Shown: positions 1 through 64,000 of the stretch, in pieces
Position numbering within the stretch: the stretch's first letter is position 1
Layout of the letters: each line of letters starts with the position of its first letter
Source: Polytrichum commune
Taxonomy: Eukaryota > Streptophyta > Polytrichopsida > Polytrichales > Polytrichaceae
Direction of reading: 5' to 3'
NCBI GenBank assembly: GCA_950295325.1
Contig: OX485809.1
Location: forward strand, 27,838,001 to 27,902,000
Length of the DNA stretch: 64,000 nt
Made by a program: the position numbers and the translations under genes
The notes under the pieces: model-generated
What the model was told of the DNA's origin: nothing
Seen by the model: only the letters and a program-made list of their open reading frames with translations
Databases searched by the model: none

Positions 1-1435
1 AAAATTAAAATTTATTATAATTATGATTGATTATTTAATGTAATCACACAACCACCGTTTCAAAAATGACTAGCCGTTGATAGTGGTGTGTTGAGCAGAC
101 ATTGCAAGGGGTGGTCCAGGACATTAATTCATGTGCCCAAGTGCAATAGGATGGGACAACATATGCTCATATGAGTCGATTGAACAATGACAATAGATGT
201 CCATATGTGTATTTTCCTTTGATTGTGATCTAATCTACATTAGTTGAGAAATTATGTAAATGTTTAAATTGATTTGGTTCAATATTGGAAGATTTTAGGG
301 TCTATGCCCTGTATAATTTGTATGAATGTCTTATGTAAAGCTTTGCTTACACTTCTTGTTTGTAGGAAACGACATTTCAACACAAAAACCTTCTTTTTTT
401 CAAGGATTTTGTGTTTCCATTGCATTCAATTGGTGAAGAATGTTCACTAGTCGTACACAAAGTATTAACATTTTTGTGATTAAAAAATGATATCTCCTCA
501 TGAAAATTAGAATTCATTTTTCTTCCTTAATGAGTTATATATTTCATCTATTGTCAAACAAAATTAAAGCAAAATGAGTTCATTGGCATCTTGATTCCCC
601 ACCCACCCTTCCAAATATTCCATATGGGACATCAAGGGTTAAGGTTTGGCATGATTATTTTTATGCTTCATATTTCACATAAATGTTGAACAAACACATG
701 TAACTTTTGATAAGACGTGGACTAATTCAAGCTCATCCAAACACTTGAAGTGGCAAAAAAACTCATTTGTTGAGAAGATTTTTGGTTCACGACACCTCTA
801 AGGAAAGGGCTCGTGAAAATCCAAACCTCCCAAGTTTGTTGTTAATTCATTCCAATTGAGTCTCAATAGACCAAAGCAAAGTCTATGAGCCTGCTTTAGA
901 GGCCGGTTAGGCTTAAATAAGAACCCTGGGTGATATTATGTTTCTCTACATTTTCACCCTCCCCTATGGTGGGTGCCACAAACTTTTACCTTGTTGTGAA
1001 TTCAAAGATTGTACCATTTGACCCTACAAAGTTATAGAATGACCAACTCCAACCATCACAATTTGGACCCATGCATTGTCGGGAGGAGATTTTTGAGCAT
1101 AATTGGTCAAGATCCTAGTGCATAACATTATTAAGCAGTGTGCGTTTGTTCATGTGGGCCCTGAGAATATCACCACAGGATGCTACGGCTAGTGTAGATT
1201 CAAACCGATTAGTAATTTTCCTAAAGTCTTGAACTTCAACCGGCCACTATTCAAACACAACCGGTTCATTTGTAACTACCGGTCAAATATGCATGTTCAT
1301 CGTTTGGATGTCTAAGGATTGATGCTATGGTTTGTGAATACACTACCATGTGAGCTAAATCCTAGCATCTTCAACTCAGGTGGATAGTGCTAGAATCTTC
1401 ACTTTAAGCATTGAGTGTATAAACTACTCTTATGT
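1..1435. other. AT-rich intergenic DNA, no gene seen
   Basis: No reading frame of useful length and no recognisable domain on either strand. The stretch is AT-rich with short homopolymer runs. Nothing supports a gene, RNA gene or complete mobile element here. Confidence 0.5.
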
Positions 1436-1950
1436 CCCCTTCCCACCTGACTTTAGCTAAGACTAAAAGTTGGTTCTAACAACCCGGCCTTCACACCATC
1501 GACATTATCTAGTGCCGAGCTTAGTTGGCAAATGATGTGGCATGGCTTAAAAGTGGAGGTTTTAAGCCTCAAGCACCAACCCTCCCATCGGTACCTAAAC
1601 ATGAGGCACGAATATAGGACCTTTAAAAGTGCCACCTCCCGCCCTTGTCATTGGTTGCTTTTTAGTCTTAGCTATGAGGGCACGAGGAGCTCCATCAACA
1701 AGAACTGATGGTAAGAGAGGTGAGTACTAAGGCATTTGGAGATGGGACAAATACTACCCAACATTCATTGCTTGGTAGATAAAACAATGAACATGTGTGA
1801 AAACTACTTAACTAAAACCTACTTGAAAATCTTCGGAGCAAGTTCTTATAGGTGCATTGGATAGCCGGGTGCCTCCGCTGTAATCGAGGGAGCTTTACCC
1901 GGTTTGTAGGGAATACTTTTAGTCTTAGCTAAAGTCAGGTGGGAAGGGGG
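1436..1950. mobile_element. Short inverted-repeat transposon, non-autonomous (515 bp)
   Basis: The two ends are inverted copies over about 33 bases: the left end reads CCCCTTCCCACCTGACTTTA and the right end carries its reverse complement. A partial internal copy of the same motif (ttttagtcttagct) lies near 1660. The flanks TCTTATGT and CATTATGT agree at 6 of 8 positions, which may be an aged target duplication. There is no transposase frame inside, so it would depend on an enzyme encoded elsewhere. The superfamily is not clear. Confidence 0.6.
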
Positions 1951-2554
1951 CATTATGTTCATAGAGGTTTTGATTCTTACTTGTTAGCAATTTCAACACA
2001 CCAAATTATGCCTTCCTTACATTGGCGATCAAATCCAACATGGGGGACTAGTGTTGAGATTGTTGGATAGCATTTTCAAAATTAATCTGCACTCGTAATG
2101 CAAGATGTATGGTGTTGGTTTTGGGCTCCACCTTGTGATTGGAATTGCTTGACTACCGAAGAAGATATTTGAAGCAAAGTCTGGTCGCATTACGTGGAAG
2201 ATCAGGTGGTGACAAAATGTGTGGGACGGGCGAGCATTTAAGGACGCCTCAAAGGACTGATGTCCTGTAGTTGTCAGGACGTGAGTTGTAGTATAGATGT
2301 CAGACAACTTTTCGATGACATGAGGTTGCTTAACTCCTAAGCGATTAAGAAGCCCATATTGGGCCTCTCCAAGCACAAAATAGCATATTTGAGTTACATA
2401 CTTTCATTTTAAGTTAACCATGTCAGAAGTGACCTTATTTAAAATCAACTTATTTTTCAAAGTGTATTATTTCAATAAGTTAACCACTTCCATGTTGTTG
2501 AAGATTTAAGTTGAAATGCATAATTTGGGTGTCCTTGGATGCAAATGCCAATGT
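1951..2554. other. Intergenic, nothing recognised
   Basis: A 115-codon minus-strand frame at 2029-2376 has no recognisable motif and no supporting splice or promoter context. I see no structured repeat. Confidence 0.4.
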
Positions 2555-2768
2555 ACGGGGAGAACCGACTGCTAGTTACAAATGAAGCGGTTGAGTTTGA
2601 GTTGAAGTTCAAGGCTTCACAAGAATCCCCAATCATTGTAGAGGAATCTATAGAATATGCTTCAAATTAATCAAGAAAAACCGAAAGATCACAACACGTA
2701 ACTGGTTGGACTTGGAAACACTACGATTTTGACCGATTATGCTAAAAAATCTCCCCAGACGTTGGCAA
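2555..2768 (+). repeat. Dispersed repeat R1, copy a
   Basis: First of six copies of a ~220-bp family in this window. It starts with ggggagaaccgactgctag, has a middle block of the type gaaccggttgagtttgag, then 'gaggaatctatagaatat' and 'ggttggacttggaaacac', and ends near the words gaccgattatgc and ctccccagac. It has no coding capacity. It ends 24 bases before the transposon at 2792. Other copies are at 19259, 24170, 26683 (inverted), 36520 and 45122. Confidence 0.7.
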
Positions 2769-2791
2769 ATACATATGTTATATTTTGATCA

Positions 2792-3735
2792 CACGGGCAG
2801 ATCACTCTAAGGCATTTTTGTGCATCACGTGCGGTTGGGGGTTTTTTGTTTTGGGGCTATTTACCTTCAAGGGTTGAATTAAAGCCTCCCTATAATTACT
2901 TAAATTTCAAAAATGGCCCATTTGTTTGCACCCTTCCATTACTTATATTGTCCAAGTCACTGTAATTTTTTGTACTCTATATTCCTTTTAAGTAATAAAA
3001 GCTAATCTACTTCCTAACGCAATTGACGAGTGTTGAGGGAAAGCATGGAAACAAAGAATCCCTGTGAGTCCTAAACCACGGGGGGATCACACCCCCTTAC
3101 ATTTCATAACCACGTGCGATAAAAGTTTGCTACCCTATATTACATGCCATAGATAATTTTTAAAATTATGATATTTTTTCTACATACACTAACCATTGAT
3201 AATATCTTTTGTATATTTTTTTGAAATTTTTAGTCATCTTCATTTTTTGTAGTAATTTGTTTAGTTCAATGTTGCGTCATTCTAGTTAGAAACGGTATGT
3301 TTTATAAAAAAAAAAATCATCAAATTTGGTTACCAATTTTTACTATGTAATAGATACTATGTATATCTACTCATGAAAAAAAAATCATAAACTTTTGAAC
3401 CATTTTGGTGATGCTTTATGTAAAAAGTAGATTTTGTTTTATCGCACGTGGTGTTCAACTTGACAATGAAGTGCACCCCCCGTGTCCTAAACCCATTTAC
3501 ATACCATACTAAACATACCTTCTAGGATCCTTATCTTCAGCCCCTATATTAATTTTACGAAAAAAACAATGGCCCACGTTTTATGTCCATCTAACTTACT
3601 TATAATGGGATTGTCTACATTTAATGGCCCCTTCATTATTTGGAATTCCTTTATAATTTTTATTTCAAATGATTTGAATCCTCTCTATATTATGCCGCAC
3701 GTCGTTTTTAAAATGCACTAAGTGATCTACCTGTG
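2792..3735 (+). mobile_element. hAT-like MITE with CACGGG-type ends, interrupted by a second MITE
   Basis: The terminal inverted repeats begin CACGGGCAGATCACT on the left and, read inward on the other strand, CACAGGTAGATCACTTAGTG on the right. Flanks TTTGATCA (2784-2791) and TCTGATCA (3736-3743) match at 7 of 8 positions. An inverted full-length relative lies at 60812-61360 (549 bp). This copy is 944 bp because a 408-bp element with its own target duplication sits at 3077-3484; without them 528 bp remain. There is no transposase frame. An 8-bp target site suits the hAT group, though the end sequence is not a textbook hAT terminus. Confidence 0.8.
3077..3484. mobile_element. Nested MITE inside the 2792-3735 element (408 bp)
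   Basis: It is flanked by a perfect 8-bp direct repeat TCCTAAAC at 3069-3076 and 3485-3492. Its ends are CACGGGGGG on the left and CCCCCCGTG on the right. Subterminal inverted blocks (CACGTGCGATAAAA and its complement) lie further in. The interior is AT-rich with no frame. The ends resemble those of the host element, so both may use the same kind of transposase. It must be younger than the element it interrupts. Confidence 0.85.
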
Positions 3736-4930
3736 TCTGATCATCAATGTCTAGTATATGATTATATATGTATTTCTCCTGGACATAAGACAATGTGTTT
3801 AACAAGGTTTCAAATATATCAACATACAAACACAATTCATTAACTTGGTGAAGCCCATACTACAAATTGTGTATATGACCATATATTGAGACCCCATGTC
3901 CTCGAAGGGATAAGTAGATTGAGCATGAGTGGAGTACTTACATGATAGTGTCACATCAACACTAGGACACTTGGCATCATGTGTCACAAAGGCTGCCAAT
4001 GGTTTACGTAATGAAGGTGTGACCATGCCAAGTGGCATGGTACTTTGATGTACACTAATGAACATATAAGTGCCACATGCCACACACACAAAGATTCGTC
4101 CATCAATAACTTCACAATAAAAGGTAGACAACCCCTTATTCGGTTATTTAGTACTATTAGGATGCCTATGCTTGAGAGGTATGTGGTTTGCTATGGTTCC
4201 AAAAATGTCTTTAAAAAGATGTAATGTGTTGAGAAAAGATTGGATTACCTGTTCAATTGTGATAGCCATTCTAGGTTCCATTGTCAACATAATGGCGGGG
4301 GGAGTATAGGGGGCTATATAACGAGCATGAGAATCTTCAGTTAAATCATGAATAACGTACTCCTTTGAATTCCGAATGCTATGAGGGTAGTGGCTATGGC
4401 CTTGGTGTGGATTTGCTAACCATCTTATACTCATTGAGTGTTTCATATCCTAGTAGAAGTGAATTTGTGAAAAAAATAAGCATTTAAGACCCAATTGCCT
4501 TACACCAAAATCATTGGGAACAAAAAACACTACGTTAAATATATGATTTTGTGTGACATTAAAATCGGTGTGCCATGGTAAACAGAGTTGTTTTTGTGAC
4601 TTGTTGTAGCACCAAGTGTCATGTGAAACTCTCTCTAGTGAGTTTGGCACCCAATGATCGCAACACAATGAATGTGGGTCAATTATAAAAAGTGTGGGCT
4701 ACACTAACTTAGAGGTTTAGTATAGCATGTTTTCTTCCTTTTGTTAAAATTGACATAAGACCCATTCATTGCCCGAACGTGAGTGGGAGTGTTCATATCG
4801 GTGCATATTTTGCAGTCCCCGCATTTCCATCTCTACATATGAATCCACGACGCTCGGATCCAAAACAACACATGAGGCTTTAATGCTTATTTGTAGACTT
4901 GATCTTCGGCATCTACTCTTCTCCTAACTA
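3736..4930. repeat. Intergenic; 4145-4460 matches a repeat at 43.7 kb
   Basis: No gene was found. The block near 4170-4360 (gaggtatgtggtt, gattggattac, agtcaacataat-like words) is a diverged relative of 43690-43890. The words near 4400-4460 ('gtttcatatcctag') also echo the right ends of segments A and B. Two minus-strand frames of about 100 codons here have no known motif and are read as chance. Confidence 0.4.
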
Positions 4931-5281
4931 CACTAAATAGTCTAAATACTATGGGCCACAATAATTTTCCTAGAGCCCACGCTAATTCTCGCAATGAGAA
5001 TGAATGTGGGCCACATTGATTTTCAACCCACACTAGATTTCTAGTAGAAAAGAAATGAGGATTGCATTTCTCATAGAAAATTAATGTAGGTGATTTTATT
5101 TTGTGTTGCTTTTGTCCTCAAACTAATATTTAGTTTGTTGGTTGGAAGTCTTCATGAACATTCAGGGGAAGACCCGGGATCTTGGACCCACGTTAATTCC
5201 ACCTCGACTAGAAATTAAGTGTGGACCACGTTAACTACTTCCACACTAATTTTTCACCCACACTATTAGGACTATTTAGTG
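4931..5281. mobile_element. Short CACTA-ended inverted-repeat element (351 bp)
   Basis: The left end is CACTAAATAGTCTAAATACT and the right end is its inverse, ending CTATTTAGTG. The outer 12 bases pair perfectly and pairing continues with mismatches (atactatggg against cccacactat). CACTA...TAGTG ends are those of the CMC/En-Spm group. I cannot find a clean 3-bp target duplication (left flank cta, right flank cac), so the class is tentative. No coding frame. Confidence 0.5.
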
Positions 5282-8200
5282 CACTTTCTCACCCTTATGT
5301 TATATTGATGGGCAAGGTGTACTACAATGATTATCTCAATTGGTGCGTGTTATTATTCGGAGTTACACAATGCAAGGACGACTTACTCCTGAGTTCAATT
5401 TTCTAACAAAAGTTCAATAGGGCGTTCGGACATTATGGAACATACTAAATGACCTTGTTTGGTAAGATCCTACATTCTCATTTAAATAGTTATAGCACTT
5501 TGTAGCTCCAATTAGTAACACACGCTAGTTGGGATAATCAGTGTAGAGAACTGGGAACCATTACATACTTGCACTCCTAGGGTATCATTGGGTTGAGCAA
5601 ATGTGGTCCGATCACCTTTAATTGTCATAAGAAGAATAAATGGTAGTCTAATTCACATCCATACAATTGGATTTCAAGAAAACAAAGTCTTTTTTGCTAC
5701 ATAACATAAATTGTCAGCACCGGTATTGAAAATGCCAGAAAATGGAATGTAAAGGCTTGAGAGTTTAGGAGTTAACAAACTAAGGGTGAATTTCCATGTA
5801 GGCCGCTTACCCACTAGATTTTAGATAATAATGAATTGGAGGTGTTCACATATAGTTAAGCACAAACTGCCATCCAACCACGTTTTGGTGGCATGCTAGA
5901 ATGGGGAGGGATGCGGACATGGGCCGCTAGACTTCCATGTGCCCTGTAAAGAATCTTTAACCTACAAATGCTAGTCACCGAAGGATCAATGCCTGTTGAA
6001 GGCTCAAAGAGAACCAATGTTGGTCTAGTACTCCATCCTTGGTAACTGGGATGAGGATGTTAGTAGGTGGGCCCGGATTTGAGAAGATGGGAGTAGCTAG
6101 TTGGCACATACCCTATCCCACCAGATTCCCTTTAAGCTCTATTATTGGGAATAGCCAATGAACTCCATTATAAGCTGTGGATGGAGCCCATCCTCCCATC
6201 CAAGGGCTCACGTCGCCCAAGGTTTAGCTGGGTGGGGTGAGTGGTGTTGCCACTTTTTCCTCCTTTCTCCACCCCTATCGTTATCACCACTTGTTCTCTC
6301 TGTTTGTACCTTATTGCCTCCTTTGTAATGTAGTGATGATTAGTGGAGGTAAGAGATGCTTCTTGTCTTGGAATTTTTAAAAGTTAAAATTGAGAAATGC
6401 ACTAGTTTCTCATTTGGGGCTTGTAGTGGATATGTATTCCCAAAGGCAATTCAACCTTGAACTAGGATGTAAGTAAATATGGACAAAAGGCTTATCCAAA
6501 AATTATAATGCATTTGTGAGTTATTTTTTGCACAATCAAGACATGGACATTGCACAACAAATTGTTTGAAGGAAGAAACTAGAAGAATATGATGAAAATT
6601 CCCATATTTACGTACTTTGAGAAGCAACATGATCCAAATATTCCCTCTAAGTGAGTATTTTTCTTCACAAATGACATAGTGTGCATGCAACTAACACGTG
6701 CTACAACAAGAGATGCAATGCACATCTAGGAGTAGTTGTTGTCATTTCTATTATAGGGTCCGCCGATAGAAGTGCACAAATAAAATTTCATTTTGTCTAG
6801 AACTTATGAATAAGTCTAGATTCACTTCAAAATAGTTCTTGTTGATTTCCCTTGTGATGAAGTTTTTGATTCTTGAATGGGGGGAGTAAAATTTTGATGG
6901 AAAGGAATTGAAAGTTGAGTTTGGATTGTGGGAGCATCAAAATTCGAAATCATAATTGGACCTTTTGATACAATTTTCTTAATGGAAAGGCCAACCTCCC
7001 TCCCTACTTATTTGTACTTGTATGTGTGAATGTACATAAGTGATCTTTTCATGTAAGCAATGATGCTAATTTTGGGTGTATTCTCTTATTAAGTGGGTTG
7101 GTCCAAATTCTTTTAAGTGTAGAACTACATTAGGTACTTCAAGTGTATGAAACGTAGCCAACTTCCCCTTTAGTTTTTGCTATGTGTGGCCATATGTAGA
7201 GTTTGAATAGCAATACGGGGCCACTTATTTCACTTTTCTTTCACATGCGAGGCCATTGTTCGCCTTATCAAAGCATACACATAACCTTGGATTTCTTCTA
7301 TGTACAATTAAAAGTCGCCACCCAAATTGACACATAGATTTTGTGCATTCACAAAATACTCCCTGTCATTAAGCTGAATGTAGCCACCCTAAACTCCACA
7401 AAATCCTCAAGCTCGCCCACCTTGGCTGGTTTTGAACTCAGCAATGTAGCCAAACCTATTACTTTTCAAAATCAAATTACAAGGGCTTAGACCCCATGAT
7501 TAAGTAATTCAATAGCTATTTCAAGTCGAGCCATCCAAGATGGATAACCAAAGGGTTAAGGTACAGAGTAGACAAACCCATTTCCAATAAACCCCCTCCC
7601 CCCTCTCCCCTCCCCAAAATCCTAATACATAGAGTCCCTCAAAGCTGTGAAATTCCACATATGTACCCGTTATTCTATAATTTGAAATGTTGAAAATAGG
7701 CTCAATGCATGACAAGTGCATAGTACAGTTGAATCGATAATTGGTGGTGGCCGGTTTACTAATTGAGACTGGTAATATTTGAAAAATGGAGGCGCATTGT
7801 CAAAAAATTGCCATACCTTGAAGTGGTTAACTAACTACAACCATGCAAATTTAGGTGTATTTATTGATTGATGCTTTATTATCACCAAGGTTGATGAAAT
7901 CAAATCTCAACCATTGTGGGTTTACGGAGTTTTTCAAACCACGATGCACCATGTTCATATTACAAATGTGATGCATAAGAAATTGGCCACGATTCGTTTC
8001 TAGAGTAGAGGATCAAATGAGAGTACGGTTGAAGTTAGTTCTAGTGTAACATTCAACTCATTGATTGTAGCTTAGTGTCTAGGCGTAAGGGATAATGAAT
8101 TGCATTGGTGAGGCATTGCATGAGGTGAGTGACACCTCCGATCATGTTGATGATGAGCATTACAATATTGACTATGAGGACCGCAACGGAATTGGGTTAA

Positions 8201-8289
8201 GAATGAGGGACAACAATGGTAGTGAGGATGAGTCCCCAATTGGTACCCATCCCTTTGCTTCCCAATTGGTAGCCAAGTCTGGAGGAGTA
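5282..8289. other. Intergenic; no gene seen
   Basis: About 3 kb without a credible gene. A pyrimidine tract (runs of C with T) lies at about 7590-7616. Short frames such as 6451-6690 and 7521-7721 on the minus strand carry no motif. No complete inverted-repeat element was recognised. Confidence 0.4.
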
Positions 8290-9070
8290 TAAGGGGGTGC
8301 AAAAAATTCCGTGTAGGAAGATAGAAATCAAGAGGGCTGCAAATTTTTCAGGGATTGAATTCCTTAAAATGAAGCCAAAAATTGGTTTGATGAACATATT
8401 ACCAATGTCTAGAGTTTGTCATAATTGTTCATTCCTCCTCACCTTAATATCAATACTAGGGATAATATGTGTCATGACAATCTTGGTTTTGACTTGATCG
8501 AAATTATGGCACCCTATAGCTCAGGGAGTGCACTATTCATTAAAACCAAGCATCACGTGCGTGCATGCCCCTTATTAAAATACCCATGTATACATTTTAT
8601 TTTTGCTAAAATCAAGCAATATACTTACAAATCTCATTGCTTCAAAATACATTTCCATACGTACACAAGGGTCCAAAAACAAATACAGAAATTATATATA
8701 ACATGTGTACAAATGTTTGGAAATGCAAAAATATGGCCCTATTATATGTATAATATCAAAGCATGGATTTTTAGTTATAAAGTCGTTACTTAGTGGATGA
8801 AAAAACACATGATTCTTGGTCCAGGTCTGACTTGAACGCGTAAACGCATAAATGCGTACTTTACATATATTTTTCTATAGCCTCATGTATATCTACTTCT
8901 TGCTTAATAGCAATATGTCTCTTGTATGTACATTTTGTACATGCTTGTTTTAAATAATACCCCTTTTGTGCACCCACGTGTATAAATACAGTACTTGAAC
9001 AATGCACTCCCTGGGCCCTATAGGTTCCCGATGGGACCCTAATCATGAATAGGTGCTTTGACTATAGGTT
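8290..9070 (+). repeat. Dispersed repeat R4, copy split by a MITE
   Basis: The halves 8290-8519 and 9016-9070 together align with the continuous stretch 36970-37345. Shared words include 'tattaccaatgtctagagttt' (given in part) and, after the break, ttcc(c/t)gatggg and gaataggtg. The only large difference is the 496-bp MITE at 8520-9015 plus one copy of its 8-bp target site. The repeat has no open frame, so its own nature is unknown. Confidence 0.7.
8520..9015 (+). mobile_element. hAT-like MITE, copy 1 (496 bp)
   Basis: It is flanked by the perfect 8-bp direct repeat CCCTATAG (8512-8519 and 9016-9023). The ends CTCAGGGAGTGCAC and, from the other side, CCCAGGGAGTGCAT form terminal inverted repeats. 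A CAGGG terminus with an 8-bp target site is typical of hAT transposons. A second copy of identical length lies inverted at 25457-25952. The paralogous locus near 37292-37299 shows a single CCCTATAG with no insert, which confirms the boundaries. Frames inside are not transposase and appear in both copies only because the DNA is the same. Confidence 0.92.
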
Positions 9071-9289
9071 TAGAATCAAACTAGGTAACTTATAGAAAAT
9101 ATATTTCCCCATACATGGTTTGGTGTCGGAAGATTTGTAGAGTAAACTAATTCAAGGTCTTTAAAACTACTTCTGACATCGAATCTACTAGAAAAATAAT
9201 CTATGGGTTGCATACTATTTTAGGGCTTCTATGTTGAATGAATGAGAGGCATGTACACTTGTATATGATAATTCCCTTTCTCCATGCTT

Positions 9290-9860
9290 CAACTACATCA
9301 TTCAATGCTTAGAGTGTTGAAATTTAGTGTCCGTGAGAATCTGAGGGTTCCGACAAATGCAATAATGGAAACATTCTCAAGTCATCCAATTTATTTTATT
9401 TGAACAATGTAGGCAAGTGGGCGCAAACTTGCAACTGCTCTCATAGTGATCCGATAGACTTGTAGAGGGTCATGAACTGGTTCAATGCTTGGACTGAAGA
9501 TATGTATTGCCCACGTCAGAGTCTGTAGGTCCCAACCAATGCAACAATGACATGTGGCAAATTTCTTCCAAAGGTAAATGAGTTTTATGTTGAACCAATT
9601 AGGCAAGTTGGTGGTGCAAAATAGTGTATATCCTACCAACCAACTTGCAACTGCTTGGCTTCCCAGCTGTAGTGATCCAATAGGCTTGTAGTTTTTTTTT
9701 TAATCGTTGTAGAGCGTCATGAACAAGTTCATCAACACGTGGAACGTGAGACGTAATGTCCATGTGGGAGTCTCTTAGGGTCCAACCAATGCAACATTGA
9801 CATGTGGCAAATCTATTCTGGAAATGAATTATTTCATGTTGAACTAGATAGGCGGCCCAT
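9290..9860 (+). repeat. Diverged tandem repeat, about 2.5 units of ~230 bp
   Basis: The series 'cttgcaactgct', 'gatccgatagacttgtag', 'tcatgaac(t/a)(g/a)gttca' and 'ccaaccaatgcaacaatgac' recurs with an approximately 230-base period. A related block lies at about 47660-47970. Non-coding. A T-run at 9693-9701 interrupts one unit. Confidence 0.6.
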
Positions 9861-11362
9861 ACTACATTCTAAACTCTGTAGTATCACACCTGTGACAACC
9901 AAAAGTTTTGTAGTGTTAACATGGATGCGCGATACAATAAGATTAGTGTAACATGTGACGCTTTGGAATAACACAAAGTGCAACATTTTAATGGTGTGGT
10001 GTGGTCCACTTCACTTGGCCTTCATGGACGATGTGACGGACGCATGCACCCACATTTAAGAAATGGCATCAGAAGAAGAAGAAGAAGATCGCACTCCACA
10101 CATTGACACATGGAACAATGCGAGGGTGTGAGTTGACTTCTTTGGTGGTTTGCATTAATGACAAAATTCGTGATATAAGGAAGAGAAATGTGACAACAAG
10201 GAGTGAGATTTGAACTATGAACATCCGTTCCCTAGGGTTTCAGGATATTAAAGAGTGAGTGACATTATGGAAGTTGATATTACAGAGTTGAGGGTGTATC
10301 TAGTTAAGTATTGCAAAGACATTGTGTGAATTCTACAGTAGATTAGTAGCTTCCTCCAAGTCAGTGTGCCGTTGAAGTTTCCTCATGATCCTTCAAAGCA
10401 CCACGATTAGAAACTGAGGAAATGACCTGGCATTTGGTGGTCCAATTGACAGTACTACTGTACGATTAACATCATATACCTTGATCCTCATATACGGAGC
10501 GTTCCTTTACACCACTCGAACAAAAGAATTTGTTGTAGCAGTGAAAAGCCCAGTTTATTGATTACCCACAAGATCTAGTGGCCCTTTCACCCGAGTCCTT
10601 GGTACATATGGGATGTGCATGTACACTGGTTGTTTATAGGACAGAGTTGTCACACCATTAATGGAATTCATTTCAGAAAAATAACTCGTATGTGGAAGGT
10701 TGTGATGGCATTGTGAACTTCTTCCGAGACCTTGATAAGTTAAGGCGCAAGAATGTGTTGCAGAGGAGGTTGATGCTTACTTATGGAGTGAAGGACCTCG
10801 CAAGTCCAACGATCGATCCATTCGATGTTCATTGGAGCATGGCTATGCATGTATACACAAGATTGAGGACTAACTTAGAAACGTAGCAATACTGGAGAGG
10901 AGAATGTGCATTCATGAAAAATGATATTGTTCATATCTATGAGGTCAACTTTTATCATGCTAAATCTCTTTGACAAGGAAAGAAAACCACAATGATCTTA
11001 GACTACTAGGTCTCAAGTGTTCATTGGAGGTTTATACACACAGCTCATTGCTCTGTCCACCTCTTTAGATCTCGTGTTCAGACCAATTTACCTTTCTCCA
11101 ATTTAATTTGTAGATAAAGATCATAATTATATCATGTCATGCACCAATACTGTTAGAATACATTCATGAGCTTCATCACTTGATTTTATAAGAAATTGGC
11201 TTCAAAATGCGGAAGATAATGACACAATAGAGTTGAGAGTTCAATCCTAGTCAAAGTTACAGAAAGGTATGTGCTTCCAAGCTAATATTCTCTCGGACTC
11301 AAAGAAAAATGATTACATGTGGGGTTAAGACAAATATTTTCCCTTCTCACAAGAAAGTTAAC

Positions 11363-11707
11363 CTCGGGGGGGGGGGGGGGGGGGTAGTCATTGGTTGGAG
11401 TAGCAATATACGTGCGAACAAATGATAGGGTATTTTAAAAACATGGGAGCAAAAATTTATAATTGGGCTTAAGAGTAATATAGGGTATCAAAAATGGCAC
11501 TGGACATCTTTAAAGTACTATAGGGTATGGAATAATAGGTAATTTTAAATTATAAGTAATGCAAGCCATTTTTCTATTAACCCAAAGTAGAAATTTACAT
11601 AATGATAGCATGTGAAAAAAGAAGAGAATTGAAAGTAATACCCCCCTATAAAATAGTGGTTGTTCGCACCTATATCCTTAACTTTTGAACACACTGCCCC
11701 CCCCGAG
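11363..11707. mobile_element. MITE with G-run ends inside segment A (345 bp)
   Basis: It is flanked by the perfect 8-bp repeat AAGTTAAC (11355-11362 and 11708-11715). The left end is CTCGGGG running into a 19-base G tract; the right end is a C8 tract then GAG. Subterminal inverted blocks contain GTGCGAACAA. Segment B at about 52100-52140 has cttaacaaagatata with no insert, so it serves as an empty site. No coding frame. Confidence 0.82.
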
Positions 11708-11938
11708 AAGTTAACAAAGAGATATAATTGACATAAAGCATCATAGAAGACAATTCTAATCCTACGTACCTTCAAAAGATGCATTAGACTAGATTGAAGA
11801 AGTCCATCCCTATAGATAGAACAAATTTTGTCTCGATATCTCAAGCTAACCTACCCGAGTCCCATCCATGACCTCAAAGTCAAAAAGTGATGGAATCGAC
11901 TTCTCCAAACTTGTAAGAACGAAGAGGAATGACCACAT

Positions 11939-12529
11939 CCCGGGTACGCAACTCCCATATTATATGGCCTTGATTATAATCACTTATAATGCATTTTAGT
12001 ACAATCTCAAGTGATATAATTTGTTTTAATGTAGGAAACTCTTATATTAGTCTTTCTAACAAGGAATACAAAATTATTATTATATATAGTAAATGAATAA
12101 TCCTTGAAGCATATGATTGCATCAATAACCTAATTATATGATTTTTTTAATACAGGCACCATCGGTCAAACTACCCAACTTTTTTGGTTTTTAGATTTTT
12201 TCAAGATTTGTTTATTATAAATAAAACATTGCCAATGACTTTTAATTTTAATTGGAGGCAACTACTCGTGTGGATCTTTTAGAATTATGCATAGGCAAAA
12301 GTTAAAAAATAGGTGTTTCAATTTTTTATATATGTTGTGGAGTTTTTAAATAAATAAACAAAATATGCAACGCAACTCTTTCTACAACTCATTTAATTTA
12401 ATTTGGTCTTCACCCAACTTTTTGGTCCTTTATTTTTACATAATTTGATATAATTTCTATAAAAGCCATCCTCTAAGTTATTTTTAATCCGATGGACCCT
12501 GCATATAATATGGGAGTTGCATACCCGGG
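11939..12529. mobile_element. MITE with CCCGGGTA ends inside segment A (591 bp)
   Basis: It is flanked by the perfect 8-bp repeat GACCACAT (11931-11938 and 12530-12537). The terminal inverted repeats are about 27 bp long and start CCCGGGTA, then GCAACTCCCATATTATAT, with one mismatch. Segment B reads gaatGACCACATaaggccc at about 52336-52355 as one uninterrupted site, which proves the insertion. The interior is AT-rich and lacks any transposase frame. The 8-bp site suggests a hAT-type enzyme. Confidence 0.93.
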
Positions 12530-12589
12530 GACCACATAAGGCCCACATGCTTGTTTTAGTTTAGTTAAGTTTGGTTTGGTTTGGTTAGG

Positions 12590-13300
12590 TTAGGTTTAGT
12601 TTATATTAGCTTCATTTTCAAAGCCAATAAGACGACCATGCAACAAAATATCTGAAGATGAATCTATCGCCTTCAACGTAGTACGTAGTTGTTGCAACCA
12701 ACTACCCGCCTCTTGGGAGGGCCTTGAATTGCAATCTTGTCATGCTTTGCTCGGCCCCTCTCGCTTTCTCCGCTTTCCCGCATCCTTGTGGACTCGGGGT
12801 CTCCCAACCCAAGATAGAAAGGAAAGGCCGAACGCGACTGCCGCACCACCCGCCTCGCAACGCATGCGTTTCACTCCAAGTACCCCCCCCCCCCCCCAAC
12901 CCCCCATGCCCATGTCCATCCCAATCAGTTGTTGTTATTGCTCCTCACAAGCCAGCATAGTGTCCCAAAAAGAGGACTAGGACTCCGGATTGGGACCACT
13001 CCCTAAAAGCAAAGGCCACGCCTTTGCTCCCGAATCCCAACCTCTTCGATTATGAAATACTTATTAAATAAAACCTCCACAAAAAAAAGCAAGTTACACT
13101 TGCCAAATGCTCCATTCGCCTTTGCGCGCTCACACCACCAACTTATCAAGGTTTCCTTTACCAAAGTTGTTGTAGGTCGGTTGATTAAGAAGAAGATAGA
13201 GGTGGGTGTACGCATGACCTTAGTATGATTTCGTTTCACAACATGGGCACTTACCGAAGGGAAAAGTAAACACAATGGCTCCTATAAGATTGTTGCCGAT
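12590..13300. repeat. GC-rich core shared by segments A and B
   Basis: This block matches 52380-53080 at high identity, clearly higher than the AT-rich rest of the segments. A minus-strand frame (13003-13275) containing the words LISWWCERAKANGAFG is kept in the other copy (52772-52987), with only a few changes. I do not recognise the protein. A run of C at about 12886-12899 is length-variable between copies. It could be a captured gene fragment; conservation may also just reflect recent duplication. Confidence 0.45.
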
Positions 13301-13309
13301 TCAATGTCT

Positions 13310-13935
13310 CAATTTTCCTTTGCAAGCGTGGTGAAGTGGATCGAGAGAGTGTTGTGGTATACTAAAGCCATTATGTGTTGGTCAAACACTTATAAGTAGT
13401 AGTAAATGTTGTTTTGATTGGATTTGTTTTCATGATGACCTCTAGTGTTGTGTTAAGTACTCAATCATAGAATACAAAGATGAGAGATCTTCAAAACGTA
13501 TCATTAAAAGTAATGTTCAAAAGTAATTGGCTATATCTAGTTGTGGATGTAAATTTCATGACCGTAAATACTTGAACTTTGACTTCTTTTCAAATTCCTT
13601 GAATTGATTATAAACTTGAGGGCATCATAAAATAAAGTAGAAATTCATCAATATAATGTACTTTTATTATATTTTCAACAAAGTCTAGACAATCATTTGT
13701 CCAATGTCACCTACTTGCACACCACTTGCACCATCTTCTAAAATTTATATGTCTTTTTTGAAATTGGTTTGTCAACTTAAATTGCTAAGTTGGCTTTGTA
13801 AATCAATATGTTTTCATAATGTTAATATTCAATTTCTTTTTTACAAAATTCAGAGTTAGTACATAGTTTCAATCACTTTTGCTCAAACCCGTGCAATGGT
13901 CAAGAGCTATCTCCTTTATTGTGCTTGCACCCTTT
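13310..13935 (+). repeat. Dispersed repeat F3, copy 1, inserted in segment A
   Basis: This stretch is missing from segment B, where gccgattca is followed directly by the next shared block. It aligns with 21365-21990 (+), 18185-18960 (-) and 25215-25448 (+, truncated). Shared words include 'agatgagagatcttcaaa', 'aatttcatgacc' and 'acttgcacaccacttgca'. AT-rich with no frame. End sequences contain TGCAAGC-like words that may be short inverted repeats, but no target duplication was established. Confidence 0.6.
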
Positions 13936-15000
13936 ATTACACTAAATCGGGTTCTATCAATCATCTAGATCTTAATTCCAAATCTTGAATTTGTCATTTC
14001 AAATTTTAAAATTAGAAATGCAATGATACAAAACTTAGTTATCCAAGGTCAACAATGATTTTTTAAAATTAGATTAATTAGATTAATTAATTATTTTCTT
14101 TTTCTCTTTAAGTGATCACATACTGAACCTCCCAATTACTCTATCTATTGGATGACATAATCCAATCTCATCATAAAATGTGTCTTCTTAGTGTCCTTTG
14201 TTAACTACACCACTCAATATAGACTTTGATTACTTAGGTGTCCAATTACCTAGAGAGTGACCACATAAAGGTCCACATACCTCAACTTTGAGGTTCTAGA
14301 ATGGTTGAGATTGAGTGTGGCCAGTTTTGGTGATGGGGTTGAACTGGGATGGAAATTAGAAAGAGTGGATTTGTAAAGTGGTCACCTTCACATTACACTT
14401 ACTTGTGAAGCTTTTTGTGAAGCTTTTTGTGACGGAGAGAGAGGGGATTATTGCATATTAAGCGTGTAGCACCTCTCATCCATCCAACGATAGACACCAA
14501 AAACATATTGGTTTATAAGATGTGTTCAAAATATTTAACCATTCTAGGTCCAACACTTGACAATAAACATGATTATAGAGGATGTGTATATGGTCATTTG
14601 ATGAAAAAGAGAATGTTCACTTTGACAATGAATAAGATATTTCATATGAGCTTTGAAATTATGCAAAAATAACTGCGGGTTAGGATTTGCTAATCCTCTT
14701 GTGCTAATTGTGTGTTTCATCTCCTACGAAAAGTGGATGTAGCTAAAAGTGTTTGTTCAAGACTGCAAGTTACCTTAGAAGCAATCCGTGGACGGATGGG
14801 CAAGCAAAGGAGGGGTTGGGCTTGAGGGTACAGCTTGCCAATTGCCAACCATTAGATGTAGCATCTTGAGCATCCATAGTTTAGATTTGACAACAATGAG
14901 GACTGGAATTTTGGGATGGGGCGAAACCCTAGTACCCCACCCACTCCTCTCAGGAGGTAGATTTATGATGACAACATTGAATGTGTGAGTGCTAACTTAC

Positions 15001-15879
15001 ATGGTGGCACCAAGTAGACACCATGTGAGCTCCACCTGACTCCATGTTTTAAAAAACACATCTCTTTCATGACAACCAGGTTTGGTTTGGTGCATATATC
15101 ATTCCTTTGTTAGAAGACAAGGCTCCCTTTCCTTCAGGAATATGCAAAAAGGAGATCAGTCGAGGATTTGGGGGTCAATGCTAACACCGATCACCGACGG
15201 AGCTTTCTGTCCCCAAGTATGAGCAGGCAAGCTGCTGAATGCCCTTACAAAAGAATGCTAGTCTCAAATTGGAGACAAATGCCCTGAAGCTACTCTGAAT
15301 GTAAGCAAGGAGAGGTGGTAGGCATTGCCTCCAGCGTACCAGTTGTTAGTGGCTGCTGCTTCCAAGTCTATAATAATAAGCTCAGGCTGAGCAAGGAGGA
15401 AGGAGGGCACCTAGATTTATTGGGAGCACAACGCCCATAAGATTCCTGAAATGCATTACAGGAGGAGCTGAATCACGTTACGAAACGAGGCCTTTATTTG
15501 CCTAATTGTTTGCCAGGTGCTTAGAAAGGATTTAGAAACAGTCATTTGAAGGCAGAGAGTGGCCACCCCTGGTCAAGTTGATTATTCTTGTATGGTGGGA
15601 GACTCACTCCATGATCATTCTTCTGCGTTGAAATGACTCGTGTGCCAGGGAAAGGTAAGCTAGGCAGGGCAGATACTCTCATCACCTCAAAGCTCTATGC
15701 ATCTAGTGGTGCCCAGGTCCTTCTCCTGTGGGCCTCCAAGGGGAATTCAACATTGTTGCATGACCTAGGTCGAGATGGGCACTCCTTGTGAGAAATCCAT
15801 GTGGCACTTGGGCATACATATGTGCGCGTCCATTGTACTTGGAACGAGTTTTGGCATATATACTGGCAGCAACATGATT
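15001..15879. other. Unique intergenic DNA
   Basis: Nearer to balanced base composition than its surroundings, but without a convincing frame. Two overlapping minus-strand frames at 15695-15907 are only 63-70 codons and lack motifs. It could be transcribed non-coding DNA; the sequence gives no direct sign of it. Confidence 0.35.
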
Positions 15880-17420
15880 TGGAATTAGAATCATGGCTTT
15901 CTTTCACATGGGTAGAATGAATGAATGATTTGGAGTGTACTCATGTGGCCTTTACCTGGCAGCAGTCAACTATGCAAATTAATCTGATCTGGTTTGTGAA
16001 TAATATATTAGCTTGGGCCTGTCATCTCGCTCCTTTGGAGATGTGCATATGAATTATGAATCATGTCAACGTGATACCCACCCATGATCCAAACCAATTC
16101 CATATGGCCAGCAATGGTGGAGCGACGGTGCCACCAGTTCCCGTGGGCACATGCTCCGTAGTATATTAGATGTGTTAAAACTTGGAAAATCTATATGTTT
16201 TTTGAAACATGAAAGTGAAGTTCAATTCTCAAAATGGGTTAATCCGTTTTATTTTGTGAGGTCAAAAGATCAACACTTGATTATCAGTGTTTGGAGTTTA
16301 CTATGAGTTGCAGTGGCATTATTATTTATTAGAATTCCGACTTCTATATGGATGGTGTGAATGAATGAATGTATGTGCTTCATGGAGTGTAGTGTGTTCA
16401 CATGTGGCCTTCGCCTGGTGGCAATGCTCAACTATACAAAGTATACTGGACTGCCTTTGAGAGCATGACAGAGAGGTCAGAACTTGGAAAGGTTATTCAT
16501 TCTGTTTTGTGAGATTGAAAGATCAAGAATCAAATATTGGTGCTTTGGAGTCTACAAGTAGCTCTACTAGCAACATCCTCTAGAATCCTGGCTTTGTTTC
16601 ACATGGGTGGTATGAATGAATGGTCTGAACGTGCTTCATGGAGTGTACTTGAATGTGGCCTTTGCTTGGTTTGCGAAAAGTTTATCAGTATGTCAAAAGC
16701 CTGAACTTGATGATCTATCTGTCTTTTGACTCTACAAAAAGTGAAATAGTTCACCACTCAATACAAGTTGTTCCATCTTTCTCTGTGGCATCAGAAGATC
16801 AAGAAGTGAAGATCACAAGCAATTACAATTTTTATAAGTTGACTAGACCAGGGTATCAAGAGTCCAGAAAATACACGGCTGCTGTCAACTTGGCTTGAGC
16901 TACGCAGAAAACCTGTCACCTGAAACCAAATGTCAATTTGTTCAAGATCCGCTTCTCGAACATGGCTTGAGACATGAAAAAAATCCAATGATGTCATATT
17001 CCACATGAGTGTATGAATAAATCTGATTTGTGGAGTGTACTTATGTCACAGCCTTCACCTGGCCACAGTCAACTGACAAACATGGAACTGGTTTGCCATA
17101 GACCTCTCGCTCTCTCTCTATATATGTCAAAGTCGGGTCTTTTTTTTTATCAAATAATCCATCTGTCTTTGAGTATTACATGAATGCAAAGCTCACAGCT
17201 ACAATAGAAAAAATTTCCCATCTTTTTTGTGGGACCACAGGATCAAGATTCTAATATCTCAAAAGCAATAATATGGTAACTTATAAGCTTACTCTTGCCT
17301 TTACTCTGCTCTCAAGAGTCCCCAAATTTATAAAACTGCAGCCAATATCTGTCCTTGGTTTCAGGGACCTGAAACCAAAGTTGGGATCAAACTAGTTATG
17401 AGTTCCCAGATCTCTACTTC
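15880..17420 (+). repeat. Old, diverged tandem series (four units)
   Basis: The phrase type 'ttcacatgggt...gaatgaatga...ggagtgtactcatgtggcctt...cctgg' recurs at about 15890, 16340, 16585 and 17000. Between the phrases a second shared phrase (ttttgtgag, then gatcaaga) recurs at about 16250, 16500, 16790 and 17225. Unit spacing is uneven, roughly 250-450 bases. No frame runs through the units. This may be a decayed satellite or a repeated non-coding transcript. Confidence 0.55.
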
Positions 17421-18184
17421 TTAATCAATATGGGTCAAGACATGGCATAAAAGCTTTGACAAGGTATCTGTTCCTTCTGAGTGATGATACGGCAACAGGT
17501 GTGCTTCTAAGTGGTCAATGCTCAGAGTGACACTCAGATACTCTCACAGGACAGTGCGGAAGCAGTTGCAGAAACGTCTGAAGTACAAGGCCTTTCACAT
17601 CTCCTTTTGAGACTGCGACAGGTGCAGAGAAATAGTTCCAACTGAAAGAAGATGATGGATATGGACCTGAGACTTTCACTAGGCTACTTGTATTATTTCC
17701 TACCAATTGCAAATACAATATAGGTATGATGGATGGTTTTAGTGCTAAAAACTATTTTAAAACTAGCAAATTTTGATGACTAAAGATTAAGCTATCAACA
17801 ACAAAATTCTCATGTTCTTGTCCTCAGAGTCATGTCTGCTCTGGTCGAATGGAATTGTTTTGATGCACATTCTAACCCGAGTTTACTCACATCTCTTGAA
17901 ATAGGGTTTAAGTATATTTGGATTTATGCATGTCCACTTTTGAATAATTTCAACCGTCAATATGACATACACTACATCACACACTACACAAAATGAAATA
18001 TAAACATTTGAAGTTGTGGTTGATGTGTTGTTGCTTTCGCTATTATCATTTGATGTTTTTGTCCCTAGAAGTGCACATTCCTTATTATTTTTGGACGAGT
18101 GATTTGTCCAAATATACTTAAATAACAATTCTTGATTTCTTTAAATTATACTTGGAACCCTACAATCTCTTAATACTTATTGAG

Positions 18185-18960
18185 TGCAAGCATGGTAATG
18201 TGAACAACTCTTGATCGTTGCACATGTTTAGGTGAAAGCGATTCAAATAAAAATTTATGAAAATTAAGATCATAAACACTTAAAATAAACATATTGATCT
18301 AGTACAAAGCCAAGCCATTTATGATGACAAGAACAATCTCAAAAGAAGTTTGGGCGCAAGCACTGTCAAGTACACGACTTCATTGCCCTAGATAGGTTTA
18401 AGTGAAAGTGAGCCATAACTATATACCAACTTTGAATTTTGCGAAGGAAAAAATCATAAACATTTGAAAAACATAGCGATCTACAAAACCAAGCAATTGA
18501 TGTTGACAATTTTTTTTCAAGAAAAGTCTACATATTTTAGAAGACGGTGCAAGTAGTGTGCAAGTAGATATATTGAACAAGTAACTGTTGAAAATTTGTT
18601 TAAAATACGATAAAATTACATTGTATTGATGTTTTTCTACAAATTTTTGTAATGGTGCCCTCAAGTCTGTGATGAATTCAAGGAATATAAAAAGAAAATT
18701 CTACTTCAAAATATTTAAGATCATGAAATATACGTCCAAAACCAGATGTAGCCATGATTACCTTTTGAGCAATACTTTTAATGATAAGTCTTGAAGATCT
18801 CATCTTGATATTCTATATTTGAGTACCTATCATGTTTTTGAGTTTCTGTTTTGAAAATGCTTACATGCAACTCATGATCTTACATAGAAAGTCCAATTTT
18901 AATGGATGTGATCTTTGAGTGTGTATTGAAAACTTTTCTTCATGAATATTTCAAGAATCA
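18185..18960 (-). repeat. Dispersed repeat F3, inverted copy with internal duplication
   Basis: It is the reverse complement of the F3 copies at 13310 and 21365. Its left part is doubled: 18215-18340 and 18385-18505 are diverged versions of each other (words gttta(a/g)gtgaaag, aaaatcataaacatttga, caaagccaagca). Non-coding. Confidence 0.55.
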
Positions 18961-19258
18961 AGCTTGCAAAATCTAAGTTTACAACTAATCTTGAAAATAC
19001 ATTAAAAGGTTATGGATATTAAGGGTTACAGGTACAAAACTCATGCAACTTTGGCAAATCTCATTTCTTTTCAGAGGTTGAAATTTCCACTTTGGCACAT
19101 GTAACCAAAGTTCTGGATCTTTTAGTCCCAGTTAAGAATCGCACCCATCAACATGTTCAAAAGTTAAGAATAGAAGAAGAAGAAGAAATGATGGTTAATA
19201 GTAGCATTTGAATAATCAGGGGTCAAGATTGACAATTATTAAAACGTGTCCTAAGCAT

Positions 19259-19510
19259 TGAACGGAGAGAACTGACAGCTAGATATTTTTTTACAGATGA
19301 ACCGGTTGAGTTTGAGAAATAACCGGTTGAAGTTCGAGAAATAACCGGTTGAAGTTCGAGACTTCAGGAGAATTACTGATCATTTTAGAGGAATCTATAA
19401 AATATACCTGAAATGAATAAAGCAAAATCAGAAGATGTCAACATGTAACTGGTTGGATTTAGAATCACTAGGATCTTGACCGACTATGCCCAAAAACTTC
19501 CCAGGCACTG
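19259..19510 (+). repeat. Dispersed repeat R1, copy b
   Basis: Near full length. It contains a local duplication of about 24 bases ending in 'ataaccggttgaagttcgag' at 19320-19365. The right half has 'ggttggatttagaatcac' and 'gaccgactatgcccaaaa' as in the other copies. No frame. Confidence 0.7.
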
Positions 19511-21364
19511 GTCCTAAGAATTGTTATCAAGGTATTTGACTGAACCCAACCTGCCTTTGAGTAAATGTTGCTCATCAGTTGTGATTAGTCCTGTAAGTAC
19601 TTCAAGTCGCACTTTTTGGTTATTCCTGTCATTTCAGTCTAATCAAGGAGCATCAGGAAAGATTCGAAAGGGAGGTGAGCCTGCAAACCACTTAATGGCT
19701 ATCAGCAAAGAAGTGATATTGCTGAGTCTGACCATTACAGCTCAAAATTAGAGATGTATACTCTCAGTTATAACTTACCTCAAGTAAGTGACGTGAAGAA
19801 ACAGATGTGATGGGAAAGCCCTTCAAGCGGAACCTTTACACTTTGCAAGGCTCAATTCAAAGCCTTTATGCTTCAGCCCTAGAATTCAAGCAAGTGTAAT
19901 ATACCTCCTCCCTGTCGGGCCCCAGCCATCCACAACATTTCTTACCATCTAGACATCCTTGTAGGGTGCATTTCCATGTGACGAATGTTCCGGTGAATTA
20001 AGATGGAATCCAGTCTTTGTTGATGTCGGCAAAGCTATGGCTGGTATCTTCAACCATTTTCTTGGTCAAGCACTTTTATTTGGAGTAGGAAGGTCAGGTC
20101 AACATGATATGAGAGAGTATATTTGTCTTGTTAGCAAACATGCAAGTTAGAATGTGGTTGTCATCGCATTTATCACTACAAGAATCATAGGTTGTTAGCA
20201 TTGGTTTTCGACCACTCGAGGCAAATTTTAGGTATTGAAATCTATTACACCAAAAGATTTGGATATCTAAGATCTACCTCAAGTGAAAGTGTGCCCTCAT
20301 TAGAAGAATTAACTTTCTTGGGGTGCATTCCGATGAACTTGGAACTTCCATACCATGTACCTTTGATGTTGAGGGCATTGGAATCCACGATTACTAGCAT
20401 TTGTTTTGATTGGCTACTTGGATGTTGAAACCGGCTATACTGTATAATATGGAAAAAAGACAACTCATTGCAACAAAACTACATGATTGTGTTGCAACAT
20501 GTATGGAAGTCTTCATTGCAACACAATTTTGAGAAGATCCAAGGATTCTTCACGCCATCTTGGAAGAATGCTTGGTTTGGGGTGTTGTCCAATTAACTAT
20601 TACAAATTATTGAAACCCTATTGGAAGTTTCGATAATTAGCGGCTGCCAACAATATAGGTAGCAAGAAAGGATTGAGCAGAGAGTCACATGTCATCATGT
20701 CCATATGAAGAAGCTCTACTTTCCAAAAACAAAGTGCTTAAAATGCCTCCTCCATGACAACCTTGCGAAGACCCTGCACTGATCCACAAATGAATGAATA
20801 CAGAGCTAGCAAAGAAAGCTCCATCCCCAACTATACACCCACCGATTTACAGTGATATACTAACAAAGGACTTGGGCAAACCAACCCACACACCCGTTCC
20901 TTGTTAGATGCCTAAACCCTTACCTCCAAGAAACCAATGTACGGGTTGTTTCGCCCCAGCCCTAACAAAGGCCATTGGAATGTTGTTGTAGCTTGCCGCG
21001 AAGAACCGTTAACCGCCGCCGTCACTAGAATGACAAGCACCTTAGCTACACCAACACACAATGTCTTCCTACATCCAACGTTCTTGAAGATCACTAAAAA
21101 GCAATGTCTCTACGATCACCTCCCATTGCAACCTATCTTCATCATTGTGCAAAGCCACATTGATATTTATTTCCTCCACCCTATGATCAAGAGCAATTTG
21201 CTGCTGTTGAAGTACCTCATATAGGACACCCCCCGTGATAGGGTTAGAAAACATGTTATAAATGTTTTTTCATTTTAATGTCATGAGAATTCATCACTAT
21301 CTCCAAATGGAAGCCAACCTTTTTAACATCCATCCTTGTAGGGCTCAAAGAAATAACCCTTGTA
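19511..21364. other. Intergenic; possible unrecognised fragments
   Basis: Frames of 60-95 codons overlap on both strands at 20192-20463 and 20912-21254. None has a motif I recognise. Composition at 20920-21060 is GC-richer. It lies next to the HUH-like relic and may be a remnant of the same or another mobile element. Confidence 0.3.
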
Positions 21365-21990
21365 GGGAGTGGATAGAGTTGTCTACTCACTGTGGAAGCA
21401 TGGTAAAAGTGGATCAACAAAGTGCTCCGGCATACTAAGACCATAATGTTTTTGGTCAACATAGTAGCAAAGTGTTATTTAAATTGGAATTTTTTCATGG
21501 TGACCACTATTTTTGTGTAAAATTTTGATATGTAGAATATCAAGATGAGATCTTCAAACTTTTCATGAAATTAATGCTAAAAAAAAGCTAAATCTGGTCT
21601 TAAACATAAATTTCATGACCTCAAATATTTGGAAGTTGGATTTTTGTATTCCTTGAGTGCATTATAAACTTGGAGGTATTATCAAACTATTTTGTTTAAA
21701 ATCATCAATTTGATGTAATTTTATCATATTTTTAATAAATTTAAACAATTACTTTTTTGGTATCATCAACTTGCATACCACTTGCATCGGATTCTAATAT
21801 ATGTGGATCTATTCTGAAATGTCTTTCTGAGTTTTAAATTGCTTTGCTTTGTATATCAACATGTTTATTTGAATGTTAATGATTTTTTCTTCAGAAATAT
21901 TCAAAATTAGTATATAATTTTGAATAACTTTCACTTAAACCTATACATGGATCATGAACTGTGCACTATACCGTACTTGCACCTGATTGC
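21365..21990 (+). repeat. Dispersed repeat F3, copy 2
   Basis: It aligns along its length with 13310-13935: gcatactaagaccataatg, atcaagatgagatcttcaaa, aaatttcatgacctcaaata and acttgcataccacttgcatc. AT-rich and non-coding. Its right end runs into the minus-strand HUH-like relic. Confidence 0.6.
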
Positions 21991-22009
21991 ACATATGAAA
22001 CAATGTACT

Positions 22010-22545
22010 AGGAGTATTCACACCTTGATATTACTCCAAGCAAAATCTTGCACATTGATGGGGCCTTTGAAAGAATGTTGTTGTGAGATGAATTCATATG
22101 ATTCTTAAGACCTACCTTGCCAATTTGCTCCAATTTTCTTTCATTCAAATCATTGAGGGGGGGGGGGGGGAGTTGTGATGCACAAACCCAAAGGGATCCT
22201 CCCCACTGTCCTTCGTGCAATACCCAACCATGCCCAAAAATATGTGCAATCCCTCATCTATCAAGTTCTTATAAGAGACAACATGCCCCATAGGAGGATT
22301 TTGATCCCATCCCAAAGTCACCTTGATGTTCTTGTTGAAGACATGTAAACTATTGAAATTTCCCTTCACAACCATCTAGAATTGCATGTGAGTCATTGCA
22401 CCTTCTTTTTCAACAAAACACAAATGAGCAAATCAACAACACATTGTTCCCTTCAATAAACCTCCTCAAATTCACCAATTTTTTAATATCAATGTCCACC
22501 CCATCATTGCAATAGTGATAGAAGCTTCAAAATATTCCAAGCAAG
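22010..22545 (-). pseudogene. Decayed Replitron-like HUH endonuclease fragment
   Basis: Read from 22545 downward in broken frames. A stretch near 22400 reads THMQF, a candidate for the H-x-H/Q motif. The frame then continues as MVVKGNFNSLHVF, LGWDQNPP and GHVVSYKNLI. At about 22240 comes GMVGYCTKD, which has the Y-C-x-K form of HUH motif III, and then FGFVHHN. After a 13-base G tract the tail resumes in another frame as DLNERKLEQIGKVGLKNHM. From memory, this order (HxQ, LGW, MxGYCxKD, HHN, GxxGLKN) matches HUH proteins of Replitron-type elements in algae and plants. In-frame stops, a frame change at the G-run and the short length show it is dead. The family call is from memory only. Confidence 0.5.
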
Positions 22546-22731
22546 CATGCGAGTGCTCTTGTGCATGAGCACGTGTAGCTGCACGCATTCTAAGAGGCGT
22601 ACTTATTGACCTCGAACACCTAAAATCTCAACAAGTGCAACACAAAATAACCAATGTATGTGTAGGATAAATAGGAAATTGAAAGCACAATTCCAACGTT
22701 GCTGATAGAGAGGAGAGTACAAGTCTCTCCT

Positions 22732-22970
22732 ATGGTGGCCACACCGGGGAGTCCAGCCGGCCCCCAGCCAACCCGGACGATGCAGGGCCCCCCCGGAATG
22801 TGTGCCGCCCATCCAACAAAGATGGTACAAGCTCCCATCCAACATCGGCTGGCTGGATGTAGGGTGGGAGTTTGTCCCATCCTTGTTGGATGGGCGGCAC
22901 ACATTCCGGGGGGGCCCCGTACTGGCTGGGCTAGATGGGGGCCGGCTGGACCCCCATGTGTGGCCACCAT
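22732..22970. repeat. GC-rich near-perfect hairpin (239 bp)
   Basis: The left arm (22732-22845) and right arm (22858-22970) are inverted copies with few mismatches. Both outer ends are ATGGTGGCCACAC, and both arms carry gtccagccggcccc and 'gggcccccccggaatgtgt' (reverse complement on the right). The loop is about a dozen bases near 22851. The stretch is far richer in G+C than its AT-rich flanks. Overlapping frames on both strands are a by-product of the inverted repeat. It could be a fold-back element or a small-RNA precursor. Confidence 0.85.
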
Positions 22971-24165
22971 ATCATAGGTACATGACGGAGCTTGTAGAGG
23001 GTGCCGCCTTCTGATCCTGGGCCACTTTTCCTACTACCAACTAGTCTTGCCATTTCTGCCACCATGGCACTTGCCACTTTCTCACATGGCTTGCATGCCC
23101 ACTATGCTACATCATCTGAACAAACCAAAAGACCCTCAGCCAAGGGCCAACTAGATGATTATGTTACAAAGAAATGTCACCTTGGCACACTTGGCTAATG
23201 AGCTTGCAAACACACCACTTACTAGGCAACACCCACATGCAAGAAACTTGTTGGTCTCTTTGTTTAAGTCTTTGTGATTAATTAAAAGCATAAACTTTAT
23301 TTCCAAACATTGCTCTTTCAAATCAGAGAAGAATCTAACACGATTTACACTACCTATAACATAGTGTTCGTGAAAACATCACATTCACATGTGACCTTTT
23401 TTTTTCAAGGCCGACTCAGTTTCTAGTCTCGTGAAAATGAACTTCAACTTTGGGAAAAAGTTGTAGTTAGCAAAAACTTGTGTAATTGGCAAAAGTTGCC
23501 TCCAAAGACCAATTCAAGCCAACCTTCCTTGCATTTGAGAAAACAACATATATGACATTTTCACGAATACCATGTTCTATTCTTCAAGCATATAAGAATC
23601 TTCATACCAAGTGGTTTGAAGGGGGGGGGGTTAGATGATGACTTGGGGGGATGGTCTAAAACACTCTCTTTCCAAGAGAAGACCCCTTTATTCAACGAGG
23701 GCAATTAAGGGTTAAACACCCCTATAGTGGCTATATACCGTACTTAATATATACCGTACTTAATATATACCATTCTTAATATGTGTATATTCAACCTATA
23801 GTGGCTTCCTACCGTACTATGTGCATATTTTTAAGCATGATTCAGGATTCAGAGGTAGTAGGCACTAGAGGAAAGTGTAGCTGCTTAATAGAGATGGAGG
23901 AGAGGGAAAAAATATTGTTTCCTTTTGTGTACTACACATGCTTCGTATTTGGTCCAAACTTGGTGTTGTTCTTTGGCCTCCTCTTACATGATATGCCACA
24001 CACTCCACCCCACCCACTCTTGCTTTGCCTCCCCGCTTTCATTGACCGGATCCGATTCCCGGTCCCATGCTTTTGCTCACCCTTGAAAAGACTTGGCCAT
24101 CGGGAAGAATAATATTAAGCTTGGATTGGGATGGCTGGGTGATGGGGCGAGGCCCCATCGATCCA
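22971..24165. other. Intergenic with short simple repeats
   Basis: No gene recognised. A 17-18-bp tandem (tatataccgtacttaata), three units, lies at 23733-23785. A G10 run lies near 23621-23630. A plus-strand frame at 23783-24112 (109 codons) has no motif. Confidence 0.4.
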
Positions 24166-24169
24166 ACGG

Positions 24170-24330
24170 ACGAGGACAACCGACTGCTAGTTACGCATGA
24201 ACCGGTGGAGTTGGAAACATAACCGGTGCAAAGTTCAAGACTTGGTCGAGGAAAATTTCCAATCATGTGGGGGGAATCTTGAGAATATACTGTACCTCAA
24301 TTTAATAAAGAAAACCAAAAGTTTGTCGAA
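24170..24330 (+). repeat. Dispersed repeat R1, copy c (truncated)
   Basis: It has the left half of R1 (ccgactgctagttac, gaaccggtggagttgg, cataaccggtgcaaag) and part of the middle. The right third (ggttggacttgg and after) is missing. Confidence 0.6.
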
Positions 24331-25214
24331 TAATGGGGTCTGCCAATCAATTCTCTACATCAACAAAATTAATAAACATTTAATCTCGGACAGTCATTTT
24401 GGGACAGAAAACTCCGGAAGGTAAGACAATCGTTTTGGGACATAGGAAATAATTTGCTGTTGTTGTTTAAATTTAAAATTTAATTTGACAATAAGTAGAT
24501 TAATAATAAAGTGATTTTATTTATCTAAAAACAAAAGGTAGGGGACATACACCTAAAATCGCACTATGCATCACTCTCGTCATATATTTGGGCGCTTCAT
24601 TCATCTAGTGACTGGTAACCAATGCTACGATTTTGCAATCCCGCCCTTTAGGCGCACTATATTAAACTTGGCTCCAAAAATGTTGGAAGGAACCATTATA
24701 GATCAATGTCAGCTTTATCTATTGAGAATACGGCCGCAGGCTGTAGTAGCATCATGGCATGTACTAACATGCTCCATGCTAAGTTTGCGTGTTAAATTGC
24801 AGTTTATCTTGGGTGCCACATCAGCATTTAATGGGGTTTGAGCCATAGGTTTGTGATATGTGGCACCGTCACTTCCAAAATGAATCGGTTAGTGTCGCAG
24901 CTGCAATCATATTAAAAATTATATTAAGTTACTAAACATGTACACATGTGTATAAGTTCTGGACGTGATGAAAGTTATGACATTCCAAGACTAGTGTTTG
25001 CAATTTGACCTGCAAAGTGTTAGAAAGTGTTATTTGATGCCATAAGTCGGTTCTAAAGTGTCAAATCATCTGCATGTATAATTTACTAGAGTGTTCATCA
25101 TATAGTTATAATTTTCTTCCCCCAATTAACTCGTTTTGCAATGTACTGCTGCATGTCTCAACACCGCAAAATAAGTCTCAAACACATATTATGTGTTTTT
25201 GGACAATTCCATTA
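24331..25214. other. Intergenic, nothing recognised
   Basis: One 91-codon plus-strand frame (24566-24841) has no known motif. No structured repeat was detected. Confidence 0.35.
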
Positions 25215-25448
25215 TGCATATCGACTATAGTAGTTGGGTACAGGCATGGTAAAGTGGACCAAACAAATGTTTCAGTATACTATAATTTTTTTTGGAGGTC
25301 AAACCCTTGAAAAGAGTACTAAAATGTTTTTTTATTGGAATTTTTCACATGGTGCGCTTTATTCTTTTGTTAGGTACTCAAATATAAAATACCAAGATGA
25401 GATCTTCAAAATTTATCATTAAAACTCAACCCTCAAAAGTCAATGTTT
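25215..25448 (+). repeat. Dispersed repeat F3, truncated by a MITE
   Basis: It matches the left third of the F3 copies (gcatggtaaagtgga, taccaagatgagatcttcaa). The match stops at the 8-bp target site of the MITE at 25457. The expected continuation is not obvious beyond the MITE. Confidence 0.5.
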
Positions 25449-25456
25449 AAATTTTA

Positions 25457-25952
25457 CCCAGGGAGTGCACTGTTCAAGTACTGTATTTATACACGTGGGT
25501 GCACAAAAGGGGTATTATTTAAAACAAGCATGTACAAAATGTACGTACAAGAGACATATTGCTATTAAGCAAGAAGTAGATATACATGAGGCTATACAAA
25601 AATATATGTAAAGTACGCATTTACACGTTTACGCGTTCAAGTTAGACCTGGACCAAGAATCATGTGTTTTTTCATCCACTAAGTAACGACTTTATAACTA
25701 AAAATCCATGATTTGATATTATACATATAATAGGGCCATATTTTTGCATTTCCAAACATTTGTACACATGTTAAATATAATTTCTGTATTTGTTTTTGGA
25801 CCCTTGTATACGTATGGAAATGTATTTTGAAGCAATGAGATTTGTAAGTATATTGCTTGATTTTAGCAAAAATAAAATGTATACAGGGGTATTTTAATAA
25901 GGGGCATGCACGCACGTGATGCTTGGTTTTAATGAATAGTGCACTCCCTGAG
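25457..25952 (-). mobile_element. hAT-like MITE, copy 2 (496 bp, inverted)
   Basis: It has exactly the same length as copy 1 (8520-9015) and is nearly identical to it in reverse complement. Flanks AAATTTTA (25449-25456) and AAATTCTA (25953-25960) match at 7 of 8. Ends are CCCAGGGAGTGCAC and GTGCACTCCCTGAG. No transposase. High similarity to copy 1 suggests both moved fairly recently. Confidence 0.9.
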
Positions 25953-25960
25953 AAATTCTA

Positions 25961-26682
25961 TTATAAGACAATATTTTAATTATTAGTAAGATGAAGAAAC
26001 TTTTCTGGGTTTGGACTAAGACCCCCCTAATATAAGAATACCTTATTATACAACTTCAAACAATTAGATTTTATATTAGAAATTCATCTTGACTTTCTGT
26101 TTATAAACATATAAAATTTTTGCTAAGTTAATAATCATATTGATACCATTATAAAGTGATTTACAAATTTATAATTATGTATTAAAATCCAAGTTGTTGT
26201 CACCCCGGGTGTGCAACATAGGCATACACCTCCTAACATTATCAAACATACTCATGCCAATATATTATTAGTAAGTACTTCAACCCATGTGAGGTGACAC
26301 TAATCATGAAGTCGTTGGTCATTGGTGTATTTAGGCACATGACATATCCTATCTAAACTTTTTCCAAACTTGTCTAGTCGACTTGTCTTCTCTAGCTTTT
26401 AGGACTCTTGATTTCGAGATTTTTTTTCTGTTTGTAATGCATGAATGCTAGCTTCACTCGATGTGAATGGTAGAGTGAATGCACGTGATAGGCACAGTAG
26501 TATTGTCAATTCATGTGATTGTTGACTTTGATCTCATTCTAAAACACACCCATGTATGGACATTTTCATGATTATTTGACTTCCATTTACTGGGCCATTT
26601 GACTCATTAATTTCCAAGAAAATTAGGCTTGATTTTATTAAATATTTTGTGCCCATCCTGCTACGCTATCGGCTTACGGTGT
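25961..26682. other. AT-rich intergenic DNA
   Basis: No frame, hairpin or repeat of note. It marks the boundary between the repeat zone and the GC-richer DNA upstream of the homeobox gene. Confidence 0.4.
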
Positions 26683-26750
26683 TCCATAGATTCCTCTAAA
26701 GTGATGGGTAAGGTTCAACCGTAACTAGCAAGCGGTCAGTTCTCCCCGGT
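26683..26750 (-). repeat. Dispersed repeat R1, copy d (inverted fragment)
   Basis: Only the first ~70 bases of R1 remain, on the minus strand: agattcctctaaagtgatgg, gttcaaccg, taactagcaagcggtc and agttctcccc. It is the only inverted copy in the window and the shortest. Confidence 0.6.
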
Positions 26751-27677
26751 CATTGTTCCCATGATTGTTCCCACGATTGTTCCCATGGCCCTAAATATCC
26801 AGATGGGATTAACTAGGCGGAATGTTTGTTTCATACCCCACTGGTACTTTGTTACCTTCAACGTAAGGACTGCCCAGGCCAGCTTGCTACTGTAGCCGCA
26901 TGCACTGTAAGAAGGTCTCAACATCAGCGCCACTAATGGCAGGCGACGACGGGTGGTGACGGGCGACGACGGGCGATGACGGGCGACGCTCGTCCGTGAG
27001 CCTAGCCGGGCCTGGCTCGCTCCCTCCCTCCCTGCCTGCCTTGCGGGCGGGGCCAGAAGCTTAAATTCCAGCGGCCATGGGGAGGGCGATAACCGCTGGG
27101 AAGATCTATGCGGGTTGGAGACTTTGCAGTAGCAGGGAAGCACGGAAGCTCAGCTAGGCTAGGCTAGGCTGGGGATGGGGATGGGGATGGAGATGGAGAT
27201 GGAGGTGGATTGGAATTAACAACGCCCTGCCTGCCGCTGTAGTCGGGAACGGAAACGGAGACGGCCGCTGCAGGAAGCTTGTGATGAAGGCTGGGATGAG
27301 ACGCCGCCAGGCCGTGATAGCGGTGCATGCCAATTGACAGCCATGTTGCTGCTGCCTGCCTGCAGGAGTTGGAATTGATTGCTCTCTCGCGGCACAGTGT
27401 GGCTGACAGGCAGTCAGGGAGTCAGGCAGGGCAGGGGAGGTAAAAGGGAGCGCGGTAGAAGAAGGAACGAGAAGCTCGGTAGAAGAAGGTGAAGGAGGTC
27501 AGTAAGTTACATAGCCTCGTCGAGCTCTCAAAGGATTTAAAGCTCTCGGCATCAATGGTTGTCTCACTATCTTCCTTTCCAGCGGTGGACTTTTCGACAA
27601 CTTTTGTTTCTGCTTGACCGGAAGGAAGGCCGATCGAGAGAGCGAGCGAGAGGGGGGGAGTGACGGAGCCAATTGAC

Positions 27678-27689
27678 AGCTGCTGTTGC

Positions 27690-27721
<32 letters not shown>

Positions 27722-27734
27722 CTGCTGCTGGTGT

Positions 27735-27766
<32 letters not shown>

Positions 27767-27788
27767 GTGTTGCTGCTGCTGCTGCATG
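27678..27788 (+). repeat. CTG/TTG trinucleotide repeat
   Basis: About 110 bases of CTG and TTG triplets with occasional GTG, in blocks such as ttgctgctgctg. It contains a near-duplicated block (ctgttgttgctgctgctggtg, given as a pattern, occurs twice about 42 bases apart). Read on the minus strand it encodes glutamine runs, but no gene context supports that. Confidence 0.9.
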
Positions 27789-27939
27789 CTGCTGCTGAGC
27801 TTTGAAGCTGTAAATTGGTCAAGGAGGGCGAGGCGAGTATTGTTGCAAGGGGCGGTGGCCGGTGCTTGGACGTGGGCAGAAGGCGGGTGACTGCAGTATC
27901 TACGCAGGGAGCTCATCGACAGGCGGGTGTGAGTGAAGG

Positions 27940-28235
27940 TGGGTTTGTCATTTGTTAATGGAATGAAGGTTGGGTCTACCGGTAATTAGATTGTTGCTGC
28001 AACTGTTGTGTTTTGAGGGGCGTCGTAGCGTCGCGTGCGCCGTGGTCAGGGAACTGAATGTGTCGATGTGTCCGGTCATGGGTGACTGAAGGTTGGTTTG
28101 TGACATTTGTTGATGGAATGAAGTGGTTGCGACCAGTTTGGTGAATCAATAACTAGATTATCGTTGCTGAAGTGGTGTTTTGGGGGGCGTCGTAGCGTCG
28201 CGTGCGCCGTGGTCAGGGTAAATGTGTCGATGTAC
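27940..28235 (+). repeat. Tandem duplication in the leader region (~145 bp unit)
   Basis: Units at about 27940-28070 and 28090-28235 share tttgtca/ttgtgacatttgtt, aatggaatgaag, a taattagattgttgctg-type word, and an exactly conserved core gcgtcgtagcgtcgcgtgcg followed by ccgtggtcaggg and tgtgtcgatgt. The core is better conserved than the rest of the unit. Confidence 0.8.
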
Positions 28236-30459
28236 GTGTGTGCGTGTGTGTGAGAGGGCAAGGGGGTCGGATTTTAGTTGAGCCGGGCCTTTTGTCATTT
28301 CATGACCCAAGGCCGGGCCGTTGTGCTTGAAGGAGAATACTGAGTGTTCAATGATACGATGGTTTGTTGAAGAGTCGACGATTGAGTCGGTTGTAGACTT
28401 TAATAGCGCTCCCCGTGAATCTTGTGAGCAATTAGCTTGTTGTTCGCGAGCCCGCGCGTTGCCGGTAGAGGCCAGCGAGAGCATTGGGAGGGGTAGTTAG
28501 CTTGCCTCTTAGTCTCTCGCAGTATAATACGTTGATGATGGCCGCTACAGAGGTAGCGTTGACGTTTACTGCTATGACCGCCCTCTTTTGTGCTGTTGCT
28601 AATTTGTGATCAAACTGAGAATAGAATATTGGAGCGCAATTGAGTGGAGTTTCAAAATATCGAATGTTTTTTTCCAGATGCACATTATGTATTGTGTAGA
28701 CTGATTGTTCACGGTCGCGTTGATGTCAGGTTGATTGTTTGGGGTGCGGACGTATCGGACTGCAGCGAGCTATACAAGTTACTCTGTGCTGGCCTTATTG
28801 TTCAAAGCGGGCAAAGAAATCTGCAGCGACTGCTGAAAGAGTAAGTTCTCTGCCTTACCCGATCCTTTCCAGGAGGCTGATTGTAGCCGAAGATGCATGC
28901 ACTCTCACCGACGTGGGTGTCATTTAGAGTCAAGGTGTTTGATGGTTTCTCTGTAAGTGGTTTCTTGCAAATGTTCTGACCGGGGCTCTTGAAGGTATAT
29001 ATAAAACGCATACCATCCCATATGCTTCTCATATGCTGTGAATATAGCCTGCCTTTGACCCTCGTGGCTTAAAGGCAAGTGATTTGTATGTCACTCTTGA
29101 TGTGCACATGATGCTCCAGAATATGAGTCACGCCTTGATGTTATTACTCTTGTATGTTATGTGAGACGCCAACACCAACACTCCGCTGCATGACAGCTCC
29201 ACTCTTGTCATCATGGTCATCTGGCTATTGCAATGAGTATTTAGTATTGTTCGAAATTTCCAAATGCCATGGATAATGGGTTGTTTTTATGTGTTACCTC
29301 GCTTGTTTGAACCACTCAGTTCCCATATATCCCGAGTGCATGCATATTGGGGTCAAGAGTAAGTAATCTCTCCAAGACTTGACGCCCTCTACTTTTGTTA
29401 ACACTAGGATGTGGTTTGAGGAGACTCACGGTTGTACAGACTTTGTAGCATACTTGCATCACCATAGAAACCATGGTCCTTTACGTCACGGCCAGGACGG
29501 TAGGCATGGCAAATTGATTCGCCCCATCAATGCGCATGCTTACAGATTGCGCGGCGTACGTGTCTATTTGGTACGCTTGTCATCGTCATGGCCACGTCAC
29601 AAAGGAGCATGACTTCTGGAAGTGTTCGTTGTAGAGTTATTCCTCAAGATAGACATAAGACGTGGGTGCATGTTCCTGATCATATCATTTCTCCGTTGAT
29701 GATTTCCAGTGACCCAGCGCAAGTCTTCTTCCCCTGTTGCCAACGACGGTGGGAATCCTACGCGCGTACCTGGCAGTATGGGACCCCCACCGCCCAGGTA
29801 ATCATGCATACCACACACATCAAGCATTCTTCACATTATTCGCAGGGGCTATATTTCTGGCTTCCCATGTATGTGATGATATTTGAGTCGGTTGGATTTG
29901 TAAACGATACATTCCGGTTCAGCAACGAAAAGATTTTCGCAAAAGAAAAAAAATAAAAAATGGTCTGCTAGTAGTCATGTGATGGCACAATAGAGAGTGA
30001 TGGCTTTGTAGATGATTTTCCGAGTTTCATCCATATATAACTGTTCATGTTCCATGAAATATTGGACATAAGAAAAATATGTCCTTTCAGGGTTCATGGA
30101 TGTTTCGTGTGATGCAAGGAGCGGTTGTGTGGATGTAAATGGTTCTGTAGATAATCTTATGAGGTTTATCAATATTCACTTGGTCATGTTTACATTAGTT
30201 GATCACGTAGAGCCGGCCGCCCAAGGGCCGGTCGTTCGTAATGGGTGGTTGTCGAGTATAGAATCTCACACTTGGTTACCAAGCAGCAATTAGCTCTAGA
30301 CTGCATACTCTGGAGAAATCATCGAACTTGAGTTGTTCAGATATCAATTTTATAACATCATAGTTTCGATTCAATTCTGATTTTGCGAAGTGTACCAGAT
30401 CAGGACCTCCCCGAAGGAACAACACGCAGGTTGGACTCGACAGCCGACGCGTACTGAAG

Positions 30460-33400
30460 ATGAAGGACATCCAGCAAGTCTACGAAGACGACACGGCGAC
30501 AATTGGCAATGGAGCTGCCGCAGGCTCCGCACAAAATGTCAGAGAGTATCATGTCGAACGGCCAGTGCATGTCGACCCAATTCATCACATATATCGAGAG
30601 CGAATGCCAGCAATATTCTATGTGAACACACTTTACCCGCACTTCTACGCAGACTCTATGGTCGCTCACCATACCGAAGCTGATCGGAACGTGCGAGAAG
30701 CTTTGCAACTTGCTGCAGCAGCTTCAGCTCCTTTTAATCAAGGATGCCACTTTCCGCAGCCTTACGGTCCTGGATGTCTTTTACCCACTATCATCCCAGT
30801 GGTAGAGCCGGAGGCATACATGCAGCAACATTACAGTGGGGATCAGAACATCAGTACCTGCTGGTTCTCTCCGGGCATCCCCCTGGAAAGTGGGCAAGGG
30901 TCATCTTCTTCTATGGAAGGATATCCTGGCAACGAAACAGCGGCGATAACTCGCCAACGGTCAGGTCTTAAAGAGCTTGCTTTGCTGCCAGGGTGCGAGG
31001 TTTCAAGTGCCAACGACCAGAATAATCAGGAGCAGGAGCAGACTTCCACTATCGTCGAAGAGGTTGTTTGTATCGGTGCTAGGTCTGGTGTCGGTCGTGA
31101 GGAAGCACAGCGTCCAGCAGCAAGAGCAAGGCGAGGGGGTCCTGGATTTCAAAGTGCACAGAACCTCTCTCCCTCGTTGTTCCAGACCCATGCCGCCGTT
31201 GGTCAGGTGGCGTTGGTAATCCCAGATCCTGTGAAGCTTAGGGCCAAGAAGAAGGAGAAGGGGATTGTGGTTGACTTGGGCTTGACTATTTCGCCAAATC
31301 AAGCAAGTTATCTCGCAAATGCCAGTTCGAGCCACCATATCCCTACAAGGGCTGCAAGCTCCGCACCCACCTTGACGGCGCCGAACGGCAGTGAGCCATC
31401 GCCCCCAAAGAGCAACGATCAGGTTATAGAAATTTCCAGTAACTCCAGGATGGCTGCCAACCTCTCCGCAGGACATGGCGATCAGCAGAAAACAACTCTG
31501 AAGAATTCTCGATTCATGAAACCCATAATGGACATCTTGCAGGAGGTTTGTCACCTCACAATTGTCCAGCAAGCTCGTCAGCGCCCTGGTCATCCCGCAG
31601 TTCGACAAACAGGTGCTAGATTAAATGTTGAAGGAGAGGCCTTCGATCCTCCAGCAGATCCCAGGCTTGGATCAGCGCGTGCTCCTGCGGCTGGAAGGGC
31701 CAATTTAGCAAACCTACCTGTACCCTTGAGGCTCGAGACGGCAAGCGTCATCGAGCTTGAGACTGAGAAGCAGAAACTTCTGAAGATGCTGGAGGAGGTA
31801 AAATCTTTCAACAACTCCAAGATCAACTTGATTTGATCTGTTTCATCAATACAGCAATGCATTTCCAAATTAGTAGTGTAGTGGAAACCTTTAATTCATT
31901 AGAAGTTTCGGTACATGGTCCATTTACTTGTGTGTGATCTTTAACTTTTGAAGCCCAGATTTTAGTTATAAGCTTCGGTTGTGGACTATCGAATTATTTG
32001 ATCACACAGGTATTACAAATTCAGACATGAAGTGAGTTGGGATGCATTGTGGCAAGTTTATCAATCTAATGTTACATTGAATTTTTGTTGGTGTTTTACA
32101 GCTGACTAAAAAGTACATGTTGCACATGGAGAGACTTGAGAGACTCATCAAACAGTTCAACGAACAGGCAGGGGAAGGCATGGCCGAACTGTATATTGCA
32201 ATCGTCCAGCTGACATTGACGCGTAACTTTGGGTTATATTCCTACTTGATTTCTTTGCAAGCTCATTCCTTTCAGTTCTTTTACTCCTTGATTAAATCAA
32301 TAGATAATTTGGGTTACAAGTTTTTTAACCCACTTCATGATGGTCCGAACGAGCGCCTCATTTACTTTGCGTTTCCATTTGTCGTAGAGCTGTGAAAAAT
32401 GCAATAGTTCGTCGACTTCGGGCAGTGCGGGGAGCTCTTGGAGAAGATATCAGGTTTGTGTTCAGAGCTGTCCAGCCAGGTGCACTAGTTCCTCAGGCAT
32501 CAAATGCATGGAGGGCCCAGCGAGGACTTCCCGAGATTGCTGTTGGGCTTCTACGCGGCTGGTTGTTTGAGCACTTCTTGCATCCGTGAGTGTCCCCCAA
32601 CCTTGTATCTACATGAATTCTGGTCACAGTTTGCAGTTTTCGGGGCTTCTATCCAATTCACCGGACGAGTTCGCATTAGGTCATGTTATTTGTGGTAACA
32701 TTAACAAATGCATTCAATGTGGAATATGTTTCACTTATTAAGAGCATGTAGTTTATGTTTTGCAATCTTTGCAAAAATCTCTATCTTCGTGACTTGTCAT
32801 GTTTTGCAGCTATCCCGAAGACAAGGATAAAACGGAATTGGCCGGCCAAACTGGATTGTCCAGGTCCCAGGTATGAACTCGAATTACAGCTCTTATACGT
32901 TTTCTTAGTGAGCGATGAGCTCTTCAAAAATCGCAGGAATTATTTCAGCAATACCATATCAAATTCCAATATCATTATTTTTTCAGATGGTGATGTTTCA
33001 AGCAAGGAGGGCTCCTGATCACTGCTGGACGGTGAAGTGCTTGCAGGTCTCCAATTGGTTCATCAATGCAAGAGTTCGGCTGTGGAAGCCGATGGTGGAA
33101 GAAATGTATAAGGATGAACTCATGCGGGAAGGGGCTGAAGAGTGCGAACAGGAGGTCAGAGCTGAGGCTGAAAGAGAAGCGTCCGCAGAGCCAATATGCA
33201 AACTTCTGGACATGAACCACGATGTGCAAGCCTCCATTGAGGCAGAGAATACTGATCATAACCTAACGATCGATCACTCGAGTCAAGCTGGCATTGGTCA
33301 GGTGCAGCGTCCAGACGCGCAAATGGGAGTGAATGAGCGTGGACTCATTCATGTTTACAATGGCGGAGGAGCTTCTTCATCACATCAGCCCGACATCGAG

Positions 33401-33505
33401 CTCGAGGTGTTTCTCACAATGCCCGAAGAATTCGCTCATGTGGACAATCGGCTACGACCAGCCATGCCACTCAAAATCTGCAAACTAGAGCCAAAGGACA
33501 CCTGA
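30460..33505 (+). CDS. BELL-class TALE homeodomain transcription factor
   Basis: Five exons: 30460-31797, 32102-32232, 32388-32585, 32810-32870 and 33047-33505, with GT-AG introns, giving 728 residues in one exact frame. Residues about 350-364 ([15 protein letters not shown]) are a SKY-type box. Residues about 432-512 form the BELL domain, which with SKY normally binds KNOX partners. Residues about 531-593 are a TALE homeodomain with the three-residue loop PYP, the helix FEHFLHP, and recognition helix [15 protein letters not shown]. Such proteins act in the nucleus as KNOX/BELL dimers; in non-flowering plants this pair starts the diploid programme. A stretch near 270 (VVDLGLTIS) resembles a ZIBEL motif. 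The BELL domain is more diverged than the homeodomain. The start is the first ATG of the long exon; a leader intron is likely. The family call is firm, the orthology is not. Confidence 0.95.
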
Positions 33506-36500
33506 CTCAGTGTACAAGTGACCATCGACAGATCGAGCTGAACCAACAGATGAAGGATGTGAGAGTTACTGAATGGATAACTGAGGTTCCTTCATCGAAA
33601 AATTGTCCTTAACCAAGAACAATCAAACAATGCAAGCCTGTCCGAGTACCGGACATCATTTTGTATCTTTGGCCTATCATAAGCAGATCAGTACCTGCTT
33701 TATTTCCCACGGGCTGAGGAGAGCGGCATCCAGGCATATCGACAATAGATTAGACCGAACCAGCTGAAATTTTCTTCGATGGAACTCGAGAATCATGTAG
33801 TGGATCAGATGCAGCAGTATTTATAAGTCATACCATGTAAATACTGTTAATCAGTAATCCACTGATGAATTACAACCAGCTGCTTATGTGCCGAAAGACG
33901 TAGAGTATACCTAGTACTTAGAAGTAGGAGGACATGATATGCTCACAGCTGCTGTAGATGTATATTTCATAAGAAGCTGGAGAACATCTTGCAAGCATCT
34001 TGACTTTAATTGAGCGCATATTACATTTGTAATTATTATACTTAGCCTGTCACCCGCGCCGTTTGGAATGCTTGCTGGAACCTGCACTAGTAGGGTTTGA
34101 ATGATTTCTAGGTCCCAAAATGTATTTTCTGGCGTTTTGTATCCGTAGCAGACTGCACCTCTTCTTAAATACCGTGTGTGTCGAATTGCATTCTCATACT
34201 TCACCTAAGATCAAGTACAAGCAACCTATGAGAATTCTGATCTTGTGAAAGAATATGGCGGTAGAAGATCTGCAATTCGGGAACATTTTGACTGCAGTAG
34301 TTCGGTAGTACTCACATGGAATGTTGCCCGTTTGAGCTAAGGAGGTTCTGAGGTTTGTGCTGCACAGAGAATTATTAATTAGTTAATGGTATCGTGATGA
34401 AGTGAATATTCAACCTCGGTTGGTGACGATGTTTGGAGAGAAACAACTTGAAATGAGGACCAACTGTAGATAAGGATTGTAATTGCAACTGAGAATGTGG
34501 ATCATAACCTGAAATATCCTCACCCTTCATTTGGTCGGTCATGACACTCAGCCGAGTGGGAAGGACAAAAATATTCATGCTGTTCAGATGTGCCAGGACA
34601 CTCATAATGAAGGAAAAGTCCCTCTGCTGTTCTCCTAGCCTTACCCTAATCTTCACGTCCATATTGTCCATGCAAGTTACATTTGAAAACACAAAATGAA
34701 ACTTAACCCGTCATCATGCCAAGATTACTCATTTGTCGGCAACGATGATACAAGTGACACAAGGGAGAAAAAATCACATATTCTACTTAAAAAATCACCA
34801 AATAATTCAATAAAACATCACTACATATCTGCTCCTGATAGAGTTCTCGTTGGGAATACCAACAAATTGATTGGAACAAGCAGCACATGCAAAAATTCCT
34901 TCCACTGTTTCATCAATTCCTTCCACATGAAGGTGTTGGAATACAATACCATTTGGAGTGGAGTGGGATTGGAGTAGTTCCACTTGGTATGTGCGAGGAA
35001 GAAGACATATATTTGGTAGGCTGCTGTTGCAATCAGATTAGGTCAAATCTGCTCTTTCATACTCAAAATCTTCCGATAAAAATAGCTGCAGGACAGAGGG
35101 TAATTATGTATAGGTATACCTACAGGGGATCTCATTGAATCACTTTGCGGGACAGAGAAACTGTATGAGACGGGCTACTTAACTCTCGAATTTTCACATA
35201 CACATGTACTAGTTCTTGAAATTCATTGACCAATCTGAGTCTGAGTCCCATTTTTTTTCAGACATACAGCACACTTTCATTCCACCACATTCCACAAGGA
35301 TTTGAGGTATTTTGTTGTTGCCAATCTTTGCCAGGATAGAATCATAGATGAGATCTCTGCACTTGAATACAGAAAATTTTCAATCTACCAAGGAGTTTAG
35401 TAGTTATACTTCATTTGGATATTTTCCAGATACACAGGGTGGAAAATGGGCGCAGCTCTTCATGACTCAATTTCACCACGTTGAAGGTCTCAGGTCTTTG
35501 CCCAGCTTTTGGTCCTCGAAGATATGAAGAGATGAAGTCCGTTTCACTTTGACGACATTTTGCAGGGGATATAGAGGTTTGTGGCAAAGCCATAGCCACA
35601 TTTCTGGATTGGTTTTAATTTGATAGCTAATTGTGATTTTTGTCTGGTGGAGAAGTCGAACTCTGCTAACCAGCCAAATTTCTCCGTCGTCTACGTCTGC
35701 AGCCTTCAAATCCTGGATGCCCGTGAAAAATAATTTGAGTGCCTTCTGAGAGGTCATCATGGTCAGGAGACAGTAGGAGCAGCCAAAAGGAGATTGCAAC
35801 CTTCGGGAAGTAATTGATGAGGCTACAAAATCTTGGAATAATACCCAACGACTCCTCGTAATAGAAGAAGAATGGACTCAAATCCTGGAACCCATTTTCC
35901 TGAGAACGATTTCTCTTTTGAAATTTGCTCTATTCAATTCAAAATATTATATTCATACACATAAAAGTACCCGCAGGCGTAACATGGACAAGAAGAATTC
36001 TTTGAGACAATCTTTCTCTGAAGAAATCCAAAACTCAACATCTAGGAGTGGTGACACATCAACCAACAGCATCCGTTGCTTCTGCAATCATACAGAAGAT
36101 ATTCTTGTGAGAAATTAGAAGCAGTAATTGAGTAGCTGTGTAACTGTATCTGTCTACGCACTACAAAGGTTTATTACTTGGAGCTTTGAATTAAAGAGAC
36201 CTGTGAAAAAAAAGTAATGTTGTTGGAAATCATCTCCCTATCGAGAGGGCGTCTGATTAGAAATTGACTCCTATTACGTTGGTTCTCGATTGAGGCTACA
36301 CACACTCAACACGGTCACTTCAAGCAGAATGAGCAGCAGACACTCGGGACACTCCAGAACACACGGATAAATATTCAACTCTAAATTATTTGGCATCCCC
36401 CTCGCTTGACCTTGATCTGTTGAATGTGTGTGTGCAAACTGGGTAACAGGTCGGTACATAGAGAGACGAGAAACCGTCGGCATGTATGCAGGCAGGCATG

Positions 36501-36514
36501 CATCGGGAACACAG
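33506..36514. other. BELL 3' flank and intergenic DNA
   Basis: The first few hundred bases probably hold the 3' untranslated region. I see no clean AATAAA signal that decides its end. Frames of 60-110 codons occur on both strands (34375-34692, 34696-34977, 35473-35799), but none has a known motif or splice-linked partner. Confidence 0.4.
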
Positions 36515-36519
36515 AGCAA

Positions 36520-36755
36520 TGAACGGGGAGAATCGACTGCTGGTTACAGATGAACCGGTTGAGTTCGAGATTAACCGGTCGAAGGTTCAAGACTTCCGGA
36601 AAATCACCGAACATTTTAGAAGAATCTGTGGAATATACCTCATATTACCATGAAAAACCCGAAGGCGTCAACATTTAGCCGGTTGGGACTTGGAAACATT
36701 AGGATCTCGACCGACTATGCCCAAAAACTCTCGCCGGACACTGACACAGAGTGCG
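36520..36755 (+). repeat. Dispersed repeat R1, copy e
   Basis: Full-length copy, from 'acggggagaatcgactgctg' to 'ctcgccggacactg'. It has the same order of blocks as copies a and b and is the best match to the family's overall form. Non-coding. Confidence 0.7.
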
Positions 36756-36969
36756 TCATTGGGATTTCTACCTCAACTCTGGCAACCCAAAAGCCAAAAA
36801 CACGGGATTGCTCCGCAAGAATAGTATTAAATGCAAGTTTCCTCTCGTGTGGCAAGGGCCTTATGTGATCACACCAGCAAGCAGCCAGAGTCAATTTCCA
36901 AGGGACCTGGTCGGCAATCAAGCATAGGCATCTAGAGTACAGGCGGCAATAACCGATCCCTTAAGAGAT

Positions 36970-37345
36970 TTTGTGCCAGATATGGAGAAGTATAAGGTAG
37001 TGCGATTTTTTTCCTGTGTAGGAAGGTAGAATCAGGAGGACCGTAAAAGTTTTGGTAATTTAATTCCCTAAATTGAAGTTCTTGTGAATTTTAGAAGTCT
37101 AAAATCGGTCCGAAGATATTACCAATGTCTAGAGTTTGACGTAATTGCTCATTTTAATCTCTCATTTCTCCTCACTTTAGCACTCAAAACATGGATCACA
37201 TGTGGCATCATGACACTATTGGTTCCAGATTCATTGAAATTCAATCTCCACCTGATCAAAATTCAGTCCCAACCTATTCAAGAGTGTTTCACCCTATAGA
37301 TTCCTGATGGGTCCTGATCGAGAATAGGTGGTTTGATTACAAGTG
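36970..37345 (+). repeat. Dispersed repeat R4, uninterrupted copy
   Basis: It aligns with 8290-8519 plus 9016-9070. At 37292-37299 a single CCCTATAG stands where copy 1 has the 496-bp MITE, so this is the empty site. No coding frame of interest. Confidence 0.75.
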
Positions 37346-37494
37346 CATAACATTATTCAGATCCATAATTGTGTTCTGTGAGACTGACAATATTCCATGA
37401 AATATTCTCATATTTAGACCGCATGTGGGGGAATAATCTATGGAATATTGTCAATCCTACATAACAGTGTTATGGATCTAAATAATGTTATGTG
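37346..37494. mobile_element. Small fold-back MITE (~149 bp)
   Basis: The arms are inverted repeats of about 55 bases: cataacattattcagatcc at the left, ggatctaaataatgttatg at the right, continuing inward through gacaatattccat. Flanking TG on both sides is the only possible target duplication. It lies exactly at the right edge of the R4 copy. Confidence 0.65.
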
Positions 37495-40344
37495 ATTCAT
37501 TTTCTTTTTAGTTGAGATAGAATGCCAACCATCATTACACTAAATATAGTAATGGTGTCATGATTTTGTTTTCATCCCAACTCACTTGTAGTTTATCCAC
37601 TTTTAGTTTGGTATGTTCTGCATCCGAATATTTCTATGAAGTATTGTCATGGATGATTACAATTTGGATGAATAAGTGACAATAATAATTGCAACATTGT
37701 AAATCTATAACCCCCTAAGATTTTACAAGGAAAGACTAATAGAATTGGTGACACCAAATAAAATATTTTGTGTAGTAGGAGGGGGTCTTTAGGGCAATGC
37801 TATTGACATCATAAGAATATAAATGGTCAAGCATGACATGTGTGGTCAATTGAGGCAACCTATGTCAAATCAGTCACCTTGAGAATATGTCTTTCTATAA
37901 GGTTGGACCACCGACCAAATTTGTTTTTTGGGCAATGGCAAACACTTCATTCTTACAATGTAATTTTCTAGCTCGTGGTAATTTTTTGGCAATAAAATTT
38001 GTTGGAAATTCAAGATAGATTTTTATAACCTTTTTGAAATTGAAAATTTATGTTCATGTCATTACAAGTCTTACCTAATGCCTAACACATTGGAGAGCTT
38101 TTTGCCTAGGGGATCCCTAGGTACATAGCCAGGTACAAGCCTAGACCAAAGGTGGGTGCCAAAGGGTTTGAACCTTAGACCTCACGGCCCCCCTTGGATG
38201 TCCTAGACACGAACTAACCTTTAACCACACATGTATGAAAGTTTGTTTTGAACCACTTTATATGGCAAGGTCACTTTGGGATAGATTTTGACCAACTCAA
38301 GGGCCATGTTTCTTTAATGGGTTCACAACAATGAATCTTCAAATTGGTGAACAAATTCATTTTTAGATTTTTTTGCAAATGAGAGTTAGATTGGACAATG
38401 TTCATTGAGTACTTGTAATTAAAAAATGACCAAGAGATTATCATATAGTTATTCCACATGGAATCTATTAAGGCGTCATCCAAACATTTGTAAACCTTGT
38501 GAAACCATCAGCTTTTAAGTAGAATGTTCATTTTGTAACCATGTGCAGTTGGGGTTGATTAAAATGGGTTGTTTATCCAAATTTCTTGAATAATTGGCAC
38601 CTAGTAGATATAATGGCATTTTGAGGCATTGTTTGAGACCTTACATGTAAATATAATTTACACCATGAACTTATTTTATAGAGTTTATTTTTTTTGCAAA
38701 TTATACCATTTATCAAAATCAGGATTTTGACATTAATCCGTAACAAAACAACAACAATACATTAACAATACGTGCAAATAAATTTGAATGATACTTGGTT
38801 GCAACACTATCTTGAAACAATCCAACATTTTCCTGAAACTCTCCACAACCACCCCAACCCTACACATAAGAACAAATCATCATCAAGTCAATGTTACTAC
38901 TCACTATTTGCTAAGAGACCCTCCGTGATGTTGGAACCTCTATCACCTTCTGATCTCTCTATCGCTTTCTAACAAGCTCGACTCTTTCCCAAGTCTTTGA
39001 CAAGCACCACCACACTTGGGGGTTGGACTCTCCATTGGAAACCTAAATGACATGTATGGGTCACTATGAAATTATTACCCCTATATGAGAAGTTTATAGA
39101 GAAAACAAATATAAATTAGTTGACAGTAGGCTAGGAAATGAACTCATGTATTTATACTAAGCTTCTCAATTTAATGTGCCAAATGCCTCCACTACATATA
39201 AAAAATAAAAATCATGTTTGAAATAGGCCTTTCTTGCATATTAAATCAACTTTCAATTTCTAATTAAATAGTCATTGGACATTTTTTCATCCATAGCATG
39301 TAACTCAACGATTGCATCAAACAAACAAAAACAAGAGCACAATAACTTAGCCTTAATGTGGACAACAAAACTCAAGGGAACCCATGAGTGCTCCAAACCC
39401 TACCCAAGAATGTACATGGTAGTCATTACGGACTATTACCATATGACAATAATGAACAAAAACGTGAATTGGATGAAACTAACACTTCTATTATCAAAAA
39501 TTTCCTTAAACTTGAAGGTTCCCTTTTGTACATCTACGTTTATTAATAGCCTCTTTAAATGTACACATTGAAGAAAAATGATACCTCTCCCTTATGTATA
39601 TCACGTACACTAATGTCTCAAAGAATGCCCATGCTTACCTTCATGTTAGTTCACACATGCTATGGAAAGTCCACCCCTTGGGCCCCCTCGCGGCCCCTCA
39701 TACCCTAGTAAGTATGTCTTGCCCTAGTCCCCTTGTAAGGTCCCTTATCAAAAAATATTGCAATAAAAATTTATAAGTTATTATGAATCATGAGACCATA
39801 AATGAAAAAGCAAGGGGACTGAACCTCATCGATCACTTGATGTCATATTTGTCATGAGCATACTTCCCCTTCAAGTCAAATGATTCAACCATCAATACAT
39901 CTAAGGTTCATCCATAGCCAACATCTAAATTCAATGATTTCTAGTCAATTAAAGTTGTTTCTCATCCAATCTAACAACATTCAATGAACCTCACATGAAT
40001 TCTACATTCCTCCAAATATTTTAGCCCTTGCTTATAATTTAAATCACATGCTACCTATACATTTTACCTACCCTATTTTTGATATAATATTATAAGGATC
40101 ATTTCATCCAAGCTATAGTAACTCTAAAATTTGTTAAAAAATAAAAAAATAATTGTGTAATTGAATTGAAAAGAACATATTTTTATTTTTCACATGGTTT
40201 CATAAAATTTCAATAGTGACCTCCCCATGGTGTAAACTTGACTTTTGGGAACAAACAAGCATAATAGGCTCCCCACAAATGTAAAGGCTCATTTCTTCTC
40301 AACCTTCCACTGTCATCAATTATAGTATTTATTATTAATAACTT
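37495..40344. other. AT-rich intergenic DNA
   Basis: No gene recognised in about 2.8 kb. Near 38165 the words 'gggtttgaaccttagacctc' resemble a tRNA-derived B box, as seen in some SINEs, and a looser relative lies near 48433. Evidence is too thin to call an element. Confidence 0.35.
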
Positions 40345-40615
40345 CCTATTTGGAGTTTTGTGTTCAGCCTACCTTCAAGAGGTGGTTTTTGAAAATAGTC
40401 CAAGTGATCAATGAAACACGATCCATTTGATACCACGTAGGAATCCATGTAGACTTTACATCCATCTTGCATTCACATACTCACTCCGTTGGTCCCTCAA
40501 GCATAGTGTGAAGTGAACTTGGACCGACTCCATCTTTTCCACCAATGAGAGGGCTTGAAGTGCAATGGTCACGGGCTCTCAGTCTCGTGTGTGAAGTGGC
40601 CCTTAGTGTTTACCA
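40345..40615 (+). repeat. Dispersed repeat R5, copy 1
   Basis: It aligns for about 270 bases with 44730-45002. Shared words include 'taggaatccatgtagact', 'ccgttggtccctcaagc' and a 30-base identical stretch starting agtgcaatggtcacgggctc. Non-coding. Copy 1 lacks a few short insertions present in copy 2. Confidence 0.7.
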
Positions 40616-41224
40616 AGTAAAGTCTTTCATGGTCTATATTGTCCACCAATTTCTTTGATGTTTGTCAGTAAAGTATGAAATTTTAAGCAAAGCTGCATTG
40701 CTTGATTTCAAATATTAATAAACTCCACACTAAATACTACCATAGACGGTGTTGTGTCGTGGTGTGTCCCATGGAAACTTGAAAATTTAGACCACTTCCC
40801 ATGTTTGTTTATTTCCAACTCGACTTTCCTACATCATTTTGGATGATCAGGCACTTGTTAGCACTAACTTGAGGAAACATCCAAAGGTTCAAAAAATTCT
40901 AAATTCCATTAAAATATGAGAAGGCCCAACTGTGCCAACGATCAATGGGGGCAAGTAAGGGCAACTCTTAGGATATTATGCTAGTTTTCTATATTTGTTG
41001 GGTGATAGATTGGGCATAGACTCTCAAAGTTTTTGCATACTCACGTTCATCATGAAAATAAATGTATCATGAGATTTTACAATTTTCCATTTGAACTCTT
41101 TATGAGCGAGTTAAACACGATATTCAATATTTTGAGAGAGTGGGATCCTCTCAAAATAATATTGGCCATTTGGACACCTAAAAGTCATGTTAGGTTGATA
41201 AATACTAGATTATACAGCAGACGT
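40616..41224. other. Intergenic
   Basis: No gene or clear repeat. A plus-strand frame at 41033-41254 runs into the fold-back element and is chance. Confidence 0.35.
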
Positions 41225-41545
41225 GTAGTTTCCATTAAAATGAGAGTATGTTAAGCTGGGAAATCGACTCATTTAGGTTGAGTCGACCTAAATGAGGACA
41301 ATATTTTGTCAATTTAGGTTGAGTCGACCTAAATGAGGACAATATTTTGTCAATTTAGGTTGAGTCGACCTAAATGAGGACAATATTTTGTCAATTTAGG
41401 TTGAGTCGACCTAAATGAGGACAATATGTTAGTCAATTTAGGTTGAGTCGACCTAAATGAGGACAATATGTTGTCAATTTAGGTTGAGTCGACCTAAATG
41501 AGTCGATTTCCCAGCTTAACATACTCTCATTTTAATGGAAACTAC
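41225..41545. mobile_element. Fold-back element: 54-bp perfect inverted repeat around a palindromic satellite
   Basis: The arms 41225-41278 and 41492-41545 are identical over 54 bases in inverse orientation (outer end GTAGTTTCCATTAAAATGAG). Between them, TTAGGTTGAGTCGACCTAA occurs six times at spacings of 41, 41, 41, 42 and 41 bases, joined by aatgaggacaatatt(t)tgtcaa. Each unit holds a short stem TTTAGGT/ACCTAAA. No target duplication is evident and there is no frame. The satellite palindrome resembles the one in the 58-kb array. Confidence 0.9.
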
Positions 41546-42134
41546 GGTGGAATTTACGGCGGAAAATCAAATGTTATTTTTGTACTTGTACTCTACAACT
41601 TTCCAGTGGTTTTCATTTCATTCTTGGATTAATAGTTTGCTTTATGTACTCTCAATTCACTGGAAAACTCTCATTTTAATGTATATTGTGTTGTTATGCT
41701 TGATCAAACTTGCTTGACTGGATGGAGCTCATGATTATGTTCAAAACATATGGGGGTTTTGATATCCACAAAAAATTTGGAAGGCAACTTGAATGCTTGC
41801 TTGCCAACAAATGGGAGGAGGTCAATATGTGTTCCGGGCAAGAGCTCATGAGTTGAGTTGCATGGCACTAACGCAAGGGAGGAGCACCAAAAAGCTAAAG
41901 AAACTCATTTCTCTTAGAGACGAAATTCATTTCTCTTCAATCAAAATGCCGGGAAGTTTATAAGTAGTGCACCACACGAATGACATTGCAAAAAATAATG
42001 ATAAGTAATTTGATTATTTCCCTAATGCCACGCCGGGGTGGGTTATTTATTTATTTATTTATTTGTATTTAATAAATTTATTTGGTTTTGGGTGGTTTGT
42101 TTTTCGGTGGAGTCCTTGGGGGCAATAAAATATT

Positions 42135-42625
42135 AAACCCTCACACATTTACTTGTAATACTTTAGAACACAACCGCATTGTCATTTGGTAAGCACTCAA
42201 ACAAAAAAGTGTTTCTCTGTGGACCAACTTTTTATGTTCCCAAACTTTCCAAAAAAAAAAATTTCTCAATATCAATACTCAAAAAATTCGAAACCCTCAC
42301 TCATTAAGTTGCAAAAACCTAGAATGCAAGTGTGTCGTCATTTGGTAAGCACTTGCAAAACCTAGTTATATATTTGGACCAAATTTTAACGTTCCCAACG
42401 TTTCAATTTTCTTGCTGTCTCAAAATTGAGACTGAAATATCCAATTTTCTTAGACCCTCACCGATTAATTTGCAAATTAAAACCCTGGAACTCAAGTGTG
42501 TTGTCATTCTGTGAGCTTTTGAAAAAGAAAGTCTTAACATTGCACCAAACTTTGAATTCCCAAAATGGTGGATGTTTTTAGCTTCAAATTTCAAACGGAA
42601 ATCTCCAAGGATCGGAAACCCTCAC
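42135..42625 (+). repeat. Tandem repeat, ~160-bp unit, about three units
   Basis: The phrase aaaccctcac starts units at about 42135, 42291, 42450 and 42615. Shared parts are 'agtgtgt(c/t)gtcatt(t/c)(g/t)gt', 'ggaccaa(a/c)tttt' and a poly-A/T stretch. Identity between units is moderate. A nearby TTTA microsatellite lies at 42045-42075. Confidence 0.65.
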
Positions 42626-43300
42626 GCATTAATATGCAAGCCTTTGGGATGCAAATGCGTTACAAGTACTTGCTAAATTTTGGATATGACCCCTCTTGGA
42701 TGGGTTTCACATCCTCTTTACCTCACTTTGGTGGCATACATATATCAAAGGCATTGGGTATGGATGTTCTAAAACTAAGGCAACACAACTCACCATGAAT
42801 GGGCTCGAAACAATTGGAGATGTTTGGGATGTCAATCGTAAACAATTTATGCCAGTTAGAAGCAGAATTGGTCAAAAGTTCAGGTTGGGTGTGGGAGATT
42901 GTTGATACGAAATGAAGTTATTGATCCTATGATTTTTTTCAAAAAAGGAAGGGGCCTTCATTTGGACCCTTTGGCACAAGGAAGTTGCAATCAACTTACG
43001 AGAAATTAGATTCAATACAGATGTCAATGACAAATGCCGCATGTGTGCTCTTGACACATGGGAGATGATCGCACAAAGATTATGAGATTGCAAGGAGAGC
43101 TTAAGATTTTTCTATTGCAATGTCAACTCTATGCAAGTTAATCAGAAGGGGCCTTGGATAGTGCTTTGTTGTATCGCAGGACATTTGGCAAGAAAATTTT
43201 GGCTGATCTTCGCAAGTGCTCTAGATTTTGGCTCTTGCTTCGAAAAAACATTTGGATCGCAAGGAATGACTAACTTTTAGTCATTTTAGATGCGTTATTT
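42626..43300 (+). pseudogene. Decayed LINE-type retrotransposon end (zf-RVT-like)
   Basis: The plus-strand translation in broken frames gives YDPSWMGFTSSLPHFGGIHI, then a C-x2-C block DKCRMCALDTWEMIAQRL followed by a stop and DCKES, then WLLLRKNIWIARND. The order (PSW, GGI-type segment, CxxC with ET/DT, and WxxRND) is that of the zinc-binding zf-RVT region and tail found after the reverse transcriptase in many plant LINE-like elements. No reverse transcriptase core (YADD-type motif) is visible, and stops and frame changes show it is dead. Recognition is from motif memory. Confidence 0.45.
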
Positions 43301-44729
43301 CCAAAGTGATACATAACATCTTGCAAGGTCTCTTTGACTATGCTAAAAATGTGTGAGAGAAAGGGCGTAACTCTTGACAAGGAAAGCTATCTAAGATGAA
43401 TCATGTTCCGGCAAATCCTACACTACTTGGGGTGGCAACAACATCCTCTATCCTAGATGAAGTTCTCAAATCATGTGGCACATTTGCTCGCCTAATATCA
43501 TGCTTAGGTTATTTACCCTCTTGGCAGCTTTGTGGTGTCTTTTTTTTTGGGCACAACTTGAAGGCGGCTTTGTGGTGTCACCGGATGCACCAAGAGAGTT
43601 TCCTTGCTTCTTCTTTTTTTCCAAGTCCAAGTGACCTTGTCTAGATTTTTGGCAATCATGAAAAGAGTTTTCTTTTGTTTGCCTTAAAAAAATATCATAT
43701 TTGGTATACTTGAGTGGTATGTGGTTAGGTATGTCTTTAAGAATGGACGCCAACAAGACACTTGTTCACAAGAGATTGGATTACATGCTCAAAATATATC
43801 AACCATTCTAGACTCAATAGTCAACATAATTGGGGATCTGTATGATCATTTAGAACAAGAATCCTCACTGTGATAACTCCATTGGCGAGCTCAAGTCGGA
43901 GACGGCTTATGTCCTTTGTGGTGAACTCTTAAGTGCTCAACCATAATGATAATAAGGTTTCAACCACCATTTTTGGGCATGTTCCATATAATGAATGTAT
44001 TTCAAATTTTAGATTTCAACGCTAGGGTTAAGCTGAACATGTTCTTCACATTTGTAATAACTATGATAAGATAGAAAAAAGGAGAGATCAAGTGAAGAGG
44101 AGGAGATAAATTGCTCGTTTGCACATCAGTTGGGTTGGGTTGGGTTTGATTCACTTCAAGTCTCTCCTCATCCGACCCTACCTAATAGGGACGGAATTTG
44201 CAAAAAAACTCTGAACCACTTGTGAAGTACGCATGTTCACACACTATAGTAGCTCATAACCCAGTCAGCATCATCCTATCTAAGTTATTTCCTACTGGTT
44301 ACTCACACTTCATCACTATATTATTCATAAAGTCGCCATCTGGCAAAATTAAAAACATGCTTTGCTTTGCACGCACACATCTACTATTGCCTAAGGACCC
44401 AGTTGATGTTAGAAAGAGAGAGGGAATTATCGTATACAAGCGTACCTCTCAATCATTCAACATAAAAGCCTTGAAATAATATGCAGCTCGGCAGTCACTT
44501 TTTGGAGTTGATTTGACACTCGAATCCAAGAGACTCTTCATTCACGTGTCCAAAGGCCATCCCAACACACCCTCCAAAATCAGGTAGTGCGGTCACGGAT
44601 CCTCAAGTATAGTGTGAAGTCATATGTGACCGGGCCCTCTACCAAACGTTATTTCAATGAATTCTTAACCATGCGGGTCCTCACACATGATAACATAGAA
44701 TAAATCAACGGTTGTGAGCGTTCGGAGTA
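43301..44729. repeat. Intergenic; 43690-43890 related to 4150-4360
   Basis: The block gtggtatgtggtt...gattggattacatgctca...aaccattctagactcaat...agtcaacataatt matches the 4.1-4.4 kb block. The rest shows no gene. The 93- and 96-codon frames in the area lack motifs. Confidence 0.4.
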
Positions 44730-45002
44730 CCGTGGTCTCCCAACGGTTTTGTGTTAGACCCACCTCCAAGAGGTGGGTTTTTGAAAATAGCCCAAGCGAC
44801 CACGAAACATGATCCATGTGATGCCATGTAGGAATCCATGTAGACTTCACATCCGTCTTGCATTCACTTATATACTCCGTTGGTCCCTCAAGCGTACTAG
44901 TATGAAAGAAGCGAACTTGGACCGGCTCCGCCTTTCCCACCAATGAGAGTGCTTGAAGTGCAATGGTCACGGGCTCTCAGTCTCGTGTGTGAAGTGACCC
45001 TT
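44730..45002 (+). repeat. Dispersed repeat R5, copy 2
   Basis: Second copy of the ~270-bp repeat at 40345. It contains the pair cccacctc...gaggtggg at 44758-44777, a small hairpin. Non-coding. Confidence 0.7.
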
Positions 45003-45121
45003 ACACATCTCGTGTCATCGGGAAGCCTGCTCACGGTTCCAATCACACTGCATGCCTGTTGGACCGTGTGACCGTATCATTAAGTAATTTGTCAGCAATG
45101 TGAAGTCAGGCCCCTTACAAC

Positions 45122-45395
45122 ACAATGAACCGGGTGAACTGATTGAGAGTTCCAGATGAACTGGTTGAGTTTGAGAAAACAACAACCAATGGAAGTTCAA
45201 AACTTCAGGAAAATTACTAATCGTTTAAAGGAAGAATCCTGTAGTATATATATAATATATATATACCTCAAATTAGTAAAGAAATACCAAAGGATAACAA
45301 CACTAACAAAGGTTAACAACAAAGGATAACTGGGTTGGACTTGGAAACACTAGGATCTTGATCTTAGTCCTAAAATCTCCCTGAACACTGCAAGA
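45122..45395 (+). repeat. Dispersed repeat R1, copy f
   Basis: Diverged copy with a (TA)n expansion at 45243-45266 and local duplications in the right half ('aacaaaggataac' type). Blocks gatgaactggttgagtttga and 'ggttggacttggaaacac' identify it. Confidence 0.6.
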
Positions 45396-46024
45396 TGGGC
45401 ACCCTTAGGTGTGATTTATAATGTTCAAATGTGCTTCAAGTCACTTTGGGCTATATTATGCTGCTGCCGACACCTGTCCAATGAAGAAGACGTCACCCAA
45501 TATAGTTACTGTTTGAGTTTCATTTATGTACCCGGAGTATCATAACTTTGTACACCTTTGAAGCGAGTCTCATTCCAAAAATATGAATATATCTTAAGGT
45601 AGATGGGTTTTAAATGGTTACTGTTTTTTTACTAGCCCACTTCTCCTTGGATATGAAACACGCGATTAAGTACAAAATGGTTGGCAAATCCAAAGTGAGG
45701 TTGTTGTCATTGTCCTCATGATTTTTGGAACTCAGAATATCTTATTCATTATCAAAGTGAAGATTCTTGTGTTTATCATAGGATTATATAGGTTCCCTCA
45801 ATTATGTTGACTATTGAGATTAGAATGGTTATTATTATATTTGGAGCATCCAAACCAATCTCTACTAAACACATGTCGTTTTGGAATTTGTTCTTGGAGC
45901 CAACACCAGACCACATGGCACTCTAATATAGGTGTTTGATTAAGAGAAGTAATCAATTTAGGCATGTCTACCTCACCTACCCCATCTACCTTACTTTGCA
46001 AGTGACATGCAAGGGAATAATACA
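45396..46024. other. Intergenic
   Basis: Nothing recognised on either strand. Confidence 0.35.
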
Positions 46025-46400
46025 CTCTAAACTCTGCAACATCACGCTTGTGGCAACCAAGGTGCACATGATATGAAGGAGTTATGTAGTGTTAACATGG
46101 ATGCGTGATACAAGAAGATTAGTGTAGCACGCGACATTATGAAATAACACAAAGTCAACATGGCAATGATGACAACAATTACAAAAATAACAACGTAATG
46201 CGTGCGAACCTATGGTTTGACTTATTTGGTGATTTAATTTGAGGTCAGAGCCCATGATATATGAGAGGGAAATGTGACACAAGGAGTGAGTTTTAAACTG
46301 CCAACATTGATTCCCTAGGGTTACGGGATAGAAGAGGAGGAATAACATTAAGGAGGCTGATATTATGATGGCGGGTAGAGTGTATTTTTGATACGCCGGT
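46025..46400 (+). repeat. Partial match to the left end of segment A
   Basis: It matches 9880-10260: 'tagtgttaacatggatgcg', 'aagattagtgta', and 'ttccctagggtt'. The rest of the parental segment (B) resumes only at 51310, so the copy is split by about 5 kb of other DNA. Confidence 0.6.
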
Positions 46401-48189
46401 ATTAGGAGTTGGTGTTGCTCGTACTTGGTAATTACAAGCGACCCCCAAGAGAAGCTTTCATGGGAGATAGCAATGTATGTTAGGAGGTTGCTGAGGTTGG
46501 CTAAGTAGGTCACAACTTGAAGAATCAAGCTTTAAATTTTACAACTGACATCATTGGTGATTGTCATGCTTCCCCTAGTATTTGAGAATTCTGACAAAAC
46601 TTTCGACCAAAAAGTCACATCTACACGGCAAGTATACAAGCGAGAGTGCAATCGCTCGAGGTGCTCGAGCTGTGTGCATGAGAGAAACTTCGCTTTGCTC
46701 ACATTTGTAGTACTTACATCTGGGGTTGCACACAGATTCTTGGTTGCACACAACTGCAAGCTTTTGTAAGATTTGCACCCAACACATTTCGGAAGATGTG
46801 ATGAATCATCTGCACAACAACTAGTACTTGGTGGAACTTATTGGACACACACATGGTTTTTGATTCATGAATTCGATTTGGCCTTTGTAGTGTTATGTGG
46901 CTTAGTTTAGAGACGGCCAATGTTGTGGAAGCATCCAAGTCACCTGCAAGATTGGCTATTCCAAGAATCTGTTACCCCTTACCAGCGGCACATCCCAATG
47001 CCCTCCGTGTCAAGATCTACAGCTATATATCCTCCTTTTCCCCATCCATGCTCGTGAATTTCAGCCTGAATCTAACCGGTAGAAGCATCTATGACGAACT
47101 ATTCATGACACATATTCCTGGACTCCCCAGAAGTCAAGCTGCAAAGACGAATAATGTTACCATGCTGGTCCCTGGACATCATCATCAAATAAATGAGCCA
47201 GAGCTACCTCTTCGTCTAATTAATTTTGGCAATTTTGTGCATGCAATCTTATCATCTGGCTGAAGATGAATATGATGATAAAAACTAAGCTTATGTGATT
47301 GTAACACCCATGACGTGACCCCACTCGTGATGAACTGTGATTGTTGCTTATAAAGGGGTGGAACTAATTAGGGTAACTTACACAAAATAGATTTTCCCAT
47401 GGACTGCCCCCGTACTGTCTGGTCTCATAAGATTTTGTATACGGAGCGGCCTCCATCGGTTCTCATGGGAGACCAGACCTATATCTGCAGAGACAATGAT
47501 TTTTGTGATTGATTGATTGATGGATGTTTCAAGGTACCCTCACCTGGCAGGCTTCTGTCAAGTAACAGGTGCACAGGAACAAGGGCCTTAACTGTGGGGA
47601 ATAATTAAAAGTGCACTCCTAGCCTGGAGTTTACATTGGTAATTAATTAAGTTGGCAGTATTGCAAACCTTTCTTACCGACCAACTTGCAACTGCTCCAA
47701 CTGCTTCAACTACCTCATTCAATGCTCAGGGTGACTAAAATCTAAGTTTCATGAGAGTCCGTGAGGGTTCCAACAAGTGCGATTGCTGCACGTGACAGAT
47801 TTCTCACGACGTCAATTTCATTTCATTTCATTTCTATTCAAACTACATAGGCACGTTGGCGGTGCAAGTTATCCTCCCAACATATATAACTTGCAACTGC
47901 TTTCACAGCTGTAGCAGCAATCCGATAGACTTGTCAGGGTTATGAACTCATTCAAGCGCTTGGAGTGTCGACACGTCACTACTAGCTAGCTAGCAGGCCT
48001 ATGTTAACGATCCATTAACAAAATTGTAATGTTTTTATTATGAAAATACGATCAATTTTTGTAGACAATATATCTTGAATTGAAACAAATGCATTAGAAA
48101 ACCATAACGGTTCTGAGACAAAAGAAGTTACGAATGGCATTAGAAAACATGCTGGAAAAATGTCGTTGAAGTTTTTGATATAAGATACG
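46401..48189. repeat. Intergenic; 47660-47970 related to 9290-9850
   Basis: It contains one unit-plus of the ~230-bp repeat found at 9290-9860 ('cttgcaactgct', 'gatagacttgt', 'caagtgcgattgctgca'). A plus-strand frame of 122 codons (46895-47263) has no known motif. A small hairpin (gtctggtctcat / atgggagaccagac) lies at 47418-47477. Confidence 0.4.
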
Positions 48190-48825
48190 TTACAAAACTG
48201 AGACAATATTGTTAGTAATGCGTTACAAAACTGTGACTATAGTGTTAATAATGCGTTATTGCGTTCATTACAAAAATATCATAACACATTAGAAAATCCC
48301 GTCAATGTCTTCGTAATAACAATAGCAAAATGCATACATAGTAGGCAGTCAAACCTACCCACATGTAGGGCCCAACATGAGTTTTCCAAGTGCCTAGGGT
48401 GCTAGCTTGGGATAAGTGGCAGCCATGGGGATTTTGAACTTGAGACCTCATGGGGTTCCAAACCAAGTGCTTAGCTATCAACTATACTCACATCACATGT
48501 GCACATAACTAGTAGGTAATCTACTTATTAGTGTTGAAGTCCAAACTAACACTTAACTTCTATCATAAATCAGTTAATAGAGTAGTAGAACTTATGTAAC
48601 TAGTAAGTTGTTACTGACAACAACAAAGTTGTGAGAGTAAAGCTTTAGAAATAATGCTACTACAATTGTTATTGATAATGACAATATTTTGTTACTTAAA
48701 CGTTAAAAAAGATGTTACAAAAATCATTATTGATAATGACAATATTGTGTTACTAGAAGGTTAGAAATGATGTTGCAAAAGTCATAAAGAATAATGATAA
48801 TATTGTGTTTCTAAAGCGATACTAA
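48190..48825 (+). repeat. Degenerate AT-rich tandem repeats
   Basis: The phrase gttacaaaactg(a/t)gac recurs at about 48191 and 48223. The phrase attgataatgacaatatt(t/g)tgtta recurs at about 48671, 48729 and, changed, 48790, giving a ~58-60-base period. The intervening 48300-48650 is unique and non-coding. Confidence 0.5.
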
Positions 48826-49163
48826 ATTGCTAGTACACTGTGAGAGATTGCATTGGAACTTTTACCTTGAATTACCCATGAACATTACAAAACCTATCAA
48901 TATAGGTTGGCTAGCTCTTTGTATGTTGGGTGGGGCCGGGAATAAGCCAAATTCTATTTGGAATTATACTTTATTTATTCTCTCAACAAAGCATTACACT
49001 AGCAGATTCAACCTACTAAACTCGGGTGAGGCAATGTCATTGATATTATTAGAATGCGATGGTTGATAGCAGTTGATTAACGTTATGCATTCATTGAAGA
49101 TCTATGATTATAGAATATTGGAATGACTTGGTGATTGGCAATGCAATCGATCGACAATTAAGT

Positions 49164-51123
49164 GGGGCCATTCACGGTTGGGGTACTACTTTTGGCCGTC
49201 TAACGGTGTCGGGTAGAGAGGGTTCCGCCTTGGGAAAGCACTGGGCTTCTGGCTGCAACTAGATTTTATCGGACCCGTCGAATCTTCTGGTCTTCAATCG
49301 AGTCTTCTGGTCTTCTAGTCTTCAATTTCTTCAATTTCTTCTAATCTTCAACCTCTTTCCCGTCGACCTATCATGTTGCGGCTCTATATGGGTAAAGGGT
49401 AAGGGTAGTGTGATAAGAAACCACGGGCTTCGGACGGGTAAAACGGGACGTCAGAACACGAGCTGACGTCCGAAAGATTGGCTCCTAAACTTTCAAACCC
49501 ACGGTGACCAGCAATCGCACCTCACCAGTGGGAACGACAAAAAACAACCTTGTGGGTGATCAATCCCACTTCGTTGTCACAAACAACCTTGTGGGTTATT
49601 AATCCCACTTCGTTGTCACACAGGAAACAAATTACGATGCAGAAATGAAATGCAACTAGCCTCCAAAACCGGCTTGGAATCACACACACAAGAAAAAGAC
49701 AACGTGCCACAAGCAACCACACATTCGAGTCTTGAAGCCTTCAATTCTTCAATCTGTCCGTCTTCTATGGTCGGTCGAAGTCTCAGCTCTTCTTTTAAGA
49801 ACCAACAGACTTCCCTCCACTCAAACAAGCACAAATCTTGATTGCTAACTTCCAAAACAACAAGTGAGATCTCTCATGAATCACAAATCCCTCGTATTTT
49901 ATTTCATATTCTTCTCAAAACAACTCACACCGTGAGCTTCGAATCCACTTCTCTCTCTCAACAACTTCTCTCCCACAATAATCACATAACATCTTTCCTT
50001 CACCACCTCTCCCTATCCATGCGAGAGACAAAGTTCAATCTTATCCTCATCACATGGCTTCTAATCACCCATTGGTCCAAAAAGTAACTGAAGATAAACT
50101 AAGTAAGACCAAAAAAAGGTAAAGTAAATGCAACACTAAGAGTAAAATGTGAGTAAACAAAAGGATAAAGGTAACTATCCACTTCTATCCACTTTTATCC
50201 TTTGGTAAAGGTAACTAAGAGTAAACTATGAGTAAATAAAAAGTTAAGCAACTTCTATCCACTTCTATCCTTAGGTAATGATAACTAAAATAAACTATGA
50301 GTAATAAAAGGGTAATCTACTTCTATTCTTTATTATTTTTCTCCAAGACCAAGAATCACAATGCAATATTAAATACATACACATCTATATAGTGTACGTA
50401 TTTACATTACAACAACGGAAAACGGACTTTTTTTGGATAACTTCACATGCTTGGTATGCTTAGATTTGTATTATGAAGCATATTTTGGATCATACCTACA
50501 TTTCATACTCCATATCGAGTACACTGACAAAGTTAATTTAGAAGGAATAGGGTCATCTAAGATATCATTTTGATTCCTTAAAGGACATTCAAGAGTGTTG
50601 TCTTAATTGTTCACCTTAGGATCAAGGAATGAAAAGGACAACAAGAATCAATCGAAACGATCCCAAATTTTTTCCTCACACTCATCGTTCAAGTGTGTAC
50701 CAATAGAACCAAATATGTATTGAATAGCAATTGCCCAACTTTACATGTGGCACCAAACATGTCCAAATATACATATACTCACGGCCACATATAAAAGGAA
50801 CGTCTAGTATTAGAATTGGACAAAAAATTTTATATAAATGGACACATGACACTTTTACCAAGGTACCAAGATACATAACAGGAAATAATTGACCACCAAT
50901 GCACACCTAAATAGCAAAAAAATGCCACTGATGTGGCCTACGGTTTAGGGTGATTATTAAATAATAATAATAAATATTTCTTGATAAAGCTTATGAACTA
51001 TCTACTTATTTATGTAAAATTTATTGATCAAATAATAGTAAATCATGATAAAAACCAAGATTAATGCGACAAAGTCCTTAAGTCCTTTGTCCCAAAAGTA
51101 GTACCCCAACCGTGAATGGCCCC
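49164..51123. mobile_element. 1.96-kb element with 32-bp perfect terminal inverted repeats
   Basis: The left end starts GGGGCCATTCACGGTTGGGG and the right end is its exact reverse complement over 32 bases. Direct AAGT flanks both sides (49160-49163 and 51124-51127), a short 4-bp target site at best. Inside are an AACAACCTTGTGGGT-type duplication at 49545-49622 and a diverged ~75-bp tandem at 50140-50335 (cacttctatcc, gtaaactatgagtaa). No frame resembles a transposase; the longest are about 80 codons. It is therefore non-autonomous. The superfamily is undetermined. Confidence 0.85.
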
Positions 51124-51140
51124 AAGTAGAATCAACAAGC

Positions 51141-51290
51141 TATAAGATAGATATACCTAGAATCATCACCAAACTTAAAACCACCATCACTATGTATCAC
51201 ATGCATACATTTGTTGCTTCCACATATATGCATGTGGTACATAGTAATGGTTCTATGTTAAACGATGATTTTGAGTATACCTACCTTATA
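51141..51290. mobile_element. Small fold-back MITE (~150 bp)
   Basis: The arms pair over about 65 bases with mismatches: left tataagatagatatacctag..., right its inverse ending acctaccttata; the inner arms are cactatgtatcacatgcat and its complement. Ends of TATA and TA flanks would suit a Stowaway-like element, but no firm target site is visible. It sits 17 bases from the 1.96-kb element. Confidence 0.6.
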
Positions 51291-51309
51291 TCTCAGTCCT
51301 TGTCTACAT

Positions 51310-54190
51310 AGCGTTCCTTTATACTCTCTCTTCCTCCTTTTTTTGTTTTTTTGTTTTTGGGCACAAAGTGTTCCTTTACAACAACAACAAAAGAATTTCT
51401 TGTAGTAATTGATTACCCACAAGATCTAGTGGCCCTTTCACCCAAGTCCTTGGTGCACACTCACATAGGTACATATGGGATGTGCATGTACACTAATTGT
51501 CTTTAGACCAAAATTGTTACACTAAATTTCAAATCAATTTCATGAAATAAATCTCTTATTTGATTAAGGCTGCAATGACACTGTGGAATTATTATTTGAG
51601 ACCTCGATCAGGTGCAACAATGTGTTATAGAGGAGGTTTTACCTACTTAAGTTATTGAATGGAATACCTCATGTTGTCAACATGCAATCTATGAAGCTTT
51701 TCTAACCAGAGCTCATTATTTTGACCCACCTCTTCAGATCTCATATTCAGAAAATTGCGACTTCTCAATTCTCACTAAGCACTTTGCGTTCAGGAAGTTC
51801 CTTAAATGATACTTTCACCCATCATTTTCCATCCTCGATGTTCATTCTCCATCAATGCAACTATTGTTGATCATGTTGTGGCCACTTCCAATTTCATATA
51901 CACAATTCCCTTATTTCAGTAATCAAATCTAACTCACAAAGATTGTAATCTCAAGGTTTTGATTTGGAGTAGAGATCCAAAAGTTATAAGATTTTAAAGT
52001 GAACGCATCTTTTGTTTTGAAGAGGGAGTGACAGATGAGCTATTAATGTCTTGCACCAAAAACAGACTGATTACGTGGGCGTTATAACAAATATTTAGAC
52101 TTTGCTCAATAAACTTAACAAAGATATATAACTCACTCAAAGCATCGTAAAGGCAATATTTTTGTTTCATTTTCATTTAAAGTATAATCTTGGCTATATT
52201 AGAAAAGTTTGTCATAATATAGATGAGCCAAATTTTGTCTCAATCTCTCAAGTTGATGTTCCCAAGTCCCATCCCATGACCTCAAAGTCAAAAAGTGATT
52301 GGAATCGACCTCTCCAAACTTGTAAGAATGAAGAAGAATGACCACATAAGGCCCACATCCTTGTTTTAGTTAAGTTAAGTTTGGTTTGGTTTATATTAGC
52401 TTCCCTTTCAAAGCCAGTAAGACTACCATGCAACAAAATATCTGAAGATGAATCTATCGCCTTCAACGTAGTTGTTGCAACCAACCACCCACCCTAGAGA
52501 AGGCCTTGAATTGCAATCTTGTCATGCTTTGCTCGACCCCTCTCGCTTTCTCCGCTTTCCCGCATCCTTGTGGACTCGGGGTCTCCCAACCCAAGATAGA
52601 AAGGAAGGGCCGAACGCGACCGCTGCACCACCCGCCTCGCAACGCATGCGTTTCACTCCAAGTACCCCCCCCCCCAATGCCCATGCCCATCCCAATCAGT
52701 TGTTGTTGTTGCTCCTCAAGCCATCGTAGTATCCCAAAAAGAGGAGTAGGACTCGGGATTGGGACCGCTCCCTAAAAGCAAAGGCCATGCCTTTGCTCCC
52801 GAGTCCCAACCTCTTCGATTATGAAATACTTATTAAATAAAACCTCCACAAAAAAAAGCAAGCTAGACTTGCCACCAAATGCTCCATTCGCCTTTGCACG
52901 CTCACACCACCAACTTATCAAGGTTGCCTTTACCAAAGTTGTTGCAGGTCGGCCGATTAAGAAGCAGATAGAGGTGGGTGTACGCATGGCCTTAATATGA
53001 TTTCATTTCACAACACGGGCACTTACCGAAGGGAAAAGTAAACACAATGGCTCCTATAAGATTGATGCCGATTCATATCGATGTAAGTTTATTGTACTAA
53101 TTTGGGTCTATTCAGTCATCTAGTTCTTCATTATGAAACTTGTTGAAATTGTCATGTCAAGTTTTAGAATATTAAGAGGTGAGATTACGCAACACTTAGC
53201 TATAAAGTGGTCAAAGACGATTTTCTTTAATTCTCATTCTTCAAGTGGTCACATACTAGGCGGCCTTCTTAATCACCCTAATTATTGATGGCATAATCCA
53301 ATGTGATCATAAAACATTGTGTTTTTTGAGAGTCCATTGTGAACCACAAGATGTGCCCTACACCACTCAATTAATAATATAGCTAGGTATCCAATTACCT
53401 AGAGAGTGACCACATAAAGGTCTACATTCCTTAGCGTGAGCGTAGTAGCTTTGAGGTTCTAGAATGTTTGAGATTGTGTATGGCTAGTTTAGTTTTGGTG
53501 ATGGGGCTGAACTGAGATGGGAACCAGAAGGAGTGGATGTTCAAAATGATCGCATATGAATGAAGTACCTTTCATCCGTCCAACATAAAAACTTAGACCC
53601 TTTTTAGGAATTAAAATGGCATTTATCTAAAAGATACCGAAAAATTATGTGCTCATAATCTTTAATTATTTTATGTTCTTTACTAAACATAATTGGAGGG
53701 GGATTTGAATGACCATTTAATGAGAGAAAGTATCTTCACTTGATAATGAATAAGATATTTTGTACGAGGTTCAAAAAGTATGAGGAAATGAACATGGACA
53801 TGATTTGGATTTGCTTATCATCTTGTGTGATTATGGGTTTCATCTCTTATGACAAGTGGGTGCAGGGTTAAAAGTGTTTGTTCAAGACCCACATATTTTA
53901 AAAACAACCTATGCTTTTTCAGTTAAGGAGGAAGTTTGAGATGGCTACTAGAGGATGATACGATAGGGTGGATAACCTAGCGGACAAAAGAGGGGTTAGG
54001 GTCGGAGGTACCACATGGTGGTTGCCAATTGCTAGATGTAGCATCCCCCATCATTCACCATTTATATTTCACAAAAACAACGGTTGGAATTTTGGGGTCG
54101 CAAAAACCCTACTACCTTGGTTCCTCTCTAGAGGTATTTTTTTGATGACGTGCATTGAATGTGTAAATGTATGGTGCACCATGAAGATGT
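51310..54190 (+). repeat. Segment B of the long paralogous repeat
   Basis: Collinear with 10495-15000 but shorter. It lacks the 345-bp, 591-bp and F3 insertions found in A. The GC-rich core is at 52380-53080, with a C-run of 11-12. It provides empty sites near 52120 and 52338. No gene recognised. Confidence 0.7.
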
Positions 54191-54730
54191 TAGGTGAAAC
54201 ACTATATTCGTTAAATTGAGACTTTCTCTAGTCTCAAATTAATATATGGATCAAACAACATGAAGATGTCTGAAACTATATTGTCAACAATCTCAAATAT
54301 ATTAAATGTTCTAATATCCCACACCTATGATGTGCGGACATAAGCACATATGGTAGAGCACTCAACACCAATTTCATCAACAAAAACACATTGGGTAGAG
54401 CACTCCAAACAAGTTTCACCCAAAAATATATATATAATGATTTCTATTATTAGCATGCTCCATAGAATATAGACATTGCAACATACAAAGTGCATGTAAT
54501 AAATGCATATTTTTTCAATGGACAATTTAGTCCCAAACTTAATAAAAAAATGAACTTCACATTTGTATTGAAATATAGTAAATGGATATTCATCCAACTC
54601 CAAAACAATATAGTATTCGTAAGTTCTACCCAAACTCTGCCCCAATTTTGAAGAGCACACATATGAGTAATATATGTTCGTAGAATTACTGTTTACACTA
54701 TAATCATGCTAACACAATCCTACCAACTTC
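54191..54730. other. 3' flank of the DUF7869 gene
   Basis: AT-rich. A 111-codon minus-strand frame at 54325-54660 has no known motif. No terminal inverted repeat pairing with the other side of the gene was found within the window. Confidence 0.4.
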
Positions 54731-57700
54731 TCATTCAACGTGGGTTGCTTCTTCTGCGATCCGAGCAAGGTTGTCTTTTGCAAAAGTTATGTACTTTTGA
54801 GGGATGGACACTGATCCACTATGATTTTTCCGTGGTTTCCATGCTATGAATATGGAATCTGTATCTACCCAAGATGGACCGTGCTCAGAATCCACCTTCC
54901 ACCGAAAGTTAGGGTTTGTATCCCAGCCTGTATAATGCCGAATCACATCTTCATTCCTTGCCGTCGGTCGGTAGTACTCCACTTGTATTTGTCGAAAATG
55001 AGGGCTGGAAGTTACAAAATTGGGTTTGGACAAAGCTCTTGCCACCCACACTGGCTTCACATATGTCTCGTCTCCAGGACGCAAAATGAGCATATATCCT
55101 TCATGACAATCCACTGCAATGCGGAAAGATGGTGGCGGACGACTACTAGCAGGCCCCACGTAATGGTCGTCCACATCAAACTCCTCTCGAACCTCTCCAT
55201 TTCCCAAAAGACTAGCCTCTGAAGCTTGTACATCGACTCGTGTTTGTGGCCAAAATCCATGCCTCAAAGTATGAGGGCTATCTTGGTGGAGGTCTACCAA
55301 GGCGGCACGAACACGTGTCCAATAATGTATCCAACTCCCATAACGATGCCAACATGATCCGCCAACATCCGCTATCTTCAAACTCTCCCAATATTGTATG
55401 AAGCCTGATATACCTTTCAAAATATCCTCCAAATTCTTCATGGCTATTGGCTTACAAGGGCTAGGCTCCCCATCCGGTAACATGGTCTTCCCATCCGCAT
55501 CCACGCGCCACACAAGAAGACCCTCCGGCGGGCTCCAGTCTTGTGTCGTGCACAACAACTTGTATTGCATGGCCGGGACACCATCGTCACGCATGTAGAA
55601 CCGGAATTGTTGTGCCTTCGTATGCCCGATCAATCGGTGAGCTCCACTTCGAATATAAGGTTCTATAAATGCCTTGAAGTCTGGCACCTCCTCAATCATA
55701 TGGGGGATGACGGGAACGTTCTCCAAATCCATGTACGACTTCATCAATAATGGGATTGTAGGAAAATCCTCCTCCCGCAACTTCATGCTCCACCGCCCAA
55801 AAGATGCATCAATATCATCGTGCGTGTGGCCTACCAATAGGAAGGACACAAAAACCTCCTTGAAAATGCCTTTCGCAACCAACAACGACCAATATGCAAA
55901 TACATATCTGCTTTTATTGTCCTTGGCACAATTGTCCAATTGGACACGCAAAGTTGGAGGCAATTTCTTGGCAATCACGGGTTCATTGGGTGGCTCGGGC
56001 AACGAATGCAAGCATACATCTTTTCCATCCAACACCGCTTCATATAAAGGTGTTGAACCCGTGTTCTCAAATAACAATCCTGAAGAATAGGCTGGTGGTT
56101 TCTCTAAATCACGTAAAAGCCTTGCAAATGATCCTATCGTGTGGTTTGAATCCGCTGGATACAAATCAAGAGCATAATGAGCAAACTTGACATCACCGTG
56201 TCCATGTGCAATCATTCCTGCAATGCCAACCCAACGTGATTAGCATCTATGTATGAATAAACCATTATGAAGGAATCCATGTTCTCCAGTACATCACGGA
56301 ATAAAAAACCACAACATTTAGGGTATGTCATGACATTGTTTCGAAGTTCACCTGTAACCGATACAGGCAACTTAAAAAACCCATCCGTGGCCTTGATTCG
56401 ATTTGCAAAACATGGGGAGGCTGTTTTGGCATGGTCCATTTTGTCATGGATGACCGTAAGAACCTCCAAGGGCCTGGAGATGGACAAAGCTCTATTTGTG
56501 TAGTAATCATTACGGTGTGCCTCTTGCATGTTTACGTGCTTGAAATAGTTCAATTGATGCGCTGCATATGACTCGGTACCCATCGTGTGTGCATCCCGGA
56601 GGCGCTTCAACTTCTCGCAATTAGAGCACCTGGCAAATTTGTCCCCTCGTCTTTTTGTAATGTATTCGCTAAAGTTTTGTTTCTTGATTGCACTTAATTT
56701 TGACAATGAAATTGGCTCCAACCCAATCTTCTCGCCAACTGCATTAACGTCCAACAATATGTCTTTCCATTTTGTGCCTGTGGGAAGAACTTTCTCCACA
56801 ACCTTTTCACCGGTTGTGAGTGTGCGTGTTTTGTGCGGCATTGCATCAGCAAGGGGGACAATGATGGTTGCTAGAGTTGCCGTTGCTTGCCTTGTTGCTT
56901 CCCTAGGTTTCTTTAAACCCACGTTCCCATTGTGACGGGACCGGCGGCCTTCCTTGGCATAAGCAGCTTGTCTATAGAAGTCCGCCTTCGACACACCGTA
57001 AATGGTGTACCATGCCTTACAACACACGTCTATGCTTTCAATGATGATTACCTTGCGACCCGTCCCATTCACATGTATTGCCCTATGGACATCAAGTTTT
57101 TTTGTGGATCTTAGACGAAAATCTCCAAGCCACATTTCTTCACGGATGGCCTTCAATTTATCCCTTGGAAACAATTGGCAACAACAATGCACACAACAAT
57201 CCTTTGTGGCAACTTCTCTTATGGACTCCTCCCCAAGCAGCCTTTGACATTTACAATCAGTTGCAGATGGAGAAGGACGTGCCACAGTATCGTACTTTCT
57301 TTGACCCTTGCGTGGCCGCATGTTTGATTGCATTTCCTTTTCGAGTTGCATGTGTCGTTGCTCATGTTCACGCAAGCTAACTCCATCAGTCGTGACATTC
57401 CTCAATGGCCACCTGCGGAGGGAGAACCTATGAGTGGGATCCACCTCAGAAGGAACGAGTGACTCCAATATGACAATCCCAACGTCCTCGGTGCCAAGCG
57501 GATTTTGATCAATGCAATCTTGTGGATGGGTGTTACGACAGATACCCTCCGCCACAACAACCCCATTGTCATTAAGAAGTAACACATCCAAATTCACCCA
57601 TGAAGCTCTTGAAAGCACGGCACACTCTGGAATGGGACAGTCCGGTACGGAACGCGAAGGTATATCGAAATGCTCTTCATCTGAACTCTCATCCATAGTA

Positions 57701-57855
57701 GCCTCCCCGACAATGTCTAGCTCTTCCTCAGATGCAGATGGCCAAGTGGCCATGTCTTCTCCAGACGAATACCCTCTTCCAGTATACCCATCCATTTTGC
57801 CTACACACATGAACATGGAACCTTGTAAAGAATTGACAAAAGCTATAGGGTCCAA
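54731..57855 (-). CDS. DUF7869-type protein, putative RNase-H-fold transposase
   Basis: Two exons, 57855-56352 and 56217-54731. They are joined across a 134-base intron (TTACAG|GTGAAC to TTGCAG|GAATGA) and give 996 residues with no stop. Removing the intron restores KLPVSVTG-MIAHGHGD. Without splicing the two frames overlap at ATGA. Residues 1-60 are acidic. Residues about 200-240 and 275-295 are cysteine-rich (DCKCQR, CCVHCCCQ, VCCKAW), a likely zinc-binding region. A possible acidic triad is D519 (YALDLYP), D596 (VQLDNCAKDN) and D635/D638 (VGHTHDDID). The tail (about 870-970) resembles a BAH/SH3-like fold. Family function is unproven; a cut-and-paste or domesticated transposase is inferred. 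A later start at residue 21 is possible, since an acceptor-like GTGTAG precedes it. The palindrome array lies 125 bases upstream. Confidence 0.8.
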
Positions 57856-58009
57856 TAGAAAAACACAGAAACCTTATCAATTTCGATATCCAGAAAATAC
57901 TCAACAATTTGTTGTATGAATATTATATCGATGGGTTCCAAAAAGATGGAGCGCACAACAGTTTATTCAGGATCCGTCTATGCACATCCCCATTGTGTGC
58001 ATGAGGGTG
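57856..58009 (-). promoter_or_regulatory. Short upstream region between DUF7869 gene and palindrome array
   Basis: About 150 bases, AT-rich, separate the first ATG from the array. It should contain the core promoter if transcription starts close to the gene. No TATA box is decisive. Confidence 0.35.
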
Positions 58010-58885
58010 GGTTTGGGTCGAGCAACCCAAACCTCGTGATAGGATGGGCCTGCTAATCCAGGCCCAACCCGTGACAGGGGTGGGTTTGGGTCGCTCGACC
58101 CAAACCTCACAATGGAGGTGGGTTTGGGTCGCTCGACCCAAACCTCACAATGGAGGTGGGTTTGGGTCGCTCGACCCAAACCTCACAATGGAGGTGTGTT
58201 TGGGTCGAGCGACCCAAACCTCGTGACAGGATGGGCCTGGTAATCCAGACCCAGCCCTTGATAGGGGTGGGTTTGGGTTGCTCGACCCAAACCTCGTGAC
58301 AGGATGGGCCTGGTAATCCAGACCCAGCCTTTGATAGGGGTGGGTTTGGGTCGCTCGACCCAAACCTCGTGACAGGATGGGCCTGCTAATCCAGGCCCAA
58401 CCCCTGACAGGGGTGGGTTTGGGTCGCTCGCCCCAAACCTCACAATGGAGGTGTGTTTGGGTCGTGCGACCCAAACCTCATGACAGGATGGGCCTGGCAA
58501 TCCAGGCCCAACGCGTGATAGCGGTGGGTTTGGGTCGCTCGACCCAAACCTCATAATGGAGGTGGGTTTGGGTCGAGCGACCCAAACCTCGTGACAGGAT
58601 GGGCCTGCTAATCCAGGCCCAACCCGTGACAGGGGTGGGTTTGGGTCGCTCGACCCAAACCTCACAATGGAGGTGTGTTTGGGTCGAGCGACCCAAACCT
58701 CGTTACAGGATGGGCCTGCTAATCCAGGCCCAACCCGTGAGAGGGGGTGGGTTTGGGTCGAGCGACCCAAACCTCGTGACAGGATGGGCTTGCTAATCCA
58801 GGCCCAGCCCGTGATAGGGGTGGGTTTGAGTCGCTCGACCCAAACCTCACTATGGGGGTGGGTTTGGGTCGAGCGACCCAAACAT
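58010..58885. repeat. Array of ~16 palindromes TTTGGGTCGNNCGACCCAAA
   Basis: About 16 copies of a 20-22-base palindrome, with central pair CT, AG or TG, starting near 58012, 58084, 58123, 58161, 58198, 58270, 58344, 58418, 58455, 58528, 58567, 58639, 58677, 58750, 58824 and 58863. They are spaced about 38 or 73 bases apart. The longer spacers carry a second palindrome of form GGGCCTGNTAATCCAGGCCC (eight copies, some changed); the shorter carry cacaatggaggt. Reading frames across the array are artefacts of the repeat. It is not CRISPR: the 'spacers' are themselves repeated and the host is a eukaryote. Confidence 0.95.
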
Positions 58886-60811
58886 TCCGCAAATTCCGCC
58901 TTAAATTGCGGTAATCTTCCATATTTAGCTACGTGGATACTAATTGGAAGAATTCAGGCCGTGCATGGCTGTTGTAATTAGCTACTCATCAACGGATGCA
59001 TACACGAACCTTGCACTCCACCACTACTTGAGAGAGCTTGCAACCATTTCAGAATGGAGAGATGAGAAAAAAGGAGCAAAGTTTGGGGGGTTTGGTACTT
59101 TATACTACCCGCCTCCGCCTTGGCCTTCCTCTTTGGATCCCTTTCCCGCCCGAACGTAAACCCTAAACCTAAGTTCAAACCTTCTGACAGAATTTCCCGC
59201 TTCTTGTTGGTAATAGAGCATCCATATTTAGCTTGCCTCTTCGTGGCGCCAACCATCAAATGACCTTGGACAACTAACCTCCTAATTCCGCTATTAAATA
59301 ACTACACAAAATATGATGTGTGGATTTGATTATATGTAGTGTTGTTACCACCAGTGTCCGAAAAGTTTTTGAAGTTATTGAGGTTAATTGCCTACCTCTT
59401 TAAAAGGGCATAGGCTATTTCCCTCATGGCATAGGTTGCATCCTACAATATCAAATTTTTGTAAGTTGAAAACCTTTTGAGTTTTTAAGTTACCTGCCAA
59501 TTGCCTTTAAAACTAATTTTTAGTAGGTTAAAATCCTTCATATCTTTTAATGTTGTAGGCTTTAAATTCAAAATTTGAGTACTAAGTGGTATCCTTGGCA
59601 GGAATTGAACCTGGCTAAGCCCTTCACCACGTTTGAAGGCCAAGGATTAACCAACTCCTTTTTAAAGAGTTGATTATAAGTTATGAAAGGTTGCTAAAAT
59701 TCAAATGAGTTTAAGGGTGAAAGTCCTCACCATCTTCTGATTCAACCTCTATGCGGTGATGGGGCTTGGGCTGTGGTATTTGTAAAGATCGACGGGGAGG
59801 GAGTCAGGGCTATTATTGATATCCGCCTATGTGCCACTCAAGAGCCCCGAGTATTAGCCTAAAGATATGTACTTAGGCCAACTAATTTCCCAATTTGAAG
59901 AAGGATGAATGGCTAAAATCCGCTCTTTTAAAAACTTTGTAGGCAAAATTTCCTACATGTTTTTTACCACATAGGTTGATATCCTATGTTTTAAAATTGT
60001 CCATAGGCTCTTTGTCCTACACTTTCAAAATTTTATAGGCTAAGTCACAAATTTTGTAGGCTGCATTTACACTAGCCTTAGGCTCTTGGCGGACTATGGT
60101 TACCACCCTTACATGCTCAACATTAATTTTCAATCCTATGACAGTTAGTGTTAGAAGTAAATGTGTTGCTACCTTCTACTCTCACGTATATTTCTTCTTT
60201 TCACATCCTTACTAACACTAAATTCAAACATGTCAATGCCACATATTACTATAGCTTATATTTAATGTTTATTACTTTCATATGGTTATTGATATATTGT
60301 GTATTCACTTGTATTTAGTGTATCAAACACTAAATATCATACTTATTGTAGTTGTGTTTTGTACCTATAGTTTTTATTGATTTGGCTTGCCAAAAAAAAT
60401 GTAATCAACTTTATTTGTTTTAACAAATGTTTGATGAAAAATCTAAACATATATAGTTGTATCTATTCAATGCAAGTTGAGCAGAACATGTCCTTAAATA
60501 CATGTTGGTGTGTTCTAGTGTCACTACACTAAATAAGATATTTAGAGATTTATACACTAAATATGAACGCATCTACGACGTAACATAACATACATAACAA
60601 ACATAACATGAAATGTAACCAACGTTCATGTTCATGAATTAGACTATTGTGATATCTATATACATTTGTTTTTAGAACCACAAGCGACTTGGCCCCCTCA
60701 TTTGACCTATGCGCCATTCATTTATGGCTTCGAGTGCAACAAGACACATTTATATACCCTAAACCCTAAACCCTACACCCTACACCCTCGTAGTTGTTCA
60801 GGGTTGCTTCC
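58886..60811. other. Intergenic, AT-rich
   Basis: No gene. From 59390 to 60070 short phrases like cataggct, tcctaca and tttgtaggc recur irregularly about every 40 bases. Near 59600 'ggcaggaattgaacctggc' faintly resembles a tRNA B box. A 93-codon minus-strand frame at 58978-59259 has no motif. Confidence 0.4.
60757..60789. repeat. Short interstitial telomere-like repeat
   Basis: About 33 bases: CCCTAAACCCTAAACCCTAC followed by variants CCCTACA. CCCTAAA is the usual plant telomere unit. Only two exact units occur, so this may be chance or a repair scar. Confidence 0.6.
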
Positions 60812-61360
60812 CACGGGTAGGTCACTTAGTGCATTTTAAAAACGACGTGCGGCATAATATAGAGAGGATTGAAATCATTTGAAATAAAAATTATAAAGGA
60901 ATTCCAAATAATGAAGGGGCCATTAAATGTAGACAATCCCATTATAAGTAAGTTAGATGGACATAAAATGTGGGCCATTATTTTTTTGTAAAATTAATAT
61001 AGGGGCTGAAGATAAGGTTCCTAGAAGGTATGTTTAGTATAATGTTTGCTATGGTCTCCTATGTGTTTTTTTCATAACTTTGTTTGCAATGATATTATTG
61101 TTTGCACCCTTCTTTGTTTCCATGGTTTCCCTTAACAGGAAGTAGATTAGCTTTTATTACTTAAAAGGAATATAGAGTACAAAAAATTGCAGTGACTTGG
61201 ACAATATAAGTAATGGAAGGGTGCAAACAAATGGGCCATTTTTGAAATTCAAGTAATTATAGGGAGGCTTTAATTCAACCCTTGAAGGTAAATAGCCCCA
61301 AAACAAAAAACCCTGAGCCGCACATGGTGCACAAAAATGCCTTAGAGTGACCTACCCGTG
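60812..61360 (-). mobile_element. hAT-like MITE with CACGGG ends, uninterrupted copy (549 bp)
   Basis: Inverted relative of 2792-3735. Ends are CACGGGTAGGTCACTTAGTG and, on the other strand, CACGGGTAGGTCACTCTAAG. Flanks TTGCTTCC (60804-60811) and TGGCTTCC (61361-61368) match at 7 of 8. It lacks the nested 408-bp insert. Non-coding. Confidence 0.82.
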
Positions 61361-62250
61361 TGGCTTCCATATAGAACACCATCTACTGTAATTTGTGCCT
61401 CATTTCCTAATAAGATATGTTGTTTAATATATGTGGAGGGATCATCCAACAACAAAGTGATTGCTTAAATGGCTTCATATAATGTTGAACTCCACATATT
61501 AGTATTTGATAGCTTCATATTTGTATACATGGTGCTTCTCTCATTTACTATCACTATATTCAATATTTGTAGACTTTATCTTGTCTCAACTAAATATATG
61601 AACAACAACAACATTGTCTAATGTTTGGGTCGTCCTACCTAAACCATCTTCATATGAGTTCTTAATTGGGTTCTTCAGCAAAAACACCCGCTTCAATATA
61701 TTTGTATCTCATAAATATGTAAACTTGTAAATAAGTATGTTAATGTTCCATCATGCTATAAATCAAACAACATCTTTGTTGCTTTTCGCAAACAACAATG
61801 ATATTAAGTTGTCAACACTTAATATTGCATAATTCCATATTATAATGAATGACACTACATAAACTTGTATAATTAGATTTAGTTCAATGGTATGTGTTAA
61901 CGGATCCATCGTAGGCTATAGCATTGTCCTTTACCAACAACCTTCATAGATAATTACAATATATAACTGGAAACCATTCATTGTGTAAATGGTTACCATA
62001 GTTATATTATTCCATTATGTAATTGCCTACGAGGATTGCAATATAATTATTAAATACTCCTCTTAGTCTAGTATCTATCATTCTCGATTCATGCATATGT
62101 GTAGATTACTAAAATTACAAAACCAATACAGTTTCATTATTTGATATTAGCAAATCCATCGGGGGACCATTAAATTAAAAACCTTAGGCTATAAAGGTTT
62201 TTTAGTATCCTCAAGGATGGTATGGGATAGGTGGCTAAAGGATACCCACC
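61361..62250. other. Intergenic, AT-rich
   Basis: No gene. At 61624-61645 a single degenerate palindrome (tttgggtcgtcctacctaaa) resembles the 58-kb motif. Confidence 0.4.
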
Positions 62251-62259
62251 TGCGAGGCC

Positions 62260-62660
62260 TATCGACCGTCGATGGGCCTGGGGCTCTCCAATGGCTCAAA
62301 TTGTGTATTCGTTTGGGCCATGGAGCGCCCCGTGACACGTGGCGGCCATGAGCCGAACGGACACGAAAGGCGCCGGCCCGAATGGGTCCCGCCCTTGAGT
62401 GACCTTCCCCCTTTCACTCTCCCCTCCGCACTTTCTCCTTCTCTCTCCTCCGCTCCAAGCTCCTCCTCCTTTGTACGTTCCTCATACTTTCTGGAGGCGC
62501 CGCCGCTCTTGAAAGCGCCGCCTCCTCCCTTGCATTCTCTCTCTCCTTGTCGAACTCGCATTCCCTCTCTCCTTCCCTCTTCATCATTATCTCATTCTCT
62601 CTTTCACTCCTCCTCTTCTTTTGATCTATTTTGTTGTTCATTGAGTGCGCATTGACCGAG
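62260..62660 (+). promoter_or_regulatory. GC-rich, CT-rich promoter-like region
   Basis: G+C rises sharply after 62250. A G-box-type ACACGTGGC lies at 62335-62343. From 62400 to 62640 the plus strand is a long pyrimidine stretch (ctctcc, cctcctcc), as in many plant 5' leaders. A plus-strand frame of 127 codons (62272-62655) is low-complexity serine and proline and is probably not a protein. If a gene starts here it would run rightward out of the window; no coding exon is seen. Confidence 0.4.
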
Positions 62661-62910
62661 TTCTAAGTGTAGTATGAGTTTAGGGTTTGTTTTTGTATTA
62701 AAGTCTATACATTTTAGCCATTTCAGAACGTCTTTGTTGTTTTGGAGTGTGAGTGTTGTTTCAAAGTGGTTGTGTCAGTTCCTCCTGGTCTTAGAAACAT
62801 TCATGTGTGAGTGTAGAGTGATTTCGGAATTAGAATGATTGTTCGAAAATCAGGATGCATGTGTGGCCTTCAGATAGCTTCTTTGTTCATGTTTGTAAAC
62901 ACTTGTTACA

Positions 62911-63038
62911 TTCAGAGTGAATGTTTGTGAGGGATTGTTTAATTCTGAGTGAATGTTTGTGAGGGATTGTTTAATTCTGAGTGAATGTTTGTGAAAGCTT
63001 CTTCAATTCAGAGTGAATGTTTGTGAGGCGTTCTTAGT
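62911..63038 (+). repeat. 32-bp tandem repeat, four units
   Basis: Units of ttc(a/t)gagtgaatgtttgtga plus a variable tail start at about 62911, 62943, 62975 and 63007. The first three are nearly identical. Confidence 0.85.
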
Positions 63039-63264
63039 TTTCTGATATCCAATCCTTTCTAGAATCAGCTTCCAAGACTAGCTTGTTAGAACTGCTTCCA
63101 ACAGCAGCTTGTTGTGTAGTTTGCAAAGCAAGGTGATTTCTTCAACTTCTTTATGTGTGTCAATTTCTTTAGAGTTTCGCAGCATCTACAATGCATAAGC
63201 ATTGTATATGCTGCGTAAACACATTATAAAGGTCTCTGGAATCAAAAGTGTTTCGAGAGACGAC

Positions 63265-63950
63265 CCAAACTTCAGTTTGAAGCCCTAAAACACTAAACTC
63301 TGCAGCTGGTTTGGGTAGAGCGACCCAAACTCTCCAGCTGGTTTGGATCGTTCGACCCAAACTCTAAAGATGGTTTGGGTCGTTCGACCCAAACTAGCAG
63401 ATGCTCTGGGTCGTGGGCGCCAATCCATCTGCAGAGTTTGGGTCGCTCGACCCAAACCATAAGCATTGTTTGGGTCTAGGGTTTAGCCAAACTCCGCATC
63501 AAATGTTCATTTATAATTAATTTAATCATCATCTTGGGTGAATATCTAACCCTATCGACCCAATCCATCTGCAGAGTTTGGGTCGCTCGACCCAATCCAT
63601 CTGCAGAGTTTGGGTCGTTCGACCCAAACAGCGCATGAAATGGTAATTCATAATTTAAGTAATCATCATCTTGGGTATGATCTAAGGCCATAGCCGATCA
63701 TTCCATACCGCTACAAAGTTTGGGTCGAACGACCCAAACTTTGCGTAAATTTTTACTGCTTACGAACAATACTTACACTTATAAACAACAACTCAAACAC
63801 CCAAGCAATAATGAAATGACCCACAACTAGAACAGTAGCTCGTGATGATTGTTGTATCCATGAACTTAAAGATTGGTTTTCGTAGCCAAATAATATATTA
63901 TTCATTAGCCATTGTAGGCACAGGTTTGGGTCGTTCGACCCAAACCTGTG
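63265..63950. repeat. Second cluster of TTTGGGTCGNNCGACCCAAA palindromes
   Basis: About nine full or near-full copies at roughly 63309, 63343, 63374, 63437, 63578, 63609, 63718 and 63922, plus half sites near 63265, 63409 and 63556. Centres are CT, TT, AA or AG. Several are preceded by ctgcagagtt or cagctgg. The last (63919-63948) extends to a perfect 28-base palindrome. Spacing is less regular than in the 58-kb array. The cluster may continue beyond the window. Confidence 0.9.
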
Positions 63951-64000
63951 AAAAGTAACCCCATATATAAATGTTACTAAACCCAGACATAAGCCTATAT

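Follow-up and report, generated by a model that had tools for sequence, protein, structure and literature searches.

A recently active transposon family with a DUF7869 gene and arrays of family-specific palindromes in the moss Polytrichum commune

The DNA considered here, a stretch of 64,000 nucleotides that we call the window, contains a gene with a DUF7869 domain close to a dense array of short palindromes. The initial annotation saw in this arrangement either a transposon or a domesticated transposase with its binding sites, and the question raised by the locus is therefore which of these it is and what the palindromes do. The gene lies on the reverse strand. Exon 1 runs from the ATG at 57795 to 56352 and encodes a Cys-rich region and an HDKMD motif, and exon 2 (56217-54731) encodes the motifs LDNC..DNK and GHTHDDID. 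The single 134-nt intron between them (56351-56218), which had been proposed from its sequence, has GT..AG ends and is supported because an intronless relative, L065, is contiguous at this point, reading SIAGMIAHGHSD across the splice junction. The protein had been given as 996 residues; counted from the ATG it has 976, and the larger number starts the count further upstream, at a codon (57855) that is not an ATG. In a profile search the protein matches Pfam DUF7869 (PF25273) with E 3.5e-44 and 151 bits, compared with a cut-off of 26, and relatives of the window protein are also members of PF25273. A literature search on the name DUF7869 returned zero papers, and a search of viral contigs for the DUF7869 exon gave one pattern match and zero relatives.

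The surroundings of the gene answer the first part of the question. A sharp left end at window position 54198 is common to all 8 of the other gene copies that were fetched, and the flanks beyond it are unrelated. At this point begins a 28-bp terminal inverted repeat, AACACTATATTCGTTAAATTGAGACTTT (54198-54225, forward strand), which matches perfectly the right end at L011 7546-7573. The element thus delimited is 17,376 bp long; 54198-64000 is the part inside the window, from which it extends another 7.6 kb to L011 position 7573 (window-equivalent 71573). It is flanked by a 4-bp target-site duplication, GTGA, with the left copy at 54194-54197 and the right copy directly after the right end in L011, and exact 4-bp duplications were also present at 21/21 other end pairs tested. 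The comparison of genomic copies suggested by the initial annotation therefore yielded both common ends and target duplications. A pattern search with the 25-bp terminus found 333+343 exact copies in the genome. Inverted repeats together with target duplications of fixed length are the marks of a cut-and-paste-type DNA transposon, and family A, as we designate this element and its relatives, is a large, recently active transposon of this type with hundreds of copies. No description of the element was found among the titles and abstract openings listed in searches of open-licence literature. It carries two opposed genes, DUF7869 reading leftward and a multi-exon gene, ORF2, reading rightward from an ATG at L011 58, as well as a NIF-type phosphatase reading frame; the DUF7869 gene and the neighboring palindromes (array 1) both lie within its left boundary. 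At least 87 near-identical DUF7869 copies, with 97-100% amino acid identity, are present in the genome, and 72 of the 87 scored are free of internal stops. Because of the exact termini, the 21/21 duplications and the multitude of near-identical genes, we conclude that the DUF7869 gene is mobile, and a domesticated single-copy host gene is ruled out.

The DUF7869 protein is likely to be the transposase of family A. Its core would be of the RNase-H-like, DDD/E type, with the acidic residues provided by the D of HDKMD, the D of LDNC and the D or E of GHTH[DE]D. The initial annotation had suggested predicting the structure to look for such a fold with the three acidic residues together. The predicted strand-helix order, b-b-b-a-b-a-b-a, and the order of the motifs are indeed those expected, but the model is of low confidence (mean pLDDT 49-50); in it, the first two motifs lie at strand ends and the third past the last strand. 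When the full model was submitted to Foldseek, the top five matches were Mos1 (four) and IstA, with E 0.07-0.13, and none of the matches to the DUF7869 models reached E 0.001. Cropping the model did not improve confidence, and the resulting Foldseek list was mixed and not dominated by transposases. In sequence searches of the PDB, the best E values were 0.24 for the protein, 0.84 for profile A1 and 0.18 for profile A2, none of them credible. Assignment as a DDD/E transposase is thus likely but structurally weak.

We turn now to the palindromes. Array 1, upstream of the DUF7869 gene, consists of 16 sites of the form GTTTGGGTCG-NN-CGACCCAAAC between 58004 and 58883, arranged in 38/73/111-bp units; 12 are exact and 4 have one mismatch in the 14-base core, the matches themselves spanning 58012-58882. 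Its upstream position agrees with the initial annotation, which had placed its start about 150 bases from the gene; the distance from the ATG is in fact about 217. Array 2, on which the initial annotation is silent, has 8 sites between 63310 and 63944, with one more at element position 9816, past the window, and is directly upstream of ORF2. The 24 matches within the window are to be compared with 0.01 expected in shuffles, and the palindromes are therefore real. They cluster upstream of each of the two genes and within the two introns of ORF2, and 2 of the 38 sites in the window element (allowing up to 3 mismatches) fall inside ORF2 coding sequence. A comparison of 101 sites defines a 22-bp site that is sharply bounded and has a variable centre: constancy extends to the bases that directly flank the searched core (G in 96 sites, C in 99), the centre takes 12 different dinucleotides, and conservation drops within 2-3 bases of the site. 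Of the 8 other gene copies fetched, 7 are accompanied by palindromes; in the remaining one, L009, similarity to the window ends within the gene and there is no site in the 8 kb examined. Much of the array material is tandem, with TRF periods of 38, 73 and 111, as might be anticipated if the arrays were a functionless tandem-repeat or hairpin by-product of replication slippage at palindromes. We regard this explanation as very improbable, in view of the recurrence of the same site with unrelated flanks, sometimes singly, and also within introns and coding exons, and of the constancy of the arms while centre and flanks vary, with the same build in three families.

These families are family A and two others, B and C, which are also DUF7869 transposons of this genome, with the same pair of genes and with palindromes of their own, CCACGGGTG-NN-CACCCGTGG and GGTGAGGCA-NN-TGCCTCACC. 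Exact copies of the family A site number 9731 genome-wide, which rules out a palindrome special to the window's gene copy, and those of the other two sites 819 and 155; every reversed control gave 0. A spacer of 2 is the commonest class in 7/7 element stretches across the three families, and the sites of family C are mostly imperfect (5/23 and 2/28 exact). Target duplications are exact 4-bp repeats in 2/2 cases in family C, and one family B copy has CAAG/CAAC, with 3 of 4 bases matching. The far end of a family B element was located in 1 of 2 stretches tried, and longer terminus patterns for families B and C yielded few or no +/- pairs. Since each of the three families has its own site, it would appear that the protein and its sites have evolved jointly. 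This bears on the notion that the palindromes bind a host protein, for instance a transcription factor, and have been exploited as a promoter module. The presence of sites upstream of both genes is compatible with such a role. However, three different sites of one build, in three families of one genome, are expected of element proteins and less so of a shared host factor, and among the first 100 family A sites listed, 81 fall within three stretches about 10 kb in size, exact end pairs enclosing 63 of these 81, and 19 have no exact end nearby. A host factor is therefore improbable.

We next consider a role in transposition. The initial annotation had raised the possibility that the palindromes serve in end recognition. 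The window element has its first site 3.8 kb inside the left end; on the other side, sites with up to 2 mismatches stop 2.8 kb short of the right end, to which a single 3-mismatch match comes within 0.5 kb, and the motif is absent from the 28-bp inverted repeats examined. End recognition was rejected for the window's family on the basis of these internal positions; for family B, it is graded only as unlikely because single sites are found 0.2-0.6 kb from an end. Alternatively, the palindromes might be internal transposase-binding sites required for transposition, as in elements with subterminal repeats. The single sites of family B would suit this alternative, as would the 25-33 exact palindromes in each of 5/5 family A copies covered over about 16 kb or more, and small derivatives are rare (2/35 adjacent end pairs on C1), with a single exact genomic match for each deletion junction. 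Opposed to it are the distances given above and the placement of sites at gene starts and in introns instead of at ends. On balance, a requirement for transposition seems to us a poor prospect.

The best reading, to our minds, is that the palindromes would be binding sites for an element-encoded dimeric protein that controls expression of the element. Fixed arms, a free 2-bp centre, sharp edges and a family-specific sequence are consistent with sites for a dimer, as first proposed. The putative binder would be a dimer of either ORF2 or the Cys-rich N-terminal part of the transposase, acting on the element's own genes through their promoters and introns, so that these genes are turned on or kept from silencing, and in each family it would have changed in step with its site. 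Some observations count against this reading: the sites of family C are mostly imperfect, two sites fall inside ORF2 coding sequence, and two internally deleted copies with zero palindromes keep their inverted repeats and target duplications, although these may have lost their interiors after insertion, since each junction is matched exactly at a single place in the genome. ORF2, relatives of which occur in all three families and which the initial annotation could not see in full, is an equal or better candidate than DUF7869. A search of ORF2 against Pfam gave no family above cut-off, the best being HTH_70, a helix-turn-helix bundle (E 0.14, 12.8 bits versus 27), and against PHROGs nothing below E 0.04; a DNA-binding role for ORF2 is for this reason a guess. 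The family C reading frames scanned also reached no Pfam cut-off. By eye, ORF2 contains a DGQH motif that resembles ParB and a glycine motif like that of methyltransferases, but we do not claim either relationship because neither family appeared in a Pfam scan of the first two exons with E up to 10.

Control of expression might include protection from silencing, and by analogy with VANC of Arabidopsis the palindromes are possibly anti-silencing sites. According to the portions of PMC5735166 and PMC10398659 that deal with VANC motifs, these occur for the most part in the element's non-coding DNA, often in tandem, and vary from one family to another, and the element itself encodes the protein. 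All four features are seen here, with the protein as a candidate only; the VANDAL motifs described in passages of PMC5735166 are likewise short and family-specific, lie in non-coding arrays and diverge between related families. In its strict form, this explanation has a VANC-like ORF2 binding the non-coding arrays and removing or blocking silencing marks only in elements of its own family. However, VANC motifs are 8-9 bp (PMC5735166), in contrast to the 22-bp palindrome of family A, the string "palindrom" is absent from the main text of that paper, and the Pfam results for ORF2 and family C do not favor such a protein. We consider the strict form rather unlikely, although less so than a host factor or a transposition site.

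As a whole, these results show that family A is a recently active transposon and make it probable that DUF7869 is its transposase and that the palindromes are dimer sites through which an element protein acts on the element's genes. More tentatively, a group of giant plant transposons may have evolved a system of self-recognition separately from the VANDALs. In such a system a second element protein would recognize a 22-bp palindrome, its 2-bp centre free to vary, that is present in about 10-40 copies in promoter regions and introns, and would protect or activate its own family only, each family having switched its palindrome but kept the 10-2-10 build. DUF7869, for which the Pfam entry gives no function, is here tied to a well-delimited transposon that has exact ends and has moved recently, and a role as transposase is therefore directly testable. 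Three related transposons whose palindromes differ in sequence but agree in build amount to three natural experiments in one genome, and simple binding tests could now address how a mobile element labels its DNA as its own and how changes in protein and site are coupled. Should the sites turn out to be targets of anti-silencing, they would constitute a further such system, in a transposon class other than the Arabidopsis one.

It remains to place family A among known elements. In maize En/Spm and Ac, subterminal repeats are bound by transposase, and the likeness resides in the repetition of a short site, recognized in those elements by a protein of their own. The maize sites are crowded at the ends, whereas the sites of the window's family lie by gene starts and in introns. 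VANDALs belong to the Mutator superfamily, a different transposon class from family A with its 4-bp duplications and short inverted repeats. The nearest known class, compared by description only, is Sola; a Pfam scan of the DUF7869 protein named no Sola family. The Sola portion of PMC10741241 describes 4-bp target duplications, inverted repeats of 11-1124 bp, a DDD transposase and some elements longer than 15 kb, and reports Sola from a moss and as uncommon in flowering plants; the corresponding part of PMC9033089 lists Sola1 for Physcomitrella. In these portions of the two papers Sola is described without a second gene of the ORF2 type or palindrome arrays, in which family A differs from it. 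The 4-bp target duplication, as defined for Sola in that part of PMC10741241, is found in both families A and C.

The DUF7869 gene lies on the minus strand of the window, where exon 1 runs from the ATG at 57795 to 56352, the intron occupies 56351-56218 (134 nt) and exon 2 extends from 56217 to 54731. The initial annotation had proposed a single 134-base intron in an uninterrupted protein of 996 residues. The exon and intron boundaries agree with this, and an intronless relative reads directly across the splice point; the gene is indeed intact, with a length of 976 aa when counted from the ATG. DUF7869 is the sole family named by Pfam in this protein.

This gene belongs to a transposon, a mobile element with two genes that is present in many near-identical copies. 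At least 87 genomic copies of exon 2 were scored (from 1861 first-look candidates), with 97-100% amino acid identity, and 72 of the 87 contain no internal stop. The eight copies fetched with flanks and the window all lose similarity at one position, window 54198, past which their sequences are unrelated. The window element is 17,376 bp long, with its second end 7.6 kb beyond the window; it terminates in perfect 28-bp inverted repeats, AACACTATATTCGTTAAATTGAGACTTT, and is flanked on both sides by GTGA. Exact matches to its first 25 bases number 333 on one strand and 343 on the other (control, 0). On another contig, C1, the 91 ends listed include 35 adjacent plus/minus pairs less than 60 kb apart, with spans of 3.6 and 4.8 kb (2 pairs), 14.4-18.5 kb (21) and 22.7-44.1 kb (12). 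Both ends were fetched for 21 of the 35 pairs, comprising 19 of the 21 mid-sized, both of the small and none of the 12 long ones, and an exact 4-bp duplication, varying in sequence, was found in 21 of 21. The collection of further copies with their flanks, which had been suggested as a check, thus yielded a shared end, inverted repeats and target duplications, and bears out the earlier reading of the feature as a transposon. With about 335 copies, each about 17 kb long, the element would make up some 1.4% of the 408-Mb genome, nearly all of which is contained in seven contigs of 42-78 Mb. Elsewhere in the window (2790-3735), two fragments are 90-97% identical to DNA in five of the transposon loci (L003, L004, L006, L007 and L008) and therefore represent either a piece of this family, termed A, or a shared repeat.

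Within the element DUF7869 points leftward and is followed by the rightward ORF2 and then by the reading frame of a NIF-type (HAD) phosphatase. The three ORF2 exons, with splice sites judged by eye, lie in the DNA beyond the window's right end (L011) at 58-1386, 1700-3031 and 3254-4764. No Pfam family exceeded the cut-off for exons 1 and 2 in a search extending to E 10 (best, HTH_70, E 0.14), nor was any found for exon 3 at E up to 1. Exon 2 of the window copy carries an in-frame stop, so that its ORF2 is not intact although its DUF7869 gene is. Among six other copies, exon 2 has no stop in L007, L008, L001 and L010 and a stop elsewhere in L004 and L002; exon 1 is stop-free in the window, L007, L008 and L001, with one stop each in L004, L010 and L002. 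The phosphatase frame (L011 5308-6054; PF03031, E 7.5e-16), which lies toward the right end in family A, is perhaps a captured host gene; none was found in the 10-kb family C stretch searched. A probable gene of the BELL homeobox type is present at window 30460-33505, where exons encode a POX domain (PF07526, E 1.8e-7) together with part of a homeobox KN domain that scores just under the cut-off.

The window contains 16 palindromes at 58012-58882 and 8 more at 63310-63944, compared with a mean of 0.01 matches in shuffled windows. The first group is the array of about 16 noted initially; it does lie upstream of the gene, beginning 217 bp from the ATG. From the window element, L001 and L002 we collected 101 sites (38, 39 and 24, respectively) with at most 3 mismatches over 18 arm bases. 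The arms are nearly invariant, partly owing to selection on them. The bases flanking the searched core, which were free of this selection, are also fixed (G in 96 and C in 99 of the 101 sites); one step further out, the two bases are complementary at 77 of the 101 sites, and beyond them the information drops to 0.03-0.33 bits. At the central two bases, 12 of the 16 dinucleotides occur. The fixed unselected outer bases and the free centre define a 22-bp site, GTTTGGGTCG-NN-CGACCCAAAC, that is more than a tandem repeat.

Besides the 16-site array, the window element has 9 sites upstream of ORF2 (element 9113-9835; ATG at 9861), 5 in ORF2 intron 1, 3 in intron 2, 2 within the ORF2 coding sequence, 1 immediately past this gene and 2 weak ones at 7427 (2 mismatches) and 16870 (3 mismatches). 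The coding palindromes (L011 4384 and 4453) are in frame, reading FGSSDPNP and FGSADPNP within a stretch rich in proline, and look as if the site itself were insertable. The five copies read for about 16 kb or more (window, L004, L007, L008 and L010) have 25-33 exact sites each, in agreement with the 9731 exact copies genome-wide. Pieces of 10 kb contain 37 (L001) and 16 (L002), shorter pieces 15 (L003), 6 (L005) and 14 (L006), and the piece of L009, which breaks off within the DUF7869 gene, none. Of the first 100 listed of the 9731 sites, two exact end pairs enclose 63; a further 18 have a single exact end within about 16 kb, and the other 19 have no exact end nearby. Two internally deleted copies of 3.6 and 4.8 kb (L052 and L053), with intact ends and duplications, lack the palindrome altogether. 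Their deletion junctions each match the genome exactly at one place, and such copies are rare (2 of the 35 C1 end pairs are this small); these observations fit transposition with or without a need for the sites. At window 41225-41545 a foldback of about 320 bp is built from five to six tandem repeats of 41 bp. Their palindrome-like core is another one, ATTTAGGTTGAGTCGACCTAAAT, and inverted copies of AGTTTCCATTAAAATGAGAGTATGTTAAGCTGGGAAATCGA lie on either side of the array; the structure is possibly a small non-autonomous element.

A DUF7869 profile search gave 150 scored matches out of 1491 candidates, and no match in 14 control genomes. Two further transposon families were recognized in the same genome. 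Family B has a DUF7869 open frame of 692 aa (43% identical) and a DUF-side end, GGGGATATTAACTAAAATGAGAC, that is common to four fetched copies and has 41 exact copies; one element (C1 33991808-34018603, 26.8 kb) is flanked by CAAG and CAAC, which agree at 3 of 4 bases. Family C DUF7869 is 27% identical (L057 and L058); the copy measured is 11,008 bp and carries an inverted repeat of 24 bp, AACACCGGTTTCGTTAAAAGTGCA; two of two copies have exact 4-bp duplications, TTCC and GAAG. The A and C termini share AACAC....TTCGTTAAA, and those of B and A share ATATT...TAAA.TGAGAC. All three families possess an ORF2 relative: those of B match at E 1e-13 and 2e-11 (25-31% identity), and that of C is 30% identical by alignment (L056, a frame 93-94% identical to two family C copies), with a weak direct match (E 5e-4).

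The palindrome differs between the three families but keeps one common build. That of B, CCACGGGTG-NN-CACCCGTGG, has 819 exact copies in the genome. The two stretches read contain 11 and 10 exact sites, or 15 and 13 when up to 3 mismatches are allowed. They lie upstream of DUF7869, close to the ORF2 end and, in one case, between two DUF7869 coding frames; one single site is 0.6 kb from an end and another, with one mismatch, 0.2 kb. That of C, GGTGAGGCA-NN-TGCCTCACC, has 155 exact copies genome-wide and lies in tandem units of 59 to 61 bp; the majority are imperfect (5 and 2 exact sites, against 23 and 28 when up to 2 mismatches are allowed), and the 3.5-kb stretches around the family C gene contain none. 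In a motif-independent count of perfect palindromes (9-base arms, spacers of 0-8, A/T-only arms excluded), spacer 2 was the most frequent class in 7 of 7 stretches (A, 27/35, 13/19 and 22/35; B, 10/17 and 10/14; C, 5/8 and 3/4), and five shuffles per stretch gave totals of 0-3.

Three acidic blocks are conserved in the DUF7869 alignment: D.MD, DNC..NK and GHTH[DE]D[IV]D. In a predicted model of the intronless relative L065 (mean pLDDT 49), strands and helices follow the order of an RNase-H-like fold: Asp 386 of HDKMD ends strand 380-386, Asp 511 of DNC ends strand 505-511, and GHTHED (546-551) comes after strand 537-543. The top five Foldseek matches to this model are Mos1 (four) and IstA, at E 0.07-0.13, with none at E 0.001 or better; for a cropped model the matches were mixed, with Mos1 ranked 3, 12 and 29 and Hermes 32 and 34. 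The structural case for DUF7869 as a transposase is supportive but weak.

The family A element has a family-specific palindromic site at its gene starts and in introns. A dimeric protein encoded by the element would bind this palindrome, with ORF2 as the best candidate. PMC5735166 and PMC10398659 describe the VANC targets of Arabidopsis VANDALs as family-specific, non-coding arrays that change between relatives. The palindromes resemble these in distribution, and on this analogy control of expression or anti-silencing would be placed first among their possible functions. By its described features, the class most like the family A element is Sola, for which PMC10741241 and PMC9033089 report a DDD transposase, 4-bp duplications, occurrence in moss and some elements exceeding 15 kb. 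We accordingly classify the element as a Sola-like DUF7869 transposon, a likeness by description and not a proven membership of Sola.
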